Shown here piece by piece: positions 1 through 44,787 of a DNA stretch of 44,787 bases; position 1 is the first letter of the stretch, and the number at the start of each line of letters is the position of its first letter. Source of the stretch: Nitrospira sp. (lineage in GTDB: Bacteria > Nitrospirota > Nitrospiria > Nitrospirales > Nitrospiraceae); assembly GCA_024998625.1 (NCBI GenBank), contig JACOEL010000027.1, positions 1 to 44,787 on the forward strand. Reading direction: 5' to 3'. The notes under the pieces were generated by a model. It was not told where the DNA came from. It was given only the letters and a program-made list of their open reading frames with translations, and made no database searches. The position numbers and the translations under genes are program-made.

Positions 1-22
1 CGGCGAAGGTCTGTTGCGACAT
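1..22 (-). CDS. IS transposase, N-terminal fragment (window edge)
   Basis: Only the first seven codons (MSQQTFA) lie in the window, read on the minus strand from the ATG at 20-22. A G-rich ribosome-binding region precedes it. The start sits about 70 bases inside the presumed IS terminus, the usual place for an IS transposase start. The family (IS5-like) is inferred from the N-terminal residues and the terminal repeat. Intactness cannot be judged. Confidence 0.5.
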
Positions 23-90
23 GGCGAGCCCCCCAAGTGGTGTGAGGCCATCCATAGCATAGACCGCAAGGAGAATAAATCAGAGCTTCC
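1..90 (-). mobile_element. Left IS5-like insertion sequence end (partial)
   Basis: Read on the minus strand, this begins at 90 with a terminal-repeat-like segment containing CTCTGATTTATTCTCC. About 50 bases later a purine-rich site and an ATG open a peptide beginning MSQQTFA, which resembles the N-terminus of IS5-family transposases. The body runs leftward out of the window. The flanking bases 91-94 are TTAG, matching the YTAR target preference known for the IS5 subgroup. A similar terminal segment occurs at 44736-44756. The family name is an inference from the terminus, target site and seven residues; the terminus itself is seen directly. Confidence 0.7.
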
Positions 91-526
91 TTAGGTGAAC
101 CATTGTAATGCAAACTGAAGCGTCCGACAGGGGTATAGACCGAGGAGGTACTTTGTCTTTAGAAACTGTTACGTCATCGTACAAACCCTGATCCCGATTC
201 CACTCGTGTTTCGGAATCCTACACAGTTGCAGTAGGGCGCGATGAGAGTGTGTTAAGTTATTGCGTGTTTAGATTATTACTCTCTATCCGTCGTTGTAGG
301 TCATCATCAGTCGCAGGCTCGTTGGCCAAGCTGCCTCACTGCACTATTGGAAAATAAAAAAACGGGGAACCTACGCAATATCAAGCCGCTAGTAACTGAC
401 ACCTGCCGAACATGTAATGCGAACGTCCCTATCAAACAGTCCTTTAACGTTTCACTTCTCGCGTCAACCAGCGTTGTTTCATGCTAGGCTGCAGCGTAGA
501 GGACGACCTTCCATCTAAGAGGACTC
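91..526. other. Intergenic stretch without recognisable genes
   Basis: This 436-base region between the IS end and the broken antiporter is more AT-rich than the rest of the window and includes a run of seven A at about 355-361. I see no convincing ORF, tRNA or terminator. A weak six-base inverted repeat (GATTCC/GGAATC near 195-215) is the only structure noticed. It is probably decayed sequence next to the insertion. Confidence 0.5.
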
Positions 527-2273
527 ATGGCCCCTGATCCTATTTTTTTCGAGATCTCGCGTATGTCTTTATCGCTGCGGTCATAGGCGGGGCCTCCGCC
601 TATCTGCTTCGTCAACCGTTGATTCTGGGATATGTCTTCGGCGGTATTTTGATCGGCCCGTTTACCCCTGGTCCCTCTATTTCCGATGTCCATAGTTTCG
701 AATTATTCGCCGAGATTGGCGTGATCCTTTGATGTTCTGCATTTGGGATCGAATTTTCCCTGAATGACTTGTTACGAGTCCGGTGGGTTGCCCTGCTGGG
801 AGGGCCACTCGGCATTTTCCTCTCCATCCTCCTCGCCGTCGGCCTGGGCCATGTGGTGGGTTGGAGTTGGATGCAAAGGGTGGTGATCGGGTCGGTGGTA
901 TCCGTGGCGAGCACGATGGTTCTGGCGCGCTTGCTGCTGGACAGCGGAGACTTGCGTGCCAAGCATGGCAGGGTGATGATTGGAATTACCCTCGTGGAGG
1001 ATTTGGCGGTAGTCGTGCTCACCGTCCTGCTTCCGGCGCTCGGTGCTCTGGAACCGGGCCGCTTTGCCACGATTGGAAAGGCTTTGTGGCTCGCGGTTCT
1101 CATTCTGGTTCCCTTCGCGTATCTCGCGGCGAAAGCCATTCCGCCGTTGTTGACACGCATTGCGAAGACACAAAATGCCGAACTCTTTCTGCTGGTAGCT
1201 CTGTCTATAGGAATCGGAACGGCAGCCGTCACGCAGCTGGCCGGGTTGTCCCTGGCGCTCGGCGCGTTTCTGGCAGGATTGATCATCAGCGGCTCAGAGT
1301 ATGGGCACGAAACCTTAGCCCGGCTCCTTTCACTACGTGACGCGTTCGTGGCCCTTTTTTTCGTGACGATCGGTGTCCTCATCGATCCGCGCGTGGTGTG
1401 GGCCAATCTCCCGTTGCTCGGCCTCATGCTCGGATTGATTATCGTGGGGAAATTCGTCATTTGGACGCTGGTCGTGAGGTTGTTTCGTTATGCCTGGGGT
1501 ACGGCCCTGCTCGTGGGTGTCGGTCTCACGCAGATTGGCGAGTTTTCTTTCGTGTTGGTTCAGGTCGCCAAAACGGCAGGCCATGTGAGCGAGGATGTGT
1601 ACAATACCACTCTGGCCGCTTCACTATTGAGTATTCTCCTCAACGCGCCCCTCGTTCGATATGCGCCTGGATGGATCGCTACATTGCATTTTAAAATGGG
1701 ACCAGCTTCCTTGCCGATTCAAGGTGGGGTTCCTGACGACCAAGCCGGACATGTGGTGCTGTGTGGTTTCGGTCGCATGGGCAGCACGGGGTGGGGCTCG
1801 CCCTCGATCATTTTGAGCTTCCGTACACCGTGATTGAGCGCGACCCGGACATTGTCCGACAGTTGCGCCGACGCGGAATTTCCTGCGTCTACGGGGACGC
1901 CTCGCAAACGGAGCTGTTGAAAGCGGCCGGCGCCCAACATGCGGCGCTGGTAATCGTTGCGCTTCCCGTGATTCACGAGGCGTCGCTTACCGTTCGACGA
2001 TTCCGGGGGCTGAACGAAGAAATCCCTCTTCTCGCTCGAGCGCATGGCTTTAGGGAGGCTGAGGACCTGAAGGACGTGGGAGCAACGGAAGTCATCCTGC
2101 CTGAGGTCGAGGGTGCACATACCTTGATTCGCCACGCCTTCCAGGCCTTGAAGGTCTCGAAGCCGAGCATCCTCGATTATCTGAAGTCCTGCCAAGCTTT
2201 CCGATCGTCTAGCGCGGAAACTGACTCACGGAATTTGGAGGCCGGGAAGGCTGGCAGTGGGCGAAGTGTGTGA
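527..2273 (+). pseudogene. CPA2 (KefB-type) cation:proton antiporter with RCK domain, frameshifted
   Basis: The intact relative would be an inner-membrane monovalent cation/proton antiporter of about 580 residues: a Na+/H+ exchanger domain followed by a TrkA-N/RCK NAD-binding domain. The ATG at 527 has an AGAGG ribosome-binding site and starts MAPDPIFF. The frame changes near 540, where the conserved RDLAYVFIAAVIGG segment continues in another frame. At about 729-733 an in-frame TGA interrupts GVIL; the conserved LMFCI residues appear in a neighbouring frame between two compensating one-base changes. The membrane domain then runs open to about 1780. There the Rossmann glycine motif GFGRMG continues as GQHGVGLALDHFELP in another frame, and the RCK domain finishes at 2273. 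At least three lesions make it non-functional unless they are sequencing errors. The lesions are seen directly; the family call is by recognition. Confidence 0.85.
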
Positions 2274-2552
2274 ACGTCTGAATCAGCTGCGGCGTCATCC
2301 AACATCTTACTGCGATGCGGCGGTTCGAACCAGCCCGACGCCTCCATACCGAGCTTGCTCGACCCCGCGCTTCAAATGTGCGCGGAGATATCCAATACCT
2401 TTCGTGAATCTGATTCACTTCTCGCGTATCGGCAGCCAAACAAAGTTCGCCCCGTCCGCGGCCACGGCGCTGGCTCTTGGGGACGGAACAGCCCCCACGT
2501 ATTGCTTTCTGGCTGCCTCACTTGGTGTATCCGCCTATTTTTACAAGGTCTC
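2274..2552. other. Intergenic region between antiporter pseudogene and lipoprotein
   Basis: No gene with convincing coding character is visible. A plus-strand frame around 2350-2530 has a stretch of plausible composition (LLDPALQMCAEIS and following residues), but it lacks a credible start and is interrupted. It may be a remnant. I assign no function. Confidence 0.4.
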
Positions 2553-3041
2553 CTATGGCCGCACCTCGGCGATCCTTCGTTCCTGTTCTTTCAGTTTCCG
2601 ACTCGCGGCAAGGGTATCCGGCTCCAACAGGCCATGGAGAATTTCCTGTCTCAATTGAATAAACAACGGACTTTGCCGGGTCGAGGCAGGTTGACCGCCT
2701 TGTAGCAGTGTGAGCCAGCGGGTGCTGGAGGCGGCATACCGGCCGTTCGGCGAGGTGGTGCGCAATTCTTGAAAGGCATTGATCGCATCTTCGCGGTTTT
2801 CGAATAACGCGACCAATCCTCTGGTGTACGTCACCTCTTCGCAGGTGGCGTACTGCTGGCAGTTTGCCCTCCGCGATTCCTGGGTGCGGCTTACGACCCG
2901 CAATGCTTCTCGTTCTTGTACGTCGGTCTCAAAAAAGGCGCTGCTCGGCAGCGTGACAAACGGCCCAGTGCCGGCACAACCCAAACCGCTGACGATGAGC
3001 AGTACCAAGAGGAAACTATGGGCAGTCATTCTTATTTCCAT
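2553..3041 (-). CDS. Small lipoprotein of unknown function
   Basis: This 162-residue protein has a short basic start (MEIRMTAH), a hydrophobic signal segment and a lipobox ending VSGLGC, so it is probably acylated and membrane-attached. The mature part contains a small Cys-X(5)-Cys pair (CQQYATC) and a helical pattern with ENREDAINAFQEL, similar in flavour to tetratricopeptide-like helices. I do not recognise the family. The start at 3041 is chosen because GGAGG lies about six bases upstream and the signal peptide begins there. The frame is open for another 85 codons upstream, but that extension runs into the palindromic repeat and has no signal sequence. It stands alone between pseudogene remnants and the repeat, so context gives no role. 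Confidence 0.7.
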   Translation of the reverse strand: MEIRMTAHSFLLVLLIVSGLGCAGTGPFVTLPSSAFFETDVQEREALRVVSRTQESRRANCQQYATCEEVTYTRGLVALFENREDAINAFQELRTTSPNGRYAASSTRWLTLLQGGQPASTRQSPLFIQLRQEILHGLLEPDTLAASRKLKEQERRIAEVRP

Positions 3042-3230
3042 CAAACACCTCCAGGTAGTAACAGGGGAAAAATCTTGTGTATATATGCGGTTCTGTCGGT
3101 GGTCGCCGGATAACCTGTCTACACTCTGTTCTGTGCTGTTAGGCCGGGGAGGCCAGGCATTCGATGTGAAGCAGTCTAAGACTTTTCCCTGCGTGTCAGG
3201 GCTGTAGGTCTCAGATTGCCCGTTGATCTC

Positions 3231-3436
3231 TAGCAGGATGCGGAAAAAGTCCGCCAGCGGCGTTCTCGCATCGCTCAGAGGCTCACCGTACAGCACAAGT
3301 ACGATTCGCCTATTCGCTCGCTGCGGCCTTGCTGGACGGCCTTTTTGCGCATCCTGCGGGCTATTCCAATACCAGCCCCATACAGGCGCTTATCGCGGCG
3401 CATCGCGCAATAATCGAGTTTTTCCGCAGTCTGCTA
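3231..3436. repeat. MITE-like intergenic repeat with terminal inverted repeats
   Basis: The left end TAGCAGGATGCGGAAAAA (3231-3248) is matched in inverted orientation by 3419-3436, with 16 of 18 bases paired. The 206-base interior has no gene and contains further short palindromes, for example CGTAC/GTACG near 3287-3303 and GGCC/GGCC near 3325-3341. Size, termini and non-coding interior fit a miniature inverted-repeat element or large REP-type sequence. No other copy was found in the window, so mobility is inferred from structure only. Confidence 0.65.
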
Positions 3437-3767
3437 AGGAAAGACTCGATCCAAAGGAGGCTTAATTCGCCAGGGTGAGAACATGACAGTTGCGGCGCGT
3501 AGCCATTGCCTGATTTCTAGTGGGAGCGTCAGCACAGGGAAGCCGCCTTTCGAGCGTTGTCGGCGGTGGCAGGCCGCAAGCAAAGGAGTGTGGAGTATGG
3601 AGGGATAGCCATGTATGACATTACGCCTTCTGTTCAGCAATAGCAAAGGCCGGGAGTGGGCCTGAGGCGGTCGATGGTGCGTGGTACTGTGGGGCCGCGC
3701 AGTGGAATCATGCTGTCATGTGGAGGGCTTTCGAGAGCGTTGTTCCGTGGGGTAAGGCGCGCTAGCT
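3437..3767. other. Intergenic region, no gene recognised
   Basis: This stretch lies between the MITE-like repeat and the small outer-membrane protein gene. A 42-codon plus-strand frame starts at 3483 after AGGGTGAG, but its composition and lack of similarity do not support a real gene. I see no terminator, promoter or RNA gene I would defend. Confidence 0.4.
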
Positions 3768-4391
3768 CTATCGTCCGAAATGGTAGGCGATGCCGAACAT
3801 GAAGAGGTTGGCGCGATAGTCGGCGGTGACGTTGCTGCGGTTGAAGGTAAACTGGGCGAAGTTGTATTTGTACTCGACGAAGGGGGCGATTGAATCGGTC
3901 ATATAGTAGCGGATACCGGCCAACACGTTGAAGCTTGGGGCAAAGGAGGCTTCCGGGCGGAACCCCCCGCTGGAAATATTGCCAACATTGAGGCCGATGC
4001 CTAGACCGGCATAGGGTTCCACCTTGTACTGATAGCCGGTCACCCGAACCAATGCATTAAACGCCAGCGAGTGCACCATCAAATCGGCACCGGGGATTGT
4101 GCCCGACAGTCGAGGGTTGCTGGAGGTCGGTAAGGTCTGTTGTTTGATGCCGGGTGTGGAACGGTACGCGTCCACCTCAAGCCCGAACCAGTTGTAGCCG
4201 CGATCGTTAAAGTAATGGCCGATCTTGCCTCCGTAAAACAGGTCTTTTTGGAGGGACACTTTTCCGGCATCGGTCGTGTCGAAGGTGGGGGCGTTCATGC
4301 CAATTCCTGCCGCGACATAGGTTTCCGCAGAGGCATGCGTGGGAAGGCATAACAGCACCAAGAGCAGAAAACCGACCGACCAGCGAAGCAT
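3768..4391 (-). CDS. Outer-membrane beta-barrel protein (OmpA/OmpW-like fold)
   Basis: This 207-residue protein has a clear signal peptide (MLRWSVGFLLLVLLCLPTHA, then SAETY). The mature part has alternating hydrophobic and polar beta strands, with repeated patterns such as VEPYAGLGIGLNVG and FVEYKYNFAQF, and ends in an aromatic strand (FGIAYHFGR). This is typical of small eight-stranded barrels of the outer-membrane beta-barrel superfamily. A role as a small porin or surface protein is inferred. GGAGGG lies directly before ATGATG, so the second ATG (4391) has the better spacing; 4394 or an upstream TTG are alternatives. It lies downstream of the large barrel gene on the same strand, with an inverted repeat between them. 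Confidence 0.8.
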   Translation of the reverse strand: MLRWSVGFLLLVLLCLPTHASAETYVAAGIGMNAPTFDTTDAGKVSLQKDLFYGGKIGHYFNDRGYNWFGLEVDAYRSTPGIKQQTLPTSSNPRLSGTIPGADLMVHSLAFNALVRVTGYQYKVEPYAGLGIGLNVGNISSGGFRPEASFAPSFNVLAGIRYYMTDSIAPFVEYKYNFAQFTFNRSNVTADYRANLFMFGIAYHFGR

Positions 4392-4530
4392 CATCCCTCC
4401 TCTCACCAACAGGATATGGCCTAAACGGCATTCAGGTTGCTACTCTAACGGGCTTGCTGCGAGGTGGCAAGCGAGAAGTGTATCCGAGCCTGCCTCGTTA
4501 AAACCGTCAATGGTCAGCTGGAAGCCGCGT

Positions 4531-4604
4531 CATGCGTCAGTTGTCAATCGTCGGACATGCATATGAGAATCGGACCACGTTTGACGATTGACGTATGACG
4601 CATG
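4531..4604. repeat. Imperfect inverted repeat between two minus-strand genes
   Basis: The arm CATGCGTCAGTTGTCAATCG (4531-4550) and the following TC pair with GACGATTGACGTATGACG (4583-4600) and the following CATG, leaving about 30 bases between the arms. It lies just past the stop of the large barrel gene and upstream of the small barrel gene. It could stabilise or end the transcript, or be one copy of an intergenic repeat family. It lacks a T-tract, so a classic intrinsic terminator is not supported. Confidence 0.6.
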
Positions 4605-6908
4605 TCAGCACTGCGTCTCTCCCCGGTGTAACAGTGTCGGACGCTGACAGAATCCACGCCAGGGCGATTGATCCCAGGACCAATTCAACAGCGCATATTC
4701 GGTATGGGTCATATGACGCTCGATCATCCGTCCGAAACCGCCAATTCGCAACGAGAAGCCGGCGGGCAGAACGAAATCCCTCAGCAGGCCAAATTCAGTA
4801 AAGTCGCCTGCATAGTAGGCCGGGTCGCCTCGCTCCGTCACAAAATGCTCGCCACGCCAAATCGTGAGATAGGGGCGCCAGCCATCAAGATTCAGCCCTG
4901 CGGTTAATTGATAGCCCCGGCCACGCACGATCGGCGAGCCGCTTTGCGTCGGCTCGTTTTGGCTGTTGAGGTAGAGGGCCATTACATCGATCTCTCGGAA
5001 CCAGGACAACCGCGACCAATACTGCCTGGGCTGGAAGGTGAATTGAGGGCCGAAGGCGGTCAGAAAGTTGTTCCCTGCAGGGCGATCGCGAGGAATGCCC
5101 GGCCCGAAAAAGGTCCTCGATTCAGAGTACTGCGCACCGCCGGAATGGAACCAATAGACCTGGCCGTTGAAGGAGAAGTGCCCGGCCGATACCCGACCCG
5201 CGTAGCCCACATCAAAGCGTTCTGCTTTTTGAAAAGTTTCCAACTGGCTCCAATTGATAAAGAGATCCTGCTGGTAGTGTTCGCGGTTCACCAGGAGTTG
5301 GAATCCCTGTTCGATCGGACGAGCGAACAACATGGCGTCATTGAACAGGGCATCCACGAACGGGTGGTTGCGGTGGAGCGTACCGGCCACCAGGCGGACA
5401 GCTGGAACCATTTCATATTGCGCGGAGAGAATCGGCTGCACGGTGTGAAACCGTTGGGTCTCGCCAACCGGCAGACCGGCGAACAGGCCGGCGTCGAGTG
5501 TCAGCTGCGGGCTGACCCGGTATTGAAGCACCGGAGAAAGATATTGGCCGGCAAAGGTTTGATTCGAGACAGGGGCTCCACCGATCTGTCGCACGCCGGG
5601 ATAGGCAATAGTGTAGACGTAGGTCAGCGCGTCGAGTTTGGCGCGGAACCGGCGCTCCGATTCGGGCTCTTGCCGGTCGCCGAATGGCCGTGAGAGAGAA
5701 GTCCATACGTCACCGATCAGGTCTGCGTGGTTCGTATCCCAATTCCAATTGAAGACCAGATATTCCTGGTTCACCCACTTGAAGGTGTCCCGCGTCATAT
5801 AGTTGAGCCCGTCTTCGGTAAAGAAGGCCCGGATGCGCCGCACTTGCGCTCCAAATTCGATGGAGGCACGATCTCCCAGCCGAACGATTCTGGAGAGGCC
5901 AAATTCCGGGAAATTGCTTGCCCTGAATTCCGGATCGCCCTGCTGACTGAGAAAGTTTCGGCCTTTCCAAAAGGAGAGATAGGGGCGCCATCCGGCCAGA
6001 TCGAGCCAGGCTTGGAGCTCATATCCCCGTCCACGAGTGGCCTCAGAGCCGGCATCGGTCTGGTTATAACTCGTCAAGTAGGTGAAGCGGATTCCGAGTT
6101 GATTCCACCAGCCGGCTGAGCGAAGAAAACGGGAGGGCTCCAATATCAGCTCAGGCCCCACAGCAACAACCAGGTTGTCGCCTGTCTGGAATGACCGATC
6201 GAGCTTGAAGAGGGCCTGCCCGTTGCGCACCCAATGGGCCTGGCCGTTGAAGCGCAAGGGGCCAAACTTCAATTGCCCGGCATAACCGACGTCGAATCGG
6301 TTCGGTGCCGAACCACGAAAGGCCTGTTCCCAGTTGATAAACAGGTCTTGCCGATAGAACTCGGAATCCACTAGCATTTGAGCCCCTTGCTCGATCGGCC
6401 GGAGGAAGCGATTGCCGCTGTAAAAGACGGCATTGTGAAAGTCTCGATGTGGCACCTGCAGGGTCCCAATCACGGCGCTGATCTGCTCGATCGGCTGATA
6501 GGTCAACCGCATAATGGGTCGGACTTGGGAGACTTCGCGATCATGTCCGAACGGGATATTGGCAAAGACGCCGATCTCGGCTCCGAGCTTAGGGAGCAAG
6601 CGCTTATGGAGCGTGGCGTTCACCAGATTGCCGATCAGGGTCGTATCCCGGCCCAATCCGTTGGTAAAGGTATTGTCCTCCAGGCCTTGTTTCTCCAGAT
6701 TGAGCAGGAAAGTCGTCGTCGAGAAGCGTATGTCGACCAGATGAGATGGGGCCGCATCCTCGGCGAATGCCGCGAGAGGCATAGTCAATAGTACGGCGAG
6801 AAATAAGGAAAGGCTTTGGCCGAGAGAGTGTTGTTGAGGCAAGTGGTGGGGTTTGGATTTCACAGGTGGGGTCAGATGATATGAAGAGCGCGCGAGCCAG
6901 GTCAACAT
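4605..6908 (-). CDS. Large outer-membrane barrel with two tandem homologous halves
   Basis: The protein has about 767 residues. After an N-terminal signal region (LFLAVLLTMPLAAFAED) come two related halves of roughly 330-350 residues. Shared landmarks occur in the same order in both: RPIEQG followed by QDLFINW; RFDVGYAG followed by FNGQ; RGRGY; GWRPYL; GDP followed by EFGL; and a late LNWSWD or FNWNWD. Strand-rich, aromatic sequence throughout points to an outer-membrane beta barrel, but I do not recognise the family. The second half also diverges by ending in a short Arg/Cys-containing tail. The start is uncertain: ATG 6908 is reported, GTG 6863 would begin right before the signal peptide, and TTG 6923 is the longest. 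It is transcribed away from the adjacent polysaccharide locus, suggesting but not proving a surface or export role. Confidence 0.75.
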   Translation of the reverse strand: MLTWLARSSYHLTPPVKSKPHHLPQQHSLGQSLSLFLAVLLTMPLAAFAEDAAPSHLVDIRFSTTTFLLNLEKQGLEDNTFTNGLGRDTTLIGNLVNATLHKRLLPKLGAEIGVFANIPFGHDREVSQVRPIMRLTYQPIEQISAVIGTLQVPHRDFHNAVFYSGNRFLRPIEQGAQMLVDSEFYRQDLFINWEQAFRGSAPNRFDVGYAGQLKFGPLRFNGQAHWVRNGQALFKLDRSFQTGDNLVVAVGPELILEPSRFLRSAGWWNQLGIRFTYLTSYNQTDAGSEATRGRGYELQAWLDLAGWRPYLSFWKGRNFLSQQGDPEFRASNFPEFGLSRIVRLGDRASIEFGAQVRRIRAFFTEDGLNYMTRDTFKWVNQEYLVFNWNWDTNHADLIGDVWTSLSRPFGDRQEPESERRFRAKLDALTYVYTIAYPGVRQIGGAPVSNQTFAGQYLSPVLQYRVSPQLTLDAGLFAGLPVGETQRFHTVQPILSAQYEMVPAVRLVAGTLHRNHPFVDALFNDAMLFARPIEQGFQLLVNREHYQQDLFINWSQLETFQKAERFDVGYAGRVSAGHFSFNGQVYWFHSGGAQYSESRTFFGPGIPRDRPAGNNFLTAFGPQFTFQPRQYWSRLSWFREIDVMALYLNSQNEPTQSGSPIVRGRGYQLTAGLNLDGWRPYLTIWRGEHFVTERGDPAYYAGDFTEFGLLRDFVLPAGFSLRIGGFGRMIERHMTHTEYALLNWSWDQSPWRGFCQRPTLLHRGETQC

Positions 6909-6963
6909 GTGAGGCTGGAGCAACCCTCATGTGAGGGGCAGATCCTGAGGCGTAGATCAGTCG

Positions 6964-8226
6964 ATGCTGAGAGTTAGTAAATCATTGAGGAAGAATTTTT
7001 CGTGGGCCTTGAACGGAGCCATCTTCTATGTGCTTTCTCAGTGGGCTCTCCTCATCATTCTTGCCAAACTGGGCGGCCCCACGGTAGTCGGTCGGTATAC
7101 ACTAGGCTTGGCTATCACAGCGCCCATCATTCTTCTTTCTAACCTCCAACTTCGGACACTCCTGGCGAGCGATGTACAGGAAATATTTCCCTTCTCAGTC
7201 TACGCCATTGTGCGATTGCTTACGAGCCTAGGAGCACTCCTTCTGATCTGTGGGCTCGCTGCCTACCTGGATTTCACAATCGACCAAACTCTTATCATAT
7301 GCCTGATTGGTCTCGCGAAGGTCATTGAGAGTGGGTCTGACATTGCCTACGGGCTAATGCAAAAGCACGAAAGAATGGACCTGGTCGGTCTTTCTAAGGG
7401 CATACGAGGTGTTTTGACGGCGGGAGCGGTTGGTGGGATTTTTTACGGGACAAATTCACTCATTGCGGGGGTTGGAGGGGTGATCGCAGTATGGTTCATG
7501 GTGTTCGTACTGTTCGATTGCCGTCACCTGCAAAGATTCTTCGAGAATTCACCAAATTACATGGCATGGGCCGACATTCCCCTGGCTAGCCTAGGATCCA
7601 AGATGTTGAGTTTGTGCAAACTCTCGCTCCCCCTTGGGATTGTTTCAATGGTGATGTCCTATAACACAGCTATGCCTCGATACCTCTTGGATATATATCA
7701 CGGAGAGGCGGCGCTAGGGTACTTCTCAGCGATTGCGTGCTTCACTGTCGCTTGTACGATAGTGCCGGAAGCATTTGGCCAAGCGGCTCTTCCGAGGTTG
7801 GCGAAATATCACGTTACCTCATTGGAAAGTTATTGGCAGTTGATGGGCAAGTTGATGCTCGTGGCGTTCTCATTAGGAATAGCGGGTGTAGTCGTCTCCT
7901 CACTCGGAGGTTCCGAGATCTTACGTATTGTCTACAGGGAAGAGTTTGGTCGCTTTTCTGATATTCTAGTCCTGATCATGATCCTCGGTGCCGCTGAATC
8001 CATCTGTTCAGTCTTGGGCACCGGGCTGACCGCTGCCAGAAGGTTAGCAGCGCAGTTGCCGGTTCTGGTAGGGACGTTGATCGTCACGACGGTGAGCGGT
8101 TGGTGGCTGATACCTCGTCACGCCATGGAGGGAGCGGTGCTAGCTGCGATAACGGGCATGGTCGCATGGGGGGCGGCGTACTATTGGATCCTTAGAATTC
8201 CTCGCGATGTTTCATCACCAGGTTAG
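6964..8226 (+). CDS. Polysaccharide flippase, Wzx/MOP superfamily
   Basis: This 420-residue protein has about twelve hydrophobic segments and short loops, with the N-terminal pattern (SKSLRKNFSWALNGAIFYVLSQ, broken here as SKSLRKN-FSWALNGAI-FYVLSQ) typical of the oligosaccharidyl-lipid flippase branch of the MOP exporters. It would move undecaprenyl-linked repeat units from the cytoplasmic to the periplasmic face of the inner membrane. It is the first gene of the polysaccharide locus, followed 26 bases later by the polymerase-like gene. Base composition through 12.1 kb looks lower in GC than downstream genes, as often seen in exchanged O-antigen or capsule cassettes. The family is confident; substrate specificity cannot be read. 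Confidence 0.8.
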   Translation: MLRVSKSLRKNFSWALNGAIFYVLSQWALLIILAKLGGPTVVGRYTLGLAITAPIILLSNLQLRTLLASDVQEIFPFSVYAIVRLLTSLGALLLICGLAAYLDFTIDQTLIICLIGLAKVIESGSDIAYGLMQKHERMDLVGLSKGIRGVLTAGAVGGIFYGTNSLIAGVGGVIAVWFMVFVLFDCRHLQRFFENSPNYMAWADIPLASLGSKMLSLCKLSLPLGIVSMVMSYNTAMPRYLLDIYHGEAALGYFSAIACFTVACTIVPEAFGQAALPRLAKYHVTSLESYWQLMGKLMLVAFSLGIAGVVVSSLGGSEILRIVYREEFGRFSDILVLIMILGAAESICSVLGTGLTAARRLAAQLPVLVGTLIVTTVSGWWLIPRHAMEGAVLAAITGMVAWGAAYYWILRIPRDVSSPG

Positions 8227-8252
8227 CATGTCCATTGTGAACACGCTTTAAA

Positions 8253-9620
8253 ATGACTTCACACGTTGCGGCAGGAAAACAACGCTTTTCCGTATCTGCT
8301 CTTGGTTTGTACCGAATGCATGTGGCTAATACAGCCATGCGCTGGAGTGTGATGCTCATTGGCATCGCCATCTCCGGCGTTCTCGTCACAGTGAGCACAG
8401 AGCTTCACCACTGGATACTGGGTCTGGTACTGCTGACCGCAACGTCTATGGTGGTGGTGAGACTTGATCTCTTCCATCCCTTCACATGGTTCAGTCCGTT
8501 CTTCTTCCTCTACTCCGCATCCGTGCCGATCTTAGTTTGGCTCGAAATCAAGGAAGACATCGGAAGCTTACATGAAACGATATTTTTGGAATGGATTGCG
8601 CTCGCGGTGTTTATGCTTGTGGTTGGTCCCCGGCAGAGGGAGCCGCGCTTCGAAGGGAAAATCAGCGTAGATGCGAGAATCACCGCATGGCTGCTGTCGA
8701 CCATCTCGCTAGCTGTGTCCGGCATTTATCTCTGGCATATATGGCACGCTAATCTTACCTCAAAGTATGAGATTGCCTTGTCCACCTCCATCCTCGCGAA
8801 ACTCGACCCTGCGTTCTCTGTTTTTGCCATCGCGTATGCCGTCCTCGTTGCCGGCGCATTTCAGCGTCAGCGATTCCCTTGGGCGCTCATTTCGTTTGCT
8901 ATCGGGTGGAACGCTCTGTCGTTCCTTTTCAGCGGGGAACGAGACTTGGTGTTTCGAATCCTCTGGGTCACGATCTTTCTCTATCACGCACTGTATCGGG
9001 AGATTCCGAGATGGGTCCTCGCGATTCTTGCAACCAGTGCTATCGTGCTGGTGCCGATTATGGAAGACCTTAAAAATGTGCTTCTGAAAGAGACGGAGAC
9101 GGCCGTGATGGTAAACGCGATGGCCGTACGAGTACTGAACGATGAATTTCTTACGGCTTCTGAAAATCTGCAATACTACCTGAGTCGAGCAACGTTTGAG
9201 CCGTTCTTCCTGGGCGAAACGCTTCTGTGGGATATCAAGCGGGCTCTCCTTCCATGGTTCATGGCGCAAGAGGGGCCTGATCCGCAGCGGTATTTCAACG
9301 TCATGTTCTTTCCCGACATCGTGGAGCGTGGTGGGGGAAAAGGATTTACCCTGGTAGGGGAAGGGTACATGAACTTTGGCTGGATCGGCGTTGTGTTGTG
9401 GTTTGCATTGCTGGGGTGGTTTGTCAGGGCCTTGTATGTAAAGGCCTTGAACGGGGAAATGTGGTTTCTTATGTACGTTGTCAGCATGCCGCTCATCGTG
9501 TACATCATACGAGCGGATTTTTCGAACCTCCTCGCTCAATTTGTGAAACACATCGCTTTCCCCATGCTGGTTATTGTGTTGGGACAAGAGATATTGTGCA
9601 GAAAGCAGCCTAAGGCGTGA
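8253..9620 (+). CDS. Oligosaccharide repeat-unit polymerase, Wzy-like
   Basis: This 455-residue protein has about ten membrane segments and one larger soluble loop near residues 270-350 (containing YYLSRATFEPFFLGE and the proline-rich PWFMAQEGPDPQRYF). This layout, plus its position between a flippase and glycosyltransferases, is the usual basis for calling Wzy polymerases, which share little sequence. It would join flipped repeat units at the periplasmic face. The motif GEGYMNFGWIGVVLW in the C-terminal part resembles the conserved end of O-antigen polymerase families. The start at 8253 follows the flippase stop by 26 bases; no strong ribosome-binding site is visible. Function is inferred from topology and context. 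Confidence 0.7.
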   Translation: MTSHVAAGKQRFSVSALGLYRMHVANTAMRWSVMLIGIAISGVLVTVSTELHHWILGLVLLTATSMVVVRLDLFHPFTWFSPFFFLYSASVPILVWLEIKEDIGSLHETIFLEWIALAVFMLVVGPRQREPRFEGKISVDARITAWLLSTISLAVSGIYLWHIWHANLTSKYEIALSTSILAKLDPAFSVFAIAYAVLVAGAFQRQRFPWALISFAIGWNALSFLFSGERDLVFRILWVTIFLYHALYREIPRWVLAILATSAIVLVPIMEDLKNVLLKETETAVMVNAMAVRVLNDEFLTASENLQYYLSRATFEPFFLGETLLWDIKRALLPWFMAQEGPDPQRYFNVMFFPDIVERGGGKGFTLVGEGYMNFGWIGVVLWFALLGWFVRALYVKALNGEMWFLMYVVSMPLIVYIIRADFSNLLAQFVKHIAFPMLVIVLGQEILCRKQPKA

Positions 9621-9718
9621 TCCGTATCACCATTATGTTTAGCCGTGGAGGCTTGGGTTGGCGACACAGGTGCGTCCTTCCACGATAGACTCGCTCGCGT
9701 GACTCTTTCGGCGCGTGA

Positions 9719-10906
9719 ATGATCGCTGTAACTATTCTTGTTGAGCAACGCTATCTGAGAACTCCTGACGGGTCTATTTGGGGCCCACAGCTGGGGTATT
9801 CCTTCTGGCGTAACTACCTGTCAGTTTTCGATTGCGTGCGCGTGGTCGCGCGCGTGCTCGATGTTCCGAGCGTCTCGGATCAGTGGGTGCGTGCCGACGG
9901 GGACAGAGTTTCGTTTGTGTGCATTCCTTACTACGTTGGGCCTTGGGAATACCTTGCGAAGAGACGCAAGGTCAAACAGGCGCTATTGGCCGCGCTTGGA
10001 CGACCAGATGCCCTGATTATGAGGCTGGATTCCCAGCTCGCCGCAGTGGCGTATTCTCTTCTGAGACAGCATCACCGGCCGTATGGGGTCGAGGTTGTGA
10101 CGGATCCTTATGACGTGTTTGCGCCGGGTTCCGGACACGTCTTGCGTCCAGTATTTCGGTTGAAATTCGCATGGCAGTTAAAGCAGCAGTGTGCTGGAGC
10201 CTGTGCCGCAGCCTATGTAACTCGCATTGCGCTCCAAGAACGATATCCCCCCTCTCGCGAGGTCTTCTCCACTTGGTATTCAAGCGTGGAATTACCAGAG
10301 GAAAGATTCACCGTAGCTCCTCGAACAAGATTTGGAAGGGAGGGGGCCTTTAGGATCATAACTGTCGGCAGCATGGAGGATTTTAGGAAAGGTCAGGATA
10401 TACTGCTGGATGCTATGGCAAGTTGTGTGTCGAATGGGCTTGATGTCCGGCTTTCCGTAGTTGGTAGTGGCCGTATCCAGGGATCTTTGGAAGCAAGAGC
10501 GAGGGATTTAGGTCTGAAGTTGCTGGTGAATTTCACGGGGCAATTGTCGCCGGAACGGGTTGTTGCGGAACTTGACCGGTCCGACCTCTTTGTTTTGGCC
10601 TCGCGAGGGGAAGGGTTGCCGCGGGCGTTGTTGGAGGGAATGGCACGTGGTTTACCGGCGATCGGTTCCCATGTCGGTGGCTTTCCAGAGGTGTTGCCCG
10701 CATCTGACTTGGTCCGGCCAGGAGATGTCGCCGCCCTCGCAAATAAGCTCTGGGACATATTTCTGGATGTTGGCCGAATGAGAGATATGTCGGCACGAAA
10801 TCTCGTGAAGGCTCGAGAATACCATCAGGAAGTTCTCTGCAAGCGAAGGGTTGAATTCTATCGTGCGATCAGGCAGCGGACGGAAGCCTGGCTCGTGAAG
10901 GCCTAG
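9719..10906 (+). CDS. Glycosyltransferase family 4 (GT-B fold)
   Basis: This 395-residue retaining GT-B glycosyltransferase has a C-terminal donor-binding domain typical of GT4: ITVGSMEDFRKGQDILL begins the domain, and LASRGEGLPRALLEGMARG carries the E-X(7)-E signature, followed by GLPAIGSHVGGFPEVL. The N-terminal acceptor domain is variable. It would add one sugar from a nucleotide donor to the growing lipid-linked repeat unit at the cytoplasmic membrane face. It is separated by 98 bases from the polymerase gene and 26 bases from the next glycosyltransferase. Donor and acceptor cannot be deduced. Confidence 0.85.
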   Translation: MIAVTILVEQRYLRTPDGSIWGPQLGYSFWRNYLSVFDCVRVVARVLDVPSVSDQWVRADGDRVSFVCIPYYVGPWEYLAKRRKVKQALLAALGRPDALIMRLDSQLAAVAYSLLRQHHRPYGVEVVTDPYDVFAPGSGHVLRPVFRLKFAWQLKQQCAGACAAAYVTRIALQERYPPSREVFSTWYSSVELPEERFTVAPRTRFGREGAFRIITVGSMEDFRKGQDILLDAMASCVSNGLDVRLSVVGSGRIQGSLEARARDLGLKLLVNFTGQLSPERVVAELDRSDLFVLASRGEGLPRALLEGMARGLPAIGSHVGGFPEVLPASDLVRPGDVAALANKLWDIFLDVGRMRDMSARNLVKAREYHQEVLCKRRVEFYRAIRQRTEAWLVKA

Positions 10907-10932
10907 GATAGCCTCAGCACTGAACTGTCCGC

Positions 10933-12090
10933 ATGGCAAACATGCGCATTGTGTTAATTACGAATGATGATTTTTCCATGTGGCATTTCTGGAGGGGACT
11001 CATCCGCACTCTGAAAGCTCGGTCTGTCGACGTGCTCGTCGTGACTCCAGACGGTCCCTTTGTTCCTGCGCTTCTTGGAATTGGAGCGCGACATCGGGCT
11101 GTCAGATTGAAGCGGTTCATGAGTCCCTGGAGTGACATGTGGTTTTGTGTCGGGTTGTATCGTCTTTTCAAGGCTGAACAAGTCGATCTTGTATGCAACA
11201 TCACCGTGAAGCCCAACGTGTATGGTGCCATCGTGGGGAAATTGGCCGGGGTGCAGAGAATCGTGGGCATGGTCGAAGGGCTGGGGTATGGCTTTAACGA
11301 AGGCCGGGCATGGCAGGGGAAAGTGAGGGTTGGTGCCGTAAAGATGCTCTATGGGCTAGCAGGTCGTCTATCAGACCGAATGGGATTTGCCAATCCAGAT
11401 GACTGCGCCACGTTCCTCTCACTGGGTCTCATTTCGAAGCGGAAGGCAGTCGTTTTTCGAAGCATGATCGGGATAAATACCCAAGAGTTCTGCCGAAGCA
11501 GCACGGAAAATGTCGGCGACCACAATACCGTCCATACCAGGCCCCTTTCCATCGTCATGGTTGTTGCTCGCGTGGTATCGAGTAAGGGCGTTCACGAATT
11601 TGTGCAAGCAAGTCAGATAGCAAAGGGTTGGTCCAGGAAAGTGCAGTTCAGGCTGGTTGGCCCTCTTGATCCAGAGGCTGAGGATGCGATTGACGAAGCT
11701 TACCTTAGGGCAATGGTGTGTGAGACATTTCAGTGGGTCGGATTTACCAACGATATTCGTAGCGTATGGGATTCCGCTGATATCGCTGTATTGCCATCCT
11801 ATTATCGGGAAGGGGTCCCGCGTAGCCTGTTGGAAGCTATGGCGATGGGCACCCCGATAGTGACAACGGACAACGTCGGATGCAGAGAGGTCGTGGAGGA
11901 GGGGAAAAATGGCTTCCTGGTTCAGCCGCGAGACTCCGCCGGGCTTGCGGCTGCGATCGAGAAATTGGTATCGGATGATGAGCGGAGGAGGCTGTTCGGC
12001 GAACGATCTCGACAGAAGGCTGTGGCTGAGTTTGATGAAGTGGCGATCATTAAGAGGATCATGACGGAGCTCTATCAAATTGAGCCATGA
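10933..12090 (+). CDS. Glycosyltransferase family 4, PglA-like
   Basis: This 385-residue GT4 enzyme has an N-terminal Rossmann start (MRIVLITNDDFSMWHF) and the pattern NITVKPNVYGAIVGKLAGV followed by EGLGYGF. That pattern is typical of the PglA/WbnE-like group, which uses HexNAc acceptors on polyprenyl diphosphate. The C-terminal E-X(7)-E motif is in YREGVPRSLLEAMAMGTPIV. In PglA the acceptor is a bacillosamine-linked lipid. A PglC-like initiator and a WbpM-type dehydratase in the same locus make a similar second-step role plausible, but this is inference. The first ATG at 10933 is used; MRIV three codons later is an alternative. Confidence 0.82.
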   Translation: MANMRIVLITNDDFSMWHFWRGLIRTLKARSVDVLVVTPDGPFVPALLGIGARHRAVRLKRFMSPWSDMWFCVGLYRLFKAEQVDLVCNITVKPNVYGAIVGKLAGVQRIVGMVEGLGYGFNEGRAWQGKVRVGAVKMLYGLAGRLSDRMGFANPDDCATFLSLGLISKRKAVVFRSMIGINTQEFCRSSTENVGDHNTVHTRPLSIVMVVARVVSSKGVHEFVQASQIAKGWSRKVQFRLVGPLDPEAEDAIDEAYLRAMVCETFQWVGFTNDIRSVWDSADIAVLPSYYREGVPRSLLEAMAMGTPIVTTDNVGCREVVEEGKNGFLVQPRDSAGLAAAIEKLVSDDERRRLFGERSRQKAVAEFDEVAIIKRIMTELYQIEP

Positions 12091-12225
12091 ACGCAGGTGC
12101 GGCATGCAATAACTTGCCACTCTACCCACTCGAGCACTTGAAGCCGAGCAGCCTTGGCGTACATACTAAACGGATTTTGAGATAGTGAAACGCGCGTCAT
12201 CCGGCGATAGGTTAGCGTCGGCGAG

Positions 12226-12897
12226 GTGAGGAAAGTCTCTCTAGGGATCAGCAATGCGGGCCTATTAATGAAGCGATGTTTTGATTTTCTGTGGGCACTG
12301 CTTGGGTTGATGCTGATGTGGCCTGCATTACTCGTGTTTGGGCTATTCGTTAAGATCGAGGATCATGGTCCGGTCTTCTACCGTGGGGAGCGCGTCGGCC
12401 TGGGCGGCAGACCCTTCCGAATTCTCAAATTTCGCACAATGCGGCCAGATGCCGAACGAAATGGCGTGAGCTCGACCGCGAACGATGACCCGCGGGTGAC
12501 TCGTATCGGCACCGTGCTGCGCCGCTACAAACTGGATGAGCTGCCGCAGCTCTGGAATGTGTTGTGTGGCGAAATGAGCATGGTCGGACCGCGACCCGAG
12601 GTGCAACGGTTTGTGGATTTGTATACCGAAGAAGAAAAGGCGATTCTCAACGTGCGACCGGGTCTGACCGATTGGGCCAGCTTATGGAACATCGATGAGG
12701 GGGCTATTCTTGAGGGAAGCGTCGATCCTGACCAGGCCTATTGTGAGCTGATCAGACCGAGAAAGCTTCGTCTTCAACTCGCCTATGTGCGACAGGCCGG
12801 TTTCTGGACAGATCTCGGTATCCTGTGTCAGACCGTTGGGGCGGTTCTCTTCCGTATGAAACTTCGCGAGGCACGGGCACTGGAGTTGGGGGCATGA
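12226..12897 (+). CDS. Initiating sugar-phosphate transferase, PglC-like (small PGT)
   Basis: This enzyme of the bacterial sugar transferase family moves a phospho-sugar from a UDP donor to undecaprenyl phosphate, starting the repeat unit. It is the short form of about 209-223 residues: one re-entrant hydrophobic helix ([20 protein letters not shown]), then the catalytic core with [31 protein letters not shown] (split [22 protein letters not shown]) and MSMVGPRPE. The basic, DE-containing signature of monotopic phosphoglycosyl transferases is present. The start is uncertain: GTG 12226 is the longest, while ATG 12268 (MKRCFDF) matches the usual family start better. The stop overlaps the next gene's start by four bases (ATGA), implying translational coupling. 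Confidence 0.85.
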
Positions 12898-13898
12898 ACT
12901 GTCAGAAAAGCGGGGCGATCTCGTGCTCGCGTGAACAATTGATGTCGTTTCTCTATGGCATGCAGCGTATCCGTCTTGTCGAGGAACGCATCGGGGAACT
13001 CGTCGCGAGCCGGGAGGTCCGGACACCTTGTCACCTCTCGATCGGACAGGAAGCCATTCCCGTTGGTGTCTGCGCGGCGCTCAATGAGGATGATACGGTC
13101 TGGGGCGGCCATCGTTCGCACGGCCATTATCTGGCGAAGGGTGGAGATCTCAACGCGATGATGGCGGAGATTTTTGGGAAAGCGACTGGTTGCGCTCGCG
13201 GGCGTGGCGGGTCGATGCACCTGGTGGCTCCGGCACAGGGTATTTTCGGGACCGTTCCATTGGTCGCGGCCACTATTCCGTTGGCGGTGGGGGCTGCGCT
13301 TTCGGGCAAGCTGCGTGGGACTCATCAGGTCGCAGTGGCATTTTTCGGCGATGGGGCAACCGACGAGGGGCATTTCCACGAATCGCTCAATCTGGCGGCA
13401 CTCTATCGTCTGCCGGTTCTGTTCGTCTGTGAAAACAATCTGTACTCCACGCATCTGACGTTGAAGGAGCGGCGAGTGAAGGACAATATCGTGGAGAGTG
13501 CGGCTCTCCATGGGCTGGCTGGTGTGACGGTGGATGGCAACGACGTGACGGCTGTCTATCAGGCCGCGCAACAGGCCGTGCACCGTGCCAGGATCGGGGA
13601 GGGGCCAACCTTGCTGGAGTGCCGGACCTATCGATGGCGCGGGCATGTTGGGCCGGCAGCAGATCTCGAGGTTGGGGCGGATCGGCGGCGTGAGTTGGAT
13701 GAGTGGCAGCGCCATGATCCAATCGCGCAGTGCCGGGCGTTGCTCAGTACCCGCGGGGTGTCCTCCGACTCGGTGGATAGCGTCGCTGCGAAGGTGCGGG
13801 AGGAGATTGAGGCGGCCGTGAGGTTTGCGCGCCAATCGCCCGACCCGGATGAGAGCGAATTGCTGCAGCACGTATATGCCGCACGGAGAGGGTGCTAG
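12894..13898 (+). CDS. TPP-dependent 2-oxoacid dehydrogenase E1 alpha-like subunit
   Basis: This 334-residue protein resembles the alpha subunit of pyruvate/acetoin-type E1 enzymes. The thiamine diphosphate motif is intact: GDGATDEG followed by ENN, with 26 residues between GDG and NN. HLSIGQEAIPVG and GHRSHGHYLAKGG are further family hallmarks. E1 normally decarboxylates a 2-oxoacid and passes the acyl group to a lipoylated E2, but no E2 or E3 is encoded nearby. The start at 12894 overlaps the initiating transferase stop. The partner beta gene begins four bases after this stop. Its place in a sugar locus suggests transfer of a two-carbon or acyl unit to a sugar precursor, which is inference. 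Confidence 0.85.
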   Translation: MNCQKSGAISCSREQLMSFLYGMQRIRLVEERIGELVASREVRTPCHLSIGQEAIPVGVCAALNEDDTVWGGHRSHGHYLAKGGDLNAMMAEIFGKATGCARGRGGSMHLVAPAQGIFGTVPLVAATIPLAVGAALSGKLRGTHQVAVAFFGDGATDEGHFHESLNLAALYRLPVLFVCENNLYSTHLTLKERRVKDNIVESAALHGLAGVTVDGNDVTAVYQAAQQAVHRARIGEGPTLLECRTYRWRGHVGPAADLEVGADRRRELDEWQRHDPIAQCRALLSTRGVSSDSVDSVAAKVREEIEAAVRFARQSPDPDESELLQHVYAARRGC

Positions 13899-13902
13899 GC
13901 GC

Positions 13903-14877
13903 ATGCGCATCTTGACCTACGCGCAAGCCATCCGTGAGGCCCATGCGCAACTCCTTGCGGAAGATCCGCGCGTGTTTCTCATCGGACAAGGTGTCCGGAA
14001 TCCCTGGTATGCGGGAACGAGCCTGCAGGATCTCGACAAAGAGTTCGGTCGGGACCGCGTGATTGATTCCCCGGTGTCTGAGAATGCCACGACTGGGGCG
14101 GCGATTGGGGCGGCGATCACGGGCATGCGCCCCATCCTCTTTCATCCCCGCATGGATTTTATGTTATTAGCGGCGGATCCCATCATGAACCAGGCGGCGA
14201 ATTGGTCCTATCTATTCGCCGGTCAGGTTGCGGTGCCGGTCGTGATACGCGCCGTCATCAATCGGGGAGGCGAGCAGGGGGCTCAACATTCTCAGGCTGT
14301 TCAGGCGCTGTTTGCGCATGTGCCCGGGCTCAAGGTGGTGATGCCCGCCACCGCCTATGACGCCAAAGGTCTGCTCATCGCGGCGGTTCGTGATGGGAAT
14401 CCGGTACTCTACATCGACGACCGCTGGCTGTATGAACTCGAGGAGGACGTGCCGGAAGGCCTCTACGAAGTGCCGATCGGGTCGGCTGCGATTCGTCGGA
14501 GCGGGAGAGATGTGACGGTGGTGGCCACATCATACATGGCGGCTGAAGCGGTCAAGGCGGTCGCAACGCTGGCTCAGCGGGGCATCGACGTGGAGTTGAT
14601 CGATCTGCGTTCGATCAAACCCTGGGATCGCAATCTCGTGTATTCTTCAGTGGGAAAAACCGGCCGCTTGGTGGTTGCCGACGCGGCCTGGATGAGCGGC
14701 GGAGTCGCGGCGGAAATCGCCGCCTCGGTGGCCGGAGAGATCTTTCACGCTCTGAAGGCGCCGATCGCTCGCGTCTGCTTGCCGGACGCGCCGGCTCCCA
14801 CGTCCGCCGTTCTTGAGCAAGCCTACTATGTCGGCGCGGAGGACATTGTGGCCAGCGTGGAAAAGGTACTGCTGTAG
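13903..14877 (+). CDS. TPP-dependent E1 beta-like subunit (transketolase pyrimidine and C-terminal domains)
   Basis: This 324-residue protein matches the beta subunit of 2-oxoacid dehydrogenase E1: a pyrimidine-binding domain (TYAQAIREAHAQLLAEDPRV, then DSPVSENATTGAAIGAA), followed by a transketolase C-terminal domain (DVTVVATSYMAAEAVKA, DLRSIKPWD). The conserved region GEQGAQHSQAVQALFAHVPG is present, where the E1 beta family has its GxxHSQ signature. With the alpha subunit it should form an alpha2beta2 enzyme. The ATG at 13903 lies four bases past the alpha stop, and the frame before it overlaps the alpha gene. Pairing with an aminotransferase 17 bases downstream places it in sugar biosynthesis rather than central carbon metabolism, by context only. 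Confidence 0.85.
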   Translation: MRILTYAQAIREAHAQLLAEDPRVFLIGQGVRNPWYAGTSLQDLDKEFGRDRVIDSPVSENATTGAAIGAAITGMRPILFHPRMDFMLLAADPIMNQAANWSYLFAGQVAVPVVIRAVINRGGEQGAQHSQAVQALFAHVPGLKVVMPATAYDAKGLLIAAVRDGNPVLYIDDRWLYELEEDVPEGLYEVPIGSAAIRRSGRDVTVVATSYMAAEAVKAVATLAQRGIDVELIDLRSIKPWDRNLVYSSVGKTGRLVVADAAWMSGGVAAEIAASVAGEIFHALKAPIARVCLPDAPAPTSAVLEQAYYVGAEDIVASVEKVLL

Positions 14878-14894
14878 GGGGTCCGTTCTTTCTT

Positions 14895-16007
14895 ATGGCC
14901 TATCGCGTTCCCTTCATCGACCCCCGCAGTCACTACGCGAAGCTCAAACCTGAGATCGATCGGGCCATCATTGAATGCCTGGCGAACGGCGATCTGGTCA
15001 ATCGGCACCAACTCAAGGATTTCGAGCGGCACCTGGCCGAATTTGTGGGCGTAAAGTACGCCGTCGGGGTCAATAGCGGTTACCATGCGCTCCTGTTCGC
15101 GCTCCTCGGGGCCGGCATTGGGCCAGGCCATGAAGTGGTGACGGTCGCCCACACATTCGTCGCGACGGTCTCGGCCATCGTCCATTGCGGGGCTCATCCC
15201 GTCCTGATCGATGTAGGGCCCGACTTCAATATGGACGTCGAGCTGATTGAGCGTGCCATCACGCCGAAGACCAAAGCCCTGTTGCCGGTCCATCTCAACG
15301 GTCGGGTCTGCGACATGGACAAGATTCTGGCACTAGCCGACAAACACGGATTGGCGGTCATTGAGGATGCGGCGCAGGCGCTCGGGGCGACGTTTGACGG
15401 GAAATGCGCCGGAAGCCAGGGGCGGGCCGGCTGCTTCAGTTTCTATCCCTTCAAGGTGCTCGGTGGATTCGGCGATGGCGGGGCCATTACGACGAACGAT
15501 CCCCAGCTCGCGCGCATGGCCACTTTGCTGCGTTATAACGGCGAAGACCGGGAAACAGGTGAGTATCACTACCATGGTCAGACGGCGCTGCTGGATAATG
15601 TGCAAGCGGCGGTGCTGGACGTGAAGTTGCGGTATCTGCCCGAATGGATCGCCCACCGCCGGCGGATTGCGGAGCTCTATCGTCGCGGTCTCTCCGAGAC
15701 CAGGCAATTGCGGCTTCCCCATTTCGATGAGGCCTGTTGCAACGACATCTACCAAAACTATGTGGTCCGCACGAGCGTCCGCGACCAGTTGCGCACGTAT
15801 TTGAAGGAACAAGGGGTTGAGACGCTCGTCCATTGGTCGAGACCCATGTGGGAACACCGAGGGTTGGGGCTTGCTGTTCCGGATGTCCCGGAAACCCTGT
15901 CCATCTGTCGGGAGGTGCTGTCTCTTCCGATGAGCGCGGAAACTACGGAAGCGCAGGTCCATACTGCTATCGCCGCCATCCAGGCATTTTTCTCGAAGTA
16001 TCCGTGA
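14895..16007 (+). CDS. DegT/DnrJ/EryC1/StrS family sugar aminotransferase
   Basis: This 370-residue PLP enzyme belongs to the family that converts keto groups on nucleotide sugars to amines. Hallmarks are VGVNSGYHALLFAL (phosphate-binding turn), PVHLNGRVCDMD, the aspartate of VIEDAAQALGA that contacts the pyridine nitrogen, and the lysine-bearing SFYPFKVLGGFGDGG. Family members usually read SFYPTKNLGAYGDGG; here the lysine is kept while neighbours differ. A natural substrate would be the 4-keto-6-deoxy sugar produced by the WbpM-type dehydratase encoded downstream. Its stop overlaps the methyltransferase start (GTGA). Confidence 0.88.
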   Translation: MAYRVPFIDPRSHYAKLKPEIDRAIIECLANGDLVNRHQLKDFERHLAEFVGVKYAVGVNSGYHALLFALLGAGIGPGHEVVTVAHTFVATVSAIVHCGAHPVLIDVGPDFNMDVELIERAITPKTKALLPVHLNGRVCDMDKILALADKHGLAVIEDAAQALGATFDGKCAGSQGRAGCFSFYPFKVLGGFGDGGAITTNDPQLARMATLLRYNGEDRETGEYHYHGQTALLDNVQAAVLDVKLRYLPEWIAHRRRIAELYRRGLSETRQLRLPHFDEACCNDIYQNYVVRTSVRDQLRTYLKEQGVETLVHWSRPMWEHRGLGLAVPDVPETLSICREVLSLPMSAETTEAQVHTAIAAIQAFFSKYP

Positions 16008-16780
16008 CCACTCTCGACTACAGTCCCGTCACTGAAAAAGTAGGAGACTGGGTGACGCAGGAGGCGTTATCCATGCTCTATACGCGGTATCGTTTCGCCT
16101 CTGAATTCTGTCGGGGCAAGCGGATCTTGGAGGTCGCCTGCGGCCAGGGTGTCGGGTTGGGGTACCTTGCGAGGCATGCGAGGGATGCGGTCGGTGGAGA
16201 TATCACCGACCAATTGCTCAACCGAGCACGCCATACCTTGCAGGGGACACTTCCCTTGCTGAGATTGGAGGCCGAGTCGTTGCCGCTTCGTACTGCATCC
16301 AGGGATGTGATTGTCTGTTTTGAGGCGCTCTACTATCTTGAACATCCCATGCGATTTTTGCAGGAGTGCCGTCGAGTTTTGGCACCGCAGGGGCTGCTCC
16401 TTCTCTGTACGGTGAACCCGGAGTGGGCGGACTTCAATCCCAGCCCGTACAGCAGGCAGTATTATTCGACGCAACAACTGTCGGCATTGCTGCAGGAAGC
16501 CGGGTTGCAAGTAGAAGTGTTCGGTGCTTTTCCTGTCACGAAGGCATCGTTTCGGGCCTCTTGCGTGTCATGGCTCAAGCGCGTCGCCGTCAGATTGAAG
16601 CTGATTCCCTCCACAATGGCCGGGAAGCGGTTTCTCAAGCGGATGTTTCTCGGACGACTGGTAACCTATCCGGATAGGTTGTGCGAAGGAATTGTTTCGT
16701 ACTCCCAACCTCTGCCTCTTCCCTCCGACCGGCCCACCCGCAACCATAAAATTCTGTTCGCCGTGGGTCGATCTGTCTGA
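16004..16780 (+). CDS. Class I SAM-dependent methyltransferase
   Basis: This 258-residue protein has motif I EVACGQGVGLGYLA, the acidic loop of motif II in VGGDITDQLL, and the Methyltransf_11-type sequence ASRDVIVCFEALYYLEHP. The C-terminal portion is basic and variable (RVAVRLKLIPS). It probably methylates a sugar or a repeat-unit terminus; the substrate is not readable. The GTG at 16004 is chosen because it overlaps the aminotransferase stop in a GTGA arrangement and starts right at the conserved region. The frame is open further upstream, but only across the aminotransferase gene. Confidence 0.8.
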   Translation: MTTLDYSPVTEKVGDWVTQEALSMLYTRYRFASEFCRGKRILEVACGQGVGLGYLARHARDAVGGDITDQLLNRARHTLQGTLPLLRLEAESLPLRTASRDVIVCFEALYYLEHPMRFLQECRRVLAPQGLLLLCTVNPEWADFNPSPYSRQYYSTQQLSALLQEAGLQVEVFGAFPVTKASFRASCVSWLKRVAVRLKLIPSTMAGKRFLKRMFLGRLVTYPDRLCEGIVSYSQPLPLPSDRPTRNHKILFAVGRSV

Positions 16781-16951
16781 TTTAGCATCTGGATCCTGCC
16801 GACCACATACCGGTGGTATCTCTTGGTCGATGGGGTCTCCATCTCCCCTGGGCATGGTCCTAGGGCTGGATTCGGCCCTCGAAGACAATGTATTCTTTCC
16901 CGCCGGAATCAGAAGCCGACTCCGCAGGGGTTGGTTCAAGCGGGATAGACG

Positions 16952-18922
16952 ATGGCTCGTTCGCTCACTACACTCTTTGCAGTCGTACCCCGGCGGTGGG
17001 TGTTGTTCTTTGCCCACTTAGGCCTAGCCGCCCTCTCCAACTGGGTGGCCTTCTTGCTCCGCTTTGACGAAGACATTCCTGCAGGGCAGTGGGACCTGTT
17101 TGCGGCCATGCTTCCTTTGCTCCTCGTCATCCGTGCCATAACCTTTTATCCCTTCCGGCTCTATGACGGTCTCTGGCGATACACGAGCCTTTGGGACGTC
17201 CGCGACTTGGCCCTGAGCATCGGGGTGAGTACGCTTCTGTTTGCCGGGACGGTTCGATTTGGAATGGGTCTCTGGTCCTATCCGTCCTCGGTTTTCGTGA
17301 TTGATGCTCTTGTCCTGCTCTGTCTGCTGACCGGTCTCCGATTGGCGCCTAGGTTGATTCATGAAACGAGGTTGTGCGGAACCAGCCGAAAGCGAGTCCT
17401 GATCGTCGGTGCCGGGGATGCCGGAGCGATGATCGTGCGAGAAATGCGCAACAATCCCAGTTATGGCTATCGTCCGATCGGCTTCATCGATGACAATCCG
17501 AAGAAAATCGGCCACCGTATCCATGGGGTAACCGTGTTGGGGAGCAGGGGTAATCTGCCCAAAATTGTTGCCGAACAGAGTCCTGACGTGGTGCTTGTCG
17601 CCATCCCCAGCGCCGCTCCCGCTGAAACTCGTGCGGTCGTGAAGGCCCTGGAGTCCTTCAATCTTCCTATTCAAACCTTGCCCAATCTTCGAGACCTGTT
17701 GCAGTGCCGTGTCGAGGTCAGCCAGATTCGCGATTTGTCCATCGAGGATTTACTGGATCGTGTACCCGTCGATCTCGACGCGGAGCCGCTCCGAAGACTG
17801 ATTCGTGGCGAACGGGTTCTGGTCACCGGCGCTGGGGGATCGATCGGCTCGGAGTTGTGCCGACAAGTGGCCATGCTCTCGCCTGCTGCGTTGGTGCTGC
17901 TCGATCGCTACGAAAATGGACTGTTTGCTATTGCGAATGAACTCTCAACGGTTGGTCACACCAGTGTCGTTCCGGTCATCGGCGATATCACCGACGTTGG
18001 TCAGATGAATCGGTTGTTTGCCGAGCATCGCCCCACGCTGGTGTTTCATGCGGCGGCGCACAAACATGTACCGTTAATGGAAGGAAATTCCTGTGAGGCC
18101 GTCCTGAATAATGTCAGTGGAACCAGAATCGTCGCGGAGGCGGCCCATCGTCACGAGGTCGATCGATTCATCCTCATTTCCACGGACAAGGCCGTCAACC
18201 CCGTGAGTGTAATGGGAGCCAGCAAAGGGGTTTCCGAACTGCTGCTCCAGAATTTGAGCCGATCGTCTCGAACGATTTTTACGACGGTGCGTTTCGGAAA
18301 CGTGCTGGGAAGCAATGGCAGCGTCATTCCGCTGTTTGTAGGTCAGATCAAGTCCGGAGGGCCGGTAACGATCACGGATCCCGGCATGCGTCGCTATTTC
18401 ATGCTGATCGGGGAAGCGGTGCAGTTGGTGCTTCATGCAGCGTGCCTGGCGCGAGGGGGAGACCTCTTTGTGCTGGAGATGGGCGAGCAGATCAGTGTCG
18501 TGGATATGGCACGCAATCTGATTCGATTGTCCGGGCTCGTTCCGGATAAAGACATTGCCTTGACCTATCTTGGTTGCAGGCCCGGAGAGAAGCTGGTGGA
18601 GGAATTGGTGGCCTGTCATGAAACGGTGCAGCCGACGGTCGTTTCCAAAATCCTCTGTGTCTGGCCCGATCCTGCTCGCGATCTATCCCAATTGCCCGGA
18701 CTGGTGACCAGATTGGAAAAGTCTGCCGCTGAGGGGAACGTCCCGAAGATGCTGGCTCTTCTCTGCAAACTGCTTCCCACGTACCGTCCGACTGCGCTCC
18801 CCGTTGTTCAGGAGACTGCCCAGGATTCCGATCGTCTCGTGCCTCAAGACTCGCTGTCGTCTCCTGCGGATATCGTGACGGTCGCCGGGCTTTCGCCGAC
18901 CGGTCTGCGCAGGCGGGAATGA
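16952..18922 (+). CDS. Membrane-bound nucleotide-sugar 4,6-dehydratase, WbpM/CapD family
   Basis: This 656-residue enzyme has four hydrophobic segments in residues 1-130, a Rossmann domain (IVGAGDAGAMIVREM, residues 151-165), and a second catalytic SDR domain starting VTGAGGSIGSE (291-301). STDKAVNPVSVMGASK carries the Met/Lys catalytic signature that replaces the usual Tyr-X3-Lys in this group. Such enzymes dehydrate UDP-GlcNAc to the 4-keto-6-deoxy sugar, the first step to bacillosamine, FucNAc or QuiNAc derivatives. Full length for the family. It follows a 171-base gap after the methyltransferase and ends one base before the Wzi-like gene. Confidence 0.9.
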   Translation: MARSLTTLFAVVPRRWVLFFAHLGLAALSNWVAFLLRFDEDIPAGQWDLFAAMLPLLLVIRAITFYPFRLYDGLWRYTSLWDVRDLALSIGVSTLLFAGTVRFGMGLWSYPSSVFVIDALVLLCLLTGLRLAPRLIHETRLCGTSRKRVLIVGAGDAGAMIVREMRNNPSYGYRPIGFIDDNPKKIGHRIHGVTVLGSRGNLPKIVAEQSPDVVLVAIPSAAPAETRAVVKALESFNLPIQTLPNLRDLLQCRVEVSQIRDLSIEDLLDRVPVDLDAEPLRRLIRGERVLVTGAGGSIGSELCRQVAMLSPAALVLLDRYENGLFAIANELSTVGHTSVVPVIGDITDVGQMNRLFAEHRPTLVFHAAAHKHVPLMEGNSCEAVLNNVSGTRIVAEAAHRHEVDRFILISTDKAVNPVSVMGASKGVSELLLQNLSRSSRTIFTTVRFGNVLGSNGSVIPLFVGQIKSGGPVTITDPGMRRYFMLIGEAVQLVLHAACLARGGDLFVLEMGEQISVVDMARNLIRLSGLVPDKDIALTYLGCRPGEKLVEELVACHETVQPTVVSKILCVWPDPARDLSQLPGLVTRLEKSAAEGNVPKMLALLCKLLPTYRPTALPVVQETAQDSDRLVPQDSLSSPADIVTVAGLSPTGLRRRE

Positions 18923-18923
18923 T

Positions 18924-20642
18924 GTGTCGTCGCTGTGCCAGGTCGGAAGCCCTGTCGCCACTGTTGATTCTCACCACACTTCTTCCCGTTCGGATCCGGC
19001 CTGTCTTGTGAACGCCTGTCGAGGTTCATTCGGCCTCAGTCTCGGGCTGGCCCTGTGGCTGGTCTTAAGCGGGACCGCCCTGGCTTCCAGCAATCTGCCG
19101 CTTCACCACTGGGGTTATGACGCCATTGAGCGTTTGATCGCGCTGGGGGTGATCGACCGGGCCTTGATCGGTGCCAAGCCGTTCAGCCGCATGCAGGCGG
19201 CGCAATATGTGGCTCGCGCCATCGAGCGGGTCCGCGCGGATGAAGTCGAGTTGGATGGGCGTGAGGCGATCGCCGAACCGCTGCTGGAACGGTTGCTCGC
19301 GGAGTTCCGTCCGGAACTCATTCGTCTGGGAACGATACGTGCGCGCCCTGAAGACAAGACTGGCTCCCTGCGGTTCGGCGCCCGTGTCACATCGGAGTTC
19401 GATGCGTCGTCGATCGGCGGCGCTCAAACAGTCCGGTTTCGTGAGAATCGCGGCGGGGAATATTACGTCAACGGTATTCAGAATCAAACCGATGTGCGGG
19501 CCTGGGCGGAACTCAGCGAATGGGCTGCGTTGATGGTGCAACCGAAGTTCATCAGCAATCGCCATTTGCTGGGTATCGGCGCCACCAACAACAGCGACAA
19601 TTTCTACCTGCGCGAGTTCAGCCTGAAGTTGAGTTACGCAAACGTTGCGCTGGAGGTCGGGCGGGGCACGCAATGGTGGGGGCCCGGTTATCACGGGTCG
19701 TTGTTGCTGACTGACCATGCCTTTCCGATGGACATGATCAAGCTGGGGACGGAACGCCCGTTTCAGTTGCCGGGAGTTCTCAGCGGACTTGGCGACTGGA
19801 AGGTGAATACGTTTCTCGGGCAGTTGGAGAGGAATCGCGATTTTTCAAGAGCTAGAGTTTTTGGCTTGCGCATCAGCTACTTGCCGGCTTCGTGGTTGGA
19901 ATTCGGACTGACACGTCTCACCCAGTTCGGCGGGCGTGGGCGTGACCAGTCATTTCCCGAGACCATTGTGGACACCTACATCCATCCCGCCAATCAGGGC
20001 GCTGATAAAGATGTCAACGAACAGGCCATGGCTGATTTCCGGCTCAGGCTTCCTTCGATTCCCTATCTGATTCCGTTTCCTGCCGGCCTACAGCTCTATG
20101 GCGAGATCGGGACGGAGGATAAATGGTCCCAACTTCCCGTCCCCAGCCGGGCGGCATTTCTAGGCGGCATCTACATTCCGCAGGTGTTTCAGGGCGATAC
20201 GTTGGATTTACGTATCGAATACGCCGACACGGATTATGGCCGGCGCCGACATCCTGAACTGACAGAGGTTTGGTACAACAACGGGACCTATACCAGCGGC
20301 ATGCGCTATCGAGGATTTCCCCTGGGTCACCACATGGGGACCGACGGCATCGATTTTTTCGTGCGCACGACCCGCTATCTGACCGACAGGGTCCAGTTGG
20401 GGGCGAATTTTAATATTCAGGAGCGGGATCGGGGCCAGCCGGTCCATGAGAAGAAACGGGAAGCGGCCGTCGATTTGACCTGGTGGTATTCCAAGGATGT
20501 GCAGTTCATGGGCGGCTATACCTTTCAGCGTTTGACGAATCCCGGGCAAATATCTGCGATCACACCATTTCAGGAGACTTTTGCGCCCGGGGTGACGGCG
20601 AAGAATCATTTGCTCTGGACGGCCGTGGCTGTCCAATTTTAG
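18924..20642 (+). CDS. Capsule assembly protein, Wzi-like outer-membrane barrel
   Basis: This is a 572-residue protein, or 544 if it starts at GTG 19008, which immediately precedes a good signal peptide (GLALWLVLSGTALASS). The mature N-terminus (HHWGYDAIERLIALGVID) resembles SLH-type surface-binding helices. A long strand-rich domain follows with the Wzi family core: NFYLREFSLKL, VALEVGRGTQWWGPGYHGSL and PFQLPGVLSGLGDWKV. In Escherichia coli Wzi is an outer-membrane lectin that tethers group 1 capsule; here it may anchor or organise the polymer made by this locus. The SLH-like extension is not part of E. coli Wzi. I judge the family from the WWGPGYHGSL and DWKV motifs. Confidence 0.8.
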   Translation: MSSLCQVGSPVATVDSHHTSSRSDPACLVNACRGSFGLSLGLALWLVLSGTALASSNLPLHHWGYDAIERLIALGVIDRALIGAKPFSRMQAAQYVARAIERVRADEVELDGREAIAEPLLERLLAEFRPELIRLGTIRARPEDKTGSLRFGARVTSEFDASSIGGAQTVRFRENRGGEYYVNGIQNQTDVRAWAELSEWAALMVQPKFISNRHLLGIGATNNSDNFYLREFSLKLSYANVALEVGRGTQWWGPGYHGSLLLTDHAFPMDMIKLGTERPFQLPGVLSGLGDWKVNTFLGQLERNRDFSRARVFGLRISYLPASWLEFGLTRLTQFGGRGRDQSFPETIVDTYIHPANQGADKDVNEQAMADFRLRLPSIPYLIPFPAGLQLYGEIGTEDKWSQLPVPSRAAFLGGIYIPQVFQGDTLDLRIEYADTDYGRRRHPELTEVWYNNGTYTSGMRYRGFPLGHHMGTDGIDFFVRTTRYLTDRVQLGANFNIQERDRGQPVHEKKREAAVDLTWWYSKDVQFMGGYTFQRLTNPGQISAITPFQETFAPGVTAKNHLLWTAVAVQF

Positions 20643-20730
20643 TCGTGCTGATTTCGCCCTCGTTTGACTGAGATGATGAATTTGGATTAGAACCTACAGT
20701 CGTTATCCACAGGCGTGGACTGTCTAGCCT

Positions 20731-23331
20731 ATGTGTAAGTCATCTGAAGATCGTGTGCGTTTCGCTGGTCGTGGCGCAGCAACCCATCGCTGGGTATGCG
20801 CCGTTGTTTGGATGCTGGTCGTCGCTTGTATCCTTCCTCCTCCCCTGTTGGCTCAAACGCTGAGCAATCCCAATTTGCCGGCTCCGTCTTCCTCTAATGC
20901 TCCTTCGATCGGCAACCAGCTGTCGCCCTTTCTTCCGTTTGGAAACTATGGACTGCCTACTCCCCCTGGACAAGCCATCGTCACCAATCCGACGGCGACT
21001 CAACCGATTGTGCCTCAGCATGCTCCGTGCCCCATTCCAACGGCGCCCGACCTCTCGCCCGAGAATACGGTGCCGAATCTCAATGACTATTGGCCCATGG
21101 CGGCCAACAGTTTGCTGCCGGCATCGGTTGAGCAACGGATGCGTCAGGAAGAAGAGGAGCGCGATCGGCAGCTGGAACGACTGCAGGCAGAAAAAGAGAA
21201 GCGTGGACTGGAGCTCCAGAGCCAGGTGGAGCGGGAAAAGAAGGGTGTCTCTCAGTTACAAGGGCTTCAATCTGCGGTACAGGGCGCCGTGGGCGGCATG
21301 CAGGCACAGGCTCAAAATCAGCAGAAGCTGCAGGTTGAACGAAAGCCGTTTACTGCCGAATTGTTGAGGCATCAGGATTTTTCGGTGGAAGAGGCCTTCG
21401 CGCAATTTTCGGTGTTACAGGGGGTTAAGAGCCGGTTGAAGCAGTTCGGTTACGACTTTTTTGACGCCCATGCAGGTGGCTTCACCTCGCTGCAAGATGT
21501 ACCTGTGGGGCCTGATTATGTGATCGGCCCGCAGGATTCGCTCGCCGTCCATATCTGGAATGTGCCGGATCAAAACTTCAATCGCAGTTACATCGCGCCC
21601 GTCGAGCGGGATGGGATGGTGGTGATTCCGCAAGTCGGCGCCATTCCCGTCGGCGGTCAGACGTTTTCACAGGCCGAGCGCACGATCCACGCTCGGTTGA
21701 GCATGCTCTTAAAGCGGTTTGAATTGCACGTGTCGATGGCTCGTATTCGGACGATGAAGGTCTACGTGGTCGGGGAAGTCGCGCGGCCCGGGGCCTATGA
21801 GCTGAGCGCGCTCGCCACGGCTTCGAATGCGATTTATGCCGCCTGCGGTCCGTCTCGATCGGGTTCTTTGCGGCAAATCCGCATCATGCGTGACGGGAAA
21901 ACAGTCGGGCAGTTGGATCTCTACGACTTTTTGCTTCAGGGGGATCGAAGGCAGGACAATCGGCTCCAAGCCGGCGATGTGGTGCTTGTGCCGCCGTTGG
22001 GGTCGGTGGTGGCCGTCAGCGGATCGGTGAAACGGCCGGCCATTTATGAAATGAAGCCTGGTGCTCGCTTGACGGAATTGCTGACATTAGCCGGAGGGCT
22101 GACTCCGCTTTCCGATCGTCAGCGGTGCCATTTATTCCGTCAGGATCCGGCCCTGCAAGAACGCAACATGATCGACGTCGATCTGGTCCGGGCATTCGCC
22201 TCGCAGGGACAGGAGAAAAGCCGTCTTGGAGTCGAGGGCGGTGATCCGATCCTGCTGGATGGTGATTACGTTCGGATTGCGACATTACCCACGCAGGTGG
22301 TCAACGTCGTCAGTCTTGTGGGTGCGGTCAAAAGCCCGGGTCCGTACGAGTATCGGGCCGGGATGCATGTGAGGGACATTCTGAGCCCCGAACAGCTTAC
22401 GGTCGATGCTTATGCCGATCGTGCCGAGATCATCCGGACCGATCCGGCAACCTATCTTACCAAGGTGATTTCATTCAGCCCCAAGGCGGTGTTCGAAGGG
22501 CAGGAGTCCGACAATCATGTGCTGAACCGGTTGGATCAGGTTGTGATCGCGAGTCAACAGAGACCACCGGCTCTTGTATTGGTCGAAGGGGAGGTGCGGC
22601 GCGCAGGCTACTTCACCATCGAGATCGGGGAGCGACTCAGTTCGGTTTTAAAACGGTCCGGGGGGTTTACGCCCAATGCGTTTCCGAATGGGATCGTTCT
22701 CGTGCGCGAGTCGGTGAAGCTTAAACAGCAGGCAGAGCTGGACCGGTTTATTGCCGCAGAACGACAGCGGTTGACGGCACAGTCCGCCGGGATTGCCGCA
22801 GGCACCGCCGGTCTGAGCGTCGTGGCTGCCGCAGGCGGGACAATGGCGGAACAGCAGGTGCTGGCGCTCCGTCTTCAGCAGCTTGAAGCCACTGCGTCAC
22901 GGATCGAATTGGGGAGAGTCATTGTGAGTTTGGACTCCATTGAGCGTCTGGAAGGGACGGAAGACGATATCATTCTGGAATCTCGTGACCGAATCACGAT
23001 TCCGACTCCCCCGCAAACCGTCGGCATTATCGGCTCCGTCAAAAACCCCAGTACGGTGGTGTATCGGCCGGGTTTGGATCTGAATGATTACTTGCGCCAG
23101 GCCGGAGGGGTTACGGAAGACGCCAATAAGCGCGAGATGTACGTGATGCGAGCGAACGGGACCACCGATTCCTCGTACCTCTCCGCGAAGGAAATGCGTC
23201 CGGGAGATACCATTGTGGTTCCACAAAAAATCGAGGCGCGTCCTCCGCAGTTAGCCCTGTGGCAAACGGTCGCGAGTATTATCGGCAGTCTCGCGTTGAC
23301 AGCGGCGGGAATCGCGGTAGTAGGAAGATAG
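20731..23331 (+). CDS. Polysaccharide export protein with multiple SLBB domains (Wza-like)
   Basis: This 866-residue protein has a signal segment near residues 20-42 (VVWMLVVACILPPPLLAQ), a Pro/Ser-rich stretch, a charged coiled coil (about 132-175), a Poly_export domain beginning GPDYVIGPQDSL (260-271), and then about five SLBB units, recognised by the repeated G-X-V-X-X-P/A-G-X-Y pattern (GEVARPGAYEL, GSVKRPAIYEM, GAVKSPGPYEY, GEVRRAGYFTI, GSVKNPSTVVY). A hydrophobic C-terminus (IIGSLALTAAGIAVVG) follows. Wza, with two SLBB units, forms the outer-membrane exit pore. This longer form resembles GfcE/SLBB proteins of Wzx/Wzy systems in deep-branching bacteria. It lies upstream of the Wzz-like gene, its likely partner. 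Confidence 0.85.
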   Translation: MCKSSEDRVRFAGRGAATHRWVCAVVWMLVVACILPPPLLAQTLSNPNLPAPSSSNAPSIGNQLSPFLPFGNYGLPTPPGQAIVTNPTATQPIVPQHAPCPIPTAPDLSPENTVPNLNDYWPMAANSLLPASVEQRMRQEEEERDRQLERLQAEKEKRGLELQSQVEREKKGVSQLQGLQSAVQGAVGGMQAQAQNQQKLQVERKPFTAELLRHQDFSVEEAFAQFSVLQGVKSRLKQFGYDFFDAHAGGFTSLQDVPVGPDYVIGPQDSLAVHIWNVPDQNFNRSYIAPVERDGMVVIPQVGAIPVGGQTFSQAERTIHARLSMLLKRFELHVSMARIRTMKVYVVGEVARPGAYELSALATASNAIYAACGPSRSGSLRQIRIMRDGKTVGQLDLYDFLLQGDRRQDNRLQAGDVVLVPPLGSVVAVSGSVKRPAIYEMKPGARLTELLTLAGGLTPLSDRQRCHLFRQDPALQERNMIDVDLVRAFASQGQEKSRLGVEGGDPILLDGDYVRIATLPTQVVNVVSLVGAVKSPGPYEYRAGMHVRDILSPEQLTVDAYADRAEIIRTDPATYLTKVISFSPKAVFEGQESDNHVLNRLDQVVIASQQRPPALVLVEGEVRRAGYFTIEIGERLSSVLKRSGGFTPNAFPNGIVLVRESVKLKQQAELDRFIAAERQRLTAQSAGIAAGTAGLSVVAAAGGTMAEQQVLALRLQQLEATASRIELGRVIVSLDSIERLEGTEDDIILESRDRITIPTPPQTVGIIGSVKNPSTVVYRPGLDLNDYLRQAGGVTEDANKREMYVMRANGTTDSSYLSAKEMRPGDTIVVPQKIEARPPQLALWQTVASIIGSLALTAAGIAVVGR

Positions 23332-23337
23332 GAAGAA

Positions 23338-23401
23338 GTGAAGCGTGAAGAATCCTCGCTAACGACAATTCACGAACGACGAAATACGAGATACGCTTCA
23401 C
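23338..23401. repeat. Short inverted repeat between export and co-polymerase genes
   Basis: GTGAAGCGT (23338-23346) is repeated in inverted orientation as ACGCTTCAC (23393-23401), enclosing an AC-rich interior. It fills most of the 88-base gap between the SLBB and Wzz-like genes. It may be a remnant intergenic repeat or a weak transcript structure. No T-tract follows it. Confidence 0.4.
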
Positions 23402-23419
23402 GACTAACGGCGTAAGCAA

Positions 23420-24646
23420 ATGGATTGGCATTCAGATAGTCCTCAGGCCCTTTTGGATCCTCCTCGCCATTCAGCAGAGAGACTTGCCGCCGACAATTCC
23501 CCCAATCTGTTTGATTACTGGGACGTCCTTGTCGCGCGGCGCGCGGTGATCGCCTGGTTCTTGCTGCTGGGGACGGTCCTGTCCCTGGGGATCAGTCTCC
23601 TTCTCCCCAACATCTATGAATCAACCTCCTCGGTTCTGCCCCAGTTGGAGTCCAAGGAGGGGGGGGCCTTGGCAGCGTTGCTGACGACGACGGGCGCCGC
23701 AGGCATGGCGCAAAATCTTGGTCTTGGTTTGCCGGGGATGCCCACCACACCGACCGACGTCTTTGTGTCGATTTTGAAATCCCGCCTGATGGCTGACGAG
23801 GTCATCAAGACATTCAACTTGATGGATCGATATCGGGAAAAGACGATGGTCGATACCCGAAAAGAGCTGGAGGATCATCTGCGGATCACCGTGACCAAGG
23901 AGAAGGTGATCAAAATTGCGGTGGAGGATGAAGATCCCCAGGTGGCGGCTGATATGGCGAATTTTTATGTGACGCATCTCGATCGCTTGAACCGCACGGT
24001 GACGGTCAGCAAGGCCGGACAGAATCGCGCCTTCCTTGAACGGCGGCTGCATGAGACGATGGAGAGTATGGCCAGGGCCGAGGAGGCGCTCCGGGATTTT
24101 CAGGCGAAAAACAAGACGGTGGCTGTCGAGGCCCAGGCCAAGGTCATGATCGAAGCCGCGGCGATGATTCAAGGCCAGATCACGGCGCAGGAGGTCCAGC
24201 TCCAAGTCATGGGGAGCTATTTGTCGCCGGACAATCCTGATCTCGCGCGAATCCGCTCGAATGTCGAGGAACTCAAGAAACAGTTGGCCATCATGGGATC
24301 AGGGAAGGACGCCAAGGGTACGTTGTCGGGTGAGCGCCTCCATCCGGCCATGACGGCCGTGCCTGACTTGGCCCTGCAGTTCGGCCGCCTTTTCCGGCAA
24401 GTGAAGGTTCAGGAGACTCTCTTCACCTTGCTGACGTCGCAGCATGAGCAGGCTAAGATCGCCGAGGCACGGGACACGCCGACGGTGCAGGTGCTTGACC
24501 AGGCTGTGCCGGCCGACAAGCGGACTCGTCCGCGCATATTGCTCAACGTGGCGGTTGCCGGGGTGCTTGCATTGGTCATTGGTATCTTCCTCGCGTTTTT
24601 TCTCGACTATCGCGCGCGGGTCCGTCAGGTATCGGTGCCGACGTGA
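23420..24646 (+). CDS. Wzz/GNVR-type polysaccharide co-polymerase without kinase domain
   Basis: This 408-residue protein has transmembrane helix 1 near residues 42-64, a long periplasmic helical region (including MARAEEALRDFQAKNKTVAVEA) and transmembrane helix 2 near 372-395, preceded by the proline-containing DQAVPADKRTRPR that marks the GNVR/Wzz family. It ends soon after TM2 with RARVRQVSVPT, so there is no fused or adjacent Wzc-type tyrosine kinase. It would set chain length together with the Wzy-like polymerase and probably contacts the SLBB export protein. It is the last gene of the polysaccharide locus before the hpnH promoter. Confidence 0.88.
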   Translation: MDWHSDSPQALLDPPRHSAERLAADNSPNLFDYWDVLVARRAVIAWFLLLGTVLSLGISLLLPNIYESTSSVLPQLESKEGGALAALLTTTGAAGMAQNLGLGLPGMPTTPTDVFVSILKSRLMADEVIKTFNLMDRYREKTMVDTRKELEDHLRITVTKEKVIKIAVEDEDPQVAADMANFYVTHLDRLNRTVTVSKAGQNRAFLERRLHETMESMARAEEALRDFQAKNKTVAVEAQAKVMIEAAAMIQGQITAQEVQLQVMGSYLSPDNPDLARIRSNVEELKKQLAIMGSGKDAKGTLSGERLHPAMTAVPDLALQFGRLFRQVKVQETLFTLLTSQHEQAKIAEARDTPTVQVLDQAVPADKRTRPRILLNVAVAGVLALVIGIFLAFFLDYRARVRQVSVPT

Positions 24647-24648
24647 AA

Positions 24649-24678
24649 TTGACGATTTTTCAACCGCAATGGTAGAAT
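24649..24678 (+). promoter_or_regulatory. Probable sigma70-type promoter for hpnH
   Basis: TTGACG (24649-24654) and TAGAAT (24673-24678) are separated by 18 bases, at the very end of and just past the Wzz-like gene. Transcription would start near 24685, giving a leader of about 70 bases before the hpnH ATG. No experimental basis; both boxes differ from consensus by one base. Confidence 0.5.
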
Positions 24679-24755
24679 CCGCGCGGTTCCTCTGCTAGAA
24701 GGCCGGAAGTCTCAGTCGTACGTGACATTCACATTCACCAGAATAGGAGAGAGGG

Positions 24756-25772
24756 ATGGCTGTTCCAGTCTCCCAGATGTATACAGTGACCAAGTACGTG
24801 TTGACCCAGAAACTCCGGGGGGTCAAACGGTATCCGCTCGTGCTCATGCTCGAGCCCCTGTTTCGTTGCAACCTCGCGTGCGCAGGGTGCGGCAAGATTC
24901 AATATCCGGATCATGTCCTGGATAAGCGGTTGACCCCGGCGCAATGTTGGGCAGCGGCGGACGAATGTGCGGCGCCCATCATCAGTATTCCGGGCGGCGA
25001 ACCGTTGATCCATCCCGAGATGCCGGAGATCGTGCGCGGGCTCGTGGAGCGTCAGAAGTATGTGTATCTCTGCACGAATGCCATTCTGATGGAGCGGAAG
25101 CTCGATGAGTATCCGCCGTCGAAATTTCTGACATTCAGCGTGCACATGGACGGCCTGCGGGACGAACACGACCTGGCGGTCTGTCGGGACGGGGTCTACG
25201 ATGTGGCGGTGAAGGCGATTAAGGCGGCGCTCAAGCGGGGGCATCGTGTCACGACCAACACGACGTTGTTCGACGACGCGAATCCCGAACGTGTCCGGGA
25301 GTTTTTCGATGAAATGATGGGGCTGGGCGTCGAAGGGATGATGATCTCGCCCGGATATAGCTATCAGAAAGCCCCGGATCAACAGCATTTTCTTAAGCGC
25401 AGCCGCACCACGGAATTGTTCTCTAAGATTCTGGGCAATCGGAAGCGCGGTTGGCAGTTCAACCAGTCGCCGCTGTTCTTGGAGTTTCTGATGGGCAAGC
25501 GCGAGTATCAATGCACGCCGTGGGGAAACCCCACCTACAACGTCTTCGGCTGGCAGCGCCCCTGTTATTTGCTGCAGGAGGGCTACGCGTCAAGCTTCCG
25601 GGAGTTGATGGAACAGACGAACTGGGATTCTTATGGCACCGGGCGCAATGAAAAATGCGCGGATTGCATGGTGCATTGCGGGTACGAGGCTTCGGCGGTG
25701 GAAGACACCTTCGGGTCGTTCTCCGGCTTTGCCAAGACCGTGAAGATCACCTTGTTGCCGAATGCGCGCTAG
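24756..25772 (+). CDS. hpnH: Adenosyl-hopene transferase HpnH (radical SAM)
   Basis: HpnH joins the 5'-deoxyadenosyl group to diploptene in the first step of making extended (C35) hopanoids. The 338-residue protein shows the radical SAM cluster C-X3-C-X2-C in FRCNLACAGC (Cys 38, 42, 45), GGEPLIHPE for SAM binding, and the family pattern FLTFSVHMDG. A C-terminal cysteine group (CADCMVHCGYEA) fits the B12-binding-like/SPASM-type tail seen in HpnH. The start ATG 24756 is backed by GGAGAGAGGG immediately upstream. No other hopanoid gene is in the window. It has its own predicted promoter. Confidence 0.93.
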   Translation: MAVPVSQMYTVTKYVLTQKLRGVKRYPLVLMLEPLFRCNLACAGCGKIQYPDHVLDKRLTPAQCWAAADECAAPIISIPGGEPLIHPEMPEIVRGLVERQKYVYLCTNAILMERKLDEYPPSKFLTFSVHMDGLRDEHDLAVCRDGVYDVAVKAIKAALKRGHRVTTNTTLFDDANPERVREFFDEMMGLGVEGMMISPGYSYQKAPDQQHFLKRSRTTELFSKILGNRKRGWQFNQSPLFLEFLMGKREYQCTPWGNPTYNVFGWQRPCYLLQEGYASSFRELMEQTNWDSYGTGRNEKCADCMVHCGYEASAVEDTFGSFSGFAKTVKITLLPNAR

Positions 25773-25873
25773 CCGGGGCGAAGACTATCGTGATTCCTGC
25801 AGCGGTGAAGCGGTTCGGTCGCTGAGCCGGCCGAACGCTTCCCGCATCACCCTCTAGACGATAAGAGATACCT

Positions 25874-26263
25874 ATGACCGACGCGAAGTACCATGCGCCG
25901 GAGACCGGCAGCCTTGAAGGCCGGGTCTTTCGGCCGGCCTCCCTCACGGAACTGGCAGAGGCGATCGAGCTGGCATTTGATTACCGGGGAGACGTCACCG
26001 TGGAATTGAAGTCGGGGGGGCACGTGACGGGATATCTCTTCAATCGCACCGCGACGGGTGAGCAACCGACCATTGAGATCTTTCCGGCGACCAGCAGTGG
26101 CACGCTGACGATTCCATTTTCCGAGGTGGTGGCGATTGCCTTCACCGGTGAGGACACGGCCACCGGCAAATCCTGGGAAGCCTGGATCACAAAAAAGGAA
26201 TCGGAACGACGGAAGGATATCGATCGTGCCGCTGCGGACGCCAAATCTCGCGGCCATCTGTGA
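25874..26263 (+). CDS. Conserved-looking small protein of unknown function
   Basis: This 129-residue soluble protein has no signal or membrane segment. Residues about 34-85 alternate in beta pattern (DVTVELKSGGHVTGYLFNR, then PTIEIFPA and GTLTIPFSEVVAIAFTGED), reminiscent of Sm-like or PRC-type small barrels that bear RNA or act as protein modules. The C-terminal part is a charged helix (WITKKESERRKDIDRAAADAK). I do not recognise the family. It lies 101 bases after hpnH on the same strand and is followed by a weak hairpin. Any link to hopanoids is speculation. Confidence 0.75.
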   Translation: MTDAKYHAPETGSLEGRVFRPASLTELAEAIELAFDYRGDVTVELKSGGHVTGYLFNRTATGEQPTIEIFPATSSGTLTIPFSEVVAIAFTGEDTATGKSWEAWITKKESERRKDIDRAAADAKSRGHL

Positions 26264-26292
26264 GCGTCGCGTGGCTGACCCACCGCTCATTT
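26262..26292 (+). terminator. Possible weak intrinsic terminator
   Basis: Starting inside the stop codon region, GAGCG (26262-26266) pairs with CGCTC (26284-26288) and GTGG (26271-26274) with CCAC (26280-26283), followed by ATTTTCC. The stem is interrupted by TCGC and the T run is short, so function is uncertain. Confidence 0.35.
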
Positions 26293-26428
26293 TCCATTAT
26301 GTGTGACCAGCGCTCTCTTCCGCGCCAGTAGCCGCAATTCATCCTCGCGAGTCCTCCATTCCCACGGCTCGTTTCATCGGTGCTCCCTCCGTTTGACTCC
26401 ATCCATTTGTTGACAAAGAGGGGGGGCT

Positions 26429-27085
26429 ATGCTAGAAGAGTCGGCCTCAAAATTGGGGCGAGTCCGTGTCGATGGGGCCTCTCATAATCAGGCTCTGGGC
26501 GGGATGTTTGTGAGGGCGAAAACCAGTCCGGCACGGGTCCTACGTATGCGATGGCGGAGCGCGATTAGCAGGAACACCGCCACGCACGTCGTACTCGCTT
26601 GGGGCCTGATGGCGACGCTGGTTGTGCCGTCGGTCCTGTTCGCGAGTCATGCTGCCGACCATCGATTTACCGTCGAAGGGTTTGTGTGCGGCAAAGACGG
26701 TCGGCCCGGTGCCAACGTTGAGGTGCTGGTCAAGGATACGCGGATCACGGTCGGTCAGACTGTGACAACAGATGGTGACGGGTACTATAAGGTCACCCTG
26801 CATCTTCATAATGATAATGTTGGCGACCCGCTGTTGGTTGAGGCCGGCGGGGAGCAAAAGAATTTTAAGATCCAGTTCGATCCGAACGATCTGGAGACGG
26901 AACGCAAGCTTCGAGTTGATTTCGGTAGCGGGTGTGAGCGCGATCTTGGTCCTCCGCAGTGGTTGTTGTACGGGCTGGGGATCGCGGCTGTTGCTATTGT
27001 GGGATGGATTGGGCTAAAGATCTCCCGCAAGCGGATGCGAGAAGAGCAACGGCGAAAGAAGGGACAGGGTAAGCGGCAGAAATAG
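26429..27085 (+). CDS. Membrane-anchored protein with carboxypeptidase-regulatory-like domain
   Basis: This 218-residue protein has a first hydrophobic segment around residues 52-70 (ATHVVLAWGLMATLVVP), an extracytoplasmic beta domain with FVCGKDGRPGANVEVLVKDT and TTDGDGYYKVTLHLH, typical of transthyretin-like/CarboxypepD_reg modules, and a C-terminal transmembrane helix (LLYGLGIAAVAIVGWIGLKI) with a very basic tail (SRKRMREEQRRKKGQGKRQK). The beta domain would face the periplasm. The start at 26429 has a strong GAGGGGGG site; a shorter start at 26546 is possible. It sits just upstream of the respiratory operon but is separated from it by a strong terminator, so a shared role is not supported by transcription. 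Confidence 0.75.
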   Translation: MLEESASKLGRVRVDGASHNQALGGMFVRAKTSPARVLRMRWRSAISRNTATHVVLAWGLMATLVVPSVLFASHAADHRFTVEGFVCGKDGRPGANVEVLVKDTRITVGQTVTTDGDGYYKVTLHLHNDNVGDPLLVEAGGEQKNFKIQFDPNDLETERKLRVDFGSGCERDLGPPQWLLYGLGIAAVAIVGWIGLKISRKRMREEQRRKKGQGKRQK

Positions 27086-27177
27086 GGCACGGTCCGTGGG
27101 GCATTGTTCCTCGCCGGATCGAATAGTAAGAAGTAGGCGGGGAAGTCCAAACGTGACCTCGTTGTATTGTGAGTCTT

Positions 27178-27228
27178 GACGCTTTTGCTGTGGCTGCTCG
27201 TTGCGCCGCAGGGAAGCGTCTTTTTTTT
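27178..27228 (+). terminator. Strong intrinsic terminator before the respiratory operon
   Basis: GACGCTT (27178-27184) pairs with AAGCGTC (27214-27220), and CTGTGGC (27188-27194) pairs with GCCGCAG (27205-27211, one G-U), with a ten-base loop. Eight T follow at 27221-27228. It isolates the respiratory operon from the upstream gene, so the operon promoter must lie in or downstream of this element. Confidence 0.8.
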
Positions 27229-27295
27229 CTGTCGATGGTAATGGGTGTCGGTGCTTGAGAGGGGCCGGCATGAAGAAAGGAGCGGGAACTTTTTT

Positions 27296-27799
27296 ATGAA
27301 ACAGGCAGGCATGAAGAGATTGGCTTTGATGGTCGGCATTCTTGGTTTTGGTTTGGGTGTCACCGCTTGCGGTGGTGGTGAGGGGGGAGGTGAAGGTCCG
27401 GTGGTTCCGCCGCCGCCCGCTCCCGCCGAATATGCCGACAAGCATATGCCTGCCGGCTGGTGGACGGATCCGAAAATCATCGAAGAAGGTAAGGAGTTGT
27501 ACATCGGCGGCAAGAATCCAGACGTCAATTGCGCGAGCTGTCATGGCAAGGACGGCAAGCCGGTCAAGGCGGGTGCCCGGGATTTTCGCAACGGTGATCG
27601 CATGAAGTTGTATTCGGACTCGGTCTGGTTCTGGCGTATTTCCGAGGGCGTTCCCAACACCAAGATGAAGCCCTGGAAGAGCAAGTTGTCGGAAGAGGAT
27701 CGTTGGAAGATTTTGGCGTTCGAGCGCTCCTTCGGTTTGGCGGGTAAGGGCTGGGATGCCAACAAGAAGGAGTGGGTGCCTGCTGATCAGGTGAAGTAG
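27296..27799 (+). CDS. Monohaem c-type cytochrome lipoprotein
   Basis: This 167-residue protein has a signal segment ending in a lipobox-like VTAC (Cys25) followed by GGGEGGGEG, then a single class I haem site CASCH (residues 79-83). The distal Met is probably in NTKMKPW (Met124). It should be a periplasm-facing, lipid-anchored electron carrier. Its FWRISEG...MKPWKS...LSEEDRWKI arrangement matches the later cytochrome at 36140-36865, suggesting duplication. The start at 27296 has AAGGAG about 13 bases upstream; ATG 27311 is an equally plausible start nearer the signal peptide. First gene of the operon. Confidence 0.85.
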   Translation: MKQAGMKRLALMVGILGFGLGVTACGGGEGGGEGPVVPPPPAPAEYADKHMPAGWWTDPKIIEEGKELYIGGKNPDVNCASCHGKDGKPVKAGARDFRNGDRMKLYSDSVWFWRISEGVPNTKMKPWKSKLSEEDRWKILAFERSFGLAGKGWDANKKEWVPADQVK

Positions 27800-27864
27800 C
27801 TCACGCCGGGTTCGGTTCGAGTCATGGGTCAATCGGTTGGAATGAGGAGGAGCGGCGAGACATC

Positions 27865-29568
27865 ATGAAAATCTGGCAGCGCTGTTTGTTGGTTATGTTC
27901 GCGCTAGTGGCGATATTGGGAGGGGTGGCTTACGCCCAGGCTCCCAGTGCGCCCCCCGTGGAGTTCCCTTATACCGGGAACCGTACGGCGGTATGGATCG
28001 TCGCTCAACTCCACATTCTTTTTGCAGGATTCATTCTCGGGGCCCCGATTTTCGTTGTGATCTCCGAATGGTTGGGGTATCGCAAGCAGGATCCGCGCTA
28101 TGACCGGCTGGCGAAAGAGGTCACCAAGGTCACGGTCATTCTCTACAGCATGACGGCATTGACGGGCGGTCTCTTTATCTTCGTGCTGCTCGCAACCTAT
28201 CCGCAGTTCACAACCTGGCTCATCAATCACTTCTTCTTGATCTTTGCGGTGGTGTATCCGCTGCTGTTTATCGGCGAGACCATCGTCCTCTACATGTATT
28301 TTTATACCTGGGATGCGTGGAAGGGTGAGAAGAAGGCGCGTCATATCGCGCTGGGCGTGTTGTTGAATCTGATCGGATCGATCACGTTGTTCGTGATCGA
28401 CGCTCCGACCTCCTTTATGAATACGCCAGTGAGGGCGGAAGGTATCTCGCCGGCCGAGTTTTTGGCCACCGCATCCCTGTGGGATAAGGTCTTCAACTAC
28501 AGCTGGATGCCGCTCAATTTGCACCGTCTGGTGGGGAACGTCACGTTCGGTGGATTTGTGGCGGGGCTGATCGCGGCCTACATGTTCATGGGGGCCAAGA
28601 AGGACGAAGAGCGCGCGTACTACGATTGGATGGGCTTTGTCGGCAACATGATCGGAGTGGGCGCCCTGTTATTCCTTCCGTTCATGGGCTATTTGCTGGC
28701 GTATGAGCTCTGCGATTACGATGCCTCCATCTGTCCGTACATGATGGCCGACCAGCTCTCGATGTTCTTTGAGATGCAGGGCGCCATGATCGGTCTTATC
28801 TTTCTGGCCAGCAACTACTATATCTGGCTGAGCATGAAGCGGATCGAGGGTGTCGAGCGAGTCAGGATGACGGTGATCGCTCCGATCGTGATGGTATTGC
28901 TGCCGATCGTTATGACGAAGGTTCTGACCGACTATCCTGTTCCTGATGCGACCTCGCTGGCATTCCTTCTGCCGCTTTTGTTGGCGCCGGTCATTCTTGG
29001 GCGCTTTATTCCTCTAACGGTATCGTCCAGCACGGTCATCAAGGTCGGCTTCCTGATGGTCGTCGTCGGAAATGCAATCTGGATGACGCCGCATGGTTTT
29101 GTGCCCACTGGGGCCAAGCTGGTGGCGGAGTTGGAATTACCGTCCGATTGGAACTTCCTTGCACTGATGCCGGCGAAGAACTCCGCCGCGTTCACGTTGG
29201 TCTTTGTGACGGTAGTGAACTACGTCATCTATAACCGTGCGGTCTCTCAGGGGACGATTGTGTGGGGCAAGATCGATTTCGCCTCTCAGTTCGTCCTGGT
29301 CTTCCTGGCGTTCAGCGCGATTTGGACCATGGGTCTGATGGGCGCGGTGCGATCGCTGCTGCGGAAGTACTTTCATGCATACAACCTGTTGCCGGACTTC
29401 ACCGCCGAGTCCTTTACGCCGACGCTTTCCTACTCGGCCTGGTGGATCACCGGTATTACCATCGTTTTTTACGCAGTCGTCAGCTTTGCCATCATCGTGA
29501 CATTGCGCCCCTCGGATTCAAAGGGTCATGCACACGAGGGAAGCCCTGTTCCGGCAGGAGCTAAGTAG
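27865..29568 (+). CDS. Cytochrome bd-like oxidase subunit I, divergent copy 1
   Basis: This 567-residue protein has a cleavable signal-like N-terminus (...GGVAYAQAP) and about thirteen membrane helices. The CydA-like core is visible: QLHILFAGFILG with His50 (haem b595-type position), FIGETIVLYMYFYTWD with Glu138, and NLHRLVGNVTFGGF with His220 (low-spin haem position). The GRQPW motif and Q-loop of true quinol oxidases are not found; WMTPH stands at 406-410 where that region is expected, and I cannot see the usual axial Met. No CydB follows. It probably binds b/d-type haems but may not be a quinol oxidase. GAGGAGGAG lies upstream of ATG 27865. Confidence 0.82.
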   Translation: MKIWQRCLLVMFALVAILGGVAYAQAPSAPPVEFPYTGNRTAVWIVAQLHILFAGFILGAPIFVVISEWLGYRKQDPRYDRLAKEVTKVTVILYSMTALTGGLFIFVLLATYPQFTTWLINHFFLIFAVVYPLLFIGETIVLYMYFYTWDAWKGEKKARHIALGVLLNLIGSITLFVIDAPTSFMNTPVRAEGISPAEFLATASLWDKVFNYSWMPLNLHRLVGNVTFGGFVAGLIAAYMFMGAKKDEERAYYDWMGFVGNMIGVGALLFLPFMGYLLAYELCDYDASICPYMMADQLSMFFEMQGAMIGLIFLASNYYIWLSMKRIEGVERVRMTVIAPIVMVLLPIVMTKVLTDYPVPDATSLAFLLPLLLAPVILGRFIPLTVSSSTVIKVGFLMVVVGNAIWMTPHGFVPTGAKLVAELELPSDWNFLALMPAKNSAAFTLVFVTVVNYVIYNRAVSQGTIVWGKIDFASQFVLVFLAFSAIWTMGLMGAVRSLLRKYFHAYNLLPDFTAESFTPTLSYSAWWITGITIVFYAVVSFAIIVTLRPSDSKGHAHEGSPVPAGAK

Positions 29569-29607
29569 TCGGTCACCATACTGGAAGGGCGGTAAGCGAG
29601 GGTATTC

Positions 29608-30414
29608 ATGGGAAACGTGATTAAGAAGCTGGTAGTGGGAATCGTGGTCGGAGGGATCCTGTTCGGTGCGACCAATGCGCTGGGTTTTCCCTTTGTTTTT
29701 CAGGCGCTCTTCTTTGGTTATGCCATGTTGGGTGCCATCGTATTCATGATTCTCGATTTTCCGACACTGAAGCCTTTCGGAGGCGTGAAAGCCGTCGGGG
29801 CCTTGCTCGTGTTCTATGCCATCCTCTCCGTGGTGTACATCGCCGGCGCATCGATGTGGCCGCAGTACGATCCCGAAGACGAGAAGGGCAAGATCGAAAA
29901 GATCTTGAAACCCAAGCGTGAGCATTACGAGGCTGGCAAAGTCGAGGTTCTATTGCAGCGCGCCAAGGCGCTCGATGAAAAGGCCAAAGAGCTGACCGCG
30001 CGGTTGCAGGCCCTAGGCGCTGCGCAGGCTCCGGCGGATCAAAAGGCCGGTGGAGAGGCTGCGCCGACGGCGACGACAGCCGCTGCGGGTGGTGATATCG
30101 CCAAGCTCGGTGAAGAGCAATGGCAGCTGCAGGAATGTTACAACTGCCACAAGTTGAACGGTGAAGGTGGGAAAAAGCGCGGTCCTGAATTGGACAATAT
30201 CGGCAACCTCCTACCTGCTGCGGAAATTGCCCGGAAGATTCTCGATCCCAAGAGCTACAAGGCGGAAGGCTTTGAGCAGGAGTACGAGAAGGGGAAAATG
30301 CCCGACAAGTACAAGGACCTGATGGAGCCGAAGGATGTGGAAGCTTTGGCCGCCTGGTTGGCTGGTTACAAGAACGCTTCGGTCAACACGCCGAAGCCGA
30401 TCAAGATGAAGTGA
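29608..30414 (+). CDS. Membrane-anchored monohaem cytochrome c with coiled-coil linker
   Basis: This 268-residue protein has three N-terminal hydrophobic segments (about 7-25, 33-50, 62-82), then a charged helical/coiled-coil stretch with LLQRAKALDEKAKELTARLQ, an Ala/Pro/Thr-rich linker (about 138-162) and a C-terminal cytochrome domain with CYNCH (Cys177, Cys180, His181) and GGKKRGPELDNIG. A candidate sixth ligand is Met in KGKMPD. The haem domain is thus held on a flexible stalk, fitting a mobile electron shuttle inside a larger complex. It starts 39 bases after the bd-like gene, and its stop overlaps the Rieske gene's upstream frame. Confidence 0.85.
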   Translation: MGNVIKKLVVGIVVGGILFGATNALGFPFVFQALFFGYAMLGAIVFMILDFPTLKPFGGVKAVGALLVFYAILSVVYIAGASMWPQYDPEDEKGKIEKILKPKREHYEAGKVEVLLQRAKALDEKAKELTARLQALGAAQAPADQKAGGEAAPTATTAAAGGDIAKLGEEQWQLQECYNCHKLNGEGGKKRGPELDNIGNLLPAAEIARKILDPKSYKAEGFEQEYEKGKMPDKYKDLMEPKDVEALAAWLAGYKNASVNTPKPIKMK

Positions 30415-30419
30415 GCATC

Positions 30420-31358
30420 ATGCAGCCGAAACTGAAATCCAAAGTTCGATGTACGGACGGTGAAGTCGGGGAGGTGCGCCGGGTCATTATGGACCCGCTC
30501 TCCCACGAAATTAGCCATATCGTGGTCGGCACAGGCGCGGCGGATTCGATCGAGCGCCAGGTCCCCATGGGGCATGTGCAAGAAGTGACCGAAGAGGTCG
30601 TGACGCTTCGCGGCACCGCGGTCGAGTACGCGACACTTCCGGCGTTTAATCGTGACGCATATGTGACCACTCATGAAGTGGAAATTGCTCATCTGGAAGA
30701 GCGCATCCATGTCACTCCGGGTGAAGTGCTGGTTCCCCTCCCGGAACTTGAGCGCAGCGTCAAGCGCCGCACTTTCTTCATGAACTTCACTCACGCCATC
30801 GGATTTCTCATTGGTCTGCCGATCGCATTTCCCGTGTTGCGATACTTGATGAAGCCGATGTATGCCCCGTTCGACAATCAATGGCTCAAGATCGGCAACT
30901 CCGGAAAAATTAAGCAGGATGACGTCGGCGTCCAGTTCAAGTACAAGCGGAAAATTAAAGAAGCCTACATGCCGGAGCAGGAAATCGACAAAAACGTCTG
31001 GGTTTTGAAGGCAACTCCCAAGGTGTTGGAGACGATCTATCAAGGCAAGGACATGGAGTTTCACGACGCGGCCGGAAAGCTTATCTGGACCAATAAGAAA
31101 GACGTGCCGTACATCGCGTATTCCGGCAAGTGTCCTCACCTGGGCTGCGGGTTCAAGTGGCGGACCCACAAAACCCTCGGGCAGGTCTTTCTGTGTCCCT
31201 GTCACTTGAGCATCTATGACGCAGCCGGCAAAGTCCTCGATGGGCCGGCTCCCCGCGCGTTGGATCCGCTCCCAATTAGAGTTACTGCAACGGGCGACAT
31301 CACCATTATCGATATGGAATTCAAGGCGGGCACGAAGGCCCAGGTTCGGATTGTCTAA
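30420..31358 (+). CDS. Rieske iron-sulfur protein with N-terminal PRC-barrel-like domain
   Basis: This is the electron-accepting subunit of a bc-type complex, here 312 residues. Residues 1-110 form a beta-rich module (KVRCTDGEVGEVRRVIMDP...EISHIVVGTGA) resembling PRC-barrel domains, absent from ordinary Rieske proteins. A transmembrane helix follows (about 119-140). The 2Fe-2S ligands are in CPHLGC (Cys238, His240) and CPCHLS (Cys259, His262), with Cys243 and Cys261 as the disulfide pair. Usual motifs are CTHLGC and CPCHGS, so Thr to Pro and Gly to Leu are notable changes next to the cluster. The ATG at 30420 is chosen; GTG 30411 overlaps the previous stop. It lies directly upstream of cytochrome b. 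Confidence 0.9.
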   Translation: MQPKLKSKVRCTDGEVGEVRRVIMDPLSHEISHIVVGTGAADSIERQVPMGHVQEVTEEVVTLRGTAVEYATLPAFNRDAYVTTHEVEIAHLEERIHVTPGEVLVPLPELERSVKRRTFFMNFTHAIGFLIGLPIAFPVLRYLMKPMYAPFDNQWLKIGNSGKIKQDDVGVQFKYKRKIKEAYMPEQEIDKNVWVLKATPKVLETIYQGKDMEFHDAAGKLIWTNKKDVPYIAYSGKCPHLGCGFKWRTHKTLGQVFLCPCHLSIYDAAGKVLDGPAPRALDPLPIRVTATGDITIIDMEFKAGTKAQVRIV

Positions 31359-32474
31359 ATGGATACGACTACGCAGCCGACGACCACTCAGCCCTCAGCC
31401 ATTGAAAAAGTCTTAGCCTTTGTCGACGAGCGCGTCGGGCTGAAGACTCTACAAGCCAAAATGCTCAACGAGCCCGTCCCCGGCGGGTCACGATGGGCCT
31501 ATGTATTTGGCTCCGTCCTGCTCTTTATCTTCATCATGCAGGCGGTCACTGGCATTCTGTTGATGTTCTATTACGTGCCGACCGCAGACCATGCCTATGC
31601 GAGCACCCAGTACATCATCCACTCGGTGGATTACGGTTGGTTCCTGCTGAGCTATCACTTCTGGGGCTCAACGGCAATGGTCGTGTGCGTGTTCGCTCAC
31701 ATGTCCCAAGTCTTTCTCTGGGGCGCCTACAAAAAACCGCGCGAACTCATCTGGTTGGTCGGTTTGGCCCTCTTCGGCATTGTCATGGGATTCGGGTTTA
31801 CTGGCTATCTGTTGCCGTGGGACCAGCGGGCCTACTGGGCCACAACGGTCGGCGTTGAGATCATGGACAAAACGCCGCTCCTCGGGGATTTCATGGCGCG
31901 CTTTCTGAAGGGCGGCGCGACACCAGGCCAGATGACGCTGAGTCGCTTTTTCGTCATCCACGTCATGGTCCTTCCGGCGGCTTTGATGGGTCTGGCGGGA
32001 CTCCATCTCTTCCTGTTCCGTAAAGCCGGCCCTGCCGGACCGTTCCGTGGCAGCGTGGAAGAAATTAAGGCCAAGACCGACTACTTCTTCCCCCGTCAAA
32101 TCTGGAAAGACATTGTCGGGATGGTGGCGGTCTTTCTGTGCATCTGTAGCCTCGCCTTCTGGGAGCCGATTGTGCTTCTCGAAGAGGCCACGCCAGATCC
32201 AGGGGATTACCATCCGGAGCCGGAATGGTACTTCCTCTTCCTATTCCAGCTGCTGCGGCTCAAAGTATTTGCCGGCGAGTTTGGGCAGTTCCTTGGTGCT
32301 ATCGCGCTGCCCGGCGCGTTCATGGCGTTGCTTGCCGCATTGCCCTTCATTGATCGTGATCCGGAACGGAATATATTCAAACGACCGATCGCCTTGATCG
32401 GATGGATTGTGGTCATGGCGAGCATTTTGATTTTCACCGTGGCGGCAATCATCAACCGCGAATTTCTGGAATAG
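31359..32474 (+). CDS. Cytochrome b of a bc-type complex (fused b6/subunit IV form)
   Basis: This 371-residue membrane protein has the two haem-ligand pairs His100/His114 (13 residues apart) and His201/His216 (14 apart, as in cytochrome b6). The quinol-oxidation motif PEWY is at 288-291, so the subunit-IV-like half is present in the same chain. No Cys matching the haem c-i site of plant b6 is evident. It would oxidise or reduce quinone together with the Rieske protein. ATG immediately follows the Rieske stop, with no intergenic base. Length is between b6 alone and full mitochondrial cytochrome b. Confidence 0.93.
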   Translation: MDTTTQPTTTQPSAIEKVLAFVDERVGLKTLQAKMLNEPVPGGSRWAYVFGSVLLFIFIMQAVTGILLMFYYVPTADHAYASTQYIIHSVDYGWFLLSYHFWGSTAMVVCVFAHMSQVFLWGAYKKPRELIWLVGLALFGIVMGFGFTGYLLPWDQRAYWATTVGVEIMDKTPLLGDFMARFLKGGATPGQMTLSRFFVIHVMVLPAALMGLAGLHLFLFRKAGPAGPFRGSVEEIKAKTDYFFPRQIWKDIVGMVAVFLCICSLAFWEPIVLLEEATPDPGDYHPEPEWYFLFLFQLLRLKVFAGEFGQFLGAIALPGAFMALLAALPFIDRDPERNIFKRPIALIGWIVVMASILIFTVAAIINREFLE

Positions 32475-32492
32475 GCGGAGGGGCTTGGGCAC

Positions 32493-33515
32493 ATGACTGG
32501 TCGAGAGACGATGTCGTCATTTAAATTGGGGCTTAGCATTCTCTGGCCGGCCTGCTGGACCGCCCTGCCGATCAAGATGGCGTTTGCCATGTTGTTTATG
32601 GCGATGGGGACGATCCATCTGGAGACGAAACTCGGCATTACCTTCCTGATGCTGCTCATGACTCCGGTCAGCGTCTTTGCATTCTTCGTGATCTCTCTAG
32701 GTGTCGGCTTCCATTTTGGAGAAGGGGCCGGACTGCCACTATTGTTCCTGCTCTGCATTCCCATCGACATTTGGTCGCTGGGCCTGGTTGCCCGAACCGT
32801 GTTTTTGGAACGCCTGCGGCTTGAGCCCCCTGCTTCATTGGGACTGGGACTGTGGGTCCGCTTCGCGGTCGCAGGGGCGATTTATCTTCCCTTCCTGTGG
32901 GTAGTGCAGGGCGGCGCGACCGATCTCGCTCGTTCAATCACGAAGTCCATTTTGGATATGGATATGCTCAAGGGGCTGCCGGTGGCTGAGCGAATCGGTC
33001 TGGAATTTACGGCCTGGGGCAGTGCGTCATTGGTGGTTCTCCTGGCGCTCACCTATGTCGGCCTTTTGATTCTTGGAAAGCTGGTTGAAGGGCGTGCTGC
33101 CGGTGCCCAACCGACTAGTGGCACTTACCAAGATCTCATCTCGCGCTGGGATATGATCCGCGTGCCCGCCGATCAAAGTTTGATGTTGACTGCCTTCACG
33201 GCCGCCGGCGCCGTATTGAGTATCCTATTCTGGGCCGTGCTTCCGGTGTCCACTCCACACCCGCACGAATGTTGTAAACCCGCGACCGAGACGGTCGTTC
33301 CGCCCTTTGATGCTCAAAAGTCGCTCTCAAAAGGAGAGAAGGCATTCAAGGACGCAGAGCTGAAGATTGCCGCGATCGAACAGCGAGCGGCAGAAGACGA
33401 AAAAGAGAAACAGAAGAGCGGTAAGGACAAAGCCGGTGTCAAGGATGGCGCTCCCAAGAGCGACGGTAAGCCTACGCAATCAACAGCCGGGAAACCGGCG
33501 GGAAGCGGCAAATGA
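32493..33515 (+). CDS. Multi-pass membrane protein of unknown function in the respiratory operon
   Basis: This 340-residue protein has about six to seven hydrophobic segments in residues 15-265, then a hydrophilic tail that is strongly Lys/Ala/Glu-rich (KDAELKIAAIEQRAAEDEKE, KDKAGVKDG...). A short HPHECC motif (about residue 258-263) follows the last helix; its His and Cys could bind a metal or haem, which is speculation. It has no CydB, cytochrome or quinone motif I recognise. GGAGGGG upstream supports the ATG at 32493. Position between cytochrome b and the second bd-like subunit suggests a structural membrane subunit of the same complex. Confidence 0.75.
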   Translation: MTGRETMSSFKLGLSILWPACWTALPIKMAFAMLFMAMGTIHLETKLGITFLMLLMTPVSVFAFFVISLGVGFHFGEGAGLPLLFLLCIPIDIWSLGLVARTVFLERLRLEPPASLGLGLWVRFAVAGAIYLPFLWVVQGGATDLARSITKSILDMDMLKGLPVAERIGLEFTAWGSASLVVLLALTYVGLLILGKLVEGRAAGAQPTSGTYQDLISRWDMIRVPADQSLMLTAFTAAGAVLSILFWAVLPVSTPHPHECCKPATETVVPPFDAQKSLSKGEKAFKDAELKIAAIEQRAAEDEKEKQKSGKDKAGVKDGAPKSDGKPTQSTAGKPAGSGK

Positions 33516-33543
33516 CATCATGGCGAATGACGAGGTGAGAACA

Positions 33544-35424
33544 ATGATGAACCAGGGTCAGATCGTCACCAATCACGGGCGCCAAATCGCAGGCCGTGTG
33601 GCCCTGTTGGCCGGATGTGCGGCATTACTTGCATGGGTGGGCCTGCCGGATATGGCTCTCGCTCAGGAAGCCGCCCCTCAGGCTCCGACCGCGTATAGGG
33701 ACCTTCCGTATGTAGGCAGTCGAAACCTTGTCTGGATCATCGCCCAGCTCCATTTGTTGCTCGCGGGCTTCGTGCTTGGCGTCCCGATCTTTGCCTGGTT
33801 GTGCGAAATCGTCGGTTGGAAGTCGGGCGATAAGCGCTACGACAAACTGGCGAAAGAGTTTACCAAGCTCCTGACCTCTTCATACGCCACAACCGCTCTG
33901 TTCGGCGGCATTCTGCTGTTCTTGCTGATCGGCTTCTATCCCAAGTTGATGGCCTATCTCACGGATATCTTTTTTCCCTCTTTTCTCGTCTACTGCTGTC
34001 TCTTCCTCGTGGAAACGGCCACGTTGTACCTCTACTGGTACGGTTGGGACGCGATGGCGGAGGGCAATGGCAAAAAGTTCCATATTTTCCTGGGGCTCCT
34101 GCTCAACGTCTTTGCGTTCTTCATCATGATCGTGCCGAACTCATGGGCGACATTCCAGGCCAGCCCCGTGGTGCTCGCCGAGGGCAGCGACTTCGCCCGG
34201 GCGTGGGCAGCGACGTGGAATCCGACCTGGTGGCCTGTGAACATCCACCGCTTGATCGCCAACGTGGTGCTCGGTGGGTACATTTGCGGCGCGTACGCCG
34301 GCATCCGGTATCTGTCCGCCAAAAGTCAGGAAGAGCGGTATCACTACGATTGGATGGGATACGTCGGGAATTTTATCGGCGTGTTTGGTCTCCTGCCCCT
34401 TCCGTTCGCTGGGTACTGGTTGATGCGGGAAATTTATCAGTACAACCAGCAAATGGGTATCACACTCATGGGCGGATTCCTCTCCTGGTTGTTCATTCTG
34501 CAGGCGATGTTGATCGGTGTGCTCTTCCTGGGCTCCAACTATTACTTCTGGCTCGGGATCACCCATCGAATACCAGGATCTGAAGGTCAGTATCGTAAGC
34601 CGATCATGGCCATGTTGATCATTCTTTTGCTGTGCCTGGCAGTGTGGATGACGCCGCATTCTCTGGTCGCCAGTTTGGAAGAAGCGCAGAAGATGGGTGG
34701 TACGCACCATCCCTTATTAGGCGTATTCGGGGTTATGTCGGCAAAGATGACGGTATCGAATCTCATGGTGCTCGTCACATTCATGAGTTTTATTATGTAT
34801 TGGCGCGCGGGCAAGGAAGACTCAGCCGGATGGGCTAAGGCTGCCAAGGCTCTCATGGGCGGGGTGCTCGGACTGGCTGGTCTTGCCGTGATCGTCCTTG
34901 GCGTGTGGGGATACTTTGTGCCGGCGATCATCCGCATCAACTACTTCTCGACTTCCCAGGTGGGTATCGTCATCTTCGTCATGTTGACCATTACGCCGTT
35001 GACCGCTCTGTTGCTGAAAAGCGCGAAGACCACCACGGAAATGGTGTGGGGGAAAATGCCGCCGCGGGCCGGGTATGCGTTGGTCCTGAATGCGGTCATG
35101 GTCATTCTGCTCATGACACTCATGGGATATGCACGTTCGTCCTCTCGCGTTCATTGGCATGTGTATGGCGTCATGCGCGACTCCTCGCAATATGCCTTCT
35201 CGCCGGCGCTTGGCTACGCGGCGGCTCTGATGGCGCTCAATACCTTCCTGTTCTGCATGTTGGTGGCATTCATATTCTGGGTGGCGACGATGGGCGACAA
35301 GGCCAAGGCTGCAGCCAGTAGCAAAGGGTCGGTAGAGCCCGGTGCGATTCCGGCGATGGCCGGCGGGTCGCCGGCGTTGGATGGGCGTGAGGCGGAGGCT
35401 TCTAAGGAACAACGTCCGGTCTGA
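33544..35424 (+). CDS. Cytochrome bd-like oxidase subunit I, divergent copy 2
   Basis: This 626-residue paralogue of the protein at 27865-29568 has a signal-like N-terminus ending in MALAQ and about fourteen membrane helices. Matching positions are His70 in QLHLLLAGFVLG, Glu157 in LVETATLYLYWYGWD, His235 in NIHRLIANVVLGGY and WMTPH at 369-373. As in copy 1, GRQPW is absent. The C-terminal region carries extra helices and a polar tail. ATG 33544 has GAGGTG at a suitable distance; ATG 33520 is an alternative. The two copies flank the Rieske/cytochrome b/unknown-subunit block, so they may have arisen by duplication and then specialised. Confidence 0.82.
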   Translation: MMNQGQIVTNHGRQIAGRVALLAGCAALLAWVGLPDMALAQEAAPQAPTAYRDLPYVGSRNLVWIIAQLHLLLAGFVLGVPIFAWLCEIVGWKSGDKRYDKLAKEFTKLLTSSYATTALFGGILLFLLIGFYPKLMAYLTDIFFPSFLVYCCLFLVETATLYLYWYGWDAMAEGNGKKFHIFLGLLLNVFAFFIMIVPNSWATFQASPVVLAEGSDFARAWAATWNPTWWPVNIHRLIANVVLGGYICGAYAGIRYLSAKSQEERYHYDWMGYVGNFIGVFGLLPLPFAGYWLMREIYQYNQQMGITLMGGFLSWLFILQAMLIGVLFLGSNYYFWLGITHRIPGSEGQYRKPIMAMLIILLLCLAVWMTPHSLVASLEEAQKMGGTHHPLLGVFGVMSAKMTVSNLMVLVTFMSFIMYWRAGKEDSAGWAKAAKALMGGVLGLAGLAVIVLGVWGYFVPAIIRINYFSTSQVGIVIFVMLTITPLTALLLKSAKTTTEMVWGKMPPRAGYALVLNAVMVILLMTLMGYARSSSRVHWHVYGVMRDSSQYAFSPALGYAAALMALNTFLFCMLVAFIFWVATMGDKAKAAASSKGSVEPGAIPAMAGGSPALDGREAEASKEQRPV

Positions 35425-35491
35425 TCGGGAAGATGATCTTCCCCCGGGTCACCAGGGGCGGGTCGTGATCATTATCCTTTGTTGAGGACTT

Positions 35492-36112
35492 ATGAGTGAA
35501 GTAGTCAAACTGCAGTTAATCGGTCTCTGTGTCATCGGTCTCGGAACAGTGATCCTCCTCTTCATCAAGGGGCAATTTCTTCGGGTCATCGGTTTCGTGG
35601 CCATCGTCTTGGGACTGTTTTCGTTGGTCGCTCTGGCTGTTCCCCAGATGGCATCACTGCCGCCAGCTGAAGAAAGCATCAATATCGCCGATATCAAGAC
35701 GCCGACGGATATGGCGACGATCGGGCAGAAGATATTCTTCAGCAAGGGCCAGTGTGCGCTCTGTCATTCCATAGGCCCGAGCGAGTCGGCTCGCTGTCCC
35801 GATCTCAAGGGGATCGGGGCCAAACTTTCCCGAGAGTTCATTTTTGAGAGCCTGACCGAGCCGCAAGCGTATCTCTATTTGGACTACCGGCACGAGGGAG
35901 TGCCGAAGGAGTACCCGGCGCGGATGCCGTATATCAATAAGAACCCCATCGGTCTGTCTAGGAACGAAATTCTATCGGTCATTGCGTTCCTGCAACAGAT
36001 GAGTGGAGAGCCGATCAGCGTCAGCCCCGGTGAATTGGATTTGCCACGGGCCACACCGGCCCCAGTCAAGGCGGCTGATACCGGCGCCTTGGCGATGGCG
36101 CAGGCTCGTTAG
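35492..36112 (+). CDS. Membrane-anchored monohaem cytochrome c
   Basis: This 206-residue protein has two N-terminal transmembrane helices (about 7-25 and 30-50) and a C-terminal haem domain with CALCH (Cys88, Cys91, His92). The sequence around SESARCPDLKGIG and ARMPYINKN supplies the distal part; Met in ARMPY is the probable sixth ligand. An extra Cys in SARCPD is unusual for a small cytochrome c. It resembles the haem-bearing subunits that partner nitrite oxidoreductase or bc-type complexes, but a specific family is not recognised. It starts 67 bases after the second bd-like gene. Confidence 0.85.
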   Translation: MSEVVKLQLIGLCVIGLGTVILLFIKGQFLRVIGFVAIVLGLFSLVALAVPQMASLPPAEESINIADIKTPTDMATIGQKIFFSKGQCALCHSIGPSESARCPDLKGIGAKLSREFIFESLTEPQAYLYLDYRHEGVPKEYPARMPYINKNPIGLSRNEILSVIAFLQQMSGEPISVSPGELDLPRATPAPVKAADTGALAMAQAR

Positions 36113-36139
36113 TCGTCGGTGAAGTAGAGGAGGGTGGTT

Positions 36140-36865
36140 ATGGGAGGCGTACTCGTTCGACCGATTATTTTGACGATCTGCATTTATCTGTTCTTGAAGT
36201 TTATTGTCCCGAATCTGCCGCATTCCGCGCCGTTGCCTTCGAGCTTGATCTTCCTCTATTTGATGCTGACGACCGCCGGGATTGTCATCTTTGCCACGCT
36301 CAGCGGAGCATCGAAGGATGCGTTTTTCGGCCCGATCCTGCGCTTCCTTACCGGAGACGGCGGGGGGGCACTGAGCAGCGCCCGGTATCTCGTGCTGGCG
36401 TTATTCCCACTCTTGGTAGGCTGGCAGACCTACGGAAGCACAGCATCGAGCGATGCACCGCCCGCCGAAAATCGAACCATTCACCCCGCTCCTCCGGGGG
36501 AATACACGGGCCTGTCGAATCCTGTTCCGAAGACCCCTGAGAATATCATGTACGGCAAAGGCCTCTACGCTTCACGCTGCGCGCCCTGTCACGGCAATTT
36601 CGACGGGAAGGGGTTTGCCGCGCCGGGCTTCACGCCGCCGCCGGCTAACTTTAAGGATCCGACGACAATCGCCATGCTGCAGGAAAGCTATCTCTTCTGG
36701 CGGATCAAGAAGGGAGGGGTGGGGCTCCCTGTCGAGGGGATGCCATGGAAAACGGCTATGCCGCGTTGGGAGCTCGAACTGTCGGATGAAGACATCTGGA
36801 AAGTCATTATGGGCGAATACGATGGGGCCGGACAGAAACCCAGAACGTGGGACGAGTCCGAGTAA
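36140..36865 (+). CDS. Membrane-anchored monohaem cytochrome c
   Basis: This 241-residue protein has three N-terminal hydrophobic segments (about 8-25, 34-53, 81-98), then a periplasmic haem domain with CAPCH (Cys147, Cys150, His151). The segment LFWRIKKGGVGLPVEGMPWKTAMPRW matches the first cytochrome of the operon (FWRISEGVPNTKMKPW), so these two are likely related. The sixth ligand is probably one of the two Met in this stretch. GAGGAGGGTGG upstream of ATG 36140 supports this start over GTG 36134. It ends 40 bases before the NxrC-like gene. Confidence 0.88.
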   Translation: MGGVLVRPIILTICIYLFLKFIVPNLPHSAPLPSSLIFLYLMLTTAGIVIFATLSGASKDAFFGPILRFLTGDGGGALSSARYLVLALFPLLVGWQTYGSTASSDAPPAENRTIHPAPPGEYTGLSNPVPKTPENIMYGKGLYASRCAPCHGNFDGKGFAAPGFTPPPANFKDPTTIAMLQESYLFWRIKKGGVGLPVEGMPWKTAMPRWELELSDEDIWKVIMGEYDGAGQKPRTWDESE

Positions 36866-36905
36866 TTTCTCCGATCAGGGATTGCTGAGCAATTAAGGGG
36901 AGCGT

Positions 36906-37733
36906 ATGGCACGAGTGAGGAGACCAGGAACGAGGTGGTGGGTTGGGGCCGTCGGCCTTGTGGGGTTGTGCGTGGCCGCCGAAGTCCAGCCGGCCTATAG
37001 CCAGCAGAGCGTGTCGGTTCGCGCCGCGCTCGTGAAAGGATCCCTTCCGACAGATGATCCGACTGCGGCGGCCTGGGCGACCGCGGCGGTGTCGGAATTC
37101 CCAATGTCTCCTCAGGTGCATTGGCCGGTTCGTATCACCGAGGTCACCGCCAAGAGCGTCAAGGTTCGGGGACTGCATGACGGTACGACCGTGGCCATCA
37201 TGCTGGAGTATACCGATCCATCGGAAGACCCCGAGGATGCCGCAGCGCTCGAATTCATGGTCGGCGATACCAAGGCCCATTTTGCCCATGGCCAACCTAT
37301 GGCGCAGGTCGAAGGCGGCCCGGTCAATATCTGGTACTGGAAGAACAAGGATGGGAAAGGCTCGGATCTGGGCGCCAAGGGCTTTGGCACGCTGAAACCA
37401 CATGCGCACCAGGATGTGAAAGCCAAAGGTGTCTACCAGGGCGGGGTCTGGAAAGTCGTCTTCTCTCGTGCCTTAAACACCGAGCATGTGGCTGAGGATA
37501 CACAATTCCAGCCCGGGCAGTTTGCGAACATCGCGTTTGCTATTTGGGACGGCAAGAAGATGGAAACCGGCCAGCCGAAGGAAAAAGGTTCTGAAAAGGC
37601 CATTTCATCCTGGTGGTATTTCCGGGCCGATGCGCCGCCGGACTATTCGCCGTACATGTATGCATTACTCGCGGTGGCCTTAGCGCTGGGCTTTGAGTTG
37701 GTCCTCGTGAGACGTTTAAAGAAAGGGTCGTGA
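36906..37733 (+). CDS. Ethylbenzene-dehydrogenase gamma/NxrC-like haem b protein, C-terminally anchored
   Basis: This 275-residue protein has a signal peptide (WWVGAVGLVGLCVAAEVQPA), a periplasmic domain with the EB_dh pattern (SLPTDDPTAAAWATA; PMSPQVHWPV; VAIMLEYTDPSEDP; AHGQPMAQVEGGPVNIWYWK; KVVFSRALNT...QPGQFANIAFAIWDG), and a C-terminal transmembrane helix (YMYALLAVALALGFELVLV). In EbdC, NarI-replacing gamma subunits and NxrC this fold holds one haem b through Met and Lys; which residues do so here cannot be settled by eye. Such proteins usually partner a molybdopterin enzyme, but none is encoded here, so it may serve the bc/bd-like complex or accept electrons from nitrite oxidoreductase. 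Stop overlaps the next gene's upstream frame. Confidence 0.85.
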   Translation: MARVRRPGTRWWVGAVGLVGLCVAAEVQPAYSQQSVSVRAALVKGSLPTDDPTAAAWATAAVSEFPMSPQVHWPVRITEVTAKSVKVRGLHDGTTVAIMLEYTDPSEDPEDAAALEFMVGDTKAHFAHGQPMAQVEGGPVNIWYWKNKDGKGSDLGAKGFGTLKPHAHQDVKAKGVYQGGVWKVVFSRALNTEHVAEDTQFQPGQFANIAFAIWDGKKMETGQPKEKGSEKAISSWWYFRADAPPDYSPYMYALLAVALALGFELVLVRRLKKGS

Positions 37734-37735
37734 GC

Positions 37736-38749
37736 ATGAGGGCGTGGCGAAGAATACGCGTATTTGGAGCGGTCGCAGTGGTGGTCGGACTCTCGGGCCT
37801 CATTGGGGCCGGGGGTTGTTCGATGTTTCAGAACGAACAATCCGCGAAGGGCAAGAAGCTCTATGCTCACTATTGCATGCATTGCCACGGAGAAACCGGA
37901 AAACAGAACGAAGGGTTCAATTGGTCGTCCATGACGGACCCGAAGCCCAAGGACCTGTCCAATAAAGACGAAATGGGCACCTTCAAGGATGAGGAAATCT
38001 TTAATACCATTTCTCGCGACATGAAGGACACGGGACCAGGCGGGGAAAAGATCGGTGATGACGAATTTGCCGTGCCGACCATGCCGACCTTCAAATACAC
38101 CCTGTCGGAGGAAGAGATCTGGGGAATCGTCGGGTATGTGCGCTCCCTCCATGGGAAGAAGTTAGAATTCAATGTGGAAGGTCGGAAGAAAGAGCTCCAG
38201 GAGGCTCAGCAAGCGGCCGACCAGAAATTTAAGGAAGCCGAGCGGCTCGCCCAGGAAGCGGAGAAGAAGGCCAGCGACGAGGCGGACAAGAAGGGCGTGG
38301 AAGTCGACGACAACGCCTACGCCAAGGAAATGCAGGCGATGGGACAAGCCAAAAAGGAACTGGATCAAGCGACGGCAGCCGTGACGAATTTCACCACACG
38401 GCCAGGGAAGGGCGTCAATATTGCCCGTCCTGATTTGAACATGAAGCCCGATGCGGCTGCGAAACTCGTGGAAGTCGGCAAGCAGTTGTATGTGACCAAG
38501 TACGGGTGTAATGGATGTCACAAGATCGGCGACGAGGGTGGCAAGGTCGGGCCTGCGCTGGATCGTGCAGGATATCGCCTGAACCCAACCTGGGTCTACC
38601 GGTGGCTGCGTAACCCGCAAGCCATGAAGCCCGATACGCGTATGCCGAGCTTGGGATTGAATGATGCGGATGCGAAGGCTGTGGCGCTCTATCTGAAAAC
38701 CCTCCGTGCTCCGAAGCCCGATCAGCCGCTCGGGAAAGTGGGCGAATAG
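37736..38749 (+). CDS. Dihaem cytochrome c lipoprotein with coiled-coil spacer
   Basis: This 337-residue protein has a basic start, hydrophobic signal and lipobox ending GAGGC (Cys28). The first haem domain has CMHCH (Cys47, Cys50, His51). A long charged coiled coil (about 150-212, rich in K/E/A) separates it from the second domain with CNGCH (Cys258, Cys261, His262). The coiled coil could place the haems far apart or serve as an assembly handle. The second domain keeps GKVGPALDRAG...RMPSLGL, typical of class I cytochromes. ATG 37736 has AAAGGG upstream. It is the last gene of the operon, and its stop lies five bases from the stop of the convergent ubiA-like gene. Confidence 0.88.
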   Translation: MRAWRRIRVFGAVAVVVGLSGLIGAGGCSMFQNEQSAKGKKLYAHYCMHCHGETGKQNEGFNWSSMTDPKPKDLSNKDEMGTFKDEEIFNTISRDMKDTGPGGEKIGDDEFAVPTMPTFKYTLSEEEIWGIVGYVRSLHGKKLEFNVEGRKKELQEAQQAADQKFKEAERLAQEAEKKASDEADKKGVEVDDNAYAKEMQAMGQAKKELDQATAAVTNFTTRPGKGVNIARPDLNMKPDAAAKLVEVGKQLYVTKYGCNGCHKIGDEGGKVGPALDRAGYRLNPTWVYRWLRNPQAMKPDTRMPSLGLNDADAKAVALYLKTLRAPKPDQPLGKVGE

Positions 38750-38753
38750 TCGG

Positions 38754-39668
38754 CTAGGGAGTGTGATGAAGGGTCCCGATCCAGATGCCGGCGAGGATTG
38801 CCACGCCGGAATAGACATGCTGTTTAAACATGGCAAAAGCGACTTGCGGAGTGACGGGCGCTTGTAACCGTCGCACCTGCCACAGGAAGACTCCAGTCGG
38901 CAGGGCCAACATTAGATAAAACCCCATCCGGAGGCCGGACAACTGTCCGGCCACTACCAGGCACAGAACCATCCCTCCAAGGAATAGTCCGACGGCTGCC
39001 GGGATAGCCTCGCCGAAGAGAAGGGCAGACGACTTCACTCCGATGCGGCGATCATCCTCGCGGTCCTGCAGTGCATAGATCGTATCGTACGCGATGGCCC
39101 AGCAGATCGTCGCGGTAAAGAGCCACCATGCCGGTGCTTCGATCGAGCCGCGCGAGGCAGCCCACGCCATCACCGCTCCCCAGCCGAAGGCAATGCCCAG
39201 CACCCCTTGCGGAATCTGAATCCAACGTTTGCTGAAAGGATAGATCGCGGCCAGCAAGAGCGCGATCGGACTCAAAAGTATCGTCAAAGGATTGAGCGTG
39301 ATCACCAGAGCGGCCGCGATCACTGCCAGGCAAAGTGCGACGAGCAGCGCATGTCTGGGCGCAAGGCGGCCTGCAGCGAGCGGTCGAGTGCGTGTGCGTG
39401 CGACGTGTTTGTCGAAATTGCGGTCAGCCAGATCGTTGAACACCACCCCGAGACTGCGCATCACGAAGGCACCGAGGGTAAAGACACTCAATAGCCAGAT
39501 CGGTGGACGGCCCTGGTTGGCCAGGACTAACGACCAGAGGCTGGGCAACAATAAGAGCCAGGTGCCGGATTGATTCCGCAGTCGGATCAGGTCGGCCACC
39601 GCGCTCCAAGACCAAGCGGGTGTTGGGCGGTGAGTTGAAGGACTCGCAGCGTTCACGCGCTGGACCAT
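38754..39668 (-). CDS. ubiA: UbiA-family prenyltransferase (4-hydroxybenzoate polyprenyltransferase-like)
   Basis: This 304-residue integral membrane enzyme has about eight to nine helices and both aspartate-rich motifs: NDLADRNFDKHVARTRTRPL, with the N-D-X3-D-X3-D type motif, and YALQDREDDRRIGVKS. It would attach an isoprenoid chain to an aromatic ring in quinone synthesis. The exact substrate (4-hydroxybenzoate or a related ring) is not decided by sequence. The start at 39668 gives the normal family length; the frame is open for 53 more codons without support. It converges on the respiratory operon, so quinone synthesis next to a quinone-using complex is a sensible context, though transcribed apart. 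Confidence 0.88.
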   Translation of the reverse strand: MVQRVNAASPSTHRPTPAWSWSAVADLIRLRNQSGTWLLLLPSLWSLVLANQGRPPIWLLSVFTLGAFVMRSLGVVFNDLADRNFDKHVARTRTRPLAAGRLAPRHALLVALCLAVIAAALVITLNPLTILLSPIALLLAAIYPFSKRWIQIPQGVLGIAFGWGAVMAWAASRGSIEAPAWWLFTATICWAIAYDTIYALQDREDDRRIGVKSSALLFGEAIPAAVGLFLGGMVLCLVVAGQLSGLRMGFYLMLALPTGVFLWQVRRLQAPVTPQVAFAMFKQHVYSGVAILAGIWIGTLHHTP

Positions 39669-39708
39669 AACCGAGCACAGAAGGACTGTCAACGCGGCAT
39701 CGCGCCGG

Positions 39709-39738
39709 TTGTTATGTCTTTGTGAGATTGGGTATAAC
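39709..39738 (+). promoter_or_regulatory. Probable sigma70-type promoter for the caspase-like lipoprotein
   Basis: TTGTTA (39709-39714) and TATAAC (39733-39738) are 18 bases apart. Transcription would start near 39745, which rules in the ATG at 39760 or GTG at 39784 and rules out a start at 39709. The region lies between two divergently transcribed genes (start codons at 39668 and 39760). Confidence 0.5.
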
Positions 39739-39759
39739 GAAACTATTGTGCAGCCATCT

Positions 39760-41727
39760 ATGTGCCCAGGGATAGTAACAAGTGTGCGGCAGCTATCGAG
39801 GTGTCCTCTCGCCTTTCTGCTGTTCACGGTGTGGATGTCGAGCGGATGCCAATTCTTCGGTCAGCGGAGCAGCCTGCCCACTCATTACAATCTTCCGCTC
39901 AGCGTCCAGCTTCGGATGGATCACAGTATCGCTGCGGCGTCGCTGGATTATCGCGATGCCTGTGGCCAGGCCCTCACCCTGCCCATTCGTGATGGGTTAG
40001 AAACACAATTGAAAAAGCGCATGGGGCAGGTCTTCGAACGTGTACATCTTGAGCCAGGTCCATCGACTGGTGCGGTGGATGGCGTGGTGGATACCGCGTT
40101 AGGATTCCGTCAGGCAGACCTGTTCATTCCTCGTAAGGCCAATAAATCCTATCCTGCGACGGTAACGTTGGGGATGGAGTTTACGTATACCGATGACCAC
40201 GGCGCAGTTCTCGTGAGCAAGAAGTTGCAGAGCGCTGCGACCGGAGAGGTCGAGGCGAGGGCGGAAACCTGCGCTATCAGCGGCCTCGACACAGTCGCGG
40301 AAGAGGCGGCCGCCAAGCTTGTGGAAGGTATGGCGCAACAGCTTGGGACTGCCATCAAAATTCGCGAGCAGGCCCAATTCAGAAAAAGCGGCGATAGGGG
40401 AACCATGCAGGCTGCTCCCGTGCCGCCTGCGACACCGGCAGCGGCTCCATTGGCGGCCACACCGGTGGGTCCAGTAGCTCCAGTGCCACCTGCTGTTGGC
40501 TCTGTGCCGCAGGCTGCAGCCCCGGCTTCGGCTATCCCATCTGGGGCGACGCAACTCTCGTTCCGGACCATCATCCGAGACGATAACCAGAATCATGTCC
40601 TGGAGCAACGTGAGTCGTTCAGTGTGGAGTTCGAAGTCAAGAACGAAGGGGCCGTAGTTGCGGAGGGAGTCGAGGTCGAATTGAGCGGTCATGCCGCGAT
40701 CGTCGGAGGCCTTAAGTCGCCGGTCTCGTTGGGGACGCTGCAGCCGGGTGAAGTCCGCCGCGTGGCCGTTGACGGCAAGGTGGGTGCCGTAGCCGACATC
40801 GAGCAGGCCGAGCTGATCTGTGCCCTGCGAGCGTCCTCCAACGTCCTGCTCCCGTCGGCCAAGAAGTTTTTTGTCGCGATACGTCCTGATGCGGGTGCCG
40901 CTGTGGAGGTGTTATCGGTAGATGTGGACCAACTCCCGAGTAGGAATGGAAAATCGGCGCAGCCGAACAGTGTCGGGATCGCGATCGGTGTCGGCGCGTT
41001 CCGGGATCCGGCCGTGCCGGCGGTGAAGTTTGCCGCGCATGATGCTGACGTCATGGGTGGGTACTTCAAGACCGTTTTAGGCGTTCCTCCGCAAAAGGTG
41101 AAGGTGTTGTCCGACGCGAAAGCGCTCAAGGATGACTTGATCGAAGTGTTTGAGCAATGGTTGCCGAAGCAGGGCAGTCCGCAGGTCACCGCGTATATTT
41201 ATGTCTCCGGTCGGGCTATGGTGGATCAAGAAACCGGGATTGTCTCTTTGCTGCCCTACGATGGAACGCGAGCCGGTGCCTCCCGGACGTTTTCCCTCGC
41301 CCGGCTTCAGCGGGCTCTGACCAAGGCTTCCGTGAAGCAAGCCGTGTTGATGCTGGATCTCTCCCTGGAGCCGTTGTCCGGTTCCGGTCCGGGCCAGGTG
41401 GTCTCTCCGCGATGGGTCCAGCAGGATTCAATCGGGGAGCCAGACCGGCTCATGCTGATGATCGGAAACTCCGGCCTACAGGAGGCGCAAGCCTATCAGC
41501 CGGGACAACATGGGTTGTTCACATATTTTCTATTGAAAGGGTTGCGCGGAGCAGCCGATCTCGACAAGAGCGGGACTGTGTTTTCCGGGGAACTCTGCGA
41601 ATACGTGCATGCTCAGGTCGATGCCGTGACGCGAGGAGCGACGGGGGGTGGCCAGCCCACACTCTGCCTGCCCATGGGTGGTCGGCAACCGGTGTTAACC
41701 GGGATACCTCTGAGTAAGATCCGCTGA
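39760..41727 (+). CDS. Lipoprotein with catalytically inactive caspase-like (C14) domain
   Basis: The protein has about 655 residues. A signal segment with lipobox MSSGC (Cys30) suggests membrane attachment. Parts in order: an N-terminal domain with paired cysteines; a Pro/Ala-rich linker; a beta domain in the style of CARDB (FRTIIRDDNQNHVLEQRESF...VEFEVKNEGAVVAEGVEVEL); and a C-terminal caspase-like domain (SVGIAIGVGAFRDPAVPAV...KVLSDAKALKDDL). In active relatives the strand ends YxSGHG and is followed later by DACxSG. Here the same places read IYVSGRAM and LMLDLSLEP, so both catalytic His and Cys are absent. It is therefore a pseudoprotease, perhaps a scaffold or sensor. The Prepilin-like GTG 39784 start is an alternative. 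Next gene follows at once. Confidence 0.8.
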   Translation: MCPGIVTSVRQLSRCPLAFLLFTVWMSSGCQFFGQRSSLPTHYNLPLSVQLRMDHSIAAASLDYRDACGQALTLPIRDGLETQLKKRMGQVFERVHLEPGPSTGAVDGVVDTALGFRQADLFIPRKANKSYPATVTLGMEFTYTDDHGAVLVSKKLQSAATGEVEARAETCAISGLDTVAEEAAAKLVEGMAQQLGTAIKIREQAQFRKSGDRGTMQAAPVPPATPAAAPLAATPVGPVAPVPPAVGSVPQAAAPASAIPSGATQLSFRTIIRDDNQNHVLEQRESFSVEFEVKNEGAVVAEGVEVELSGHAAIVGGLKSPVSLGTLQPGEVRRVAVDGKVGAVADIEQAELICALRASSNVLLPSAKKFFVAIRPDAGAAVEVLSVDVDQLPSRNGKSAQPNSVGIAIGVGAFRDPAVPAVKFAAHDADVMGGYFKTVLGVPPQKVKVLSDAKALKDDLIEVFEQWLPKQGSPQVTAYIYVSGRAMVDQETGIVSLLPYDGTRAGASRTFSLARLQRALTKASVKQAVLMLDLSLEPLSGSGPGQVVSPRWVQQDSIGEPDRLMLMIGNSGLQEAQAYQPGQHGLFTYFLLKGLRGAADLDKSGTVFSGELCEYVHAQVDAVTRGATGGGQPTLCLPMGGRQPVLTGIPLSKIR

Positions 41728-41729
41728 GG

Positions 41730-42953
41730 GTGGCACGTTACTTCCGGAAGGCGGTGGTGATGCTGGCCGGACGAACAGGATGGCCATGGGCCCGTCGAAT
41801 CCTCTTCCTGGCATGTCTGTGGCTAGCCAGCGTCAGTGTTTCGATTATCTTTTTGGAATGGGTTACAGGTTACCTCTATGAGCGCACGCCCTTCTCGAAT
41901 GGAAAGCGGATCATCGATCTGTACCTGGGGCAACAGCCGACCGTTCGCTCTGATGTAAAAGGTGAAAGCGCGTCACTCGCACCCCACCCCTACTTACTCT
42001 ATACGCACCTGCCCAACTTGACGACGGACGGGTATCAACAGACCAATTCGCTCGGTTATCGGAATAGAGAATTCACGGTTGCCAAACCACCGGACACCAT
42101 GCGAATTCTGGTGCTGGGGGGATCGACGACCTTCATGTGGCCGTTTGTGAAGAACCCGGCGGATACGTGGGTGGCCCGCCTCGAGGCTAAACTCCAGACG
42201 ATTTCGAAGAAGACGGTTCAGGTCGTCAATGGGGGATTGAACTACGGAACCAGCGCCGAGGCGCTCGCCGGGTATGTGTTTCGGCATCGTTTTCTTCAAC
42301 CCGATATCGTGATCTATCATGGCGGCGGCAACGATGTATTGCCGCTTTTTTTGGGGAATTACACTCCCGAATATACGCACTTCAGACGGTCTGGGGCGGG
42401 TGAGAGTCCACGCCCAGGAGAGAAATTTTTGCTGCGGCACAGCAACACAGCAAAATACGCCTACTCCAGGTGGCTGGAGCCGATAGGTGCAGTCGTGGTG
42501 ACGGAGCCGTTTTGGGAAGTGGATCCGAACACCGCGCTCGAACGGGTACGAACTCAGGCGCCGGAAGGGTTCCGACGAAATCTCGACATGCTTGTGTCTT
42601 CGAGTCAACAGGCAGGCTCGGCCGTGGTGCTATTCGGTTTCTTGCAGGCGAGAAAGCAGAATCTCAGCAAGAATGCAGGAGCCTTCAAAGGGTACGAAGA
42701 GGCTTTAATCCTTGGGCTCGAAAAGAACTATGACGTCATGCGGGAAATCGCGGCCCGGTACCAGACGCCCTTTGTCATTCCGTCTCAGGACCGATTCAAG
42801 GACGAATGGTTTCAGGATAATTGTCATCTCTCTCCGGAGGGCGAGGAGGTCAAGGCCCAGATTATGTTCGAGCAGTTACGAGATCATCCTCGATTTCGAA
42901 GCGTCTCTGTAACGGGAGGCGTTTCAATCATTGACAGTGCTTCCATCCACTGA
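41730..42953 (+). CDS. Membrane-anchored SGNH/GDSL-type hydrolase
   Basis: This 407-residue protein has one N-terminal transmembrane helix (about 25-45, FLACLWLASVSVSIIFLEWV) and a periplasmic SGNH-fold domain. Block I is LGGSTTF (Ser nucleophile), block III is GGGNDV (Gly/Asn oxyanion), and block V is DNCHLSPEGEE (Asp and His). Such anchored SGNH enzymes act as carbohydrate esterases or O-acetyl transfer partners, or alter lipids; substrate is not evident. GTG 41730 follows the previous stop by two bases; ATG 41760 is a shorter option still including the helix. It is probably co-transcribed with the caspase-like lipoprotein. Confidence 0.82.
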   Translation: MARYFRKAVVMLAGRTGWPWARRILFLACLWLASVSVSIIFLEWVTGYLYERTPFSNGKRIIDLYLGQQPTVRSDVKGESASLAPHPYLLYTHLPNLTTDGYQQTNSLGYRNREFTVAKPPDTMRILVLGGSTTFMWPFVKNPADTWVARLEAKLQTISKKTVQVVNGGLNYGTSAEALAGYVFRHRFLQPDIVIYHGGGNDVLPLFLGNYTPEYTHFRRSGAGESPRPGEKFLLRHSNTAKYAYSRWLEPIGAVVVTEPFWEVDPNTALERVRTQAPEGFRRNLDMLVSSSQQAGSAVVLFGFLQARKQNLSKNAGAFKGYEEALILGLEKNYDVMREIAARYQTPFVIPSQDRFKDEWFQDNCHLSPEGEEVKAQIMFEQLRDHPRFRSVSVTGGVSIIDSASIH

Positions 42954-42960
42954 GTAATAT
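42931..42960 (+). promoter_or_regulatory. Sigma70-type promoter for tRNA-Thr, overlapping the hydrolase 3' end
   Basis: TTGACA (42931-42936) and TAATAT (42955-42960) are separated by 18 bases. The -35 box and spacer lie inside the last codons of the SGNH hydrolase gene. The expected start near 42967 is about 36 bases upstream of the tRNA 5' end. Confidence 0.65.
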
Positions 42961-43002
42961 TGCGCTCCTTGCCAGATCTGAAGATGATGTTCAGGACAAC
43001 AA

Positions 43003-43078
43003 GCCGGCGTAGCTCAGTTGGCAGAGCAGCGGTTTCGTAAACCGCAGGTCGGTGGTTCGATTCCACTCGCCGGCTCCA
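43003..43078 (+). tRNA. tRNA-Thr (anticodon CGT)
   Basis: All four arms fold: acceptor GCCGGCG/CGCCGGC, D arm GCTC/GAGC, anticodon arm GCGGT/ACCGC with loop TTCGTAA, and T arm GGTGG/CCACT (one G-T type pair) with loop TTCGATT. The anticodon is CGT, reading the threonine codon ACG. Discriminator T and CCA end (TCCA) are encoded. The length is 76 bases with a short variable region. No direct repeat of its 3' end was found downstream in the window. Confidence 0.96.
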
Positions 43079-43266
43079 GAAATATCTCCGACGAATCAAC
43101 CTGTTGGCGGTTTGCGACACCGCTGCTCTCACCCCTCAATTCTGCCAGTGTAACCGTCTGCTTTTCGAAGTAGGCCGTGAGTGATCGTGCGGCCTGTTCG
43201 AGGTCCCGTTCGTTCACGATGTTGTCAGATTAAAGACGCTTCTGCAGTTTGGACTGAGCGGCTTGT

Positions 43267-43295
43267 TTGACAGGGTACGCGGAACCTCCTAGCCT
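43267..43295 (+). promoter_or_regulatory. Possible promoter of the DUF433 toxin-antitoxin pair
   Basis: TTGACA (43267-43272) is followed after 17 bases by TAGCCT (43290-43295), which matches the -10 consensus poorly. Its place immediately before the operator palindrome makes it credible. Low confidence. Confidence 0.4.
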
Positions 43296-43300
43296 TAGGT

Positions 43301-43318
43301 TGACTAACCAGTTAGTCA
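43301..43318. promoter_or_regulatory. Palindromic operator before the DUF433 antitoxin gene
   Basis: TGACTAAC-CA-GTTAGTCA is a perfect eight-base inverted repeat with a two-base centre, 15 bases upstream of the antitoxin ATG and next to its ribosome-binding site. Toxin-antitoxin pairs typically repress themselves at such sites. DUF433 proteins carry a winged-helix-like DNA-binding fold, so binding here is a reasonable inference. Confidence 0.6.
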
Positions 43319-43332
43319 GTGAGGAGCTCATC

Positions 43333-43554
43333 ATGGATGATCGTATCGTTGTCGATTCCAAAGTCTGCAGCGGGAAGCCCACGATTCGAGGCACCCGTAT
43401 TATGGTGAAGAACATCCTCGGCATGGTGGCCGGTGGCTACACCATGGCCCGCATCATTGACGCCTACCCCGAACTGACCAGCAACGATGTTACTGCCGCG
43501 CTTGAGTATGCCAGCCAGGTGATTGACGAAGAGAAAGTCATTCCGCGTGCCTGA
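43333..43554 (+). CDS. DUF433 antitoxin (VapB45-like)
   Basis: This 73-residue protein belongs to the DUF433 family: VCSGKPTIRGTRIMVKNIL and DAYPELTSNDVTAALEYA are its hallmark segments and form a helix-turn-helix-type fold. Members pair with PIN-like DUF5615 toxins. ATG 43333 has GAGGAG upstream, and the gene follows a palindromic operator. It overlaps the downstream toxin start by eight bases. The reading frame is intact while the toxin is broken, so it may persist as an orphan DNA-binding protein. Confidence 0.85.
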   Translation: MDDRIVVDSKVCSGKPTIRGTRIMVKNILGMVAGGYTMARIIDAYPELTSNDVTAALEYASQVIDEEKVIPRA

Positions 43555-43860
43555 CCGCCTGACCATCCTTCTCGACCAAAATGTTCCCCAAGCCGTCGTT
43601 TCATGGCTGAAGTTATTGAAGCCGACGTGGGCCGTCTTCCACACCGGCGATGTCGGATTGTCCGGGAAGTCTGATGAAGAGTCTTCGTCTGGGCGCAGCA
43701 ACAGACCGCCGTCGTGGTGACCTTCGATGAAGACTGCGGCGATGGCCGTTCCTTCCCAGCACAGCGACACCATGGCATTGTGCGCCTTCGGGTTTGGCCG
43801 ACAACGATCGAAAAAATCATCCTGATGACCGACACAAAGAACTCTCCGGGGGTTATCTAG
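43547..43860 (+). pseudogene. DUF5615 PIN-like toxin, frameshifted
   Basis: The intact relative is a PIN-like ribonuclease toxin. The first frame starts at GTG 43547 inside the antitoxin gene and reads LTILLDQNVPQAVVSWLKLL...VFHTGDVGLSGKSDEE, with the acidic D of LLDQNVP. At about 43680 the frame changes. The rest (FVWAQQQTAVVVTFDEDCGDGRSF...RHHGIVRLRVWPTTIEKI) continues in another frame to 43860, including the second acidic centre TFDEDCGD. The C-terminus is also shorter than usual, lacking the final helix. A single-base change therefore separates the two halves of the active site. Confidence 0.85.
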
Positions 43861-43948
43861 CATCGCCCAGGCAGAGAGACCTTATACTCTGAGGCTAGGC
43901 AAAGGGTGGCTTCGACGTTCCGATCCTTCGCGACTTAAACGTCTCCAT

Positions 43949-44561
43949 ATGCCAACGATGCAAGCTTTGGTCTTTCGTAGCGTCAATGCCATCGGTATCG
44001 AGGAAGTCACGCGATCCCCTGCGGAGATCGGGCAGGCGGTCATCAAAATCACCCTCACCACTATCTGCGGCACCGACGCAAGACTCATGGGGGCCTCATC
44101 GGCGTCGACGGCGATCAGGCGCGATTGAATATGGCGAAGCGGATGGGAGCTGATGTCGGTACTGCATTACCGGGAGGTGGACGTCGTGAAAGAAGTTAAA
44201 TTGCTTACGGGCGGAGGCGCCGACGTCGCCATTGAAGCCCTGGGAACCCAGGACACGTTTCAGAAGTGCCTTGAATGCCTTCGACCGGGGTGGAACGCTT
44301 TCCGGTCTTGGGATGTATTCCGGGAAACTCGAGGTGTCGTACGGGGCATTTGCCGCTGGACTTGGGGATTGCCGGATGCTGACAACCTGATGTCCTGGTG
44401 GAAAGGAGCGTATGCGACGGCTCATGGAGGTGGTGAGGAGCGGTCGGTTCGATCTCACGCCGTTACCGACGCATTCCGTTTCCTTGCGTAACCTTACAGA
44501 GGGGTACCAAATTTTCGGCGAATGTCTCGATGGAGTCCTCAAGGTTACGGTGAGGCCCTAG
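43949..44561 (+). pseudogene. Zinc-dependent alcohol dehydrogenase, internally deleted and frameshifted
   Basis: An intact relative would be about 350 residues. From ATG 43949 the N-terminus reads MQALVFRSVNAIGIEEV and reaches ICGTDARLMG, the Cys-X-X-Asp zinc-site region. The middle of the protein is missing (roughly 100-130 residues, including the GHE motif). Coding resumes in other frames with GVDGDQARLNMAKRMGADV (NAD-domain), VLHYREVDVVKEVKLLTGGG...FQKCLECLRPG and SGLGMYSGKLEVSYGAFAAG, then after a stop with GGKERMRRLMEVVRSGRFDLT and EGYQIFGECLDGVLKV, ending at 44561. At least three frame changes plus one stop are seen. It lies next to the right IS end and is clearly non-functional. Confidence 0.88.
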
Positions 44562-44731
44562 CCATGAAGGGAGTATCAGGATGATGCAATCCGAACAGTC
44601 AGGTCCCTACCAACCGAGTTCCGGTTCCACTCATTCTTCGAGCATCTGACCTCCCCAGCGAGGCTGACCGGTAAGCACAGGCGCAATCGGCTTCCGCTGG
44701 TGGTTTCTGCCCTCCCACTCCATCACGTGTC
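44562..44731. other. Short region between ADH pseudogene and the right IS end
   Basis: A 22-codon frame opens with ATGATG at 44581 (MMQSEQSGPYQPSSGS and on) and ends at 44649. It may be the start of another gene lost to decay, but nothing supports function. No terminator or RNA gene seen. Confidence 0.35.
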
Positions 44732-44735
44732 TTAG

Positions 44736-44787
44736 GGAATCTCTGATTTATTCTCCGTTCGCGATGTGCTAGGGGTAGCGTATTCCT
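44736..44787. mobile_element. Right IS end (terminal-repeat-like segment, partial)
   Basis: Beginning at 44736, after TTAG at 44732-44735, the plus strand reads GGAATCTCTGATTTATTC and on, nearly identical to the minus-strand sequence starting at 90 (two differences over about 21 bases). Beyond the terminus the two sequences diverge, so they appear to be opposite ends (IRL and IRR) of similar elements in direct orientation. The body lies outside the window. Confidence 0.7.

Follow-up and report, generated by a model that had tools for sequence, protein, structure and literature searches.

On sequence comparison and structure models, there is about an even chance that the protein encoded at nt 39,760–41,727 of the window (the whole stretch of Nitrospira sp. 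DNA analysed, 44,787 nt) is a lipid-anchored, probably outer-membrane and periplasm-facing pseudo-orthocaspase that binds or scaffolds rather than cuts. Binding is considered probable because the catalytic dyad has been lost throughout the family, yet the presumed pocket acids and a place beside respiratory genes have been kept.

Domain organization of the caspase-like lipoprotein

The ORF lies on the forward strand, with an ATG at nt 39,760 (the open frame extends further upstream) and a stop codon ending at nt 41,727; the product has 655 amino acids and no internal stop was present, as expected from the original prediction of a long, intact frame. Orthologues sharing 61% to 93% identity nearly end to end were found in 22 of the 29 genomes of the genus Nitrospira, and that of Candidatus Nitrospira defluvii was 85% to 87% identical. 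Two more genomes had pieces, one in G022 and two in G008; the former and one of the latter ended at a contig end. In G002, G006, G012, and G015, the contig ended within the cytochrome c gene that lies upstream, or 286 to 1091 bases past it. In G024, which is 89% complete, neither the caspase-lipoprotein gene nor that cytochrome c gene was seen. No true absence of the gene was found among the 29 genomes. G007 (84% complete) possessed two full-length orthologues (G007:C63 and G007:C19), which shared 91% and 63% identity with the window protein and reflect either a duplication or a mixed bin.

A lipoprotein signal peptide ending in MSSG-Cys30 was read by eye at nt 39,760–39,849, and the lipobox Cys30 was present in all 105 orthologue rows not gapped at this position. 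It is followed by an N-terminal domain resembling outer-membrane lipoproteins (residues 30–212, nt 39,847–40,395), which, modelled alone with AF2, had a pLDDT of 88.4. The model matched the DUF330 protein 2iqi (Z 11.6, 149 aligned residues, 3.6 Å), DUF330 being the PqiC family, as well as CsgG (Z 10.7), PelC (10.5), and LptE (9.6); the same match list held ribosome hibernation factors, surely unrelated, at about 8.5. CsgG, PelC, and LptE are outer-membrane-associated lipoproteins. This domain had no Pfam match at E ≤ 1 and so no sequence-family match of the PqiC/LptE/CsgG type; from the model, we infer a fold of that type. The residue following Cys30 was Gln and not Asp. In E. coli, a residue other than Asp after the lipobox Cys permits sorting to the outer membrane, and by this rule Gln would allow that location. 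The modelled N-terminal fold suggests an outer-membrane lipoprotein. The pair Cys68/Cys171 in this domain was conserved in 105 of 106 rows with residues in both columns, and Cys613 and Cys636, near the C-terminus, were both present in 104 of 115 rows; both pairs would be in keeping with an oxidising periplasm. A few members of the orthologue family, hereafter family A, seemingly had no N-terminal domain (L087, L089, and L180).

A Pro/Ala-rich linker with low pLDDT (residues 213–262, nt 40,396–40,545) leads to a CARDB-like beta-sandwich (residues 263–376, nt 40,546–40,887), for which the AF2 model consisted entirely of strands except for one short helix. The Pfam CARDB profile (PF07705) matched below its cut-off of 22.7 bits, with E 0.063 and 13.9 bits in the window protein and E 2.3e-4 and 21.8 bits in the orthologue L080. 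Just N-terminal to the last domain, a V-D-x-x-P motif was observed (residues 389–393, nt 40,924–40,938), in which V389, D390, and P393 were invariant in all 26 rows of the orthologue set A1; by eye, the motif is common to many intact caspase relatives.

Residues 399–653 (nt 40,954–41,718) are predicted from the AF2 model (76 sequences, mean pLDDT 78.9 for the whole protein) to adopt a caspase fold of clan CD. Structural comparison of this region gave matches to MALT1 paracaspase (3uo8; Z 21.9, 213 aligned residues, 2.7 Å), Arabidopsis metacaspase 4 (6w8r; Z 19.6), and Geobacter GSU0716 (3bij; Z 18.2), bearing out the C14 caspase-like fold that had been proposed from the sequence. Pfam Peptidase_C14 (PF00656) had no match to the protein at E ≤ 1, nor did a PF00656 search of its own genome recover it, and among the genus orthologues, G010:C2 alone just exceeded the gathering cut-off (21.9 versus 21.4 bits). 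The NCBIfam profile caspase_w_EACC1 matched under its cut-off (E 4.9e-7, 29.5 versus 140 bits). Sequence searches of solved structures, also with the A2 profile, gave nothing better than weak matches to unrelated proteins, with E values of 0.35 or above.

Loss of the dyad and retention of the presumed pocket acids

In an alignment to intact relatives that was gap-free at both motifs, Arg485 (codon CGG, nt 41,212–41,214, within VSGRAMVD) fell on the catalytic His column and Ser535 (codon TCC, nt 41,362–41,364, within LMLDLSLE) on the catalytic Cys column. These columns held H and C in the 27 intact rows. L010 of the own genome (DTCHS), which read 'HH' in two of the comparisons through a one-residue alignment shift, was counted as intact. 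The intact rows came from 30 genomes picked from 196 with a match, plus the own genome and G010, whose homologue L060 read YSGHGAP and LDSCFAG at the same columns. Both dyad residues are substituted, as in pseudo-orthocaspases, and the His-Cys dyad of an active C14 peptidase is missing, in agreement with the original prediction that both catalytic residues had gone.

The substitutions also proved to be fixed among relatives, a point that had been singled out for checking. Among 115 distinct orthologues chosen by provenance, regardless of residue, the His column contained R in 113, L in one, and K in one, and the Cys column S in 102, T in 11, and A in two. A second sample consisted of named loci, the best 80 of the 99 relatives retrieved with the single pattern G[QRK]HGLFTYxL, which is distant from both catalytic sites; here Arg occupied the His column in 80 of 80, and the Cys column was Ser in 73, Thr in six, and Ala in one. 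The codons in the Arg485 column were CGN in 107 and AGR in six rows, all six Arg codons being used. Codon and Cys/His conservation counts were made on 115 rows picked for having Arg, Lys, or Leu in the His column; since choice by provenance alone also gave 115 rows with identical numbers, the circularity of that pick is removed. Fixation throughout the family makes loss of the dyad more than a chance event.

An alternative His-Cys dyad, named beforehand as the observation that would count against such a loss, was not found by column conservation across the domain. The sole conserved His of the caspase domain, H584, was invariant and looks structural, since it was shared by 23 of the 27 intact rows. 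C613 (105/115) and C636 (110/115) were both located late in the domain and absent from some orthologues, and the C636 column was Leu or Ile in all 21 intact rows with a residue there.

In eight within-genus comparisons, the caspase domain had a dN/dS of 0.12 to 0.26, versus 0.35 to 0.79 for the linker of the same protein (residues 211–262), which served as an internal control. It is thus not freely drifting, and by these sequence comparisons is under purifying selection, consistent with the earlier proposal that the loss was tolerated or selected. It was not the most constrained of the folded domains; CARDB was tighter (0.03 to 0.11 in seven comparisons, one further being undefined), and the N-terminal domain (0.10 to 0.21) was also tighter in most comparisons.

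In metacaspases, the acids of the specificity pocket correspond to Asp95 and Asp211 of TbMC2, and pseudo-orthocaspases retain both (Klemencic et al. 2019, PMC6426788). Mapped by motif with the TbMC2 numbering of this one paper, the presumed S1-pocket acids of the window protein are Asp428 (nt 41,041–41,043), the first residue of an Asp-Ala motif, and Asp533 (nt 41,356–41,358), two residues before the Cys position. With the pocket assigned in this way, D428 was kept in every row with a residue there, that is, 113/113 in family A, 26/26 in the paralogous group B, 3/3 in the order-level relatives f3, and 27/27 in intact homologues. At position 533, family A had D in 103 and E in 12 of 115 rows, and Asp was found in 26/26 rows of B, 3/3 of f3, and 27/27 intact rows. 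In f2, another group of the same order, in which the alignment around D428 is uncertain, Asp occupied the first-acid position in two of the 10 rows not gapped at that site, and the Asp-Ala motif was found in 0/10. D533 alone is weak evidence, because nine of 11 f2 rows keep this Asp though the first acid is mostly gone. The contrast with f2 suggests, as far as aligned residues can tell, that the pocket is in use in A, B, and f3.

Seven caspase homologues were found in the own genome, four of which retain the dyad (three on contig C37 and one on C15), so that the intact paralogue called for by the original prediction does exist. Another, L002 (G000:C5:102791-104533), is a full-length pseudo-caspase paralogue of group B, 28% to 31% identical to the window protein, with Gln/Thr at the catalytic positions; its neighbours were cytochrome c and carbamoyltransferase genes, as in five other genus genomes inspected and in Nitrospira defluvii. 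From the homologue list, B-type matches were read in 29 of 29 genus genomes, and 26 distinct B rows had Gln in 24 and His in two at the His column, and Thr in 23, Ala in two, and Asn in one at the Cys column. A further own-genome homologue with TPRs, L003 (G000:C11:63627-64415), kept the His and had Asn in place of Cys; PF00656 matches similar to it recur across the genus. L003 looks like a separate loss, although its branch is long.

The f3 relatives had Asn or Ser at the His column and Ser or Ala at the Cys column. In f2, 11 anchor-bearing proteins with a caspase domain (L237/L251 being the same gene, as are L239/L245) had Gln in six and His in five at the former, and Pro in nine, Gln in one, and a gap in one at the latter. 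In five other f2 genomes (G321, G361, G395, G408, and G440), the anchor protein comprised the N-terminal domain and CARDB with no caspase domain, in open frames of 367 to 374 codons (L218, L240, L241, L242, and L244). Separate intact homologues were present in some f2 genomes (L238, L246, and L247), including G395 and G440; G450 had no match, and L243 (G421) had the N-terminal domain alone. Intact caspase relatives are present elsewhere in the phylum, and the homologues outside the order, from the 30 picked genomes, typically read YYAGHGAPD...DSCFSG, all with both residues. By eye, intact Nitrospirota homologues (L192-L199, L201-L203, L208, and G284:C8) had CARDB, ankyrin-like, WD40-like, or TPR-like partners; several lay on one contig in one genome, and many had VDxxP before the domain.

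In a tree of 62 representatives out of 175 rows, A, B, f2, and f3 each formed one clade with support of 100/99 or better, and the four together were set apart from the remaining rows by a weakly supported branch (67/62). Parsimony on the tree rows required two changes for presence of the Cys and three for the His. A clade of A plus f3 was not rejected (p-AU 0.35), the placement of f3 not being fixed by the tree. The simplest reading compatible with these data would be that the Cys was lost first and once, and that the His was replaced later in differing ways.

Respiratory genes in the genomic neighbourhood

A UbiA-type prenyltransferase gene (TIGR01474 above cut-off) lies divergently on the reverse strand, its longest ORF spanning nt 38,754–39,827; since this overlaps the caspase ORF, the true start is probably further in. 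Among the named loci with room (from the best 80 of 99 relatives), ubiA adjoined the gene divergently in 72 of 72, 71 by script and L125, which has a second ubiA copy beside the gene, by inspection. A cytochrome c gene was upstream of ubiA in 64 of 65 such loci, and both neighbours were present in all three f3 loci.

By profile matches, nt 27,865–38,749 on the forward strand form a respiratory cluster with the order Cyt_bd_oxida_I, cytochrome c, Rieske, cytochrome b, an ORF of no assigned family, Cyt_bd_oxida_I, two cytochromes c, an EB_dh/DMSO-reductase-gamma-like protein, and a cytochrome c with two matched stretches. Of these, the ORF that separates cytochrome b from the second of the bd-like oxidase genes (340 aa, nt 32,493–33,515) matched neither Pfam at E ≤ 0.001 nor NCBIfam at E ≤ 1e-5. 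The product of nt 33,367–35,424 is a putative homologue of the NIDE0901-like bd-like oxidase, described as probably serving Nitrospirales as their main terminal oxidase (PMC12342949, PMC10579370). Upstream of the respiratory cluster, nt 6964–24,646 contain a polysaccharide/capsule cluster (Wzy, glycosyltransferases, Wzi, SLBB export protein, and Wzz).

On the downstream side, an SGNH hydrolase gene (PF13472; nt 41,730–42,953, forward strand) starts two bases past the stop codon of the caspase-lipoprotein gene. This gene was directly downstream in four of 60 named loci with room (from the best 80 of 99 relatives) and also in L109 and L115, which had less room; all such loci were in the window's genus, and no SGNH gene was found within 5 kb in Nitrospira defluvii (L111). 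The partnership that had been proposed from the window did not survive this comparison, and synteny rules out the SGNH hydrolase as a conserved partner.

Possible roles and related proteins

In the proposed mechanism, the anchor and the CARDB module would keep the catalytically dead domain positioned in the periplasm, and the acidic pocket would bind a partner's basic (Arg/Lys) peptide or tail and leave it uncleaved, the lipoprotein acting as an adaptor or as an assembly/quality-control factor. The retained pocket acids favour such a binding role, and the constant place beside ubiA and the cytochrome/bd-like oxidase cluster makes the respiratory machinery the first candidate partner; this synteny shows linkage, not proof of partnership. 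The sensor or scaffold role put forward in the original prediction was a guess. In a bolder form, which is quite improbable, catalysis would have been lost in the Nitrospirales ancestor and the domain fixed in an outer-membrane role, as a receptor or assembly factor serving the respiratory chain, with the acidic pocket as a basic-peptide site and, in family A, Arg485 as a substrate mimic within the pocket that gates binding.

The constraint on the caspase domain may also be explained by structural needs, with no binding in the pocket. A domain that only extends the anchor/CARDB lipoprotein structurally, and is on its way out, would account for the missing pocket motif in f2, the five f2 genomes whose anchor protein has no caspase domain, and the lower constraint on the domain than on CARDB in family A, but fits poorly with a dN/dS far below that of the linker (0.12 to 0.26), with Arg485 in 113 of 115 rows, and with the finding of no true gene loss in the genus; it is considered unlikely. 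Somewhat less likely still is that the protein acts on the intact caspase homologues of its own cell as a decoy or inhibitor, for which some dead caspase homologues in mammals provide a precedent (PMC3501461). Potential targets are widespread, with PF00656 matches in 29 of 29 genus genomes and a homologue of the intact own-genome C15 protein (YSGHGG/DSCHSG) in 28 of 29, its dyad verified in the own genome alone; however, the C15-type protein had no signal peptide by eye and may thus occupy another compartment, the WD40-type intact homologues of the own genome were matched in three of 28 other genus genomes (G002, G008, and G018) when searched by similarity to the window protein, and L060, the nearest intact lipoprotein type, was found by such similarity in G010 only in the genus list.

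A residual enzyme, in which Ser535 or another nucleophile works with a different base, is very improbable: Ser or Thr occupies the Cys position in 113 of 115 rows and H584 is invariant, but two rows have Ala there, 113 of 115 have Arg in place of the His, H584 also occurs in 23 of 27 intact rows, and C613 and C636 are absent from some orthologues. Least probable of all is a cell-surface sensor cooperating with the SGNH hydrolase, which the two-base spacing of the genes in the window would favour, but adjacency in four of 60 loci of a single genus, and no SGNH gene within 5 kb in Nitrospira defluvii, argue against it.

MALT1 and metacaspases are proteases. The Nitrospira protein shares the caspase fold with MALT1 (3uo8), metacaspase 4 (6w8r), and GSU0716 (3bij), but unlike MALT1 and the metacaspases it has no dyad and bears a lipoprotein-type anchor domain. 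With DUF330/PqiC, LptE, CsgG, and PelC it shares the fold of the N-terminal domain and the lipid anchor, whereas its N-terminal domain is fused to CARDB and a pseudo-caspase. L060, from G010 of the same genus, resembles it in having a lipobox, a VDxxP-like stretch, a caspase domain 32% to 34% identical to that of the window protein, and an N-terminal part that the family profile matched partially, but differs in its intact dyad and in having no matched CARDB module.

Pseudo-orthocaspases as a class are already known. Those of bacteria are likewise p20 homologues with a substituted dyad, occurring in clades; they retain the pocket acids, here presumed to be D428 and D533, and some are fused to scaffold or other domains, as is the protein here; 90% of them are in Alphaproteobacteria and Cyanobacteria (PMC6426788). 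The dyads given in the part of that paper drawn on here are YS, YA, FS, QC, HA, YN, YG, and HG, the Arg-Ser of Nitrospira not being among these, and 'Nitrospir' is absent from its main text. Dyad conservation of 57% was reported for Nitrospirae metacaspases by Asplund-Samuelsson et al. 2012 (PMC3501461), and the part of that study used here does not describe the dyad-substituted ones as to family, synteny, architecture, or the residues in place of the dyad. Among the matches listed in a search of open-licence PMC literature, no paper on a Nitrospira pseudo-caspase lipoprotein was found. The Arg-Ser type fixed across Nitrospiraceae, its lipoprotein-type anchor, the synteny with the respiratory cluster, and the graded decay in f2 were not found in that literature and appear to be new.

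Nitrospira drive nitrite oxidation and comammox. To our knowledge, little is established about the periplasmic assembly of their unusual cytochrome/bd-like oxidase chain, and a conserved dead protease beside respiratory genes is a concrete candidate factor for assembly of this chain. The order also offers a natural series, from intact proteins through dead ones with and without the pocket acids to those with the domain absent, which lets one ask what a pseudoprotease retains after catalysis has been lost.
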